Source: Bacteroidota bacterium
Lineage (GTDB): Bacteria; Bacteroidota; Bacteroidia; Chitinophagales; Chitinophagaceae
Assembly (NCBI GenBank): GCA_030706635.1
Contig: JAUZOD010000032.1
Location: 1 to 45,970, forward strand
Direction: 5' to 3'
DNA: 45,970 bases
Below are positions 1 through 45,970 of the stretch, piece after piece. Both the position numbers and the translations under genes were made by a program. Numbering within the stretch: position 1 is the first letter of the stretch; every line of letters begins with the position of its first letter. Below the pieces are notes generated by a model. The model did not search any database, was not told the DNA's origin, and worked only from the letters and a program-made list of their open reading frames with translations.

Positions 1-644
1 GGAAAACTATTTTTTGAAGTAGCGTTAGAAAATCCAAAATCACCGAGATTCAAACACGTCAGCACAACTTCCTGAATACCTCAGGCCGCCAGCCCACGCA
101 CCGTTTCCAATACATGGGCAATGCTGTCACTGCGGCTTTTGCCGCGGGCCATCGGGATGGTACAAAAAGAACAGGTATAATCACAGCCATCTTGCACTTT
201 CAAAAAGGCCCTCGTACGGTCGTTTTCGGAATAGCCGGCGTGAAATTCCTGCACCTGGTCAATATCGCAACTGCAGATTTTGGTGGGATCGCCCTTCAGC
301 AGCTGGCCTATATGCTCCACGATATTGAATTTTTCGCGGGCGCCGATCACGAGATCAACGCCCGGTATATCCGCAATTTCCTGTGGTTTGAGCTGGGCAT
401 AACAACCGGTGATCACCACAAAACTTTGCGGAGATTTCCTTTGTATCTGGCGTACCAGATAACGGCATTCCTTATCAGCATTTTCTGTTACGGAACAGGT
501 GTTGATTACATAAACATCGGCTTCGGCATCAAAGGCTTTTTTTTCAAATCCTGCTTCCTGCATCAGTCGCGACAAGGAGGATGTTTCTGAAAAATTCAGC
601 TTGCAACCCAGGGTATGAAAAGCGACTGTTCTTGCTTCTGCCAT
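1..644 (-). pseudogene. mtaB: MtaB-like tRNA methylthiotransferase, left-truncated, with in-frame TGA
   Basis: This is a radical-SAM methylthiotransferase of the MiaB/MtaB family, which thiomethylates t6A37 in ANN-decoding tRNAs. Visible motifs are the N-terminal [4Fe-4S] cysteines (GCKLN, INTCSVT, GCYAQ) and the radical-SAM CDYTCSFC near residues 150-160. The reading frame stops at TGA 81-83 after VRGLAA. The same frame then continues to the window edge with GIQEVVLTCLNLGDFG, which matches the conserved stretch usually reading VLTGVNLGDFG. So this is one gene with an in-frame stop, not a short protein. The G-to-C and V-to-L changes just after the stop hint at low sequence quality near the edge, or at real decay. 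The start at 644 has a good promoter element directly upstream. The family assignment is firm; whether the gene is truly broken is open. Confidence 0.85.
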
Positions 645-651
645 AAGGGCG

Positions 652-659
652 CAAAGATA
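652..659 (-). promoter_or_regulatory. Bacteroidota-type -7 element (TATCTTTG) for the mtaB-like gene
   Basis: On the minus strand this reads TATCTTTG, a perfect match to the Bacteroidota -7 consensus TAnnTTTG. It ends 7 nt before the ATG at 644, so a transcript from it would have almost no leader. No clear TTG -33 element is seen at the expected distance. Confidence 0.5.
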
Positions 660-686
660 CAGTCCTGCAAAGAAATAATTGCGCTG

Positions 687-694
687 TATCTTTA
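687..694 (+). promoter_or_regulatory. Probable -7 element (TATCTTTA) for the DUF4258 lipoprotein
   Basis: TATCTTTA differs by one base from TAnnTTTG and lies 5 nt before the ATG at 700. It mirrors the divergent element at 652-659, so both genes would be nearly leaderless. No -33 element is evident. Confidence 0.35.
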
Positions 695-699
695 GACGT

Positions 700-1110
700 A
701 TGCGTTTACTCAGCGCCTTTTTCAGATCCGTTTTTATTGCTTTCGTGTTTTTGGCATGTCAGAATCCGGCACCAACACCGGTAACGGCGAGCCCTGAGAA
801 ACCCGGGAAGACCGTAGTTGCGGCGCATGACCCATTTAACCGTAATGGCCGGCTCATCTTTACCCGTCATGCCCGTTGCCGGATGGATTGCCGGCACATC
901 ACGAAACAGGAGATCCAGGAAGTACTGGATTCGGGAACCATCAATTATGCCAAGAGCGAGCCCTACGCGAAACCCGATCCCAAATATGCCGTGGAGGCCA
1001 ATACCGCTGAACATCAGCATCTCCGGATTGTGATTGCTCCTTCTGGTGAAAAACTTATTGTTATCACCTGTATCGAGCTGAATGTGGAATGGCAATGCCA
1101 TTGCAATTAA
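700..1110 (+). CDS. DUF4258 domain lipoprotein
   Basis: A 136-residue protein. The ATG at 700 is preferred over a TTG at 679 because it gives a compact lipoprotein signal: a basic start, a hydrophobic core, then FLACQNP with the lipobox cysteine. A low-complexity Pro/Thr linker follows. The rest resembles DUF4258: LIFTRHARCRMDCRHI, then a helix (QEIQEVLDSG) and a beta-rich end with VITCIELNVEWQCHC. Several conserved cysteines suggest disulfides or metal binding in the periplasm, but the family function is unknown. It lies upstream of the acyltransferase gene on the same strand. Confidence is good for a lipoprotein and moderate for the domain name. Confidence 0.75.
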   Translation: MRLLSAFFRSVFIAFVFLACQNPAPTPVTASPEKPGKTVVAAHDPFNRNGRLIFTRHARCRMDCRHITKQEIQEVLDSGTINYAKSEPYAKPDPKYAVEANTAEHQHLRIVIAPSGEKLIVITCIELNVEWQCHCN

Positions 1111-1160
1111 AAGGGATTTGCCGCTTATTGGTTATTTTCGTTTGTACAGAAAGTGATTTA

Positions 1161-1928
1161 ATGAAGGTTTGGTTTGGTATTACTCGTGCTGTTTACTTTG
1201 TTTACGCAGTCCTGTGGTTTGTTATTTTCACGCTGGCTGCATTTCCCCTGGTGATTGTTTTTTCGTTATTCGGAAAAATAACCGGCGGCAACCTGATTTG
1301 CAGGCTGGTCTGGGTCTGGGCTGACTGCTGGTATTTCCTCATTGGCATCCGTCACCAGAATCTGTTTGAATCGCACTGCGATCCGGCAAAGACCTATGTT
1401 TTTGTCAGCAACCATATTTCTTACCTGGATATTCCCTGTATTTTTAAATCCATCCGTAAACAACCTTTCCGGGTACTGGCCAAGGCAGACCTTAAAAAAA
1501 TCCCGGTTTTCGGGTATATATACAGTCGCGGTGCGGTGATGGTGGACCGGAGCAGCACCACGCAAAGAGCGCAGAGTGTGCGGGAGCTGAAGAAAATCCT
1601 TGGCCATCGGATATCGGTATTTATTTTTCCCGAGGGCACGTTCAATGAAACGGGCGATCCGTTGAAATCCTTTTACGACGGCGCTTTCCGGATTTCCATA
1701 CAAACACAAACACCCATCAAACCGGTACTCTTCCTGGATAATTATTCGCTGATGAATTATCGGTCGGTTTTTAGCTTAAAACCGGGAAAATCAAGGGTTA
1801 TTTTCCTGGAAGAGATCAGTCCCGAAGGGTTTACCTTAACCGGTCTGAACCTTTTTAAAGAGCATGTGTACCGGCTGATGGATCAAAGACTCCGGGATCA
1901 TCAGGCAGCGTGGATCGGGTGCCGGTAA
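1161..1928 (+). CDS. 1-acyl-sn-glycerol-3-phosphate acyltransferase (PlsC-like)
   Basis: A 255-residue membrane-associated lysophospholipid acyltransferase, which adds an acyl chain to lysophosphatidic acid or a related acceptor at the inner membrane. The catalytic HX4D motif is NHISYLD (His85 to Asp90) and the glycerophosphate-binding motif is FPEGTFN (Glu158-Gly159-Thr160). An N-terminal hydrophobic segment spans about residues 10-45. The start is set at ATG 1161; an open frame from 1089 would overlap the previous gene and adds no family sequence. The gene lies between the DUF4258 gene and priA on the same strand. Acyl-donor and acceptor specificity cannot be read from the sequence. Confidence 0.85.
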   Translation: MKVWFGITRAVYFVYAVLWFVIFTLAAFPLVIVFSLFGKITGGNLICRLVWVWADCWYFLIGIRHQNLFESHCDPAKTYVFVSNHISYLDIPCIFKSIRKQPFRVLAKADLKKIPVFGYIYSRGAVMVDRSSTTQRAQSVRELKKILGHRISVFIFPEGTFNETGDPLKSFYDGAFRISIQTQTPIKPVLFLDNYSLMNYRSVFSLKPGKSRVIFLEEISPEGFTLTGLNLFKEHVYRLMDQRLRDHQAAWIGCR

Positions 1929-1979
1929 AACCGAACTTCCATCCAGTTTCGTTGTTTGAAACATAGCAAATAAGAAAAA

Positions 1980-4427
1980 TTGTACGCAGAAATCATCATA
2001 CCGCTCGCACTTCCCAAAAACTATACCTGGTTCATTCCGGAAAATCTGCGTGCCGGACTGCAACCCGGTTGCCGGGTAGAGGTTACGCTGCGTAACAAAA
2101 AATATGCGGGTATTGTGAAACGGTTTCTACAGGAAAAACCGGATGCTTTCGACCCCAAACCCATAGGCTCTGTTCTGGATGCAGAGCCCCTGATCTATCC
2201 CGAACAACTCAGGCTCTGGGAATGGATTGCTGCTTATTATATGTGCTCGGAAGGAGAAGTGATGGCGGCTTCCCTGCCCGCTCATTTTAAACTAAGCAGT
2301 GAAAGCATCCTGGTTTACCAGGAAACTTATGGGGATGATTTTTCCTCGCTGGATAATGAAGAATACCTGATTGCTGAAGCCCTGCTGATCAAGAAAGAAC
2401 TGAGGCTTTCTGCCGCGCAGGAACTCCTCGGAAGTTCAGCCGTTTACCCGGTAGTGAAAAGGCTGATCGAAAAATCCGTTTGTTTCGTATGGGAAGCGCT
2501 TACCGAATCGTATAAGCCCAGAAAGGAGACCTATATCCTGCTTCATTCCGACTATGCTCAGGAAGAGAAACTGGAACAACTTTTAAATGAAGATAAAAAA
2601 CTGCAGCGCGCCGAAAAGCAGGTAGAGCTGTTATTGAGTTATCTCCATCTTCAGAAAACCGAGCCGGAAGTGACCCGTACCGCCCTGCTGAAAAAATCAG
2701 GAGCTTCCGACGCGCAGCTGAAAGGCCTCATGGCAAAAAATATCCTGGTTGCAGAACAGAGATCGGTTGACCGGCTGCGGCCGCTTCCGAAAAATATCCG
2801 GATAGACTTCAGCCTTTCCTGGGAGCAGGAACGCGTATTCAGCAGCATCAACGAAAACTTTGAAACGAAGGGCGTCAACCTGCTGCATGGCATCACATCG
2901 AGTGGTAAAACGCAGGTTTATATCCGGATGATCGAAAAGTTTCTACTGGAGAACAAACAGGTTCTTTATCTGGTACCTGAAATTGCGCTGACTTCCCAGA
3001 TCGTGCGCAAGCTGCAGCAGCATTTTGGCGGCTACCTGGGGATTTACCACAGTCGTTTCAGCCAGAATGAGCGTTTCGAGATCTGGAATAAAGTGCGCAG
3101 CGGGGAGATCAGGATCCTGATGGGCGCCCGTTCTTCCCTTTTTCTTCCCTTTACCAGCCTGGGATTGATCATCGTGGATGAAGAACACGATACTTCTTAT
3201 AAACAGCAGGATCCGGCGCCGCGGTATCACGCCCGGGACACGGCCATTTTTTATGCCTCCCTGTTCAAGGCTAAAGTATTGCTGGGGAGCGCCACTCCGT
3301 CGGTTGAAAGTTATTTTAATGCCCTCTCCGGAAAATACGGATTAACTGAACTGGCTGAACGCTATGGGCAGGTGGACCTTCCGGTGATCAGCCTGATCGA
3401 TACCAAAAGATTCCTGCAGCAGGACGGATCGAAGCTGATTTTTTCACCCGATCTCCTGGAGGCCATTCAGCGTTCCCTGGATAACCATAACCAGGTGATC
3501 CTGTTCCGCAACCGTCGTGGCTATTCGCCCTATCAGATCTGTAAAGTATGCGGATGGATTCCGCAGTGTAAACAATGTGATGTATCGCTGACCTATCATA
3601 AGCTCACGAACAAACTGCAATGTCATTATTGCGGAAGCAGTTATCCGCCCGTGAATACCTGTGCGGCCTGTGGAAATCAGCAGTTCATTCAAAGGAATTT
3701 CGGCACGGAAAAAATAGAAGAAGAACTGGAGAATTTATTTCCAAAAGCCCGCATTGCCAGAATGGATGTGGACAGTGTGCGGGGGAAATCCGCGCATGAC
3801 CAACTCATCCGGTCTTTCGAACAGCAAAAGCTGGACATCCTGGTGGGAACGCAAATGGTGGTGAAGGGATTGGATTTTGACCGGGTGGACCTGGTGGGCA
3901 TCCTGGATGCTGACAGCTTACTGAATTTCTCCGAGTTCCGGGTGAATGAACGTGCGTTTCAGTTGATGGAGCAGGTAAGCGGCAGGGCGGGTAGAAAAGA
4001 CGGTAAAGGAAAAGTCTTGATCCAGGTGGCCAATACCAAACATCCGGTATTGCAATATGTGATCGCCCACGATTATAAATCTTTTTATGACCAGGAGATC
4101 ATTGCCAGGAAAAATTTCTTTTATCCGCCCTTTTCCCGCATTATCCAGATCAGTTTCCGGCATAAAATAAAGGAAATCGTTCACGATGCCGCTGCTGTAT
4201 TTGCTCTTCATTTGAAAAAGGATTTTGAATCCGGTATTACCGGTCCGGCTGAACCGGTGGTGGGTCGTATCCGGAATCAATATATCATGGAGCTCATGCT
4301 GAAACTTCCGAAAAATGGCAGTACAATTGCATACGCCAAGCAGGTTATCCAGCAACAGCGGGCCATCCTGCAGAATGATTCAAAATTCAGATCCGTTACC
4401 GTTGTTCCTGATATTGATCCGGTTTAG
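1980..4427 (+). CDS. priA: Primosomal protein N' (replication restart helicase PriA)
   Basis: An 815-residue PriA, the 3'-to-5' superfamily 2 helicase that reloads the replisome at stalled forks. In order: the N-terminal 3'-DNA-binding domain (MYAEIIIPLALPKNYTW), Walker A GITSSGKT (304-311), the DEEH box (400-403), a zinc-binding insertion of eight cysteines in CxxC pairs between about 521 and 571, and the C-terminal helicase lobe with VGTQMVVKGLDF and QVSGRAGR. Only a TTG at 1980 can serve as start: an in-frame TAA lies just upstream at 1971-1973, and the family N-terminus begins exactly here. murB follows 19 bp downstream on the same strand. Confidence 0.97.
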   Translation: MYAEIIIPLALPKNYTWFIPENLRAGLQPGCRVEVTLRNKKYAGIVKRFLQEKPDAFDPKPIGSVLDAEPLIYPEQLRLWEWIAAYYMCSEGEVMAASLPAHFKLSSESILVYQETYGDDFSSLDNEEYLIAEALLIKKELRLSAAQELLGSSAVYPVVKRLIEKSVCFVWEALTESYKPRKETYILLHSDYAQEEKLEQLLNEDKKLQRAEKQVELLLSYLHLQKTEPEVTRTALLKKSGASDAQLKGLMAKNILVAEQRSVDRLRPLPKNIRIDFSLSWEQERVFSSINENFETKGVNLLHGITSSGKTQVYIRMIEKFLLENKQVLYLVPEIALTSQIVRKLQQHFGGYLGIYHSRFSQNERFEIWNKVRSGEIRILMGARSSLFLPFTSLGLIIVDEEHDTSYKQQDPAPRYHARDTAIFYASLFKAKVLLGSATPSVESYFNALSGKYGLTELAERYGQVDLPVISLIDTKRFLQQDGSKLIFSPDLLEAIQRSLDNHNQVILFRNRRGYSPYQICKVCGWIPQCKQCDVSLTYHKLTNKLQCHYCGSSYPPVNTCAACGNQQFIQRNFGTEKIEEELENLFPKARIARMDVDSVRGKSAHDQLIRSFEQQKLDILVGTQMVVKGLDFDRVDLVGILDADSLLNFSEFRVNERAFQLMEQVSGRAGRKDGKGKVLIQVANTKHPVLQYVIAHDYKSFYDQEIIARKNFFYPPFSRIIQISFRHKIKEIVHDAAAVFALHLKKDFESGITGPAEPVVGRIRNQYIMELMLKLPKNGSTIAYAKQVIQQQRAILQNDSKFRSVTVVPDIDPV

Positions 4428-4446
4428 TCATTATTAACAGAAGAAC

Positions 4447-5457
4447 ATGGGCATAGAAAAAGACAAATCACTGCTCCCTTACAATAGCTTTCATATTGAA
4501 GCCCGGGCAGAGCATTTTGTTTCGATTACTAACGAGGACCAGTTAAAAGAGATCCTGGAAAAAGAAGCCGGGAAAGCGATCCTGGTTTTAGGCGGCGGCA
4601 GCAATATTCTGTTCACGAAAGATGTGAAGGGATGGGTGCTGAAAATGGATATCGGAGGTATTGAGGAGATCAAGGAAGATGAACAGCACGTATATGTCCG
4701 GGCGGGTGCAGGGGAGAACTGGCATTCGTTCGTACTTTACAGCATTAGCCGCAACTGGGCAGGCCTGGAAAATCTTTCCCTGATTCCGGGAAATGTTGGT
4801 GCGGCGCCGATCCAGAATATCGGCGCTTACGGGGTGGAGCTGAAAGATGTGTTTTATGAACTTCAGGCTTATGACAGAAAAAACAGGAAGGTATATACCT
4901 TCGGGCTGAACGATTGCGCCTTTGGATACCGGGACAGTTTTTTTAAATCCGCGGAAAAGAACCGGTATATCATTTTGAATGTTACGTTTGTCCTGAATAA
5001 AGTCCCGGTTTTAAATACCAGTTACGGAGCCATACGGGCAGAGCTGGAACAGATGGAAGTTCGCACGCCATCCATACGGTCTGTTTCACAGGCAGTAATC
5101 AATATCCGGAAATCCAAACTTCCGGATCCCGCGGAGGTCGGGAATGCAGGCAGCTTTTTTAAAAACCCGGTAGTGGACCAGCAGTTATTTTTATCTCTTT
5201 CGAAAGCATTTCCCGACATGCCTGCCTATCCGCACGAAGAAGGATCGGTAAAACTCGCCGCCGGCTGGCTTATCGAACAATGCGGATGGAAAGGCTACCG
5301 GAAAGGAGATGCCGGGGTGCACCAGCTCCAGTCCCTGGTGCTGGTGAACTATGGTCATGCTACCGGAAAAGAAATTTTTGATCTGGGCGAAGCCGTTGCG
5401 GGGTCTGTTAAGAAGAAGTTTGGCGTTGTGTTGGAGCGGGAAGTGAATGTTTGGTAG
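4447..5457 (+). CDS. murB: UDP-N-acetylmuramate dehydrogenase, type I
   Basis: A 336-residue FAD enzyme that reduces UDP-GlcNAc-enolpyruvate to UDP-MurNAc with NADPH, in cytoplasmic peptidoglycan precursor synthesis. The FAD-binding motif LGGGSNILF is near residue 50 and IPGNVGAAPIQNIGAYG near 117-133. The substrate arginine lies in YRDSFF (Arg162) and the proton-donating serine in NAGSFFKNP (Ser236). The length and the Tyr/Arg loop match type I MurB, like the E. coli enzyme. It lies 19 bp behind priA and probably shares its transcript. Downstream is a long inverted repeat between convergent genes. Confidence 0.96.
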   Translation: MGIEKDKSLLPYNSFHIEARAEHFVSITNEDQLKEILEKEAGKAILVLGGGSNILFTKDVKGWVLKMDIGGIEEIKEDEQHVYVRAGAGENWHSFVLYSISRNWAGLENLSLIPGNVGAAPIQNIGAYGVELKDVFYELQAYDRKNRKVYTFGLNDCAFGYRDSFFKSAEKNRYIILNVTFVLNKVPVLNTSYGAIRAELEQMEVRTPSIRSVSQAVINIRKSKLPDPAEVGNAGSFFKNPVVDQQLFLSLSKAFPDMPAYPHEEGSVKLAAGWLIEQCGWKGYRKGDAGVHQLQSLVLVNYGHATGKEIFDLGEAVAGSVKKKFGVVLEREVNVW

Positions 5458-5465
5458 AAAGGTGG

Positions 5466-5540
5466 ATGGTATATGGTGGATGGTGGATGGATTGGAGAGT
5501 AAAGTAAAATAAAGTCCATCTACCATCGACCATATACCAT
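5466..5540. repeat. Long imperfect inverted repeat between convergent genes
   Basis: Arms at 5466-5490 and 5516-5540 pair over 25 positions with about two mismatches. The outer 12 bases (ATGGTATATGGT and ACCATATACCAT) pair perfectly. The arms are built from iterated GGTGGATGG units. The element fills the gap between murB and the AAA ATPase gene, which converge here. It could act as a bidirectional terminator but lacks clean U-tracts; a dispersed repeat is equally possible. Confidence 0.7.
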
Positions 5541-5546
5541 TCACGA

Positions 5547-7058
5547 TCAACCAAAATCTTCCTCCTCCGACGTATAGCTCTCCGGGCTCAGATTCATCAT
5601 AGACCCGATAAGATCCTTGAATTCGATTTTTCCTTCCACCACTTTTTTGCTGATCATGGAATAGGCTGACAATCCGTGTAAGACAAATTCCATCAGCAGC
5701 GACATTTCTTTTTCGTTGGCATGGCGGAAATGTTTTTTTACAAAAGCATGAAGACCGTCCACGGTATACAGCAGCTGGATCTTGTCCTGGTCCCGGGTAT
5801 TAAAGAAAATGTCCAGGTGATTGCCTTTGTCGAACCAGGCCGTAATGGGTTTATAGGGATTTTCTTCCCCTCCCTTTTTCTTTTTAAATAATTCGGGATT
5901 GGGGAAATAATTGATAAACTGGGTGCGGAATGCTTTTTCGAGTAAGTTAAAAGCCACCTGGTACGGACCTTCCTGCTCCCCTTCGTACACCAGTTCTATT
6001 TTTCCGGTGATGGATGGAATAATACCCACGAGATCGCTCATCCATACCTGGGTTTCTTTTTCGTTATTCAGCAGGGCCCTCCTTTCTGCGGCGCTGACCG
6101 CATTTTCGTAGGCGGCAATGGTGAGCCGCGCGGAGACCCCGCTTTTCTTATCAACGAATTCGCTTCCCCGGGCTTCAAATGCCACCTGTTCGATAATTCT
6201 TTTCACCAGATCGCTGATCTTCACGCGAACCTGCTGGTCACCGGTGATATCGGCTTCCTGTTCGGTTATCATCAGGGCATGATCGATATTTTTGGGATAA
6301 TGCGTAAGGATCTGACTTTCGATCCGGTCCTTTAAGGGAGTTACGATGGATCCGCGGTTGGTGTAATCCTCCGGATTCGCTGTGAAAACAAATAAAATAT
6401 CCAGCGGCATACGTAGTTTAAATCCGCGGATCTGGATATCGCCTTCTTCCAGGATATTAAAAAGAGATACCTGGATGCGGGCCTGCAGATCGGGAAGTTC
6501 GTTGATCACAAAGATGCCGCGGTTGCTTTTGGGAATGATTCCGAAATGAATTACTTCCTCATCGGCAAAATTGAGTCGCATGTTCGCCGCTTTGATGGGA
6601 TCGATATCCCCGATCAGATCCGCGACACTTACATCCGGCGTTGCCAGTTTTTCACTATACCGGTCGTTCCTGGATAACCAGGAAATAGGGGTATCGTCTT
6701 TTTTTTCTCTCAGGAGATCCCGGGCAAATTTGGAAATGGGCGCAAAGGGATCATCGTTGATTTCACTGCCGGTCACATAAGGAATGTATTCGTCCAGCAG
6801 GTTGATCATTTGCCGGGCCATGCGTGTTTTGGCTTGTCCGCGAAGACCAAGGAACAGGATATTGTGCCGGGAAAGCAATGCCCGTTCCGTATCGGGTATC
6901 ACGGAATCTTCATAACCGACGATGCCGGGGAAGCTGTTTTCTTTAAGCTGAAGTCTTTTTAAAAGATTTTCCCTGATTTCCTCTTTTACTTTTTTCCGGG
7001 TGTAACCGGATTTTTTCAATTCTCCAAACGTCTTTATCTTTTGAATGTTCATCATCAT
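5547..7058 (-). CDS. MoxR/magnesium-chelatase-I-like AAA+ ATPase
   Basis: A 503-residue AAA+ ATPase. Walker A is GLRGQAKT (71-78); the Ala before Lys is usual in MoxR proteins. The next strand reads FVINELPD, with Asn186-Glu187 where a Walker B normally has Asp-Glu. Sensor I is VFTANPEDY, followed by LKDRIES near the arginine finger. The helix-2 insertion region and C-terminal lid resemble magnesium chelatase subunit I and MoxR. It follows the VWA gene on the same strand, the standard pairing for MoxR-VWA systems that act as metal-insertion or chaperone ATPases. No BchH-like subunit is nearby, so chlorophyll synthesis is unlikely. Its client is unknown. Confidence 0.8.
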   Translation of the reverse strand: MMMNIQKIKTFGELKKSGYTRKKVKEEIRENLLKRLQLKENSFPGIVGYEDSVIPDTERALLSRHNILFLGLRGQAKTRMARQMINLLDEYIPYVTGSEINDDPFAPISKFARDLLREKKDDTPISWLSRNDRYSEKLATPDVSVADLIGDIDPIKAANMRLNFADEEVIHFGIIPKSNRGIFVINELPDLQARIQVSLFNILEEGDIQIRGFKLRMPLDILFVFTANPEDYTNRGSIVTPLKDRIESQILTHYPKNIDHALMITEQEADITGDQQVRVKISDLVKRIIEQVAFEARGSEFVDKKSGVSARLTIAAYENAVSAAERRALLNNEKETQVWMSDLVGIIPSITGKIELVYEGEQEGPYQVAFNLLEKAFRTQFINYFPNPELFKKKKGGEENPYKPITAWFDKGNHLDIFFNTRDQDKIQLLYTVDGLHAFVKKHFRHANEKEMSLLMEFVLHGLSAYSMISKKVVEGKIEFKDLIGSMMNLSPESYTSEEEDFG

Positions 7059-7121
7059 TTTTTTGATTATCCGTTATGATCCGGAAATGCGATACGGCGA
7101 ATGGCGAAAACAGGATTCAGT

Positions 7122-8219
7122 TTAATAAACTGTTTTTCTTTTCCCATTTTCAAAATCGCGGAAAATGAAAGCGCCGAGGTGATCCAGCGAAGCAAAGAAG
7201 GCTTTACCATTATTCGTTTCCGTGAATTCGTTTACAAACCGCTGAAGGTAAGGATCGCTGGCGATCATAAACGTGGTGATCGGGATCTTGATTTTTTTAC
7301 ACTGGGCGGCCAGGTTGAGACAGCGGGCCGTTATGCGCCGGTCCAGCCCGAAACTGTTCTTATAATAGCGTTTTCCCGATTTCAGGCAGGTCGGCTTCCC
7401 ATCGGTGATCATGAAGATCTGTTTGTTCGGATTTCTCCTTCTCCTTAAAATATCCATGGCCAGCTCAAGACCTGCCACGGTATTGGTATGATAGGGACCG
7501 ACCTGCAGATAGGGGAGATCTTTTATTTCGACGGGCCAGGCATCATTGCCGAAAACCACGATATCCAGGGTATCTTTCGGATATTTGGTGGTGATGAGTT
7601 CGCTTAGCGCCATGGCCACCTTTTTTGCCGGTGTGATCCGGTCTTCCCCGTAGAGGATCATGGAGTGGGAGATATCAATCATCAGCACCGTAGAGGTCTG
7701 GCTTTTAAAATCTGTCTCCCGGATCTTCAGGTCATCTTCCTGCATGTTGAAAGATTCGATGCCGTGATTGATTTGGGCGTTGCGGATGGATTCGGTGAAA
7801 TCAATCTGTTCCAGCTGGTCGCCGAACTGAAATGGCCGGGTCTCCGGATTGACTTCATCTCCCGTTCCGGGTTTGAAGCTGTTATGATCTCCCGATTTTG
7901 TCTTTTTTAATTTTCCGAAAATCTCTTCCAGGGACCGCTTGCGAATCCCCTGTTCTGTTTTGGAGCTGATTTTGAAGGCGCCAGTCTGCTTGTTTTCATC
8001 AATATATCCTTTCTCCCTGAGCTCGTCTATAAAATCACCCATCCCGTATTCGCCATCCGTAAGATCATATTCCTTGTCCAGCTGATTCATCCACTGCAAA
8101 GCCTCGCCCACATCGCCGCTGGTGTACGTAAGCAATTGCATAAAAATGTCCAGCAGCTGGTCAAATTTCGACTTACCCTCCCGCAACGGATCATACTTTG
8201 TGAAATGAAAACCAATCAT
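7122..8219 (-). CDS. VWA domain protein, partner of the MoxR-like ATPase
   Basis: A 365-residue protein with a C-terminal von Willebrand A domain. The metal-ion-dependent adhesion site is intact: Asp182-x-Ser184-x-Ser186 (DISHSM), a Thr in HTNTVAG, and the Asp of MITDGKP. The N-terminal ~170 residues are helical and charged, with no signal peptide, so it is probably cytoplasmic. It lies 63 bp upstream of the AAA+ ATPase and is probably co-transcribed. In known MoxR-VWA and BchI/BchD systems the VWA protein presents the substrate to the ATPase ring. No substrate gene is evident here. Confidence 0.8.
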   Translation of the reverse strand: MIGFHFTKYDPLREGKSKFDQLLDIFMQLLTYTSGDVGEALQWMNQLDKEYDLTDGEYGMGDFIDELREKGYIDENKQTGAFKISSKTEQGIRKRSLEEIFGKLKKTKSGDHNSFKPGTGDEVNPETRPFQFGDQLEQIDFTESIRNAQINHGIESFNMQEDDLKIRETDFKSQTSTVLMIDISHSMILYGEDRITPAKKVAMALSELITTKYPKDTLDIVVFGNDAWPVEIKDLPYLQVGPYHTNTVAGLELAMDILRRRRNPNKQIFMITDGKPTCLKSGKRYYKNSFGLDRRITARCLNLAAQCKKIKIPITTFMIASDPYLQRFVNEFTETNNGKAFFASLDHLGAFIFRDFENGKRKTVY

Positions 8220-8300
8220 ATTATCAAGTTACTGCATTAAAATTAAACAAATAGTTTATGCCGGAATTTCCTGCTTAAGTACTAATTTCCCTTAAACCCC

Positions 8301-8308
8301 TAGCTTTA
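8301..8308 (+). promoter_or_regulatory. Possible -7 element (TAGCTTTA) for the DUF5009-like gene
   Basis: TAGCTTTA is one base from TAnnTTTG and ends 4 nt before the ATG at 8313, the same close spacing as at 687-694. There is no clear -33 element. Confidence 0.3.
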
Positions 8309-8312
8309 TCAT

Positions 8313-9482
8313 ATGTATAACAAACTATCCGGAAAAAGGATCATTTCCATTGATGCATTTCGTGGAATCACCATTCTGATGATGGTTTTCGTGAACGAAC
8401 TGGCCGGAATACGGGATATTCCATTCTGGATGAAGCACATGCCGGCGCATGCGGACGCCATGAGTTTCGTGGATGTGGTATTCCCGGCTTTCCTTTTTAT
8501 CGCGGGCATGTCCATTCCGTTTGCTCTCTGCAAACGCTTCACGGTCAATCGCAACAAGGGTAAATTGCAAAAGCATATTTTATGGCGCGTTGCGGGTCTC
8601 CTTTGTTTTGGTTTCTTTATGGTGAACGGAGAAAGTTCCGGGCCGCACGATATGGTTTTGTCGATTTATGCCTGGTCCCTGCTTTTTTATTTTTTTGCCA
8701 TCATGGTATGGCAGGTGTACCGCGTCACGAGTAAGAATCTGGTTCTGGCGATGCGTGGTATCGGACTGGCGGGTTTGCTTTTCCTGGCATTGATTTACCG
8801 CGGAGGGATGGATGGCACTCATTTTATCACGCCGAGATGGTGGGGTATCCTCGGATTGATTGGATGGGCTTATCTGTTCAGTTGTCTTTTTTACCAGTTG
8901 TCTTCCGGAAAGCCCCTCCCGCTGATGCTGTTCGTTATTTTATGCACTATTCTGTTTGCGCTGACGAAATATTATAACTGGAACGATTTCCCCGCCAAAA
9001 ATGCAACGCATATTTCCGTTATGCTCTGCGGGGTGATCGTGAGTATCCTGCTTTTTGATGAAGGAAATGCAAGAGGGGTGCAGCGGCGGATCGGTGAGGT
9101 TGCGGGATTGGCCCTCATCTTATTTATTGCGGGTTATTTCCTGCGGCCCCTGTACGCGATCTCGAAGATATACGCTACGCCTACCTGGGGATTTTACTGC
9201 GCTGCGATCTGCTGCCTGCTTTACCTGCTTTTTTATTGGGTGATCGATATGAAAGGACACCAGCGATGGACCCGTTTTTTTCAGCCTGCGGCAGAAAATC
9301 CGTTGCTGACCTATCTGATTCCGGACATTATTTTCGCGCTGATCATGCTGCTCCATATCCGGCTCTTTCCGGCTAAATGGTCCTATGGTATTCCGGGCAT
9401 GTTATGGTCAGCCGCCTTCGCCATAATTGTTATGTTTATAGCGAAGGGGCTGAACAAGCTGCACGTCCGGCTGCAGCTTTAA
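8313..9482 (+). CDS. DUF5009/HGSNAT-like membrane acyltransferase
   Basis: A 389-residue polytopic membrane protein with about ten hydrophobic segments. The N-terminus (RIISIDAFRGITILMM, then DVVFPAFLFIAGMSIPFA) is the hallmark of the DUF5009/DUF1624 group, related to heparan-alpha-glucosaminide N-acetyltransferase. These proteins are thought to transfer acetyl groups across the membrane to sugars, but the acceptor here is unknown. Its stop codon directly abuts the stop of the convergent DUF2723 gene, leaving no room for a terminator. The start is ATG 8313, shortly after a promoter-like element. Confidence 0.8.
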   Translation: MYNKLSGKRIISIDAFRGITILMMVFVNELAGIRDIPFWMKHMPAHADAMSFVDVVFPAFLFIAGMSIPFALCKRFTVNRNKGKLQKHILWRVAGLLCFGFFMVNGESSGPHDMVLSIYAWSLLFYFFAIMVWQVYRVTSKNLVLAMRGIGLAGLLFLALIYRGGMDGTHFITPRWWGILGLIGWAYLFSCLFYQLSSGKPLPLMLFVILCTILFALTKYYNWNDFPAKNATHISVMLCGVIVSILLFDEGNARGVQRRIGEVAGLALILFIAGYFLRPLYAISKIYATPTWGFYCAAICCLLYLLFYWVIDMKGHQRWTRFFQPAAENPLLTYLIPDIIFALIMLLHIRLFPAKWSYGIPGMLWSAAFAIIVMFIAKGLNKLHVRLQL

Positions 9483-12400
9483 CTATTTCAGGCTGTTTGG
9501 AAGATCTGGTTTCTTACCGTTAAACTGCTTATCCATTTCGTCAATCTGCATGATCATCCGGTAGGTGGTAAAAATATCCTGCGCAAATCCCATTTGTTTG
9601 TCAGACAGGTTACCGGTTTTCCCCTGCAGGATCATATAAGCGTTGGTCGCCAGCTGATCATCGCTTGCTTCGTCTCCCATGGATTTATAATAACGCATCT
9701 GCTGCTGGAGGTCTTTCTTCAGGGAAGCTTCTACTTTTCTGGCCAGGGTGCTGTCGCCGGCAAGATAACAGGCCTGCAGGAAGTCGGTCGAGATAGCATC
9801 CTGCTGATTTCCCCTGTTGGTGGTCATGCCATAGGGGAAATTCGATTCCCGCACACTCTTGTCAAAATGTTCGAGCACGTTCCGGGCCGAATCCTTTTTG
9901 CCGGCATCAATCAGGCTGAAAGCCACCTGCGAGTGGGCCATCCGGATGCTGTTGAGATGGCGGCGGTTTTCCTCATCATAATAAACGCCCTCCTTGTCTG
10001 CATTGCCATAACCGAATTTCTCCATGATGTTCTTGTAGGCCGCATCAACGTCCACCATGCCCGGCTTTTCAATCGGAACGAGCTGGTAGGAAAGTCCCCG
10101 CAGTCTTACATATTTGGCGATCCCGAGATCATTCAGTTCCTGGGTAGAGGTAAAACAGATAGGGCGTTTCCAGTGATTGGCTGCAATAATGGAGTAAACA
10201 GCCAGATCATTTTTCAGCATATACTGTTTATTCGGAATGTCAATATGCAGTTCGCTGACCACACTGTCTCCTGCATGTACGGTTCCATTGGCATTAACGG
10301 TATTGAGGTCAACCGGTACGCTGAACTTTTTAACCGGAAACAGGTTGTACACATCATCTTCCTGCTGGTTGGTGTATTTCGGATCATTGCTTCCGATCAC
10401 ATTTTTCAGCATGTCGTACAGATCGTAATATTTATTCTGATCAAAACCGGGAAGTTTCTGATAATAAACCACGTCCCGGTTGTTTCCCTGGATCTGTTCC
10501 GGGGTGAAGATCACGTCGAATGGTGCACTCTTGTTTATTTTATAACGCAGTTCATTGATATACCAATCCGTACCCAGCAGGCTGTTCACGACTACGCGAA
10601 CATCCGGGCGAATGCCTTCCACTTCCTGGGCATACCATAAAGGATAGGTATCGTTATCTCCAAAGGAAAACAGGATGGCATTGGGCGGGCAGCTTTCCAG
10701 ATAGTCCTTGGCCAGATCCCTGGCGAGTGTTTTCTTGCTTCTGTCGTGATCATTCCATTCCTGGCTTCCCATAATCACCGGCACGGCGAGGAGGCAAAGG
10801 CCCGCGGCTGCATAGTTTGCGGCTGGTCCTTTCAGGAAACGGTCAAATTTCTCTTTCACCCAGATAACGCCCAGTCCGATCCAGATGGCAAAGGCATAAA
10901 AGGATCCCACATAAGCATAGTCCCGTTCACGGGGCTGCTGCCCGGCCTGGTTGAGATAAATCACTACGGCCATTCCGGTAAAGAAAAACAGCAGGAAATT
11001 GATGATGAAATCTTTTTTGTTCCGGGTGTACTGGAAGGCCAGGCCGATCATACCCAGGATAAAGGGCAGGGCGAACATCCGGTTGTAGGATTTGTTTTTA
11101 GTATGGATGCTGTCTGGCAGTTTACTCTGGTCGCCATAGAGAAAATTGTCAATGAAGGGAATGCCGGTGATGGCATTTCCATCCCGCACGTTTCCAAACC
11201 CCTGCAGGTCATTTTGTTTCCCGGAGAAATTCCAGAAGAAATACCGGAGGTACATCCAGTAGGTCTGGTAGGTGATAAAGTACCGGATATTATTTCCCAT
11301 ATTTGGCTGGTCCCCGTCTGAAACACCTCCGTATTGTTTATATACATCCACCTGACCGCGGTCATTCTGGCTGTCCCACATCCGGGGAAAGAAATGGGAA
11401 GATGGAGTATTGCTCCAGTCCTGCACCACGGATTTTCCCGCAACAATATATTTGTCTTTTCCTTTGATGTACTGGTCGGAACCTTCGCTCCGGGGGGGAC
11501 GGTCAGTATAATCCGGACCGTAAACAATCGGCCAGTCGCCGTACTGATCGCGGCTGAGATAACCCACCAGGCTCACCGGATTATCCACGTTGAACATATC
11601 CACAGCCGGATCTGCATTGGAGCGGATCATGGTGGTGAAATAGGTGGAGTAACCGATCAGCATAAAGGAAATGCACCAGATGGCGATTTTCAGCAGGTAA
11701 TATTTCTTTTTTATGGCGTAACGAAGTCCGAATACGAGGATGGCAGCGAGTAAAATAAAGAAGAAAGCAAAGCCGGAGAAAAAGGGCAGGCTGAGGTCAT
11801 TTACGAACCGGATATCAAACCAGGCCGCTCCTTTGATGGTGTACTGGATAACAAATTTCTGAACCAGGCCGGTAATGGTGCAACCGATTATAAAAGCAAA
11901 TACTGCGCCCCAGGCCGTCGGTTTGTACCTCTTATAATAATATACCATCACGATGGCCGGGATGGTGAGGAGGTTCAGCAAATGCACGCCTATGGAAAGC
12001 CCCATCATGTAAAAAATGAAGATGATCCACCGGTCTGATCCGGCTTTCTCTGCCTCATCCTCCCATTTCAGGATTGCCCAGAAAACCAGGGCGGTAAAGA
12101 AAGAAGAAGATCCATAAACTTCGCCTTCCACGGCGCTATACCAGAAAGAGTCGCAAAAAGTATAGGCAAGTCCGCCAACGACGCCGGCGGCCATAATAGT
12201 AAAAACCTGGCCTGAAGTAAGCTCCAGATTTGTTTTCTGGATGATTTTACGGGCGAAATGGGTGATGGACCAGAACAGGAATAAGATAGTAACACCGCTC
12301 AGGATGGCGCTCATGAAATTCACTGCCCTGGCCGCTGTTAACGGATTATCTCCAAAAAGGATGATAAAAAAGCGGCCCATCATCACAAAAAGCGGTGCTC

Positions 12401-12554
12401 CGGGGGGATGGGGGATCTGCAGTTTATAAGCACTGGATACGAATTCTCCGCAATCCCAGAAACTGCCTGAAGCTTCCATGGTTAAAACATACACCGTGCA
12501 GGCAAAAAGACAAACAACCCAGCCTGAGATGTTATTCACCTTCTTAAAGTTCAT
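9483..12554 (-). CDS. DUF2723 membrane protein, GT117-like O-glycosyltransferase candidate
   Basis: A 1023-residue protein. The N-terminal half has many transmembrane helices and a conserved early loop WDCGEF (Trp33 to Phe38) followed by LQIPHPPGAPLF, the signature of DUF2723. The C-terminal half is soluble and helical. Eukaryotic TMEM260, an O-mannosyltransferase, belongs to the same family (CAZy GT117), so a GT-C-type lipid-linked sugar transferase to proteins is plausible. That is inference for this copy. The ATG at 12554 is chosen because an upstream in-frame ATG at 12602 lies beyond the TATATTTG promoter element. The gene converges with the DUF5009-like gene with no gap. Confidence 0.85.
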   Translation of the reverse strand: MNFKKVNNISGWVVCLFACTVYVLTMEASGSFWDCGEFVSSAYKLQIPHPPGAPLFVMMGRFFIILFGDNPLTAARAVNFMSAILSGVTILFLFWSITHFARKIIQKTNLELTSGQVFTIMAAGVVGGLAYTFCDSFWYSAVEGEVYGSSSFFTALVFWAILKWEDEAEKAGSDRWIIFIFYMMGLSIGVHLLNLLTIPAIVMVYYYKRYKPTAWGAVFAFIIGCTITGLVQKFVIQYTIKGAAWFDIRFVNDLSLPFFSGFAFFFILLAAILVFGLRYAIKKKYYLLKIAIWCISFMLIGYSTYFTTMIRSNADPAVDMFNVDNPVSLVGYLSRDQYGDWPIVYGPDYTDRPPRSEGSDQYIKGKDKYIVAGKSVVQDWSNTPSSHFFPRMWDSQNDRGQVDVYKQYGGVSDGDQPNMGNNIRYFITYQTYWMYLRYFFWNFSGKQNDLQGFGNVRDGNAITGIPFIDNFLYGDQSKLPDSIHTKNKSYNRMFALPFILGMIGLAFQYTRNKKDFIINFLLFFFTGMAVVIYLNQAGQQPRERDYAYVGSFYAFAIWIGLGVIWVKEKFDRFLKGPAANYAAAGLCLLAVPVIMGSQEWNDHDRSKKTLARDLAKDYLESCPPNAILFSFGDNDTYPLWYAQEVEGIRPDVRVVVNSLLGTDWYINELRYKINKSAPFDVIFTPEQIQGNNRDVVYYQKLPGFDQNKYYDLYDMLKNVIGSNDPKYTNQQEDDVYNLFPVKKFSVPVDLNTVNANGTVHAGDSVVSELHIDIPNKQYMLKNDLAVYSIIAANHWKRPICFTSTQELNDLGIAKYVRLRGLSYQLVPIEKPGMVDVDAAYKNIMEKFGYGNADKEGVYYDEENRRHLNSIRMAHSQVAFSLIDAGKKDSARNVLEHFDKSVRESNFPYGMTTNRGNQQDAISTDFLQACYLAGDSTLARKVEASLKKDLQQQMRYYKSMGDEASDDQLATNAYMILQGKTGNLSDKQMGFAQDIFTTYRMIMQIDEMDKQFNGKKPDLPNSLK

Positions 12555-12580
12555 AGTCCGTTGATTTTTTTTAGGATTGA

Positions 12581-12588
12581 CAAATATA
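12581..12588 (-). promoter_or_regulatory. -7 element (TATATTTG) for the DUF2723 gene
   Basis: The minus strand reads TATATTTG, a perfect TAnnTTTG, 26 nt before the ATG at 12554. It supports the shorter start, because the ATG at 12602 would be upstream of the transcript. No -33 TTG is seen at the usual spacing; the inverted repeat starts 4 bp away. Confidence 0.5.
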
Positions 12589-12592
12589 GGGT

Positions 12593-12680
12593 TAATGTGC
12601 AAATGTGCTGATGTGCTAATGTGTTAATGGTTCATTACCGGCCAATTTTCACATTTTCACATCAGCACATTTACACATTA
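12593..12680. repeat. Inverted repeat of iterated CACAT units; supplies the SAM hydrolase stop codon
   Basis: Arms at 12593-12615 and 12658-12680 pair at 22 of 23 positions around a 42-nt loop. Each arm is an iteration of CACAT/ATGTG-type words. The outer end of the right arm is the TAA stop of the SAM hydrolase gene (12678-12680). Transcripts from either strand would form a long hairpin. It may act as a terminator or mRNA stabiliser, or be a dispersed repeat; the sequence does not decide. Confidence 0.8.
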
Positions 12681-13487
12681 TTCAAAGTAAATCCTCACGG
12701 TCTGGTAAAACAAATAATGCTGAAGCGACTGATCCGTGAAATCCTGCAATCCGAATAATCCGGCTGCATTGCCTTTATGGATGGCCACTTCCAGGTAGTT
12801 GGCCGAATTAAAAAGAGCCAGTTTTTCTCCGAGCGGCACGTCGGCATAGGTTTCGCTGATCCGTTCTATACTTTCATCTCTTTTGAATACAATCCGGAAG
12901 CCACGCCCCCGGCGCTGTTCCTCAAATTGATCCCGGGTAATGTTTACGATCACATTTTCGAAATTGTCGATAAAGATGATCTGGCCTTCCATGTAGCTGT
13001 CTGCCAGCACCGGTCTGAGTTCATTTTTTTCGATGTAAGCTAAATGGGGATCACCCAGGGTTTCCGGAACGCGCCCGTTTTCGAGATCATGGATGGCCTG
13101 GCCGATCACCCGGGTGCAGTAAAGCGTATTTTTGATGGCATGCTGATCCAGTGGAATCCCAATGACCATTTCGGGTTTCGGCGGCAGAATCATGTTGATC
13201 AGCCCGTTGTCGGCACAAAAAATATACTGCCCGTTAAAACAGGCGAGGAGCAGGTGTTCCGGCTTTTGTTCAAACAGGTTCACCAGAATGATATGGTAGG
13301 TATTTGGCGGAAACTGTAAAATGGCGTTGCGGCAGATATACGCCGCCTGAGGATAATTGAACGGGGCTACCTGATGGGAAATGTCGTGGATTCTGAAATT
13401 GGGATCTAGTTGTAAAAGCTGACCCCTGACCGCACCTGCAATGTAATCCTGCAGGCCGAAGTCAGAAGTGAGAGTAATGATCGCCAT
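12678..13487 (-). CDS. SAM hydroxide adenosyltransferase / SAM hydrolase (DUF62)
   Basis: A 269-residue protein of the SAM_adeno_trans (DUF62) family, which splits S-adenosylmethionine with water to adenosine and methionine. The N-terminus ITLTSDFGLQDYIAGAVRG carries the conserved Asp9 and the SAM-binding loop. DISHQV and FCADNGLINMI are further family blocks. The mid-protein INDF-like region (IIFIDNFENVIVNITRDQF) marks the C-terminal barrel. It lies 26 bp behind the SDR gene on the same strand and is probably co-transcribed. Its stop codon sits in an inverted repeat. The cellular purpose of SAM hydrolysis in this group is not established. Confidence 0.88.
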   Translation of the reverse strand: MAIITLTSDFGLQDYIAGAVRGQLLQLDPNFRIHDISHQVAPFNYPQAAYICRNAILQFPPNTYHIILVNLFEQKPEHLLLACFNGQYIFCADNGLINMILPPKPEMVIGIPLDQHAIKNTLYCTRVIGQAIHDLENGRVPETLGDPHLAYIEKNELRPVLADSYMEGQIIFIDNFENVIVNITRDQFEEQRRGRGFRIVFKRDESIERISETYADVPLGEKLALFNSANYLEVAIHKGNAAGLFGLQDFTDQSLQHYLFYQTVRIYFE

Positions 13488-13513
13488 CAGTAATCGGTTC
13501 GGTTTTAATTGGT

Positions 13514-14320
13514 CTATTTGATCAGCTCGCCTTTCCTGAAATAATACCGGTGCATTAGCTTGTCGGCCAGTGAGGGGAAAAATTTATTCATGAAAACCGT
13601 CAGCTTACCCGTGAACGTAAGCACCAGCACTCTTTTTCTTTTTTCTATGGCATGCAGAATATGCCTGGCACAGGTTTCGGCGCTCATGAGTTTGGATTCG
13701 TCGAGCGGACTTTCTCCCTGCCCTATGCCTTCGCCGTTTAGCGCGGCGTTGCGGATATTGGAGCTGGTAAAACCGGGAGACACCCACATTACGTGGACCC
13801 CGGAATCCATGAGTTCGGTCCGCAGGGACTCCAGCCATCCCTGTAGTGCGAATTTGGAAGCCGAATAGCCGCTTCTGCCCGGAAGCCCGCGATATCCGGC
13901 TATGGAGGAGATGCCTACAATCGTTCCTTTTTGTTTTATGATATAGGGCAGGGCGAATTTGGTGCAATAGACGGCGCCCATAAAATTCACTTCCATGAGT
14001 TGGCGGATCACGTCCGTATTGGCGTCGTCAAACAGGGCGCGCATGCTCATGCCCGCGTTATTAATGATGATGTCAATGCTGCCGAAGGTATCTGCCGTAG
14101 ATTTGATGAAGCGCTTACATTCGTCCTCGTGACTCACATCGCAAACCATGGTATGCAGCATGATCTGGGAATATTCCAGTTGCAATGCATATAGCTTGTC
14201 GTAATGCCTGCCGCAAGTGGCCACTTTTGCTCCCGCGCCGATCAGGGCATCAATCAGCGCCCTGCCGATACCATCGCTTCCGCCGGTAACAATAACCACT
14301 TTATTTGTAAAAAAAGACAT
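13514..14320 (-). CDS. SDR family NAD(P)-dependent oxidoreductase
   Basis: A 268-residue classical short-chain dehydrogenase. The nucleotide-binding GGSDGIG lies at residues 13-19, NNAGMS follows strand 4, the catalytic serine is in GISSIAG, and the catalytic pair is Tyr152/Lys156 (YSASK). The C-terminus ends in a hydrophobic/basic segment (VFMNKFFPSLADKLMHRYYF), as in the DHRS7-like group that associates with membranes. The substrate is unknown. It is first in a two-gene run with the SAM hydrolase and has a TACTTTTG element 18 bp upstream. Confidence 0.88.
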   Translation of the reverse strand: MSFFTNKVVIVTGGSDGIGRALIDALIGAGAKVATCGRHYDKLYALQLEYSQIMLHTMVCDVSHEDECKRFIKSTADTFGSIDIIINNAGMSMRALFDDANTDVIRQLMEVNFMGAVYCTKFALPYIIKQKGTIVGISSIAGYRGLPGRSGYSASKFALQGWLESLRTELMDSGVHVMWVSPGFTSSNIRNAALNGEGIGQGESPLDESKLMSAETCARHILHAIEKRKRVLVLTFTGKLTVFMNKFFPSLADKLMHRYYFRKGELIK

Positions 14321-14337
14321 ACGGTGTTTTGTAGCCG

Positions 14338-14345
14338 CAAAAGTA
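14338..14345 (-). promoter_or_regulatory. -7 element (TACTTTTG) for the SDR/SAM hydrolase pair
   Basis: The minus strand reads TACTTTTG, a perfect TAnnTTTG, 17 nt before the ATG at 14320. No convincing -33 TTG is seen. Confidence 0.45.
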
Positions 14346-14411
14346 GGTTAAGATAAGAATAGAGAAAATAAGTATATTGGTTTTTCATTTTACCTGCTTT
14401 TATAATTATTT

Positions 14412-15863
14412 ATGAAGAAGATCCTGTTGTGCTTAGTATCAATCCTTTATTTAGTATCCTTCGCTTTATCCCAGTCTCCTTCCGCAGTGGGCCCGGTTCC
14501 GAGTGAAATGCAGCAGAAATGGCAGGATAACAACTTTTATTTATTTATGCATTTTGGCCCCAACACGTTCACCGACCTGGAATGGGGAAAAGGTTCGGAA
14601 AAAGAAGAAGTATTCAATCCGACTGCCCTGGATTGCAGGCAATGGTGCCGGATTGCAAAAGCGGCCGGGGCCAAGGGCATCATCATCACGGCGAAGCACC
14701 ACGACGGATTTTGTTTATGGCCGAGTGCTTATTCGCATCATACGGTGGCACAAAGCAGCTGGCGGAATGGAAAAGGAGACGTGCTGAAAGAACTTTCCCA
14801 GGCCTGCAAAGCGTCAGGGCTATCCTTTGGGGTTTATCTTTCTCCCTGGGACCGGAATCATCCAGCCTACGGTACTCCGGCTTACAATGATGTTTTTGTA
14901 AATATGATGAAAGAAGTGGTGGCCAGGTACGGGCCATTTTTTGAATTCTGGTGGGATGGTGCAAACGGAGAGGGCCCCAATGGGAAGAAGCAGCAGTATG
15001 ACTGGCAGCGGTTTATATCCACGATGCGGACCGTTGCGCCCAACACGCCGGTGTTCAGCGATATTGGTCCCGATATCCGCTGGGCAGGGAATGAGGAAGG
15101 GCATGCCGGCGCTACCAACTGGAACCTGCTGGATACGGCCGGATTCAGGAGAGGGGCAGGGGCGCCACCAGGCGATACGCTGAATCAGGGGAATGTTTAT
15201 GGCGCCAACTGGATTCCCGCCGAATGTGATGTAAGCATCCGGCCAGGATGGTTTTATCATAAGTCGGAAGACAGCCTGGTAAAAAAACCGGAAGTATTGT
15301 TTGACATCTATTTAAAATCCATCGGCCGCGGGGCCAACCTGATCCTGAATGTGCCGCCAGACAGAAGAGGGTTGATTACGGCTTACGATTCTGCAACCCT
15401 GATGGAATTTGCGAAGCTCCGCCGGGAGAGCTTTCAATCATCCCTGATCAGCGGAGGCAAATCAAAAATCCTGCTGGGCAAGAAAGAAGTGACTGCAGCA
15501 TTGACAGACGGAAATAAAAACACCTGGGTCAGCCTGGGGAAGGATTATAAAAATAGTTTTCTGGAGGTCCGGTTCAATAAAATGCAGGAACTGAATTGTA
15601 TCGAGCTGAAAGAACCGACCCGCTACGGGCAGAGAGTAAAAGCATTTGCCATAGAATTATGGAATGGGAATCAGCTGCTCTATCATCTGTCTGGTACCAC
15701 GATTGGCCATCAGCGTATTCTTAGCTTTCCCAGGCAAAATGCCAGCCGGATAACGATAAAGATTACCGATGCCAAAGCAGAACCGCTGATCAGTTCGTTG
15801 GGTGTTTACCGGTTGGCGGTCGACAATGGAGAATTGACAATGGACATTGAGATGAAGGGTTGA
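14412..15863 (+). CDS. Secreted GH29 alpha-L-fucosidase
   Basis: A 483-residue exported glycosidase that releases alpha-linked L-fucose. It has an N-terminal signal peptide (MKKILLCLVSILYLVSFALS). The GH29 core reads FMHFGPNTFTDLEWG, then ITAKHHDGFCLWPS, then FEFWWDGANGEGP, where Asp182 fits the catalytic nucleophile. A C-terminal beta-rich domain of about 110 residues (ALTDGNKNTW onwards) looks like an F5/8 or discoidin-type carbohydrate-binding module. The overall form resembles the subfamily with 1,3/1,4-fucosidase activity. The last residues (VDNGELTMDIEMKG) are encoded by an iterated GACAATGGA element, so the natural C-terminus may have been shorter. No fucose uptake genes are adjacent; glpD follows. 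Confidence 0.9.
   Translation: MKKILLCLVSILYLVSFALSQSPSAVGPVPSEMQQKWQDNNFYLFMHFGPNTFTDLEWGKGSEKEEVFNPTALDCRQWCRIAKAAGAKGIIITAKHHDGFCLWPSAYSHHTVAQSSWRNGKGDVLKELSQACKASGLSFGVYLSPWDRNHPAYGTPAYNDVFVNMMKEVVARYGPFFEFWWDGANGEGPNGKKQQYDWQRFISTMRTVAPNTPVFSDIGPDIRWAGNEEGHAGATNWNLLDTAGFRRGAGAPPGDTLNQGNVYGANWIPAECDVSIRPGWFYHKSEDSLVKKPEVLFDIYLKSIGRGANLILNVPPDRRGLITAYDSATLMEFAKLRRESFQSSLISGGKSKILLGKKEVTAALTDGNKNTWVSLGKDYKNSFLEVRFNKMQELNCIELKEPTRYGQRVKAFAIELWNGNQLLYHLSGTTIGHQRILSFPRQNASRITIKITDAKAEPLISSLGVYRLAVDNGELTMDIEMKG
15822..15850. repeat. Iterated GACAATGGA element at the end of the GH29 gene
   Basis: GACAATGGA occurs at 15822-15830 and 15836-15844, followed by CATTGA. The pair forms a short tandem repeat that encodes the last residues of the fucosidase. 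It belongs to the same kind of iterated 3'-end element as at 12593, 19827 and 31198. Confidence 0.55.
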
Positions 15864-15930
15864 GGGGTTGGATGTGGAGGTTGCTGTGCTTTCGGGGGGA
15901 TTGGCGAACCATTCTATTAATGAAACTGAA

Positions 15931-17502
15931 ATGCAGGTTAGAAGGGAAGAACAGTTAAAACAACTGGCCGACGGGCAGATCATCTGGGATCTGATCGTTG
16001 TGGGTGGCGGTGCAACCGGTTTGGGTGCGGCCGTGGATGCCGCTTCCAGGGGATTCAAAACGCTGCTGCTTGAACAGGCTGATTTTGCCAAAGGAACATC
16101 GAGCCGAAGCACCAAACTGGTGCATGGGGGCGTGCGTTACCTGGCCCAGGGTAATATCGGGCTGGTTCGTGAAGCCTTGCGCGAACGGGGACTGTTGTTG
16201 AAAAATGCCCCGCATCTGGTAAGGAATGAATCCTTTATCATCCCTAATTACAACTGGTGGGGCGGTGCTTTTTATACCATCGGACTGACCCTGTATGATC
16301 TTCTGGCCGGCAAGCTCAGTCTGGGAAGATCCAGATATATCTCCAGGAAAGAAGTGCTCCGGAGACTTTCGAATATAAACCCGGAGGGGCTGCAAGGCGG
16401 AGTGCTTTATCATGATGGCCAGTTTGATGACTCCAGGCTGGCGGTCAATCTGGCGCAGACCTGTCTGGAACAGCAGGGGCATGTGATCAACTACGTAAAA
16501 GTAACCGGCCTGATCAAGGATCGGGGGCAGATATCCGGAGTAACAGCGGTTGATACGGAGACCGGAATTTCCTATTCCGTGAACGGAAGAACGGTGATCA
16601 ATGCCACCGGCGTATTTGTCGATGAGCTATTGCGCATGGACGTACCCGGTAGTAAACCCCTGGTCAGGCCCAGTCAGGGAATTCATCTCGTGCTGGATAA
16701 ATCATTTCTGGGATCGGGAGATGCACTGATGATTCCCAGGACCGAAGACGGCCGGGTTTTGTTTGCCGTTCCCTGGCATGATAAAACCGTGCTGGGCACT
16801 ACGGATACCCCTTTGGATGAATACACGCTGGAACCCGTTGCGCTGGAAGAAGAGGTTCAGTTTATATTGCGAACGGCGGCGAAATATCTGGTGCGTGCGC
16901 CGGAGAGAGGCGACGTACTTAGTGTGTATGCAGGCCTGCGTCCGCTGGCCGCGCCCCAAACGGAGAACGCAAAAACAAAAGAAATTTCGCGCAGCCATAA
17001 GCTGATCGTTTCCGCATCCGGACTGATCACCATAACCGGTGGGAAGTGGACCACGTACCGGCAAATGGGAGAGGATACGGTAGATCAGGCGATGAGTACC
17101 GGAAAGCTGACCATCAGGAACTGTATTACTAAAACTTTGCCCATACACGGGCACCAGGCGCCGGATGCCGCGGCTGGCCATTTATCAGTATATGGCAGCG
17201 ACCGGGATGCATTGAGGGAATTGATTCAGGAAAATGCAGGCTGGCAAAAACGATTGCACCCGCAACTGGATTATACGGCGGTTGAAGTGATCTGGGCGGT
17301 GCGGCAGGAGATGGCGCGAACGATTGAAGATGTGCTGGCCAGGAGAACCCGGGCTCTTTTCCTGAATGCGCGGGCGGCCATCGAAATGGCGCCTGAGGTT
17401 GCCCGGCTGATGTCAGTAGAGTTAAAAAAGGATGCCGTTTGGGAAAAAGAACAAATAGTATCTTTCGGAAAGATTGCAGAAGGGTATCTGCTGAGAAATT
17501 AA
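15931..17502 (+). CDS. glpD: FAD-dependent glycerol-3-phosphate dehydrogenase
   Basis: A 523-residue aerobic-type glycerol-3-phosphate dehydrogenase, which oxidises G3P to dihydroxyacetone phosphate and passes electrons to quinone at the inner membrane. The FAD motif VVGGGATGLGAAVDAASRG is near residues 24-42, followed by GTSSRSTKLVHGGVRYL, a GlpD signature. ITGGKWTTYRQMGED and the C-terminal helical domain (RQEMARTIEDVLARRTRALF) are also family blocks. ATG 15931 is chosen; the open frame from TTG 15868 adds repeat-derived sequence. glpK follows 64 bp later and glpF after that, forming a glycerol uptake and breakdown cluster. Confidence 0.95.
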   Translation: MQVRREEQLKQLADGQIIWDLIVVGGGATGLGAAVDAASRGFKTLLLEQADFAKGTSSRSTKLVHGGVRYLAQGNIGLVREALRERGLLLKNAPHLVRNESFIIPNYNWWGGAFYTIGLTLYDLLAGKLSLGRSRYISRKEVLRRLSNINPEGLQGGVLYHDGQFDDSRLAVNLAQTCLEQQGHVINYVKVTGLIKDRGQISGVTAVDTETGISYSVNGRTVINATGVFVDELLRMDVPGSKPLVRPSQGIHLVLDKSFLGSGDALMIPRTEDGRVLFAVPWHDKTVLGTTDTPLDEYTLEPVALEEEVQFILRTAAKYLVRAPERGDVLSVYAGLRPLAAPQTENAKTKEISRSHKLIVSASGLITITGGKWTTYRQMGEDTVDQAMSTGKLTIRNCITKTLPIHGHQAPDAAAGHLSVYGSDRDALRELIQENAGWQKRLHPQLDYTAVEVIWAVRQEMARTIEDVLARRTRALFLNARAAIEMAPEVARLMSVELKKDAVWEKEQIVSFGKIAEGYLLRN

Positions 17503-17566
17503 TAATTGAACGATAGAAAAGGTAATTGTAAGAGAAAGCTTTTTACCGTAACGAACAACCTGCAGT

Positions 17567-19060
17567 ATGAAAAAATTTATTCTCGCGCTGGATCAGGGAA
17601 CTACCAGTTCACGGGCAATACTGTTTGATCACAAGGGCCGTATTCAATCTGTTGCCCAGAAAGAATTTACGCAGATCTTTCCGCAGCCGGGATGGGTTGA
17701 ACATGATCCCAACGAGATTTGGTCTTCACAGGCTGCCGTGGCTACGGAAGCTGTGGTAAGAGCGGGTGCTGACGGACGGAATATAGCAGCCATCGGCATC
17801 ACCAACCAGCGGGAAACAACCATAGTATGGGACCGCGAAACGGGCGAACCGATATACAATGCTATTGTGTGGCAGGATCGCCGTACCGCGGCATTTTGCG
17901 AACAATTAAAGCAACAGGGACTGGCTGAGACCATCCGGTCCAAAACCGGTCTGGTGATTGACGCCTATTTCTCCGGGTCAAAGATCAGGTGGATACTCGA
18001 TCATATAAGCGGGGCGAGAAGAAGAGCGGAAGAAGGGAAACTGGCATTTGGAACGGTAGATTCCTGGCTGGTCTGGAAATTCACCCGTGGCCGGGTTCAT
18101 GCCACAGACATCAGCAACGCCGGCCGAACGATGTTGTTCAACATCCGCGAACAGCAATGGGACGAAGAACTTCTTCAGATCATCGGCATTCCGAAAAGCA
18201 TGTTGCCGGAAGTAAAACAATCCAGTGAGATTTATGGAGAAACCGAGAACAGTTTATTTGCCAATAAAATTCCGATCGCCGGCATAGCGGGCGATCAGCA
18301 TGCGGCATTGTTCGGGCAGATGTGTCTGGATAAGGCCATGGTAAAAAATACGTATGGAACCGGATGTTTTATGCTGATGAATATTGGTGACCATTTCATC
18401 GAATCAAAAAATAATCTGCTGACGACCGTTGCCTGGAAAATCAACGGGAAAATTCAATATGCATTTGAAGGAAGTATTTTTATTGCCGGCGCCGTAGTGC
18501 AATGGCTTCGGGACGGTCTGGGCATTATCCGGACTGCCGCAGAAATCGAAGTCCTGGCCTTGAAAGTGGAAGATACCGGGGGCGTTTATTTTGTTCCCGC
18601 ATTTGCAGGACTGGGAGCGCCATACTGGAACCCGGATGCCCGGGGCACGATGGTGGGCATCACGCGCGGAACAATAGCAGCCCATATTGCCCGGGCCGCT
18701 GTGGAGTCCATCGCCTATCAGACCCGGGATGTATTGAAAGCCATGGAAGCCGATGCGGGAATGCCCATTAAAGAATTGCGGGTGGATGGGGGAGCAACGG
18801 CAAACAACCTGCTCATGCAGTTTCAGGCTGATCTCTTAAATTGTAAAGTGATCAGGCCGGAGATAACGGAAACAACGGCGCTTGGCGCTGCCTATCTTGC
18901 GGGTTTGGCCACCGGCTTTTGGGAGAGTGTGGAAAGCATCCAGCAATTGTGGAAATCGGAGCGGGAATTTGTTCCGGGTGTTGGAGAACCTGCCATGAAA
19001 GAAAAAATTGCCGGATGGGAAAGGGCCGTTCATGCTGCGCAGGTGTGGAGCAGGAAATGA
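17567..19060 (+). CDS. glpK: Glycerol kinase
   Basis: A 497-residue FGGY kinase that phosphorylates glycerol to sn-glycerol 3-phosphate with ATP. The N-terminus [16 protein letters not shown] is the phosphate-binding signature. [24 protein letters not shown] and IVWQDRRT are glycerol-kinase blocks. [13 protein letters not shown] and the adenosine motif [19 protein letters not shown] follow. The length is the usual one. The gene sits between glpD and glpF, so imported glycerol would be trapped and then oxidised by neighbours. Confidence 0.97.
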
Positions 19061-19093
19061 AAATCGTTTTAAACCTCTTAAAACAAATCATAC

Positions 19094-19822
19094 ATGAGTC
19101 CTTTTATGGCCGAATACGTCGGCACCCTGCTCCTGCTTTTATTAGGTAATGGTGTTGTTGCCAACGTGGTTTTGACAGACACAAAAGGTCAGAACAGCGG
19201 ATGGATTGTGATCTGCACCGGGTGGGGACTTGCAGTGTTTGTTGCTGTGGTGGTGGCAGGTCCTTTCAGTGGAGCGCATCTTAATCCGGCGGTCACGCTG
19301 GCGCTGGCGATCGGCGGTAAATTTTCGTGGGCAAGTGTTTTACCGTATGTTCTTGCGCAGATGCTGGGCGCCATGTCGGGTTCATTCCTGGTATGGCTGA
19401 TGTATCGCGATCATTATAACCGGACCAAAGATCCCGGATTACAGCAGGCCAGTTTTTGTACTTCACCGGCCATCTACAATCCCATTGCGAATCTATTTAG
19501 TGAAATTGTCGGAACTTTTGTACTCACTTATACCATTTTTTATATTACAGGCGCTGAAATCACTTCAAGCAAAACCCTGATTGGCCTGGGTTCTGTAGGT
19601 GCAATACCGGCGGGTCTCCTGGTTTGGGTGATCGGATTATCTCTGGGCGGCAGCACGGGCTATGCCATCAATCCCGCCCGGGATCTTGGTCCCCGCATTA
19701 TGCATGCCCTGTTGCCGATGAAAGGGAAAGGGGAAAGCAACTGGTCTTATGCCTGGATTCCGGTGTTGGGTCCGCTTCTCGGCGGCGTATTGGGGGCGTT
19801 GGTTTATGTGGTGCTGCGGTGA
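19094..19822 (+). CDS. glpF: Aquaglyceroporin, glycerol uptake facilitator
   Basis: A 242-residue MIP channel with six predicted membrane segments. The two pore motifs are GAHLNPAVT (Asn64-Pro65-Ala66) and YAINPARDLGPR (Asn193-Pro194-Ala195). The Asp after the second NPAR is the residue that separates glycerol facilitators from water-only aquaporins. It lies 33 bp behind glpK. A short palindromic repeat begins 4 bp after its stop. Confidence 0.95.
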   Translation: MSPFMAEYVGTLLLLLLGNGVVANVVLTDTKGQNSGWIVICTGWGLAVFVAVVVAGPFSGAHLNPAVTLALAIGGKFSWASVLPYVLAQMLGAMSGSFLVWLMYRDHYNRTKDPGLQQASFCTSPAIYNPIANLFSEIVGTFVLTYTIFYITGAEITSSKTLIGLGSVGAIPAGLLVWVIGLSLGGSTGYAINPARDLGPRIMHALLPMKGKGESNWSYAWIPVLGPLLGGVLGALVYVVLR

Positions 19823-19826
19823 GCAG

Positions 19827-19847
19827 TGGACAATTGTCAACTGTCCA
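19827..19847. repeat. Short inverted repeat after glpF
   Basis: TGGACA at 19827-19832 and TGTCCA at 19842-19847 flank a 9-nt loop, with a GACAATTGTC palindrome at 19829-19838 inside. It has no U-tract. It resembles the other iterated elements at gene 3' ends in this window. Confidence 0.5.
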
Positions 19848-19961
19848 TCGATTACACCGTTTGGGCCATTCTAATGACCGTTAAACCATATGCGATAAGC
19901 AGGCGCTGGCTTAAATGCTAACTTAACGAAGCATTCCTATTTATTCACCAAAACGAACATC

Positions 19962-21053
19962 ATGTATAAGATATCCAGCTTAAGCAATGCGCTTGCATTG
20001 GGGTTGTTTTTTTCCTGCGCCGGCGTTTCAGCCCAGGGTGTTGTTACGACGCCACGGAATCCGAGTCCTGCTGCTTCTGTTTCACAGACCATCGGAATTT
20101 CAACTGTTACTGTTCATTATTCGAGGCCATCGGTCAAGGGGAGGGAGATCTGGGGTAAACTGGTTCCTTACGGCTGGAACGTGGAAGGTTTCGGGGCGGG
20201 AAATAAAGCGCCCTGGCGAGCAGGTGCCAACGAGAATACGGTTATTCAATTGTCCCATCCGGCTACCATCGAGGGACACCTGGTTCCTGCAGGTGATTAT
20301 GGGTTATTTTTTACGATCAACCAGGATAATACAGGAGAAGTGATTTTGTCGAAAGATTATAAGTCGTGGGGCAATTTCTGGTATGATCCAAAACTCGATA
20401 AAATGCGTGAAAAAATAAATGTGCGGGAGGGGCCGGAGACAGAAATGCTGACCTATGATTTTGATGCGATTACCCGGACGGGCGCAGAACTGGTGCTGAG
20501 CTGGGAGAAAAAACAGTTTCCCGTGAAAATTGAATTTGCCGTAGACGATATCGTCATGGCCAATGCAGCGGAAGAATTAAAAGGGCCTGTCGGATTTTCA
20601 TGGCAGGGATATGCCAGCGCCGCCGGCTATGCCCTTCAAAACAAAACAAATCTGGATCAGGCGGTCCAATGGGTGGATAAGGCCGTGCAGATGAATAACA
20701 GCTTCGCCACGTTGAGTCTGAAAGCGGCTGTATTAAACCAAACAGGTAAAACCGGGGAAGGCGAAAAAACCATGAAGGATGCGATCGCCATATCCACGGA
20801 AGCAGAACTGAATAACTACGGTTACCAACTGCTGAATCAGCAGCAAATGGATAAGGCCATTGAAACATTTATCCTGAATACCCAGCGTCATCCAAAGAGC
20901 CCCAACGTATGGGATAGCCTGGGAGAGGGTTATGCGATTAAGGGAGACAAGAAAAATGCCGTCATCAACTTCAAGAAATCGCTGAGTCTGAATCCTCCGC
21001 CTAACGTGAAGGCCAACTCAGAGAAATATTTGCAGCAGCTGGGCGCTATGTAA
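19962..21053 (+). CDS. Secreted DUF2911 protein with C-terminal TPR repeats
   Basis: A 363-residue exported protein with a signal peptide ending near GVSAQG. Residues ~30-190 match DUF2911: TIGISTVTVHYSRPSVKGR, then WRAGANENTVIQLSHPATI and VPAGDYGLFF. Residues ~210-360 form helical tetratricopeptide repeats (AAGYALQNKTNLDQAVQWVD; NVWDSLGEGYAIKGDKKNAV). The DUF2911 function is unknown; the TPR part suggests a periplasmic protein-binding role. A strong bidirectional terminator follows 41 bp after the stop. Confidence 0.85.
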   Translation: MYKISSLSNALALGLFFSCAGVSAQGVVTTPRNPSPAASVSQTIGISTVTVHYSRPSVKGREIWGKLVPYGWNVEGFGAGNKAPWRAGANENTVIQLSHPATIEGHLVPAGDYGLFFTINQDNTGEVILSKDYKSWGNFWYDPKLDKMREKINVREGPETEMLTYDFDAITRTGAELVLSWEKKQFPVKIEFAVDDIVMANAAEELKGPVGFSWQGYASAAGYALQNKTNLDQAVQWVDKAVQMNNSFATLSLKAAVLNQTGKTGEGEKTMKDAIAISTEAELNNYGYQLLNQQQMDKAIETFILNTQRHPKSPNVWDSLGEGYAIKGDKKNAVINFKKSLSLNPPPNVKANSEKYLQQLGAM

Positions 21054-21094
21054 GTGATCCGGGCATTTTGTGTAAGAGGATTGATGGGGTTAAC

Positions 21095-21136
21095 CAAACA
21101 AAAAAATCCGCTGAAGCAGTGGATTTTTTTTGTTTG
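21095..21136. terminator. Bidirectional Rho-independent terminator
   Basis: A long, almost perfect hairpin: arms 21095-21109 and 21121-21136, with A-rich and T-rich ends on each strand and a CTG/CAG inner pairing. It lies between the convergent DUF2911 gene and the small secreted protein gene, and can end transcription of both. Confidence 0.88.
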
Positions 21137-21167
21137 CAGGCAATATAAGCGGTTTCTTTTTTCCAAA

Positions 21168-21611
21168 TTATTTGTTTTCTGTTTTGAATGTACTCCAGCT
21201 GTTGGAATCAACGGATTTCAACACTTTTCTCTGTGATCCGTTTTCGACGGTTACATAGTAGGAGCTGTCATCATTGATGTGTATTTCAAACAAATCGCTG
21301 ATCCAGTAACCGGCATATTCCTTTTTCAAAGAAATTAAAAGCAGCACAGGAAGCTGATTGGAACTGATATTACGGCTTATGGCCAGGAGATCACCGTTCA
21401 AGGTATAGTAGGCAAACAACACCTGGTTGTCCATCTGAAAGGAAACCTTCAGAAAATTCTTGTCGCTTTCCCATCTGGCGTCATGAGCGCCTGCGAATTG
21501 CTGGTTAAATGAAGTGAGCACATACTTGTTAATGTCGGGATTGCCGGTCGCAAAGGAAGAGCCTGTGATACCAACCAGTACCAGGGCTAAAATCACGAGA
21601 TTCTTTTTCAT
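21168..21611 (-). CDS. Small secreted protein, possibly PepSY-like
   Basis: A 147-residue protein. The start at 21611 gives a clear signal peptide (MKKNLVILALVLVGITGSSF); an open frame from 21656 would begin inside the promoter. The mature part, with VLTSFNQQFAGAHDARWE followed by alternating strands, resembles short periplasmic PepSY-like (DUF2874-type) proteins of Bacteroidota. This call rests on pattern only. The function is unknown. It is a single gene between a terminator and a promoter. Confidence 0.65.
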   Translation of the reverse strand: MKKNLVILALVLVGITGSSFATGNPDINKYVLTSFNQQFAGAHDARWESDKNFLKVSFQMDNQVLFAYYTLNGDLLAISRNISSNQLPVLLLISLKKEYAGYWISDLFEIHINDDSSYYVTVENGSQRKVLKSVDSNSWSTFKTENK

Positions 21612-21653
21612 TGTCTTAATTTTTATTGGTTTTGTTATTCGTAATTGACAATA

Positions 21654-21685
21654 CAAAGATAAGGGTTAAGGTATGTACTATACAA
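21654..21685 (-). promoter_or_regulatory. Bacteroidota promoter (TTG-N21-TATCTTTG)
   Basis: The minus strand carries TATCTTTG at 21661-21654 and TTG at 21685-21683, a 21-nt spacing that fits the -33/-7 architecture of Bacteroidota. It lies 43 nt upstream of the ATG at 21611. This is the best complete promoter in the window. Confidence 0.6.
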
Positions 21686-22077
21686 TACATAGTAGTATCA
21701 ATGGCATAATAATATCTATAAGCGGCAGTAATTAAGGATAAAGCTGCGAATTTGGGGAAGGAATTGAAAAAATAGACTTAAAACAGATCAGGCAAGATCG
21801 GGTTTTTACGAAAATATGCTTCCAGCAAAACGATTAATAGTTTGATTATCAATTATATATGATAATAAAAATACTGTTTATCGGTCCGGAATTCAACAAT
21901 AGCCAAATATCAAGCCGGGAAGGGTATATAACATATATTAATCGTTAATAATAGAGAGGCTATTCAATTTGATAATTTGAAGATTTTAAAATGGGGGGAG
22001 TGGGATGAAAAGAGCCGGGAAGGAAATGAGGGCTCATCTTCACAGCAGCATCTGCTACAGCGTTCGAAACAATATGC
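21686..22077. other. AT-rich intergenic stretch with dyads, no gene seen
   Basis: About 390 bp with no credible gene. A 7-bp inverted repeat ATTATCA/TGATAAT lies at 21845-21851 and 21860-21866, and ACTATACAATACATAGT-like dyads lie just upstream of the promoter. A small open frame from 21977 runs through the terminator and was not accepted. A small RNA or operator cannot be excluded. Confidence 0.4.
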
Positions 22078-22110
22078 AAAAAACCAATGGAATATTTACC
22101 ATTGGTTTTT
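22078..22110. terminator. Rho-independent terminator for the cupredoxin/DUF4142 pair
   Basis: AACCAATGG and CCATTGGTT pair around an 8-nt loop (22091-22098), with A-runs on one side and T-runs on the other. It lies 42 bp beyond the cupredoxin stop on the minus strand and has a U-tract in that direction. Confidence 0.85.
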
Positions 22111-22151
22111 GATGTTAGTATTTCCTGAGTTGTGTCAGGGAGCCGGCAACA

Positions 22152-22517
22152 TTATGGCTTTTGCACAATCAGCTTTCCGACCATGACAACATGGATACTA
22201 CAATAATAGTCGTCGCTCTCTGCCACCACCATTTTCCAGGATTTGCCGGGGGCCAGGCTGGAAGAAGTCCAGGTACTGTTCGGAACCTGGGTCACATCAT
22301 GCACAACCATGTCCTTATTAATCCATTCAACTGTATCCCCCTGGTGAACGGTGATTGTGGCTGGCTGGAATTTCATTTGAGAGATTTCAACCCGGAGTGT
22401 TTTAGGCACATATTTCTCCGGGGTGATTTTTTCGGGGGATGTGGAACAACTGCTCAGGATAAACAGGGGAAATGCCAGGATCAGGCTATTTCCCCAAAAT
22501 TTACGGATGGGTATCAT
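22152..22517 (-). CDS. Cupredoxin (plastocyanin-like) lipoprotein
   Basis: A 121-residue blue-copper protein anchored as a lipoprotein (FILSSC, Cys24). The type I copper ligands are all visible: His73 in VVHDV, then Cys106, His109 and Met112 in YYCSIHVVM. KFQPATITVHQGDTVEWIN is the usual first half of the fold. It probably carries electrons in the periplasm. Its ATG overlaps the TGA of the DUF4142 gene (ATGA, 22514-22517), so the two are translationally coupled. An ECF sigma gene is divergent on the far side of DUF4142. Confidence 0.88.
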   Translation of the reverse strand: MIPIRKFWGNSLILAFPLFILSSCSTSPEKITPEKYVPKTLRVEISQMKFQPATITVHQGDTVEWINKDMVVHDVTQVPNSTWTSSSLAPGKSWKMVVAESDDYYCSIHVVMVGKLIVQKP

Positions 22518-23059
22518 TTGGTAAACTTGCTTTGTAGCATTTCAGCATGTTCCAAATGGGCTTTTAAGGTAGGTACAACCGCTTGCAGCAGACTTTTTAA
22601 TTCTGCATTCCGGGTTTGCGGAATGAGTACGGTTTCCACCGCAGAAATAACGGCTTTGTGATATACGACTTCATTATCAATATAGGCCTTGTTAAATGCG
22701 GCACCTGATTTTGAATTCAGCATCTTCTCTGTTTTTTTAGCATCCGCTGTCATTTTTTTGCTGACTGCATTGTCTTTTGGTGTCACCTTAAGTTTGGTAA
22801 CCAGGGCAACAGCCTGGTCAATAACGGATTGGTGATCACTGGCCATGGTTTTGGCGAACTGAAGAATGTCTGCATTTTTTGACTTTTTCTCTGCGATCCT
22901 GGCAAAGCCAATATCATTCTTATTGGCCACTACGGCCACGGATGCGATTTCATCATCCCCGAGTTTGGCTGTTTGCTGGGCGAAACCTGGCAGTGTCTGC
23001 GTGAGGATCAGGGCCATAGAAGCTGCAGCCCATGTTGTTAAAGTTTTAAGCATTTTCAT
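22514..23059 (-). CDS. DUF4142 exported protein (ferritin-like fold)
   Basis: A 181-residue protein with a signal peptide (ending PGFAQQ) and a four-helix DUF4142 domain. Typical blocks are KLGDDEIASVAVVANKNDIG, FAKTMASDHQSVIDQ, and a C-terminal helix ending HLEHAEML. Conserved His and Glu in these helices suggest a ferritin-like bundle, but metal binding is not proven for the family. It is the first gene of a coupled pair with the cupredoxin. It diverges from the ECF sigma gene, with a perfect 9-bp palindrome in between, so regulation by that sigma factor or a linked regulator is plausible. Confidence 0.85.
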   Translation of the reverse strand: MKMLKTLTTWAAASMALILTQTLPGFAQQTAKLGDDEIASVAVVANKNDIGFARIAEKKSKNADILQFAKTMASDHQSVIDQAVALVTKLKVTPKDNAVSKKMTADAKKTEKMLNSKSGAAFNKAYIDNEVVYHKAVISAVETVLIPQTRNAELKSLLQAVVPTLKAHLEHAEMLQSKFTK

Positions 23060-23110
23060 TTTGCTGATTTTATTTGTTTGAATACCTATTGGAGTTCAGC
23101 CGGCCGGAAA

Positions 23111-23142
23111 GGTTACAAAAAAAAGAGGCTAACTTTGTAACC
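23111..23142. promoter_or_regulatory. Palindromic operator candidate overlapping a TAACTTTG promoter element
   Basis: GGTTACAAA (23111-23119) and TTTGTAACC (23134-23142) form a perfect 9-bp inverted repeat with a 14-nt spacer. A perfect plus-strand TAnnTTTG (TAACTTTG, 23130-23137) overlaps the right arm. The site lies between the divergent DUF4142 and sigma-factor genes, which is where a shared operator would be expected. Confidence 0.6.
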
Positions 23143-23163
23143 TTGCCGTATCAGGATACTCTA

Positions 23164-23862
23164 ATGCACAGTAGTATGGATAATTCGCATCTGCCGCCGG
23201 GCTCCGAAACGGAAGTTATTTCTGATCAGGAAGTCATTTCCCGTGTGTTAAAGGGGGAAAAGAATTTGTATGCTATTATCGTCCGCAGGTACAATGCCCG
23301 CCTGTACCGGGTGGGAATGTCTATAGTCGATGACGATGCGGAAGTGGAGGATGTAATGCAGGTAGCATACATCAAAGCCTATGAAAATCTGGCCCGTTTT
23401 GCCTTCCGATCCAGTTTTTCAACCTGGCTAACCCGGATTCTCATCAATGAAAGCCTGCTCCGGCTGAAAAAAAGAAAATTGTCCGTCCACCTGAATGAAG
23501 CCCTCATGATAAATAATAGTTACCCCTCAAATAATCCGGTAGATGGTCAGACGCCGGCTTCTAAAACCCTGAATATGGAATTAAGGACCATTTTGGAAGA
23601 AGCGATCCGCAAATTGCCGGAAATATACCGGACGGTTTTCATCATGCGAGAAATCGAAAATATGAATGTGGTGGAAACGAAGGAATGCCTGGATATTTCC
23701 GAAGCCAATGTAAAAGTGCGTTTAAACCGGGCAAAATCATTATTAAGAGATTCCCTGAGCGCTTATTATAAAAAAGAAGATATTCTTCATTTTCATCTTT
23801 CCCGCTGCGACAGGATGGTGGAGCGGGTGAACCGGCAGATTGAATCCATTTCCATTTACTGA
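23164..23862 (+). CDS. ECF-type RNA polymerase sigma factor
   Basis: A 232-residue sigma-70 family protein of the ECF class. Region 2 reads LYRVGMSIVDDDAEVEDVMQVAYIKAYENL; this is followed by FSTWLTRILINESLLRLKK, and region 4 has LPEIYRTVFIMREIENMNVVETKECLDISEANVKVRLNRAKS. The frame is open from 23074, but its first 30 codons span the palindrome and promoter and look non-coding, so ATG 23164 (or 23176) is preferred. No anti-sigma gene is adjacent. It is divergent to DUF4142/cupredoxin, and its 3' end overlaps the convergent ferredoxin gene by 7 bp. Confidence 0.9.
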   Translation: MHSSMDNSHLPPGSETEVISDQEVISRVLKGEKNLYAIIVRRYNARLYRVGMSIVDDDAEVEDVMQVAYIKAYENLARFAFRSSFSTWLTRILINESLLRLKKRKLSVHLNEALMINNSYPSNNPVDGQTPASKTLNMELRTILEEAIRKLPEIYRTVFIMREIENMNVVETKECLDISEANVKVRLNRAKSLLRDSLSAYYKKEDILHFHLSRCDRMVERVNRQIESISIY

Positions 23863-24209
23863 TATTCCCTTAATATTTTTATTTTAATGTCCTTCAGCGA
23901 AGAATTGATCAGCAGCTGACAGGCCAGCCTGATGTCCTTACGCGGTGCCGTCATTTTTTTGATTGTTGATTCCTCATTTCTTTCCATGGGATCCAGGGTC
24001 TGACCAGAAGACAGAATCTCGACCAGACAGCTACCGCACCTGCCCATGCCCTTACACTCGCCGAATTCCTCCGTATAGAGACTGTCGAAGATCAGCATCA
24101 TCAGATTCCTGTACTCTCCTTCGTAAGTATCCAGTTCATACGCGTCGCCCTCGTAGACAACCGTAATATGAATGGGGTCTTGTTGCGGAAGGGTAGACGG
24201 ACTAATCAT
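23856..24209 (-). CDS. [2Fe-2S] ferredoxin
   Basis: A 117-residue plant/adrenodoxin-like ferredoxin. The cluster ligands are Cys52, Cys58, Cys61 and Cys97 (C-x5-C-x2-C-x35-C, in FGECKGMGRCGSC and RLACQLL). No signal peptide, so it is cytoplasmic. It is the last gene of the oxidase/haemoglobin operon and starts 4 bp after the hemerythrin stop. It could supply electrons to the truncated haemoglobin or hemerythrin next door; that is inference from position. Confidence 0.88.
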   Translation of the reverse strand: MISPSTLPQQDPIHITVVYEGDAYELDTYEGEYRNLMMLIFDSLYTEEFGECKGMGRCGSCLVEILSSGQTLDPMERNEESTIKKMTAPRKDIRLACQLLINSSLKDIKIKILREYQ

Positions 24210-24213
24210 TTTT

Positions 24214-24711
24214 TTACAGCGAAGATTTCAGGTTCCAGAATGCATCAGCATAATCGTCTTTTACTTCGTGGCTGGCAGATGCATTTAGTTTTTTTCCGAT
24301 CAGCGCTAACTGATCGGCCTTCAGTATCTTTTCCAGGTGGGGAAACAACTCCCGTTCTTCAAAACGGATATGCTTATCCAGTTCATCCGCCAGCTGGCGA
24401 AGCTGGTCGGTTGACTGAGAATCCTGAACGGCAAAGGATTCAACCAATTGCTGAATGGCCTTGTGTTGCTGTTTTGCTTTCATCACCAGGGGGTCATCCG
24501 CCGGAGCAAACAGGATTTCCTCTTCCTCCATGAAATGCGGCAGAATATGATTGTTCCAGAAATAATGAACATAGGGAACCATACGCTCAAAACCTGTGTT
24601 GTTTTTAATGCCCTGACGGATTTTCCAGCCGAAAAGCAGGGTGAAATGATGTTCCCTGGATAATTTTAGCAGGCTTTCGGTGCGTTTGATGGGCTTTATA
24701 CCGGTGTTCAT
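24214..24711 (-). CDS. Hemerythrin HHE domain protein
   Basis: A 165-residue four-helix protein with hemerythrin-type di-iron ligands: His21/His22 in SREHHF, His55, His59 and the following Glu in HILPHFMEEE, a His in QQHKAI, and HIRFEERELFPHLE. It is a single-domain soluble protein. Related proteins bind O2, sense it, or repair and protect iron centres under NO stress. It lies 30 bp behind the truncated haemoglobin gene in a co-directional operon with an Rrf2-type regulator, which supports a role in O2 or NO handling. Confidence 0.85.
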   Translation of the reverse strand: MNTGIKPIKRTESLLKLSREHHFTLLFGWKIRQGIKNNTGFERMVPYVHYFWNNHILPHFMEEEEILFAPADDPLVMKAKQQHKAIQQLVESFAVQDSQSTDQLRQLADELDKHIRFEERELFPHLEKILKADQLALIGKKLNASASHEVKDDYADAFWNLKSSL

Positions 24712-24741
24712 GGTGTTGGTTATGCAGTACTGTTCCCTGCA

Positions 24742-25137
24742 TCAAATTATATTTTTAAATCCCTGTTCTTTAAAATAGGCTATCCTCGATTCAAACATCT
24801 CTGCCATCTTATCGGCCCTCCACGCGGCCTCCTTTGCTTTTTCTCCGCTGAATAGTTCATTCAGGGTTTCCTTAAATAACCTGAGCCATTGCTGAAAATG
24901 GCCATGGTCAATAGGCAGGCTGGCATGGGGAGCAAACGGGCTTCCGAGATAGCTGTGTTCGTTCAGTAGTACGGTTTGCCAGAACCGGTACATCTTTTCC
25001 AGGTGTACGGGCCATTGATCCCTGATTCTTTCATTGAAAATGGGAGCCAGTAACTGATCAGATCTTACTTTTCCGTAAAAAGTATCCACCAGTTTCTTAA
25101 TATCATCCAGATTCAGGATATCTCTGCTTTCACTCAT
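24742..25137 (-). CDS. Group III truncated haemoglobin
   Basis: A 131-residue 2/2 haemoglobin. VDTFYGKVRSD carries the B10 tyrosine (Tyr21), FWQTVLLN the E-helix region, and LPIDHGHFQQWLRLF the proximal His80 and the group III Trp84. The start at 25137 is chosen over an open frame from 25215 because that extension overlaps the upstream gene and lies outside the globin fold. Group III globins in Campylobacter are linked to NO and O2 metabolism. Here it sits inside an oxidase operon, 5 bp after the preceding gene. Confidence 0.88.
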   Translation of the reverse strand: MSESRDILNLDDIKKLVDTFYGKVRSDQLLAPIFNERIRDQWPVHLEKMYRFWQTVLLNEHSYLGSPFAPHASLPIDHGHFQQWLRLFKETLNELFSGEKAKEAAWRADKMAEMFESRIAYFKEQGFKNII

Positions 25138-25142
25138 TCGGA

Positions 25143-25550
25143 TTAAGATTTTATGTTCAGATACATGATGGAATAGTACAGGGCCCATCCGGCAAATCCG
25201 ATAATCAGGATCCATACCCAGGACGGAATGGTTTGTGGCGTCTCGCTGCCCACAATGAGGAATTTCTTTTGATCTCCTTTGCCGTAGGCATTTATCATGA
25301 GCGGCAATATGCCATCCACCCGGGCATGTTCTTTAATTCCTTCAACGGAAATGGCAGGACCGTTACTCACTTGAAAAGGAATCACGCGCAATCCTTCTTT
25401 GCCGGTCGGATCTTTGCTTACAATCCGGAGCGTATGATCGCCATCCACCAGTTTACGGGTGTCCAGTTCAAAGTTAGCCGGAGAAGCAAAGGTAGCGATG
25501 GGTTTGGGATCGCCGTCCAGAAAAATAAATATGGTGCTTTTGTCATCCAT
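25143..25550 (-). CDS. Unknown protein: Ig-like domain with C-terminal membrane anchor
   Basis: A 135-residue protein I cannot assign. The first ~100 residues are beta-rich and look Ig/cadherin-like (FASPANFELDTRKLVDGDHTLRIV, split by a Gly/Asp turn). Residues ~110-130 (WVWILIIGFAGWALYYSIMYL) form one membrane helix. There is no N-terminal signal, so it is probably a tail-anchored or C-terminally inserted protein. It starts 1 bp after the stop of the CPAC gene and ends 5 bp before the haemoglobin gene, so it belongs to the oxidase operon. It is not CcoH, which has an N-terminal anchor. A role as oxidase accessory or assembly protein is a guess. Confidence 0.7.
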   Translation of the reverse strand: MDDKSTIFIFLDGDPKPIATFASPANFELDTRKLVDGDHTLRIVSKDPTGKEGLRVIPFQVSNGPAISVEGIKEHARVDGILPLMINAYGKGDQKKFLIVGSETPQTIPSWVWILIIGFAGWALYYSIMYLNIKS

Positions 25551-25551
25551 C

Positions 25552-25812
25552 TCATTCGGGATTTAAAATAAGGCGTTTGATATGTTGTTGTGCTTTTTCT
25601 CCGGGGCGAATCAACCATTTTACGGAGTAAAAAAGAGTAAAGAGTACGATCACGATAAATACGCAGACGATCAGATAGTCCCATTTTCCCGAGGGTCCCG
25701 CACCGTGGGTGATCCCACGCAATATTTTGGGCTGTTGCGATTCGCAGGCAGGGCAGGCCAGTATTCGCAACCGGGCGAAGGTCATCATCAGCAGGGCAAT
25801 TGTTTTTTTCAT
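25552..25812 (-). CDS. Small CPAC membrane protein, oxidase-associated, unknown function
   Basis: An 86-residue protein. An N-terminal hydrophobic stretch leads to Cys20-Pro-Ala-Cys23, then QQPKILRGITHGAGPSGKWDY, a single transmembrane helix (LIVCVFIVIVLFTLFYSV) and a basic tail. The CxxC pair could be redox-active or bind metal, copper delivery to CuB being one possibility. No family function is known to me. It lies 5 bp after the cytochrome gene and 1 bp before the Ig-like gene, so translation is probably coupled. Confidence 0.72.
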   Translation of the reverse strand: MKKTIALLMMTFARLRILACPACESQQPKILRGITHGAGPSGKWDYLIVCVFIVIVLFTLFYSVKWLIRPGEKAQQHIKRLILNPE

Positions 25813-25817
25813 CTTTT

Positions 25818-26831
25818 TTATTTAGGCGCTGTTGTTATTTTCAGGAAGTCGGCGACTTTTTTAACTTCTTCCACGGTCACGGGCTTGCCATTATTCCCCC
25901 AGCTTGATTTTTCATGATTCATGATGGCGGTTATTTCTTCAGGACTAAGATTATTAAGCGTTCCTATTGCCGGCATGGGTCCGTATCCTTCTTGTATTCG
26001 GCCTGTGTACCCGTTTAAAATTATATTGATCATTTGTTCCGGATTTTCATTCAATACCACCGGACTTCCTTTCAGGGGAGGGAATGCTCCTTTCAGGCCT
26101 TCACCATTGGCCTGATGGCAACTCTGACAATTTGCTGTATAAAGCGCCACACCATCCGCAGCGGCCGGTTTTGACGCATCGCCGGTCGTTTTAATTTCCT
26201 TTTTGTACAGGAATTCCGGCGCCGGGTTTCCATCAGGCAGTCTGGTTTGTTTTAATGATTGAAGATAAGCCACGAGGTACAGGGCATCCGGTGTTGCCAC
26301 GACTTTCCCTTGCAGCCCGTTAAGATATTCCTTTGGCACGTTCACCAGCACATCTCCCTTATCTGCGCTGTCTTTTATTTCGAACAACCAGGAATAGGCC
26401 GGCATAACAGATTGCCCAACCACAATTCTCGGGTTAAACAAATGCACCAGATTCCATTCCTTGCCGGGCTGTCTTTTTCCGATATTGGTAAGATCCGGTC
26501 CCGTGCGTTCCGAGCCCATCAGGGTGGCGGTATTGCGCCAGAAATCTGTCCGGTGGTTGCCGGCATAATCTGCAGCAATGCTGGGACGGTCCCCCCATAC
26601 TTTATCCATATCTACATTACGCACCTGCTGGGTATGACAGGCAACGCATCCGTTGGCAATAAAAATGGCTTTGCCTTTTGCAGCCGCTTCGCTCAGTGGT
26701 TCTGCATTAGGCAGCGGCGCAAAATTCCGCTGGTTGTTTAATGCCGGTATGATGGCAACCAGGACCGTTAATCCTGCAAAGAACAGGAAGGCGGTTCTGA
26801 ACAATGTTTGATGGTTATCAAATAATTCCAT
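25818..26831 (-). CDS. CcoO-like cytochrome c fused to a second cytochrome c domain
   Basis: A 337-residue dihaem protein with an N-terminal membrane anchor (residues ~12-30). The first haem motif is Cys62-x2-Cys65-His66 (GCVACHTQQVRN), followed by GSERTGPDLTNIG and VMPAYSWLF, which are CcoO (FixO) blocks with the axial Met. The second half carries Cys235-x2-Cys238-His239 (NCQSCHQANGEG) and GPMPAIG, a CcoP-like class I cytochrome. So one polypeptide provides the roles of CcoO and part of CcoP of a cbb3 oxidase. It lies 11 bp behind the catalytic subunit gene. No separate CcoP or CcoQ gene is in the operon. Confidence 0.85.
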   Translation of the reverse strand: MELFDNHQTLFRTAFLFFAGLTVLVAIIPALNNQRNFAPLPNAEPLSEAAAKGKAIFIANGCVACHTQQVRNVDMDKVWGDRPSIAADYAGNHRTDFWRNTATLMGSERTGPDLTNIGKRQPGKEWNLVHLFNPRIVVGQSVMPAYSWLFEIKDSADKGDVLVNVPKEYLNGLQGKVVATPDALYLVAYLQSLKQTRLPDGNPAPEFLYKKEIKTTGDASKPAAADGVALYTANCQSCHQANGEGLKGAFPPLKGSPVVLNENPEQMINIILNGYTGRIQEGYGPMPAIGTLNNLSPEEITAIMNHEKSSWGNNGKPVTVEEVKKVADFLKITTAPK

Positions 26832-26842
26832 GAAATGATCAA

Positions 26843-28900
26843 TTATAGGTTGGCAGGTGCCTGGGGTTTTAATTTTTCCAATGCGATGTCCTTAACGTCC
26901 GGAATGTTTGATTCCGCGAGCATCTTATACATGTTATAAGCAAAAAATAAATGGGAGAACCACATCAGGCTTCCTCCGATCGCGCGCCAGAGCCAGTAGG
27001 GCGCCATAAAAGCCACCCCGTCAATAAAAGGCTTTCCTTCAACCCACATCATGCCTTTCAATGTGCTTCCGTACATCAGGGGAACGGTGTAAAACAGCAG
27101 GCCGATCAGGGCAAGCCAGAAATGCGCACCGACGGTTATTTGCGGTGGTTCTTTGCCGGTTAACCTCGGAATGACCGCATAAATGCCGGCCCATAGAAAA
27201 AAGCAGATAATGCCGTACATGGTCATATGGGAATGCGCAACCGTGAAATCTGTAAAATGCCAGAACAGATTGGTCGAACGGAAAGCTTCCGCAGTTCCCT
27301 GCATGGACCCGGTGAAATAAAATATAATGCCGACCAGGAAAAAAGGAAGGGTATAGCTCCCCGGTAGCTTATACCAGGCTCCTTTGAAAGTCATCAGAAA
27401 ATTGGTTGTGCCGGCGGCAACCGGTATGATCATGCCCATACTGCCGACAATGGCAATCGTCTGCAGCCACCAGGGAATGGGACTGAAAACAAAATGATGC
27501 GACCCGATCAGTGTGTAGAAAAGGATCTGCGTCCAAAAGGCGAGGATGCCGAGACTGTAAGAATAAATCGGTTTGTTCAGCTGCTGCGGCAGGAAATAAT
27601 AAACAATACCCAGCGTAAAAAGCATAAACCACATACCCACACCCTGATGCATATAATAACCCTGAGCGATTGTTTCACCCAGGCCATCCTGCCAAAAGGG
27701 CAAATAGGCTACGATCATAATGACCAGCGCAAAGATTACCGCAGATACCATATACCAGTTGGAGATGTATATTTCCCTGGTTGTCCGTTTGGCTATCGTT
27801 TTTAGAAAATTGTTCAGGGTGATAATCAATCCGATGCCAAATAAAGCCATGACCGGCCAGATGTATTCGCGGTATTCGCCACCGCCGTTGTTGATGCCGG
27901 CCATCAAAAGCAATGAGCCCAGAACAACCGACAGATTGATCAGGATCAGCGTCCACCATCCTTTTTTGATGCTGTACAGTGCGGTATTGCTCACCATGGG
28001 TACGATATAATAACCCAGGCCCAGCATCGCCAGGGAAGCCCATCCCCAGAATACGGCATTGGTATGAACCGGACGCAGTCGCCCGAAACTCAGCCAACTG
28101 ATATGATCTGCATCGGGTGCAACGAATTTAATGCCCAGGTATTCACCGATGCTGGTGCCGAACAGCAGCCAGAAAGTAGCCGTGCCGATATACCAAAGGA
28201 TCAGCCGGGTGAGCGCTGGGTCAATATTCGGTCGTTTTAAAGCTTTTTTCTTGATGGCGACGACCGGCAGGCCGGTATTGCTTTTAATATTGATAAGGCC
28301 TTTTTCATCTTCTGCGGTTTCATGGCCGGCCAGTTCGGAATGGGTCAGTCGGAAATCCAGTGCCTGTTTGCGTTTGATCAGGGTTGTTGATAAAGCTTCT
28401 TCCGGTAAGGAAGACATGTACCGGGCAAGTTTTTCGGCCTCTTCAAGACTTCGCCTGATTCGGTTTTGTTTCAACAGGTTCATCACTTTGATGATCATGA
28501 GCACGATGCCCAGGAGAATGGGGATGAGCACAAGGGTTATGACGATCAGGAATCCCGTCTCGCTGAAAATAGTGGCCGGTGAAGCCGTGGATTGTGCGAA
28601 TAAGGAGACCGGAGAAAATAAGGCCGGAAATACCCGTAGCATACTGATTTTTGAAGCTGCATTGGCAGCAGATTCTTTACCAGGATATTTATTTTTAAAA
28701 TAGGTTTCAATCTGTTTGCTGTCCAGGTTGCCGATATATTGCCGGAATCGTTCGGATTCATTGGTGATATTTAATTTTTTGTTTGCCTTTATCACTTCGC
28801 TGGTTTTGACCTTTAACAGGACTACCGCGATCAGCAATAAAAGCAGAAGAAGGGACAGGCAGAAGATCAATCCATTTTCCGTATGCAGAGCAGCTTTCAT
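26843..28900 (-). CDS. cbb3-type oxidase catalytic subunit (CcoN-like) with N-terminal extension
   Basis: A 685-residue haem-copper oxidase subunit I of the cbb3 (C) family, the proton-pumping O2 reductase core. The haem histidine is in RPVHTNAVFWGW (His279). CuB ligands fit His418 (YMHQGVGMWF) and His468-His469 (IGSHHF), and His553/His555 lie in VAHSHMTMYG. Tyr462, six residues before His468, matches the cross-linked active-site tyrosine of cbb3 enzymes and argues against NO reductase. The first ~225 residues are extra: two membrane helices with charged loops (SLPEEALSTTLIKRKQ) that I cannot assign, perhaps FixP_N-related. It is second in the operon, 44 bp after the Rrf2 gene. Confidence 0.88.
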   Translation of the reverse strand: MKAALHTENGLIFCLSLLLLLLLIAVVLLKVKTSEVIKANKKLNITNESERFRQYIGNLDSKQIETYFKNKYPGKESAANAASKISMLRVFPALFSPVSLFAQSTASPATIFSETGFLIVITLVLIPILLGIVLMIIKVMNLLKQNRIRRSLEEAEKLARYMSSLPEEALSTTLIKRKQALDFRLTHSELAGHETAEDEKGLINIKSNTGLPVVAIKKKALKRPNIDPALTRLILWYIGTATFWLLFGTSIGEYLGIKFVAPDADHISWLSFGRLRPVHTNAVFWGWASLAMLGLGYYIVPMVSNTALYSIKKGWWTLILINLSVVLGSLLLMAGINNGGGEYREYIWPVMALFGIGLIITLNNFLKTIAKRTTREIYISNWYMVSAVIFALVIMIVAYLPFWQDGLGETIAQGYYMHQGVGMWFMLFTLGIVYYFLPQQLNKPIYSYSLGILAFWTQILFYTLIGSHHFVFSPIPWWLQTIAIVGSMGMIIPVAAGTTNFLMTFKGAWYKLPGSYTLPFFLVGIIFYFTGSMQGTAEAFRSTNLFWHFTDFTVAHSHMTMYGIICFFLWAGIYAVIPRLTGKEPPQITVGAHFWLALIGLLFYTVPLMYGSTLKGMMWVEGKPFIDGVAFMAPYWLWRAIGGSLMWFSHLFFAYNMYKMLAESNIPDVKDIALEKLKPQAPANL

Positions 28901-28944
28901 AAAATATATTAATACCTTTTTATCCTCTATTGTTCTAAAAAAAA

Positions 28945-29379
28945 TTACCGTTGTTTCAGGAAGGTCAGATTCTTTTCAAATTGCTCGTAAAACGCACCCA
29001 GTTTGGCTTCCTGTAATATATCGGACAATTCCTTACGTACTTTTTTGAATTCATGATGGATAGGGCATGGCTTGGCCTCGGAGCAGAAATCCAGCCCCAA
29101 AGCGCAACCTGAGAAAATTTTGTCTCCATCTACCGCTTTCACAATATCCGCCAGCGAATATTTCATAGACTGTTTGTCCATATAAAAACCTCCGGATGGT
29201 CCTTTTGAGGATTGAACGAGTCCGCGGCGGCTCAGGTTCTGCAGGATCTTGGCGATGAAGTACTCCGGGGAATCAATGCCTTTGGCAATCTCCTTAATTC
29301 CGGTTTTGCAGCCATCCTTTGATTTCTGGGCAATATAAATCATCGCCCGGATCGCATATTCGCAGGTTTTTGAAAACAT
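28945..29379 (-). CDS. Rrf2 family Fe-S transcriptional regulator
   Basis: A 144-residue winged-helix regulator of the Rrf2 family (IscR/NsrR type). The N-terminus FSKTCEYAIRAMIYIAQ and SPEYFIAKILQNLSRRGLVQSSKGPSGGF form the DNA-binding domain. Cys92, Cys99 and Cys105 (C-x6-C-x5-C) fit a [2Fe-2S] or [4Fe-4S] cluster as in NsrR and IscR. It is the first gene of the oxidase-haemoglobin-hemerythrin run. A TATTTTTG element and a dyad lie just upstream, consistent with autoregulation. NO, O2 or iron could be the signal; NO or O2 fits the neighbours best. Confidence 0.9.
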   Translation of the reverse strand: MFSKTCEYAIRAMIYIAQKSKDGCKTGIKEIAKGIDSPEYFIAKILQNLSRRGLVQSSKGPSGGFYMDKQSMKYSLADIVKAVDGDKIFSGCALGLDFCSEAKPCPIHHEFKKVRKELSDILQEAKLGAFYEQFEKNLTFLKQR

Positions 29380-29398
29380 TCAGGAGTTTTTACTAAGG

Positions 29399-29437
29399 CA
29401 AAAATAATCAAAAGCTTTAATAAAAGACTTTTTTATC
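29399..29437 (-). promoter_or_regulatory. Promoter (TATTTTTG) with adjacent dyad, likely Rrf2 operator
   Basis: The minus strand reads TATTTTTG at 29406-29399 (TAnnTTTG), 19 nt before the Rrf2 ATG. At 29419-29437 is a dyad AATAAAAGACTTTTTTATC, placed where the -33 region would be. A related half-site, GGATAAAAAGGTATTA on the minus strand, lies at 28910-28925, just upstream of the oxidase gene. The shared GATAAAAA-G core suggests binding by one regulator, probably Rrf2. Confidence 0.5.
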
Positions 29438-29586
29438 TTCTTTCCTTTATCGGGGCCGGGGCAAAAGTCATTTGAAGTGACCATTTATTTTATTGAATCC
29501 GGAGTTGGGGGAAGGAAAATATTTTATGAGGCTTGTCTTTTTAAACAAAAGGCAGCCTAAATTGTAAATGCATAAAATACAACATC

Positions 29587-30006
29587 ATGAAACGTACAGC
29601 AAAAGCACATTGGAGCGGAACATTGAAAGAAGGCAAAGGGGAAATTTCTACCCAGAGCACCACGTTGAATAAGACCCAATATTCCTTCAAGACCCGTTTT
29701 GAACAGGGGGTTGGAACCAATCCGGAAGAATTGATTGCCGCGGCTCATGCGGGTTGTTTTACCATGGCTGTAGGGGCTGCCCTGACCCAGGGCGGATTCA
29801 CACCCGGGGATCTGGAGACGGAAGCAACGCTGGACCTGGACATGGCTGCATTGAGCATCACCGGCATTCACCTGGAGTTAAAAGGTTCTGTGATTGCGGG
29901 CGTTGACGAAGCTAAATTCAGGCAGATCGCGGAAGGAGCAAAAACAAATTGTATTATATCCAAAGCATTGAGTGTTCCCATGACGCTAAGTGTTACATAT
30001 AAATGA
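29587..30006 (+). CDS. osmC: OsmC family peroxiredoxin
   Basis: A 139-residue OsmC/Ohr-type thiol peroxidase that reduces organic hydroperoxides in the cytoplasm. The two redox cysteines lie in AAHAGCFTMAVG and AKTNCIISKAL. The N-terminus RTAKAHWSGTLKEGKGEIST is typical for the OsmC subgroup. It diverges from the Rrf2 gene with about 210 bp between them and ends in a strong terminator. Control by the same stress signal as the operon is possible but not shown. Confidence 0.92.
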   Translation: MKRTAKAHWSGTLKEGKGEISTQSTTLNKTQYSFKTRFEQGVGTNPEELIAAAHAGCFTMAVGAALTQGGFTPGDLETEATLDLDMAALSITGIHLELKGSVIAGVDEAKFRQIAEGAKTNCIISKALSVPMTLSVTYK

Positions 30007-30032
30007 ATTGATTGATCAACGGAACTTTTTAT

Positions 30033-30055
30033 GCCGGCCCTGTGCCGGCTTTTTT
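30033..30055 (+). terminator. Rho-independent terminator after osmC
   Basis: GCCGGC (30033-30038) and GCCGGC (30044-30049) pair around CCTGT and are followed by six T (30050-30055). It lies 27 bp after the osmC stop. Confidence 0.9.
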
Positions 30056-30110
30056 GATCTTTTGAAAAACAGTTGACATGATGGTTGGTCATTTTATTCA
30101 AACTAATTTT

Positions 30111-30665
30111 ATGCTAACAAATGGTCGTTTCAGCAGTCTGTCTTTAACGAAACTTATGATTACAACGTCTCTTTTTGCGGGATTTTTCCTGGCATGCAAT
30201 GCGCAGCATAAACGACTAACCGTCGGAGATGCAGTTCCTTTGTTTTCATTGAAAGATCAACAGGACAGTCTTTTTAATATAGCAGATTACATCGGCAAGA
30301 AAATTCTGGTTGTGTATTTTTACCCGAAGGATGAGAGCAGTGTCTGTACTAAGGAAGCCTGTTCTTTCCGGGATGGCTATGCGGATTTCACCCGTGCGGG
30401 GGCAATGGTGATTGGAATTAATTCTGGTTCCGTGGAGAGTCACCGGCATTTTCAGGCCAATCATCAGTTACCCTTCACCTTGCTTAGTGATCCTGGAAAC
30501 CGGGTTTTGAAATTATTTGGCGTGAAGAGTAAATTCATGATTTCCGGAAGAGAAACCTTTGTCATTGACAAGACGGGCAAGATCAGGTTTACTTACGATT
30601 CTTTCATGGATGGGCCGGCGCATGAGGCTGAGGCCCTGAAGTTTATTAAGACCCTGCCGGCCTGA
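30111..30665 (+). CDS. Lipoprotein Bcp-type (PrxQ) peroxiredoxin
   Basis: A peroxiredoxin of the AhpC/TSA-Bcp group with an export signal. The core reads VGDAVPLFSLKDQQ, then YFYPKDESSVCTKEACSFRDGY, with the peroxidatic Cys in VCT and the resolving Cys in EAC, five residues apart. A hydrophobic segment ending in FFLACNAQ before the domain looks like a lipobox, so the enzyme should sit in the periplasm. The start is uncertain: ATG at 30078, 30111 or 30156 are all in frame; 30156 gives the most compact lipoprotein signal. Most Bcp proteins are cytoplasmic, so the location is unusual. Confidence 0.85.
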   Translation: MLTNGRFSSLSLTKLMITTSLFAGFFLACNAQHKRLTVGDAVPLFSLKDQQDSLFNIADYIGKKILVVYFYPKDESSVCTKEACSFRDGYADFTRAGAMVIGINSGSVESHRHFQANHQLPFTLLSDPGNRVLKLFGVKSKFMISGRETFVIDKTGKIRFTYDSFMDGPAHEAEALKFIKTLPA

Positions 30666-30673
30666 TCTTTTGC

Positions 30674-31147
30674 TTATCTGAAAAACTTTTTGGTATTTCC
30701 ATCCTCTTGCCCTGCCTTGTAGTAACTGCGGAAGTATTCGTCTGCCGAGAGCGCGCCGCTGCCTTTTACTGCAAAAAGAACAAGCAACAAGAGCACAATG
30801 ATAGAAAGGATCAGTTCGAAAATATTATTGTTCACGGCCTTGATGTTTACAAAAAAAGCGGCGATGATCAGCATGGGGATCTGAACAATGGAGGACGTTC
30901 TGGTAAAGAGGCCGACTGCAATAAACAAACCGCCGAGCAAATTAAAAAACGTAATCACAAAGACCAGTGTATCGGAGTTTTGAGAAAACATTTCAACACC
31001 GGTTTGCTGGATCATAGATTTCAGAACAGCGGTACCCCTGATAAAACTAACTCCCTTGTAAATCAGGATAAGACCCAGGGCGGCTCTTACAATCGTAAGC
31101 CAGCGGGGTTGCTCATTCGTTTTTTCGGTGACGTTTGTTATGGTCAT
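30674..31147 (-). CDS. DoxX family membrane protein
   Basis: A 157-residue protein with four predicted membrane helices. The blocks IVRAALGLILIYKGVSFI, FNLLGGLFIAVGLFTR and a final helix (ILSIIVLLLLVLFAV) are typical of DoxX/DoxD-like proteins. The family is loosely linked to redox and thiosulfate metabolism, but the function is not established. It converges with the peroxiredoxin gene, 8 bp apart. Confidence 0.82.
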   Translation of the reverse strand: MTITNVTEKTNEQPRWLTIVRAALGLILIYKGVSFIRGTAVLKSMIQQTGVEMFSQNSDTLVFVITFFNLLGGLFIAVGLFTRTSSIVQIPMLIIAAFFVNIKAVNNNIFELILSIIVLLLLVLFAVKGSGALSADEYFRSYYKAGQEDGNTKKFFR

Positions 31148-31194
31148 AATGAGCGATATCTTTGATAGTTACAGCAAAATTCATTCCTGAATGT

Positions 31195-32838
31195 TCAGTT
31201 GACGGTTGATGGTGGACCGTTGACAGGAACCAGCCGGATAACCGCGAACCCGGTCTGCAGATTATTCTTGTATGGCACCGCTACCTCCTCGGCAGAGATC
31301 CGGCGTGCTTTTTGGAAGTCCAGTGTTCTGTCCATTTTCCAGAAGATTACGGGGTCATCGGTTGGCTGACCGTTCGTATTCAGCGTCGTGGCTGTTCCGA
31401 ATTCGTCGGCAGAACGAATTTCGCTGTTGTAAATGATATAAACCCTGTTTTTTACCGGGAATACCAGATAAGACAGGTAAGGAGCATTCAACTCAGTGGT
31501 CTGCTCTGTATTGATGATCCCGCTCCAGGTACTGTCCTGCGCCCTGAGCGGGAAATAAAACATGGTCAGGTTTCCCCGGTTGAATAAGGAACGGATGCCC
31601 TGCAGACCTTTTTTCAGAGTATATCCATTTTGATTGAGCTGCGATTTGTCATTTTCGCTTCCGGACGAAGTGGCCATCAGATAAACCGGGTCCCAGGGTT
31701 CTATGTCCGGCGGGAAGAGATCCTGGGAGTCCTTTGGCCTTCCATATTCTTTAAACAGCATATAACCTTCGCCCGGAACGGAGATAAAACTTTCGTTGCT
31801 TAAGTTTTGATTTCTCAACCGGCCTGCCAGCGAATTGAACTGGTAAGAAGAATCGAAATCAAACCGGTTTTGTATCATCGAAAAATGACTTACCTGAACA
31901 TTTTTTACTGAAGTGTTCCGGTACCGGGATAACAAACCGACGCTCATGTCCAGATGTTCATTATCAATAGACATCGCGATGTCTTCCATAGTATAATACG
32001 GTGAAAGCGGGATCTCCTGATAGTAGAAACTCTTTCCGTCGTCATAGATATGAAAAAGCAGGTAATTCAGACTGGCGATGGATGCGGAAGCCATCAGCCA
32101 TTCCCCATTATTGGCCAGCTTGACGGGAAGGTTGTCAAAATTCTCGGCCGGGAAGGAAACGAAATCATCCTGGATACAGGGCTGGGTGAAGTAGGCATGT
32201 TCCAGAACCTGGTGGTATAATATATTCCATCCTCCGTCAAAAAGAACGGTATGTAATCGGGGTAATTGTCCGGGCCTGAACTCAAAACCGATTAAAAGGA
32301 TTTTCGACAGGTCCTCCGAACGCACGAGCAGAAATCGGGTGCCCGGGGCGGAAAACGGAAAACTATCCACCAGCCGGCTGCTGTTTGTGGCTGTTTCAGC
32401 TGCCGTGTACCGGTTGATAAAAACATTTGTTTTCCCGGAGGCAGCAGACAACACCAACTGATCGAAAAAGGATTTGCCGTTAACCAGATATTCTTTGATT
32501 GTTCCGGGAATACGCTGGGCTGGCATTTCCTTTACGAAATGCAAACGGTTATCAAAAACGGCGAAACGTTCATTTGCCAGAACGAGAGATGATTCGTGCC
32601 GGGTATTTATTTTCCGGATTTCTTCTCTTGCCACCCAGTAATCATCTCCGGATTTTCCAATAACCTGGAAAATATCAGGAGAACGAACGTTTAGATAAGA
32701 AGAATAACTAACCCGTTGAGCAAATAAAAAACCCGGGAAAAAGATGGAAAGAAAGAAGCAATATTTAGTTATCTGGCACACAGGATGAAAGCACCTCCAA
32801 GTTAGCACTAATTTGAATTCAGGACAGACCGTTTTCAT
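31195..32838 (-). CDS. Large secreted protein of unknown function
   Basis: A 547-residue protein I do not recognise. A hydrophobic stretch with signal-peptidase site (CFFLSIFFPGFLFAQ) lies near residues 27-41, so a start further downstream than 32838 is possible. The mature part is beta-rich with many aromatic residues and repeated strand-turn blocks (ERFAVFDNRLHFV; FHIYDDGKSFYY), suggesting a beta-propeller-like or cell-surface fold. It lacks a T9SS C-terminal domain. Its last codons (PPSTVN) and stop fall at the edge of a GTTGAC-containing repeat. It is the only gene between DoxX and the DUF1330 gene on its strand. Confidence 0.65.
   Translation of the reverse strand: MKTVCPEFKLVLTWRCFHPVCQITKYCFFLSIFFPGFLFAQRVSYSSYLNVRSPDIFQVIGKSGDDYWVAREEIRKINTRHESSLVLANERFAVFDNRLHFVKEMPAQRIPGTIKEYLVNGKSFFDQLVLSAASGKTNVFINRYTAAETATNSSRLVDSFPFSAPGTRFLLVRSEDLSKILLIGFEFRPGQLPRLHTVLFDGGWNILYHQVLEHAYFTQPCIQDDFVSFPAENFDNLPVKLANNGEWLMASASIASLNYLLFHIYDDGKSFYYQEIPLSPYYTMEDIAMSIDNEHLDMSVGLLSRYRNTSVKNVQVSHFSMIQNRFDFDSSYQFNSLAGRLRNQNLSNESFISVPGEGYMLFKEYGRPKDSQDLFPPDIEPWDPVYLMATSSGSENDKSQLNQNGYTLKKGLQGIRSLFNRGNLTMFYFPLRAQDSTWSGIINTEQTTELNAPYLSYLVFPVKNRVYIIYNSEIRSADEFGTATTLNTNGQPTDDPVIFWKMDRTLDFQKARRISAEEVAVPYKNNLQTGFAVIRLVPVNGPPSTVN
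31198..31224. repeat. GTTGAC repeat at the 3' end of the unknown secreted gene
   Basis: GTTGAC occurs at 31198-31203 and 31219-31224, with ACGGT (31202-31206) and ACCGT (31216-31220) pairing around a loop. The element encodes the last residues of the gene ending at 31195. It is one more iterated 3'-end element. Confidence 0.5.
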
Positions 32839-32936
32839 AAAGTAAACATCAATCCTGTCTTGTGTAGATATTCTGTATTTTGCCAGGCTAAGAGCGCGAT
32901 CAACTCCCGGTTAATCAATAGTTAAATCATAAACAG

Positions 32937-33242
32937 ATGATTTTTATTACCCAGCTCATTTATATTAAGAAAGGGCATGAGTCTGCTTTTCATCAATTCG
33001 AAGAGATGGCCATTCCCCTGATCCTGAATTACAAGGGGAGACTCCTGCTGCGGATCAGACCCTCTGTCGGGGAAATTATAGAGGGTAATATGGAGCCGCC
33101 GTACGAAATTCATCTGATCGAATTTGAATCGGAGCAGGATTTTCAGCGGTTTATGGGCGATGAGGAAAGGAAAAAATTCCTTTATCTGAAGGAGCAAGCC
33201 ATCAGGTCCGTGGTACTGATAAAAGGGGTTCAGTTAGGCTGA
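32937..33242 (+). CDS. DUF1330-like protein
   Basis: A 101-residue dimeric alpha/beta-barrel type protein. FITQLIYIKKGHESAFHQFE and PYEIHLIEFESEQDFQRFM are DUF1330/ferredoxin-like-fold blocks. It is small and cytoplasmic with unknown substrate. It converges with the DinB gene, 9 bp apart. Confidence 0.75.
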   Translation: MIFITQLIYIKKGHESAFHQFEEMAIPLILNYKGRLLLRIRPSVGEIIEGNMEPPYEIHLIEFESEQDFQRFMGDEERKKFLYLKEQAIRSVVLIKGVQLG

Positions 33243-33251
33243 GCAGATCTT

Positions 33252-33779
33252 TTATTTGGAGGCCTTGAATTTCTCTTCATTAAAATGATCTGAATATCCT
33301 TTTGGAATGGACAGTGATTTCCAGTGCTGATCGCTGACCATTTTTCCCAAAAAAACAATTTGCCCCACGTGATAAGCATAGTGAGTCAACTGCCGGTTGA
33401 TGGCTTCTGTCACGCTGTGTTTTTCATTCCGGATAAGGACAGGCCTTGATAGGTCCTCGTCCTGCAGGTTATCCATTGTGGTAAGCAGGCAATTCCAGCC
33501 TTCGTTCCATCGGGTCATCAACTCTTCCCTGGTTTTAAGGTCATTTACAAACTCGGCTTCCCGGTTGCGCCAGTTCTTCTCACCATCTGTTGTGAGGAAA
33601 TCGGTAAAGCGGGAACGCATATTTCCCCAAAGATGTTTTACGATGGTTCCTATGCTGTTGCTCTGCTCATTGATTTGCCAGAAGAGCTTGTCATCAGGGA
33701 TCTGTGCGATTGCCTTTTCTCCAAGCGTCTTATATTGAGCAAATTGTTTTTTTGCACTTTCCAGGTAATTGCCTTGCAT
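33252..33779 (-). CDS. DinB/DUF1572 family protein
   Basis: A 175-residue four-helix protein of the DinB-like superfamily (DUF1572). Metal-ligand histidines are visible in GTIVKHLWGNM and in LTHYAYHVGQIVFLGK. The start at 33779 is the first Met of the family N-terminus (MQGNYLESAKKQF); a longer frame to 33857 overlaps the region of the upstream gene. Many members are thiol-dependent transferases or hydrolases, but the substrate here is unknown. Confidence 0.82.
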   Translation of the reverse strand: MQGNYLESAKKQFAQYKTLGEKAIAQIPDDKLFWQINEQSNSIGTIVKHLWGNMRSRFTDFLTTDGEKNWRNREAEFVNDLKTREELMTRWNEGWNCLLTTMDNLQDEDLSRPVLIRNEKHSVTEAINRQLTHYAYHVGQIVFLGKMVSDQHWKSLSIPKGYSDHFNEEKFKASK

Positions 33780-33789
33780 TCGATATTTG

Positions 33790-34284
33790 TTATTGAGGTT
33801 TAAAATCCTGATCGGAGAAATCAGATGTTTGCGGAATCCTGACCAGGTTGAACCCATGTTTTGTCGCCTGATGGCAACTGTTGCAGGTATGGGTAAGGTT
33901 AGTAAAATTATTTTTAAAGGACAGATTGTTTTTATCCTGAATGGACTGGTTTAAACTGTCTAATGCCGGATCAATCATGTTCAGGAACCGGATCTCGGGC
34001 CGGTCGCGGCAATAGGTTCTGATATCGGCTAAAACCTCTTTCATTTCATTCACTTCGAAATCTGCCAATTTCCAGTTTCCATTTTTACCTGCAAGCCACA
34101 GTTTTTCATGGTGGAGTTGAACGCCGTTCATGAATTCGCCGAGGCCTGGTTTATAAGCATTGTCAATGGTTTTCTGCAAACTGTCTATTTTATTACTCAG
34201 GGCAAGTTCCCGGGAACTACCAGTCTGCTGGTTGCAGCCGAAAAGGAAGAAAGCATAAACGGGCAGGAACAATTTCCGTTTCAT
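33790..34284 (-). CDS. Monohaem cytochrome c-like lipoprotein
   Basis: A 164-residue lipoprotein (lipobox FLFGC, Cys17) with one haem-binding motif near its C-terminus, Cys134-x2-Cys137-His138 (HTCNSCHQATKHGF). The preceding part is helical, like cytochrome c' (a four-helix bundle with the CxxCH in the last helix). Cytochromes c' bind NO and CO in the periplasm; that would fit the gas-handling theme of the window but is inference. It lies 10 bp upstream of the DinB gene on the same strand. The start at 34284 gives a proper lipoprotein signal. Confidence 0.72.
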   Translation of the reverse strand: MKRKLFLPVYAFFLFGCNQQTGSSRELALSNKIDSLQKTIDNAYKPGLGEFMNGVQLHHEKLWLAGKNGNWKLADFEVNEMKEVLADIRTYCRDRPEIRFLNMIDPALDSLNQSIQDKNNLSFKNNFTNLTHTCNSCHQATKHGFNLVRIPQTSDFSDQDFKPQ

Positions 34285-34458
34285 ATGGATCTGTATATGA
34301 CCTTCAGTCTGCTTAAGCAAGCTGACTATAAAAGTACGAATCTTTATTTTTTAACGGAGGAGTGGGCATTAAGCCATTGGTCGATCCTTTTTCAATAAGG
34401 AGCATCCAATGGCCTGCCGGAAGAATCCGGATGAAGAATTTCGAGTAAGGTATAATTT

Positions 34459-35541
34459 TTAGTGGCCGACCATATGAGAGAACATGTTTCCTTTTGACTG
34501 GCTGTATCCCGGCGGGATTTCAAACAATGAATCCGGGAAACTTTTCTTTTCTGCTTTGATCAGCACGGAATTCATGCTGTATCCATTTCCGGAAGCGGTC
34601 ATTTTAAGGATATATCCGCTGCAACCGGCCCGATCCAGCGCCTGTATCATTTGCGTCTGATAGCCCTGTACAGAACTTAGTTTTTTATAGAGATCATAAC
34701 CGGGCACTTCGGTACTCGTCCACAGATCCATGGTGGAGGAGGACTTGAACACTCCGCTGCCGGTGGTGCTGGTTAGTTTAGAATGCACACACCGGTATCC
34801 CTGAACTGTTTCCGTGCCAACGCGCGTCACCTGGTATTTTGATATACCGGAATTGATCAATGCACTGTCAATGACATTCAGGGAATAGGTTTTAGTATCC
34901 GGGTAAAGGCTGACGCTGTATTTTGGGTTAGCGGCGTGACCGATGGTTATCATTTTATTGCTCATCGCTCCGGGTATATTGATCCGCATTTCGGATCGTC
35001 CGCTGCCTGTATTGGTAAAATAAACTGTCGCCGTGTCTTTTGACACAACAGCTTTTGATGAGATGGTGGTGGTTATGGATTGGTACAAAATGCCGCTGCC
35101 GCCGGCGCCCGCAGTAAAGCTTTTAATAGCTGCTGCTGAATCGGCAGCCGATACAGCACCGCCGCCGGCCAGCAAACCCAATGCTTTCATGGTTAGATCG
35201 GCCGCGGAAGTATCATTTGGGTTTTGCTGCGCTGCTTTGGCAAAAGCGCCGAGGACGCTGTTGCTGGCTGCCTTATCGGCCGGCGTAGCGGAAGAGCTAC
35301 CTGCAGTGGAAGGACTGGCTGCCGTGGAAGAATTGTTGGTTTTCGGTTTGCTTTGCGTGGAATTATCTACTTTATCCAGGGCTTTATTGGTTGTTGATGT
35401 GGCTTTATTGTCCGCCCGGTTTTCGGCTGTTTGCTGCACGTCGTTCAGAAGGCGTTTTAAGAACTGGGCTTTGATCTGTCCTCCGTATATGAAAACGATC
35501 ATTCCCGTCAGGAGGGCGGATTTTCTGATAGTGCTTTTCAT
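34459..35541 (-). CDS. Exported DUF4412 protein
   Basis: A 360-residue exported protein with a signal peptide (ending GGQIKAQ). Residues ~30-140 are low-complexity, rich in Ala, Ser, Thr and Asn, with Asp-Lys patches. The C-terminal ~200 residues match DUF4412: SEMRINIPGAMSNKMITIGH, KTYSLNVIDSALI, VQGYRCVHSKL and GYSMNSVLIKAEKKSFPDSLFEIPPGY. The family is periplasmic with no known function. It stands alone, with a 244-bp gap before the divergent GntP gene. Confidence 0.8.
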   Translation of the reverse strand: MKSTIRKSALLTGMIVFIYGGQIKAQFLKRLLNDVQQTAENRADNKATSTTNKALDKVDNSTQSKPKTNNSSTAASPSTAGSSSATPADKAASNSVLGAFAKAAQQNPNDTSAADLTMKALGLLAGGGAVSAADSAAAIKSFTAGAGGSGILYQSITTTISSKAVVSKDTATVYFTNTGSGRSEMRINIPGAMSNKMITIGHAANPKYSVSLYPDTKTYSLNVIDSALINSGISKYQVTRVGTETVQGYRCVHSKLTSTTGSGVFKSSSTMDLWTSTEVPGYDLYKKLSSVQGYQTQMIQALDRAGCSGYILKMTASGNGYSMNSVLIKAEKKSFPDSLFEIPPGYSQSKGNMFSHMVGH

Positions 35542-35785
35542 ACGTTCTGTTTTAGAAAATCAAAAATCACTCTTTGCGGAGGGGTTAATCCGGATAAACG
35601 ACGAACGTATTTTAATAATCGGCAAACGGACGGAGTAGAGAAGCTCCAGGGGACCGGATATTCTGATTTGACGGATCAGGGGATAGTATTGCATCAGTTT
35701 ATGAGCGAATATGATTTGTGAGGAGCGCTGCAAGTGCAGATCTTTAGTGCCGGCGAGCCAGATTCAACCCGTTTTCAGTACGCTT

Positions 35786-37123
35786 ATGGAGAATTCATTC
35801 CTGTATTTGTTTGTCTGTTTATTGGCCGGGATTTCGATTATTGTTCTGCTTACGGCCAAATACAAGGTGCACGCATTTTTTGCTTTGATCATAGCCTGTT
35901 TTGTGGTAGGCCTGGGCGTGCATCTGCCCTTACAGGCTGTTGTGGACGCCGTTAAAAATGGATTTGGCGACATTATGAAGTCATTGGGACTGATCATTGT
36001 ATTCGGTACCGCCCTGGGGGTTTTGCTGGAGCACAACGGAAGTACAAGAGTGATGGCTTCGTTTATTTTGAAAAGAACCGGGGACCGCTATGCTGCCCTG
36101 GCCATGTCAATAGCCGGTTTCCTTGTGGGACTTCCGATATTCTGCGACTCAGGATATATTGTACTGAGTGGGTTGAACAGAACATTGGCCAAACGCACAG
36201 GGATATCCATGGTGATCATGTCTACCTCACTGGCGACGGGTTTATATTCCATTCACTGTCTGATACCGCCGCATCCGGGCGCCGCGGCAGCGGCCGGCAT
36301 ATTGGGTGTTGACTATGGAAAATTGATAATGATGGGATTATTCGTCGCGGTCCCGGCTGCTTTGACGGGTCATCTATGGGCAAACTATGCGGGCAAAAAT
36401 ACCGGCCCCCTGCTCATTAAAGAAGAAATGGACATTGCAGAAGATTCTGCACGGCCCCCTTCTGTTATCAGGGCTTTTCTTCCGGTGATTGTGCCTATAG
36501 CGCTGATTGCAATTAAATCCTTTTTTGTTCTGGATCCTGGCACCGGGCCTGCATGGCTGAATGGCCTGCTGGAGACTGGAGATCCTGTCATTGCCTTAGC
36601 CATAGGATTGCTCCTTGCCATTCATGGCGACAACCTGAGAAAAAAAGGAGTACTTCCGCGATTGCTTCAGGATGCAGCCGAGAAAGCGGGAAGTATATTG
36701 GTGATCATTGGCGCAGGCGGAGCGTTCGGAGCCGTTCTGGCATCTACCGGTATCGGGAAACAATTTGGCAGTTCGGGGGCATTGATTCATCTCGGCGTTC
36801 TGTTTCCTTTCCTTCTCGCATTCATTTTAAAAACTGCGCAGGGATCTTCCACGGTTGCCATCATCACAGCGGCATCTATTATTCAACCCCTCTTGCCGGC
36901 CCTGGGGCTAAATACAGAGACCGGAAAGCTGTTCTGCATATTGGCGATGGGCGCGGGATCCATGATGATCTCCCATGCCAATGATGCTTATTTCTGGGTC
37001 ATCGCCCGATTCTCCGGGCTTGACATGAAAACCATGCTGAAAGTCTATTCTGTCGCCACTTTTTTTATGGGAATGACCGCTATGATTATGGTCTATCTTT
37101 TAAAACTGCTGTTTTTACATTAA
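35786..37123 (+). CDS. GntP family permease (gluconate:H+ symporter type)
   Basis: A 445-residue inner-membrane transporter with about twelve membrane segments. GDIMKSLGLIIVFGTALGVLLEHNG, PIFCDSGYIVLSGLNRTLAKR, and SIHCLIPPHPGAAAAAGILG are GntP blocks, as is KTAQGSSTVAIITAASI. Members carry gluconate, D-serine, D-glycerate or fructuronate with protons; the substrate cannot be read here and no kinase is adjacent. ATG 35786 is chosen because upstream codons from 35711 are hydrophilic and lie outside the family. Confidence 0.9.
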   Translation: MENSFLYLFVCLLAGISIIVLLTAKYKVHAFFALIIACFVVGLGVHLPLQAVVDAVKNGFGDIMKSLGLIIVFGTALGVLLEHNGSTRVMASFILKRTGDRYAALAMSIAGFLVGLPIFCDSGYIVLSGLNRTLAKRTGISMVIMSTSLATGLYSIHCLIPPHPGAAAAAGILGVDYGKLIMMGLFVAVPAALTGHLWANYAGKNTGPLLIKEEMDIAEDSARPPSVIRAFLPVIVPIALIAIKSFFVLDPGTGPAWLNGLLETGDPVIALAIGLLLAIHGDNLRKKGVLPRLLQDAAEKAGSILVIIGAGGAFGAVLASTGIGKQFGSSGALIHLGVLFPFLLAFILKTAQGSSTVAIITAASIIQPLLPALGLNTETGKLFCILAMGAGSMMISHANDAYFWVIARFSGLDMKTMLKVYSVATFFMGMTAMIMVYLLKLLFLH

Positions 37124-37181
37124 GCAGCCGGAAGATGAACCTGCTAACCATGCGGTCAATTAAAAAACCCCTCGGATCCTT

Positions 37182-37304
37182 TTAATAGTGATGATAATAA
37201 TAATGATGATATGGGTGATGATATCCTCTTTCCACGTAACAACCACTTAAAGCAGATCCAAGGATGGCGATCAGGGCCACGATGAATAAATACTTCTTTT
37301 TCAT
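37182..37304 (-). CDS. 40-residue His/Tyr-rich lipoprotein
   Basis: A very small open frame with a full lipoprotein signal: MKKKYLF, a hydrophobic core (IVALIAILGSAL), and lipobox LSGC with Cys22. The mature peptide is only 19 residues, starting CYVERGYHHPYHHYYYHHY, with seven His and eight Tyr. It would be a membrane-anchored peptide able to bind Cu, Ni, Zn or haem. No neighbour tells its job. It stands alone between GntP and the PorP gene. The coherent signal and lipobox make a real gene likely, though expression is unproven. Confidence 0.7.
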   Translation of the reverse strand: MKKKYLFIVALIAILGSALSGCYVERGYHHPYHHYYYHHY

Positions 37305-37457
37305 AATACTTTTTTGAATGTTTTAAACAGATTGCATTTAGCGTCCAATCTTTAGAGCCTGATACTTCAAAAAAGTTTACTGAATGGTATTTTATATTTG
37401 ATAAGACCCCGTTAAAATAGCAGGTATTTTTCCGGCTGGGTGAGGCTGATAATGAAA

Positions 37458-37484
37458 AAGGATATCCCGTAAAGAGATATCCTT
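37458..37484 (-). terminator. Terminator for the PorP/SprF-like gene
   Basis: AAGGATATC (37458-37466) and GATATCCTT (37476-37484) pair perfectly around a 9-nt loop. On the minus strand the stem is followed by a TTTTTC tract. It lies 64 bp beyond the stop of the PorP gene at 37548. Confidence 0.75.
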
Positions 37485-37547
37485 AAAGATCACCGACAAT
37501 TTGATCATCATAGCTTATGCAGAATAACCTGCCTCCGGTAAATATTT

Positions 37548-38540
37548 TTAGAAATTAAACATATAGGATAATTCAAAGCCGGAACGGCTGTAATGACTTG
37601 TTTCTATACTGGAAATATTGATCTCGTAGTTCAGGGTCACTTTATTTTTGCCAAATTTCAGTCCTACATTAGGTATCAAAGCATCTCCGATGCGGTACCC
37701 GGCCCCAATGGAAAGGGCGTTCACTGCATGAGCATCCAGATTGCGGGAATAAAGTACGCCGACCAGATGTTCGTAGGCTCCGCCCTGCCAGGTAAAAATT
37801 CCGTAAGCGCCTATGGAACCCTGGTTTCTGATCTCAGCCGTATAGCCCGCCTGAAATCCGTAGTTTATGGGTAACTTGAAAACGCTGGAATGTGTACTCT
37901 CTGTAAAAGGCTGGTTTATGTGACGGACCGACCCCCCGAAATACCATTGCTTGCTGGCTCCGTTGTGAAAGACAGAGAGCCCGGCGCCGGCATTAAAATA
38001 GCCATACGTATTGCCTGATTGCAAAGGGTCGGCTGTCGTGGCGGAACCGATGGGACCATACTTATCAAACTGATCCGGAAAGAGATTGCCGCCGTTCAGG
38101 CTGATCCTGCTGGAAGTATAGGCACCCTGAAATCCGGCCGACAAATAAGTGTTGTTGTTATTGAGTGGCTGGGCGTATGATATGGCCAACATACCGGTGG
38201 TAACACTCATGATGCCTCCGTTTGATTTGTCATAGTCAACACCTGCGGTCAGGTTTATAAAACCGCTGTGATCCTCTTTTTTCGCTTTGTTGATTAAAGG
38301 GACATCAATGGTGGCGGCGCCGCTGGTATAAGCCGCCATCCCCTGGTAGTTTACACTTCTGAAGTTTACACGCATTTGCATATCCTTATTGGTTTTTAAA
38401 GAAGGATTATACCAGCTGTTCATATCCTGCACCTGGGCAAAATGCACATCCTGCGCAACAGATCCGGATGCAAGAAACAGGCATAACGCGGCAAAGGACA
38501 GGCGGGCCAGGAGATTTATTGGTTTATGGGGGTGTTTCAT
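37548..38540 (-). CDS. PorP/SprF family type IX secretion membrane protein
   Basis: A 330-residue outer-membrane beta-barrel protein with signal peptide (ending SGSVAQD). The N-terminus DVHFAQVQDMNSWYNPSL and the repeated strand pattern ending in FELSYMFNF are PorP/SprF features. These proteins attach type IX secretion substrates to the cell surface or motility machinery, usually one per large adhesin. The adhesin gene lies directly upstream on the same strand (48 bp), so this copy probably serves it. Confidence 0.9.
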   Translation of the reverse strand: MKHPHKPINLLARLSFAALCLFLASGSVAQDVHFAQVQDMNSWYNPSLKTNKDMQMRVNFRSVNYQGMAAYTSGAATIDVPLINKAKKEDHSGFINLTAGVDYDKSNGGIMSVTTGMLAISYAQPLNNNNTYLSAGFQGAYTSSRISLNGGNLFPDQFDKYGPIGSATTADPLQSGNTYGYFNAGAGLSVFHNGASKQWYFGGSVRHINQPFTESTHSSVFKLPINYGFQAGYTAEIRNQGSIGAYGIFTWQGGAYEHLVGVLYSRNLDAHAVNALSIGAGYRIGDALIPNVGLKFGKNKVTLNYEINISSIETSHYSRSGFELSYMFNF

Positions 38541-38588
38541 CTGATGTGATAATTTATATTTTTTAGTTTTGAGACCTTGGTTCGCGTT

Positions 38589-41500
38589 TTATCTGAAGAG
38601 GGTGATCATTCCGGAGTATCGTTTCGTCTGGCCATTCATATTTTCTCCTTCAATCATCCACAGATAACTTTCCCTGGGTTGCGGGGTGCCTTTGTAGGTA
38701 CCATCCCATCCTGCATTCGGATCCGTGCTCATGTAGACGAGGTTACCCCAGCGGTTATAAATTTTGAAGAATCTGAAATTCTTTAGTCCGGGAATGATGG
38801 GTTTGATGATGTCATTGATCCCGTCATTATTGGGCGTAAATACTTTGGGAACAAACACATCAGGGGTTACCATGGTCACTTTAAATGCCGCCCTGGGGCT
38901 TTCCACACCATTCAATGTTTGCGATACCCAGTAAGTAACAGTGCCCGGTTGTGATGGTAAGGATGGTACTATTGAAGAACCTGATCCGCCGGAAGCACTG
39001 CTGTAAAAACTAAGGCTTGTTCCGGGCAGAGCGGAGATCTGGTCAATCGGTGTGGATGGATTCTGCGGATCGCCGATATAGTATAATGAGTCCACTGTCT
39101 GCGGCGCTTCAATATTGGCGAATTCAACCGTGTTCAGGGTTATGGTTGCACTGGCACTGCATCCGCTGCCGTTGCTCACGGTATAGGAGATGGTTGCCGT
39201 TCCCAAACCTGAGCCGGTGGCAACCCCATTGTCATCTACGGAGACCGTACCGGCGTCGCTGCTGCTCCATACGCCGCCTGCTGTTGCATCGCTTAAAGCC
39301 AGTGTATATCCCAGGCTAATGTCTGTGCCATTGCTTGTAATGGCGGCAACAACAGGTTGAGCATTAACCGTAACGGTCTGGGTGACAAAGTTTGAACAAC
39401 CGCTTCCATTAGTTACGGTATAAGTAATCACCGAGGTGCCTTGCGATACTCCGGTTACCACACCCGATGCATCAATGCTGGCTACACTGCTGGTTGCGCT
39501 GCTCCACACGCCGCCCGGTGTGGCATTGGAAAGCGTCGACGTTGTTCCTGCACAAAGGGTTGCATTCCCTGTAATGGCATCCAGAACAGGCGGATCATTT
39601 ACGGTTACCGCCAGGGTAGATACATTGGTGCAACCGCTGCCATTGGTAATAGTGTAAGTTATATTAGCAGTTCCCGCCGCTACACCTGTTACGAGTCCAT
39701 TCTCGTCAACGGTTGCTGCAAGTGTGTTTGAGCTGAACCACACGCCACCGGCTGTTGCGTCGCTGAGGGCAGTGGTTAATCCTGAACAAACCGTTGCGGT
39801 TCCGGTAACAGGCGAAACTACAGGTAGCGCATTCACGGTTACGGTTTGCGTTACGGCACTTGAACAGCCATTCCCATTGGTAACGGTATAAGTAATATCC
39901 GCATTTCCGTCTGCTACGCCGGTTACCAGTCCGCTGGCGTCCACTGTCGCCGCATTGCCGTTGGAACTGCTCCAGACGCCGCCGGCTGTTGCATCGGTAA
40001 GGGTCGTGGTTGAGCCTGCACACACAGTGGCTGTTCCGGTAATGGCTGCCACCGTTGGCAAGGCATTCACCGTTACGGTTTGCGTTACGGCATTTGAACA
40101 GCCACTGCCATTGGTTACGGTATAAGTGATCACGGAAGTTCCCGCGGATACAGGTGTTACAACGCCGCTGGCGTCAACAGTAGCCACACTGGTTGTGCCA
40201 CTGCTCCACACGCCACCGGCAGTTGCATCGGCGAGCGTTGTTGTTGTTCCTGAACAAAGGGTTGCTGTTCCCGTGATGGCTGCAACGCTCGGTAATGCAT
40301 TCACGGTTACCGTTTGTGTGGCGGCGGCTGAGCAACCACCACCGTTGGTCACAGTATATGTTATGACTGAAGTTCCTGATGAAATGCCGGTTACGATGCC
40401 GCTGGCGTCAACGGTGGCCACACTGGTATTGTCACTGGTCCATACACCACCCGGGCTGACATTGGAAAGGGTTGTTGTTCCTTCCGCACAAAGGGTTGCC
40501 GTTCCCGTAATGGCCGCAACGGTGGGCTGCGCATTCACAGTAACGGTTTGAGAAACGGCGGTTGAACAACCACCGCCGTTGGTCACAGTATATGTTATGA
40601 CTGAAGTTCCTGCTGCAACGCCCGTAACAACTCCGCTGCCATCAACAGTGGCTACACTGGTACTGCCACTGGTCCATACACCACCGGTTGTGATATCTGA
40701 CAGGGTTGTTGTGGATCCTGCACAAACAGTTGCCGTTCCGGTTATGGCCGCTACTACCGGCAATGGATAGACTGTAACCGTTCCTGTACTGCTGTTCACT
40801 GCATTGCAACTGCCATTCTTCACGTTTACCCGATAGCTGGTCGTTACGGCCAGGTTGGTTGCGGTGTTTGTCGCACCGGTATTCGCGATATCCGACCAGG
40901 TGACGCCCCCGTTTGTGGATGACTGCCATTTTTGAATTACGCCGGTATAGTCTGTTAAGGTAAGTGTCGTCGAGTTCGGGGAAGGGCATACAGACGCATC
41001 GGCTAAAGTACCGCCCACGCTGGTGGAACCCACAGTAGCCGTGATGGTGATGGGATTGCTGGTGGCGATCAGCGAACAACCGGTACTTTGAACCTGGGCG
41101 CGATAATAATAAGTACCTGTGCTGAGTGCGGGCGTGGTATATAAAGCGGTTGTATTGGATATATCGGTCCAGTTGGTATTATCTGTACTGGATTGCCATT
41201 TCAGGACGTCTCCCACATTCCCTGCAAGCGAAAGATTGGCGGCTGATCCATTACATACCGTGGTATTGTCCGCTGCAATAGTTCCCGCTACTGAATTCCC
41301 AACCGTGATCTTGGTCACGGAAGAAGGCGAAGTGGAGCAGGAATTTCCGGTGGCAATCGATCTGAAATAAGTGGTCTGTGTAAGGTTGGTGGCTGTGTAA
41401 GTTGCAGAGGTATTGGCGATTGGCGTTGCGGTGGTCAGGAAGTTATCGATAGACGATTCCCATCTTACAATGGTCACACCCGGAACAGCCGCAGTGCTGG

Positions 41501-42506
41501 TGAGGGTTGTGGAATTGGTTCCTGAACAAACGGAAACATCTCCTCCGGTAATATCACCTCCCGTTGTTGAGGCGATGGTGAGTGTTTCGGTCAGGTTATT
41601 ATTTTGTGGAACATCGTTGGGCAGACCTCCGTATTCTACTACATAGGGAAGCGTGTTACCGATACCCAAATCATTCCATTTGCCACCCTGGGCGCCTGTG
41701 GAATAGAATTCGACATAATATTCATTCCCTGCATCATTCGGTTCGCCGTTGTTCCAGTTCATATATGCGCCGTTATAGGCTGTGGGGCTGCTGAGTCCTG
41801 ACGAGAACTTGGTCCCTGCTTCCGGTCCCGTTATCCAGTACGCTTGCCCGATCGCGGAGGCCTGGTCTGCATATGTGGTTGTGCCGGTCGCTGCATTGAT
41901 CTGTGAATAATCATAAGAGCCGCCGATCCACGCATCTGCCGCCAGAAGTTTCCACACGAAATTATTTTCACCGGCTGAGGTAATGGTAGCCAGATATCCC
42001 TGCATGCCATTATAGGAACTGGCTGCTGCTGCTGCTTTAGCCTGTACCCAGTTTAAAGGGGTATTGACATATTGATAAAAATGCTGACTATAGGAATTAA
42101 ACAGATAACTGCCCTGATTGAAGACAATGGTCCTGGAAGACGGTCCGCAGGAGGCCGCAGTATTCTGATAGGTAACTGTTCTAAGGAGGGCCTGCCAGTT
42201 CGCGGGGGTCGTGGTGCCGGTAAATGTTAATATGCCGGAAACGCCACTGCTGGTGGAGTAACTGCCCGTAATGCCGAAGGATGTGGCCAGCGTTGCGTCA
42301 AACGCCAAAACATCCCCTGCGTAGTAATTGTTCGATATCTGCACGGTTGCGTTCGTCTGATTAACTGTTCCGCCTACAGTTATCGTGGCATCAATCACAG
42401 TAGCTGTGGCCGGGGTTACAGATTGGGGAGATGTGTTTCCGGAGATCTGCGCATAGATTCCGTTGGATGCAAAGCATAATAAGCAGGCTACGATTAGGTT
42501 TTTCAT
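38589..42506 (-). CDS. Type IX-secreted adhesin with C-type lectin and Ig-like repeats
   Basis: A 1305-residue surface protein. Order: signal peptide (~1-20); an N-terminal beta region; a C-type lectin domain (~145-295; WIGGS, NNGEPNDAGNEYYVEF, WNDLG, YVVEYGG); three Ig-like domains of about 90 residues each (~325-580); seven 78-residue Ig-like repeats (583 to ~1128); and a gliding-motility-associated C-terminal domain (~1214-1305; VFTPNNDGINDIIKP, FFKIYNRWGNLVY, GWDGTYKG), the type B T9SS sorting signal. It is exported through the type IX system and likely binds glycans through the lectin domain. The PorP/SprF-like gene follows, its usual partner. Confidence 0.92.
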   Translation of the reverse strand: MKNLIVACLLCFASNGIYAQISGNTSPQSVTPATATVIDATITVGGTVNQTNATVQISNNYYAGDVLAFDATLATSFGITGSYSTSSGVSGILTFTGTTTPANWQALLRTVTYQNTAASCGPSSRTIVFNQGSYLFNSYSQHFYQYVNTPLNWVQAKAAAAASSYNGMQGYLATITSAGENNFVWKLLAADAWIGGSYDYSQINAATGTTTYADQASAIGQAYWITGPEAGTKFSSGLSSPTAYNGAYMNWNNGEPNDAGNEYYVEFYSTGAQGGKWNDLGIGNTLPYVVEYGGLPNDVPQNNNLTETLTIASTTGGDITGGDVSVCSGTNSTTLTSTAAVPGVTIVRWESSIDNFLTTATPIANTSATYTATNLTQTTYFRSIATGNSCSTSPSSVTKITVGNSVAGTIAADNTTVCNGSAANLSLAGNVGDVLKWQSSTDNTNWTDISNTTALYTTPALSTGTYYYRAQVQSTGCSLIATSNPITITATVGSTSVGGTLADASVCPSPNSTTLTLTDYTGVIQKWQSSTNGGVTWSDIANTGATNTATNLAVTTSYRVNVKNGSCNAVNSSTGTVTVYPLPVVAAITGTATVCAGSTTTLSDITTGGVWTSGSTSVATVDGSGVVTGVAAGTSVITYTVTNGGGCSTAVSQTVTVNAQPTVAAITGTATLCAEGTTTLSNVSPGGVWTSDNTSVATVDASGIVTGISSGTSVITYTVTNGGGCSAAATQTVTVNALPSVAAITGTATLCSGTTTTLADATAGGVWSSGTTSVATVDASGVVTPVSAGTSVITYTVTNGSGCSNAVTQTVTVNALPTVAAITGTATVCAGSTTTLTDATAGGVWSSSNGNAATVDASGLVTGVADGNADITYTVTNGNGCSSAVTQTVTVNALPVVSPVTGTATVCSGLTTALSDATAGGVWFSSNTLAATVDENGLVTGVAAGTANITYTITNGSGCTNVSTLAVTVNDPPVLDAITGNATLCAGTTSTLSNATPGGVWSSATSSVASIDASGVVTGVSQGTSVITYTVTNGSGCSNFVTQTVTVNAQPVVAAITSNGTDISLGYTLALSDATAGGVWSSSDAGTVSVDDNGVATGSGLGTATISYTVSNGSGCSASATITLNTVEFANIEAPQTVDSLYYIGDPQNPSTPIDQISALPGTSLSFYSSASGGSGSSIVPSLPSQPGTVTYWVSQTLNGVESPRAAFKVTMVTPDVFVPKVFTPNNDGINDIIKPIIPGLKNFRFFKIYNRWGNLVYMSTDPNAGWDGTYKGTPQPRESYLWMIEGENMNGQTKRYSGMITLFR
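39120..40760 (-). repeat. Seven tandem ~234-bp repeats encoding Ig-like domains
   Basis: Seven units of about 78 codons begin near residue 583. Each has a PxVAAITGTAT-like start, GGVWSS, a VATVDASGVVTGV-like strand and ITYTVTNGSGC-like end. Units 1-6 have two cysteines each (one near the start, one in GxGC), probably a disulfide; unit 7 lacks the first. The similarity is high at DNA level, so unit number may change by recombination. Confidence 0.88.
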
Positions 42507-43091
42507 GCCAGTAAAGGGTATTAGAGTTAAAGATTTTTGGCCAATTTTTTTATTGGCTGAACGACAGGTTAAAAAAAATCCAATTGTTTTCTGCTTATTT
42601 AAGGAAAGTGGGCGTTAACGCTGCTTCATTAAATTATTTCAGTCGCAATCGGCGAATTATTTCTATCGGTTTATGACTCATCCAAACGCTTGATATTTAA
42701 CTAATATTGTCGGCATTTCTTAGCGGATCATAGGGCCTAAGTGTAAATGCTTAGGCGGATTCAAAGGCAGATAGAGAGTGCTTTTTTCGGAAGAAATCCT
42801 TCGCGGAATTAGGAGAAAGAATTCGTTGAGCTCTGTGCTCCCTGTATGGATAGTAAACAGCCTGTTGCCGGTGGATATCTGCTACCAGAACGATTTTTAC
42901 GGAATGGATCTTCTTATTTTTCGGATTCCACGGGGATCGAAATTCAGCAGTCTGAGCTAAACTGGATTGCGTTTATAGGTGTCCGTTAAGATAATAAACG
43001 GCTTTATAAAAAGCTATAAAATAGGAGTCGAAATTTTTTTTTTTGATCCAATGCAAAGCCAGCCGATTTAGGGTATCCGGACAAAAAGGGA
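42507..43091. other. Gene-free stretch with hairpins
   Basis: About 585 bp upstream of the adhesin gene with no credible gene. Two hairpins are visible: GCCAAT/ATTGGC at 42540-42545 and 42552-42557 (T6 loop), and GCCTAAG/CTTAGGC at 42735-42741 and 42750-42756. A 60-codon frame at 42778 has no recognisable features. No TAnnTTTG promoter for the adhesin was found. Confidence 0.5.
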
Positions 43092-43241
43092 ATGGCGGTT
43101 TCAAAACAATTGCTTCCAGACCTTCTTCTTCTGCGTATTGATGAAAACCCGTGGCTTATTGCGGGGGAAGAAGAACAGGGCCTGAATAACCTGCATGCCG
43201 CCGTTCACCTAAGCACAGCCCGTATTCACCGAAAAGCATAG
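43092..43241 (+). pseudogene. Fragment resembling an AraC-type helix-turn-helix
   Basis: A 49-codon open frame whose end reads [18 protein letters not shown], close to the recognition helix of AraC-type regulators, which commonly read LAxxVHLSxSQLHRKLKAL. It stops right after HRKA, where the family would continue. The first half does not match. It looks like the remnant of a larger regulator gene in a decayed region, but the match is short. Confidence 0.4.
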
Positions 43242-43322
43242 CGATCCGGGGTTATTTAACGAATCGTTCATCTGTTCACGCGACGACCTGCTTTACTTTT
43301 GCCCTGCCAGATGAAAGAAAGT

Positions 43323-43372
43323 CCAGGGGATATCGGTTGATTTATCAATTTGTATCCCCTGGCGCTATTTTA
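43323..43372. repeat. 50-nt nested hairpin with perfect 10-bp arms
   Basis: CCAGGGGATA (43323-43332) and TATCCCCTGG (43363-43372) pair perfectly. Inside, TTGA and TCAA pair around TTTA, giving a two-step stem with a small internal loop. It has no U-tract. It lies between the HTH fragment and the truncated permease. Confidence 0.65.
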
Positions 43373-43402
43373 CCGGAACCTTCGGCTCCCGGTTTGCGCC
43401 GG

Positions 43403-43657
43403 ATGGTAAAATATCCTTTCTTAATTTTGCCCCGGATTTCAAATAAACAGATCATCGATTCCATTGCCGTTTACGTTCTGCTGGTCATCTTCCTCGCCAC
43501 GCTGGTCAGGTCGGCTTTCGGATTTGGCGAATCCCTGGTGGCCGTTCCCCTGTTGGCATTGCGTATTCCGCTTCCGCTGGCGGCTCCTCTTGCCGTACTC
43601 ATATCCATTACAGTAGCGGCTGTTGTTGTAATTAAGGATTGTTATCAATTATTATTT
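43403..43657 (+). pseudogene. Truncated TauE/SafE (TSUP) permease N-terminus
   Basis: The frame from ATG 43403 reads [23 protein letters not shown], then [10 protein letters not shown] and [20 protein letters not shown], which is the first two to three helices of TauE/SafE-type sulfite/organosulfonate exporters, including the RSAFGFG loop. Similarity ends near 43650 (after VVVIKD). The frame has no stop and runs on into the GH95 gene, whose own ATG is at 43670. About two thirds of the permease are missing, so it cannot work alone. A deletion that joined the two genes is the simplest reading. Confidence 0.7.
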
Positions 43658-43669
43658 ACTTTTATCCCT

Positions 43670-45970
43670 ATGAAAAGAATTACGCTTCTGTTTTCATTCA
43701 TTGCAACAGTATTCATAGGTTTTGCGCAGGACTCCCTGATGAAATTATGGTATGATAAACCGGCGGGCGACGTTTGGGAAGCCGCTTTACCCATCGGCAA
43801 CGGACGCATTGCCGCTATGGTGTATGGCAATACCGCCAATGAGCTGATACAATTGAACGAATCTACAGTCTGGAGTGGCGGCCCGAACCGGAATGACAAT
43901 CCGCATGCGCTGGCTGCCCTGCCTGAAGTCAGGCGATTGATCTTTGAGGGAAAAAATCCCGAAGCGGCGAAGCTGGCATCGGAAACGATACAGGCTGAAA
44001 AAATCAATGGCATGGCTTTTCAGCCGGTAGGAGATCTGAATCTGAATTTTCCCGGACAGGATTCGGTGGAGAATTATTATCGCGAACTGGATATACAAAA
44101 AGCTGCCGTGAAAACGGCCTATACGGTTCACGGGGTCCGGTATCAGCGGGAGATCTTTGCCTCCATTCCCGATCAGGTGATCGTTATGAATTTAACGGCT
44201 GATAAACCCGGCAGCCTGAATTTCACGGCCTCGCTGTCGAGTCCGCAAAAGGGCAGGGTCAGCATAGAAAATAATGAATTGGTATTTTCGGGCATAAGCG
44301 GCGATCGGGATGGTGTGAAAGGCATGGTGAAATTCAGGGCAATCCTTAAAATAAAAACTTCGGGTGGCACATTCTCTGTAACGGATACCTCGCTGCAGAT
44401 TCAGAATGCCGATTCAGCCTGCCTGTTTATTTCCATCGCCAGCAATTATATTAACTACAAAAACCTGGGTGCTGATGAAAAGGAACGTGCGTCGCATTAT
44501 TTATCCGGCGCCTATGGAAAAACCTATGCCGAATTATATAAGAATCACCTCGAAGCCTATCAGCATTTTTTCAACAGGGTAAAACTGGATCTCGGAACGA
44601 CGGAAGCTGTCAAAAATCCGACCGACCAGCGCTTACGCGAATTTGCCGGCGGCGATGACCCGCAACTGGTTTCCTTATATTTTCAGTTTGGAAGATACCT
44701 GCTCATTTCTTCATCTGAACCGGGCGGACAGCCCGCCAATCTGCAGGGAATCTGGAATAACAAAATGGATCCGCCCTGGGGAAGCAAGTACACGATCAAT
44801 ATCAATACGGAAATGAATTACTGGCCCGCGGAAGAAACCAATCTGGCGGAGATGAAGGAACCCCTGATTCAGATGGTAAAGGATTTGTCGCAGACGGGAA
44901 GAGAAACCGCACGGGTAATGTATGGCGCCCGCGGCTGGGTGGTGCATCACAATACGGATCTATGGCGGATCACGGGACCTGTAGATGGGATCTACTCTGC
45001 CATGTGGCCCATGGGCGGAGCCTGGCTATGCAGGCATTTGTATCAGAAATACCTGTATCAGGGCAACACAAAATATCTGGAATCCATCTATCCGGTGTTG
45101 AAAAGCCTGGCCTCATTTTATCTGGACTTCCTGGTGGAGGAGCCGACGCATCACTGGCTGGTGGTATCTCCATCGATGTCGCCGGAAAACAATCCGACCG
45201 CTTTCCCGGGAACTTCTATAGCAGCAGGTGTTACCATGGATAACCAGCTGCTGTTTGATTTATTCTCCAATCTTATTCATGCGGCAACGATACTAAAAAA
45301 GGATGACAGCCTCGTAAAACAACTGCGGACAGCGAGGAGCCGGCTTCCGCCCATGCAAATCGGAAAGTACAGCCAGTTGCAGGAATGGATGCAGGATTTT
45401 GATGATCCGAACGACAAGCATCGTCACGTTTCGCACCTGTTCGGTGTATATCCTGCCAATCAGATTTCAGCATACCGGACGCCGGCCTTATGGGTTGCAG
45501 CACGAAATTCATTGATTTACCGGGGAGACATTTCAACCGGTTGGTCCATGGGATGGAAAGTGAATCTGTGGGCACGCTTTCTAGATGGCAACCATGCCTA
45601 TAAACTGATTCGCGATCAGTTGTCGCCTGTAGGTGCGCATGGAGGCGGGGGAACTTATCGGAATTTATTTGATGCCCATCCGCCGTTTCAGATCGACGGG
45701 AACTTTGGGTGTACTGCCGGTATTGCCGAAATGCTGATGCAGAGCCAGGATGGGGATATTTATTTATTGCCTGCCTTGCCGGATGCCTGGCCGGAAGGCA
45801 GCGTGACAGGCCTGCGGGCAAGAGGCGGTTTTGAGATTGTTAGTATGGTCTGGAAGGAAGGGAAATTAAAAGAGGTTAAGATAAAATCCACCCTGGGCGG
45901 AAATTGCCGGTTACGCGTTGCCGCTGTTTCCGGAATCACTGGCAACATCAAACTGAAACCGGCAGCGGGA
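43670..45970 (+). CDS. GH95 alpha-L-fucosidase family protein, 3' end outside window
   Basis: 767 codons are visible and the frame is open to the window edge. ATG 43670 starts a clear signal peptide ([20 protein letters not shown]). The GH95 N-terminal domain begins [20 protein letters not shown], with [17 protein letters not shown]. The catalytic domain has [29 protein letters not shown] (Asn377, Asn379), SPSMSPEN (Glu506, likely general acid) and FQIDGNFG (Asp676), spaced as in characterised 1,2-alpha-L-fucosidases. The family also includes alpha-L-galactosidases; the sequence alone does not decide. In frame upstream is a permease fragment, so some start callers would produce a fusion. Confidence 0.92.

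Follow-up and report, generated by a model that had tools for sequence, protein, structure and literature searches.

C-family haem-copper enzymes usually work at low O2, and several Rrf2 proteins sense Fe-S status. In the extracts consulted of earlier work, ordinary cbb3 oxidases are described as strongly and quickly inhibited by NO (PMC9266656), cbb3 enzymes as showing NO reductase activity in vitro (PMC8780969), and an active-centre glutamate, here taken to be Glu323, as mandatory in authentic cbb3 (PMC5492636, quoting Muntyan 2015). For the NsrR regulon of proteobacteria and firmicutes, the extract of PMC1274295 lists hmp, ytfE/dnrN and haem-copper membrane proteins among the targets, and puts AOX, a terminal oxidase, in such regulons, as well as a globin accompanied by a ferredoxin reductase. 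Rrf2 signals are also treated in the abstract of PMC5015018.

How does the present locus compare? Within the window, by which we mean the whole stretch of 45,970 nucleotides that was analysed, eight open reading frames lie on the minus strand in the order Rrf2, CcoN*, CcoO*, CPAC, Ig, truncated haemoglobin (trHb), hemerythrin and ferredoxin, with gaps of 44, 11, 5, 1, 5, 30 and 4 bp (Table 1). The gene layout confirms that the compact one-strand operon with gaps of 1-44 bp, first claimed from the letters alone, is real. The automatic open reading frame of trHb begins at 25215, within the Ig gene; by eye, we preferred the ATG at 25137.

Our main reading, to which we give a probability of roughly one in two, is that the operon represents, in this genome, an NsrR-like stress unit found in Bacteroidota, in which a modified cbb3-like reductase keeps respiration going under NO. 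The Rrf2 protein would carry an Fe-S cluster and repress its own operon at a palindrome over the promoter, and damage to that cluster, by NO or by something else, would lift the repression. CcoN*O* would form, along with CPAC and Ig as its own small membrane proteins, a cytochrome-c-fed C-family haem-copper reductase; this would keep up O2 reduction when NO blocks the normal oxidases, and might also turn over some NO. The NO inhibition of ordinary cbb3 described in the extract of PMC9266656 speaks for this reading. The globin, hemerythrin and ferredoxin would bind or oxidise NO and mend Fe-S or di-iron damage, a role also proposed for the RIC, flavohaemoglobin and MauG proteins of relatives.

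Table 1. Features of the operon and its upstream region (window coordinates)
Feature	Position	Strand	Evidence or remark
Operator-like palindrome GAAAGAAGATAAAAAAGTCTTTTATT	29419..29444	-	39 bp upstream of Rrf2 start; 3 mismatches to consensus
TAnnTTTG element (TATTTTTG), candidate -7 box	29399..29406	-	By eye
Rrf2-family regulator, 144 aa	28945..29379	-	Pfam Rrf2 97 bits
CcoN*, divergent C-family haem-copper subunit I, 685 aa	26843..28900	-	COX1 275.6 bits
CcoO*, FixO-type with second cytochrome c domain	25818..26831	-	FixO 95.2, Cytochrom_C 66.4 bits
CPAC, 86 aa	25552..25812	-	No Pfam/NCBIfam family; kept in relatives' loci
Ig, Ig-like protein with C-terminal helix, 135 aa	25143..25550	-	Model; co-occurrence with CcoN*
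Group III truncated haemoglobin (trHb), 131 aa	24742..25137	-	2ig3 match; Bac_globin 30.2 bits
Hemerythrin HHE protein, 165 aa	24214..24711	-	Pfam Hemerythrin 40.4 bits
[2Fe-2S] ferredoxin, 117 aa	23856..24209	-	C52-C58-C61-C97; putidaredoxin matches

The CcoN*O* enzyme and its putative small partners

With the cbb3 oxidase of Pseudomonas stutzeri (3mk7), CcoN*O* shares the six His, Tyr251, Glu122/Glu125 and a FixO-type cytochrome c subunit. The six His metal ligands and the helix-VII cross-link Tyr are kept in 81 of 81 aligned CcoN* sequences and in 11 of 11 more; by these residues and the FixO-type haem c subunit CcoN*O* classes as a C-family haem-copper reductase, and the retention of the active-site His and Tyr (81/81) fits O2 reduction. 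What sets CcoN* apart from 3mk7 is Gly in place of Ser240 (81/81 aligned), Gln in place of Glu323 (81/81, and 11/11 more; canonical enzymes have Glu, 14/14), a long N-terminal extension, and a clade of its own in the CcoN tree. Against the ccoN equivalog model it scores 232 bits, the cut-off being 583. The sequence-only reading had spoken of a cbb3-like oxidase. The likeness stands, and the enzyme is not an ordinary or authentic cbb3, because Ser240 and Glu323 are both replaced, without exception, in 92 CcoN* sequences, and because the window genome has no CcoP above cut-off (best TIGR00782 match 36.5 bits, cut-off 179.95). CcoO* carries two CxxCH motifs, at residues 62 and 235, in its FixO and second cytochrome c domains.

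Nearer to CcoN* in the tree (93/93, with long branches) are CcoN-like enzymes that also go without CcoP. Three betaproteobacterial matches, from Azoarcus, Paraburkholderia and Cupriavidus (the last placed by sequence, its record being without annotation), show 36.1, 35.8 and 33.6% identity, and the group, with a Sinorhizobium pSymA pair, has Gln323 and Glu327 in four of four, as does CcoN*. Unlike CcoN* they keep Ser240, and the annotated neighbours in Azoarcus and Paraburkholderia include cytochrome c, SCO or P-type ATPase genes, and no Rrf2, globin or hemerythrin.

The two extra small proteins also distinguish the operon from the 3mk7 system, and for neither did Pfam or NCBIfam yield a family at E 0.01. 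CPAC shows a signal-like start, CPxC, ITHGxGP..WDY and one hydrophobic stretch (from the alignment, with topology judged by eye). Ig is modelled as a beta sandwich with a single C-terminal helix (mean pLDDT 74.3, pTM 0.44); its fold matches are only generic ones, to Ig, FnIII, cadherin, CopC and SoxYZ (best E 0.022). Among 248 genomes of the order, Ig is found in exactly the 15 that have CcoN*. Before the phylum count we dropped the Ig matches of G408 and G654 (Ig-like proteins of 735 and 738 aa) and a second weak match in G639 (27 bits), and four further Ig-bearing genomes from the phylum search (G520, G608, G616 and G652) were left out of further analysis.

Conserved core and changing cargo

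The lack of a conserved neighbourhood in related genomes had been named beforehand as a result that would refute the unit, and among 80 named Bacteroidota loci a five-gene core does recur. CcoO and CPAC are each present in 79 of these loci, Ig is present in 78 and Rrf2 in 62; of the cargo, trHb is present in 50. CcoO comes directly after CcoN* in 79 and trHb directly after Ig in 48. Conservation of the core holds inside the order and reaches past the class, which points to more than chance. The exact eight-gene composition did not survive as the unit, since its order recurs in 3 of the 80 loci only and the cargo varies; the unit is best described as a core of Rrf2, CcoN, CcoO, CPAC and Ig with changing cargo. 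A search of title and abstract start in the open-licence literature found no published description of such a core-plus-cargo unit.

The cargo is a nitric-oxide set, comprising group III globin, RIC/YtfE, hemerythrin, ferredoxin and sometimes flavohaemoglobin, which in one locus (L076) sits between Rrf2 and CcoN. Here trHb has a match at E 2.9e-19 to 2ig3, a Group III truncated haemoglobin of solved structure from Campylobacter jejuni; the sequences are alike and the genomic settings differ. In the hemerythrin, H22, H59, E63, H83, H114 and E118 are conserved at 90% or more across 26 sequences. The ferredoxin, which matches putidaredoxins, scores 20.7 bits with Pfam Fer2, just under the cut-off of 21, and an alignment of 15 sequences places the four Cys of its C-x5-C-x2-C-x35-C pattern among the positions conserved at 90% or more.

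The conservation of core and cargo, set beside 14 ordinary, canonical cbb3 loci that have no cargo gene bar one RIC, argues for the stress-unit reading, as do the flavohaemoglobin and RIC neighbours, which are known NsrR targets, and the AOX oxidase and the globin that the extract of PMC1274295 places in NsrR regulons. Against it stand 20 of the 80 loci, some of them on short contigs, with no trHb, RIC, hemerythrin, DUF1858 or MEMB on the strand; three such loci on long contigs (L111, L112 and L115) are without Rrf2 as well. A further difficulty is G563, which keeps Rrf2, CPAC, Ig and cargo and has CcoN only as a fragment at the locus, with no CcoN* elsewhere, so that cargo can exist without the oxidase. 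That genome, the variation of cargo by locus and the rarity of the window's gene order would fit an operon assembled by drift only, its cargo having no functional tie to the oxidase, an explanation that seems very improbable given the 14-locus control and the recurrence of one operator upstream of separate loci.

A possible role in NO reduction

cNOR and qNOR are defined by a Glu211 close to FeB and by having lost the cross-link Tyr. At these two positions CcoN* has Gly and Tyr (81/81) and cNOR has Glu and Ile (3/3); these residues and the tree rule out CcoN* as a cNOR or qNOR member. Might CcoN*O* nevertheless be mainly an NO reductase, derived from cbb3 and converting NO to N2O, whether detoxifying or completing partial denitrification? 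We consider this possible, if doubtful. The NO-type neighbours and the operator suit it, as does the in vitro activity described in the extract of PMC8780969, and the two replaced residues point to a changed chemistry or proton route. A NirK above cut-off is also commoner in the 15 CcoN* genomes of the order than in the 233 others (5/15 vs 27/233, p 0.03; 8/15 vs 30/233, p 0.0004, with sub-cut-off matches included), and one genome, G255, has NirK and CcoN* with no cNOR/qNOR match at 1e-20. Set against this are the residues just named and the presence of a NOR in 4 of the 15 CcoN* genomes. Moreover, a cNOR/qNOR match is missing in 15 of the 32 NirK-positive genomes, and only one of those 15, compared by hand, has CcoN*; the general gap in NO reductases among denitrifiers is therefore not filled by CcoN*. 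The NirK-like protein of the window genome, at 185 bits under the cut-off of 296 and showing only multicopper-oxidase domains in Pfam, was set aside as a weak sign of NO production.

A bolder proposal, advanced tentatively and somewhat more likely wrong than right, is that CcoN*O*-CPAC-Ig represents a new kind of C-family reductase (Gly240/Gln323, two new subunits) that evolved for NO, reducing either NO itself or O2 in its presence, and that it would be the core enzyme of an unrecognised Bacteroidota NO-stress regulon reaching neighbouring classes without a recognised Rrf2. An NO-gene-linked C-family enzyme with two invariant changes and two dedicated small proteins offers a natural case for studying how tolerance or reduction of NO evolves in the superfamily, and it alters the way 'cbb3' matches in soil and sediment genomes should be interpreted.

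Regulator, operator and candidate regulon

The Rrf2 protein has Cys92-x6-Cys99-x5-Cys105, and C-x6-C-x5-C is present in 61 of 62 aligned sequences; these three conserved Cys favour the stress-unit reading. Upstream of Rrf2, the palindrome AATAAAAGA-N8-TCTTTTATT occurs with at most 3 mismatches in 54 of 62 regions, the window included (shuffle mean 0.1), and TAnnTTTG, which we take to be the Bacteroidota promoter element, starts 12-14 bp past it in 39 of the 57 regions with a site. The palindrome also precedes RIC and globin genes at separate loci in relatives. When 11 of the 19 other CcoN*-carrying genomes were searched at no more than 1 mismatch, 10 of 11 sites lay before or between unit genes or RIC, globin or MauG genes, again in favour of the stress unit. 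By motif and operon alone, the putative regulon takes in RIC, trHb, an Hmp-containing operon and MauG. The sequence-only reading had proposed an NO link, and the RIC, flavohaemoglobin and globin neighbours, with the shared operator, support a tie to NO chemistry. Counting against the stress unit, 5 of the 11 genomes have no operator at that threshold, and across the window genome no excess was found at up to 3 mismatches (13 sites, 16 in the reversed control).

In the extract of PMC1274295, the NsrR regulon resembles this one in its Rrf2 repressor with Fe-S-type Cys and in comparable targets; its operator, gATGyAT-N5-ATrCATc, is different. The present Rrf2 differs from NsrR in its x6-x5 Cys spacing, and at 44.7 bits against the NsrR equivalog NF008240 (cut-off 182) is not NsrR by model, a further point against the stress unit; the terminal enzyme here is cbb3-like. 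For Bacteroidota, the locus supplies an NsrR-like regulon and an operator as candidates.

Elsewhere in the window genome, a RIC-DUF1858-MEMB operon with a second Rrf2 adjoins sufB/sufC-type genes. That arrangement, the usual low-O2 role of C-family enzymes and the existence of Fe-S-sensing Rrf2 proteins would agree with a microaerobic or iron-status unit, in which Rrf2 senses cluster supply and a low-O2 oxidase works beside an O2-storing globin and hemerythrin. We think this unlikely, as RIC, flavohaemoglobin and the 14-locus cbb3 control favour NO over plain low O2, and an ordinary cbb3 is also present in 12 of the 15 CcoN* genomes.

On a plasmid of Sulfitobacter sp. W027 (NZ_CP083565), Rrf2, hemerythrin, cbb3 and DUF488 genes adjoin one another. 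That cluster differs in having a canonical CcoN (Ser240, Glu323) and CcoP, and is a parallel arrangement.

A conserved core with changing cargo

The operon comprises eight ORFs on the minus strand, from 29379 to 23856 and in the order tabulated, with intergenic gaps of 44, 11, 5, 1, 5, 30 and 4 bp, sizes that suggest co-transcription of all eight. A divergent OsmC gene lies at the 5' end, and a convergent ECF sigma-factor ORF overlaps the 3' end by 7 bp. The sigma-factor gene and the DUF4142-like and cupredoxin genes that follow it occupy 22152-23862, and in L038 (Ginsengibacter hankyongi) all three families likewise occur upstream of Rrf2.

Features of the window operon and of related loci (L, locus; G, genome; C, contig; G000, the window's own assembly)
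Feature	Location	Strand	Remarks
Rrf2 regulator	first gene	minus	
ccoN-like subunit I (divergent CcoN)	second gene	minus	
FixO-type protein (CcoO) with second cytochrome c domain	third gene	minus	
CPxC protein (CPAC), 86 aa	fourth gene	minus	no family matches
Ig-like protein (Ig), 135 aa	fifth gene	minus	no family matches
Group III truncated haemoglobin (trHb)	sixth gene	minus	
Hemerythrin (Hr)	seventh gene	minus	
[2Fe-2S] ferredoxin (Fdx)	eighth gene	minus	
Putative operator palindrome	window 29419-29444		3 mismatches
RIC-DUF1858-MEMB-FeS_assembly_P-second Rrf2 operon, then SufB-type and ABC (SufC-like) genes	L153 (G000:C88:23000-31500) 2032-8289		
Rrf2, CcoN fragment, CPAC, Ig, trHb, RIC, Hr, Fdx	L186 (G563:C6:150000-165000) 4225-8579		ccoN-ccoO missing
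MEMB, 421-aa membrane protein	L033:5887-7152		weak COX1/CcoN similarity only

Named genomes were scanned with an alignment of seven orthologues, and the locus set is the best 80 of 423 relatives, whose record titles name Bacteroidota taxa. On the ccoN strand of these best 80, CcoO and CPAC are each present in 79, Ig in 78 and Rrf2 in 62; the cargo consists of trHb (50/80), Fdx and the Fe-S repair protein RIC/YtfE (31/80 each), Hr (27/80) and, more rarely, DUF1858/DUF2249 (10/80) and the COX1-like membrane protein MEMB (9/80). The complete set of eight window families occurs in 17 of the 80 and the exact gene order in three (L037, L087 and L102), with trHb directly after Ig in 48. Therefore the unit is a five-gene core, Rrf2-CcoN-CcoO-CPAC-Ig, with changing cargo, and the window holds one version of it.

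In 20 of the 80 loci, several of them short contigs, no trHb, RIC, Hr, DUF1858 or MEMB was seen on the ccoN strand. Three long Chitinophaga loci (L111, L112 and L115) lack these families and Rrf2 as well; CcoN-CcoO-CPAC-Ig is kept there, and the upstream genes are quite different (an AraC-type regulator and small membrane proteins). MauG and DUF488 proteins recur among the cargo, and L076 carries a flavohaemoglobin, by its Pfam domains, between Rrf2 and CcoN, with two further members of its cluster at L049 and L088. The RIC proteins match the Fe-S repair family, that of L032 passing the equivalog cut-off of 204.7 with 239.9 and that of L033 falling under it at 139.2.

For comparison, 14 canonical cbb3 loci were hand-picked from relatives as controls, with about 9 kb on each side. 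Rrf2, trHb, Fdx and Hr are found in none of these and RIC in one, against 43, 37, 27, 23 and 25, respectively, of the 59 divergent CcoN loci that span 18 kb or more. The counts of DUF1858, MEMB, MauG and flavohaemoglobin are too low to distinguish the two kinds of locus in this comparison (p 0.13 to 0.42; the genomes compared are related, not independent, and p values are loose).

Within the order, divergent CcoN (>800 bits) occurs in 15 of 248 genomes, and Ig in the identical 15 and no other. Ig matches 17 of 392 genomes across the phylum, or 15 once two unrelated proteins are removed; of eight examined, seven have Ig grouped with divergent CcoN, CcoO and a CPAC-like gene, and four of those seven lie outside the class. 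In these four the CcoN protein lacks the extension and has 471-478 aa, and no Rrf2 was recognised at the loci; RIC and MEMB are near CcoN in L179 and L180 but not in L178 or L181. The eighth genome, G563, keeps a locus (L186) whose CcoN is only a fragment (22 bits), and elsewhere that genome has an ordinary CcoN and no divergent one: the oxidase is lost and the cargo retained. One TAG is reported within the span of the divergent CcoN match in G277 (G277:C1:1198007-1200052).

The putative operator and its regulator

Among 62 regions upstream of Rrf2 (61 loci and the window), 54 contain the palindrome AATAAAAGA-N8-TCTTTTATT with at most three mismatches, against 0.1 in dinucleotide shuffles; 21 sites are perfect, and the position is mostly 36-40 bp before the Rrf2 start. 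A TAnnTTTG element starts 12-14 bp after the palindrome in 39 of 57 regions, an arrangement that would put the putative operator in a repressor position. Of the 19 other genomes known to carry the operon, 11 were searched at no more than one mismatch; six of them gave 11 sites in all and five gave none, against three sites for the reversed-pattern control. Four of the sites precede Rrf2-CcoN, one CcoN, three RIC-DUF1858 and one trHb; another separates an Rrf2-trHb set from a DUF488-ferredoxin-MauG set, and the last is intragenic. The window's own genome has no excess at up to three mismatches (13 sites vs 16 in the control). Five of its sites have two mismatches, one being 52 bp before a MauG gene and another, AATAAAAGTATTTATATACTTTTATT, 17 bp before the RIC gene that heads the tabulated L153 operon.

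Of 62 aligned Rrf2 sequences, 61 have C-x6-C-x5-C, the remaining one being truncated to a fragment; 59 of the 62 carry Glu7, at the position that corresponds to the NsrR ligand Asp8. As NsrR, the protein scored under the cut-off of the NCBIfam model. MEMB, with homologues in L032, L034, L153, L179 and L180, is in every case seen near RIC or DUF1858, and may perhaps be a haem protein of NO defence; the L033 protein has no Pfam hit, and that of L031 gives COX1 31.1 bits, below the cut-off.

The divergent subunit I and its proposed role

Because operator and cargo are shared, a response to NO or to Fe-S damage would be the simplest account of the unit. PMC1274295 places an alternative oxidase, and also a globin with a ferredoxin reductase, in NsrR regulons elsewhere, and PMC9266656 and PMC8780969 describe cbb3 oxidases as strongly inhibited by NO, yet able to reduce it slowly.

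In a tree of 37 sequences divergent CcoN is a clade of its own (100/100), separate from cNOR and from the canonical CcoN of Bacteroidota; CcoP-less betaproteobacterial enzymes branch nearer to it (93/93, with long-branch warnings). Residues H60, H207, H257, H258, H345, H347, Y251, E122, E125, Y223, N289 and Y317 (numbered as in 3mk7, the Pseudomonas stutzeri cbb3 oxidase) are retained in all 81 divergent sequences, and Glu211 of cNOR in none. Position 240 is Gly in 81/81 and Ser in 14 canonical, three betaproteobacterial and one Sinorhizobium sequence; position 323 is Gln in 81/81 and in the four betaproteobacterial and Sinorhizobium rows, and Glu in 14/14 canonical sequences. Eleven further members from other families and classes agree with this pattern. 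Ser240 is part of the proton path, and Glu323 is among the residues around the proximal His of haem b3. Following Muntyan 2015, PMC5492636 treats a mandatory active-centre Glu, taken here to be Glu323, as diagnostic of authentic cbb3, and has an 'unknown group' in its tree.

The window's own genome has no CcoP above the model cut-off (best 36.5 vs 179.95) and no C-family subunit I other than the divergent CcoN. In the alphaproteobacterium Sulfitobacter sp. W027 a plasmid locus (L156, 1-8629) shows a parallel pairing, Rrf2 and hemerythrin adjoining a ccoNOQP cluster with DUF488, but the oxidase there is an ordinary cbb3.

What, then, might the enzyme do? Retention of the cross-link Tyr leads us to prefer an O2 reductase that has been modified to operate in the presence of NO and that may, as a second activity, reduce NO itself. 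It is less likely to be mainly an NO reductase of denitrification. NirK above cut-off is found in 5/15 divergent CcoN genomes vs 27/233 others (p 0.03), or 8/15 vs 30/233 with weaker matches included (p 0.0004), and cNOR/qNOR in 4/15 vs 29/233 (p 0.12), all loose values from related genomes; of the 15 genomes that have NirK and no NOR match, just one, G255, has divergent CcoN. Bacteroidota genomes with nir and nosZ and without nor are put at 9% in PMC12569097, and divergent CcoN as their explanation was not borne out in the genomes examined. The window's own genome encodes a NirK-like multicopper protein (L125:341-1360, on G000:C92; 185 bits vs a NirK cut-off of 296), and in G079 (L131) its homologue lies in the same strand run as RIC, DUF1858, MEMB and Rrf2.
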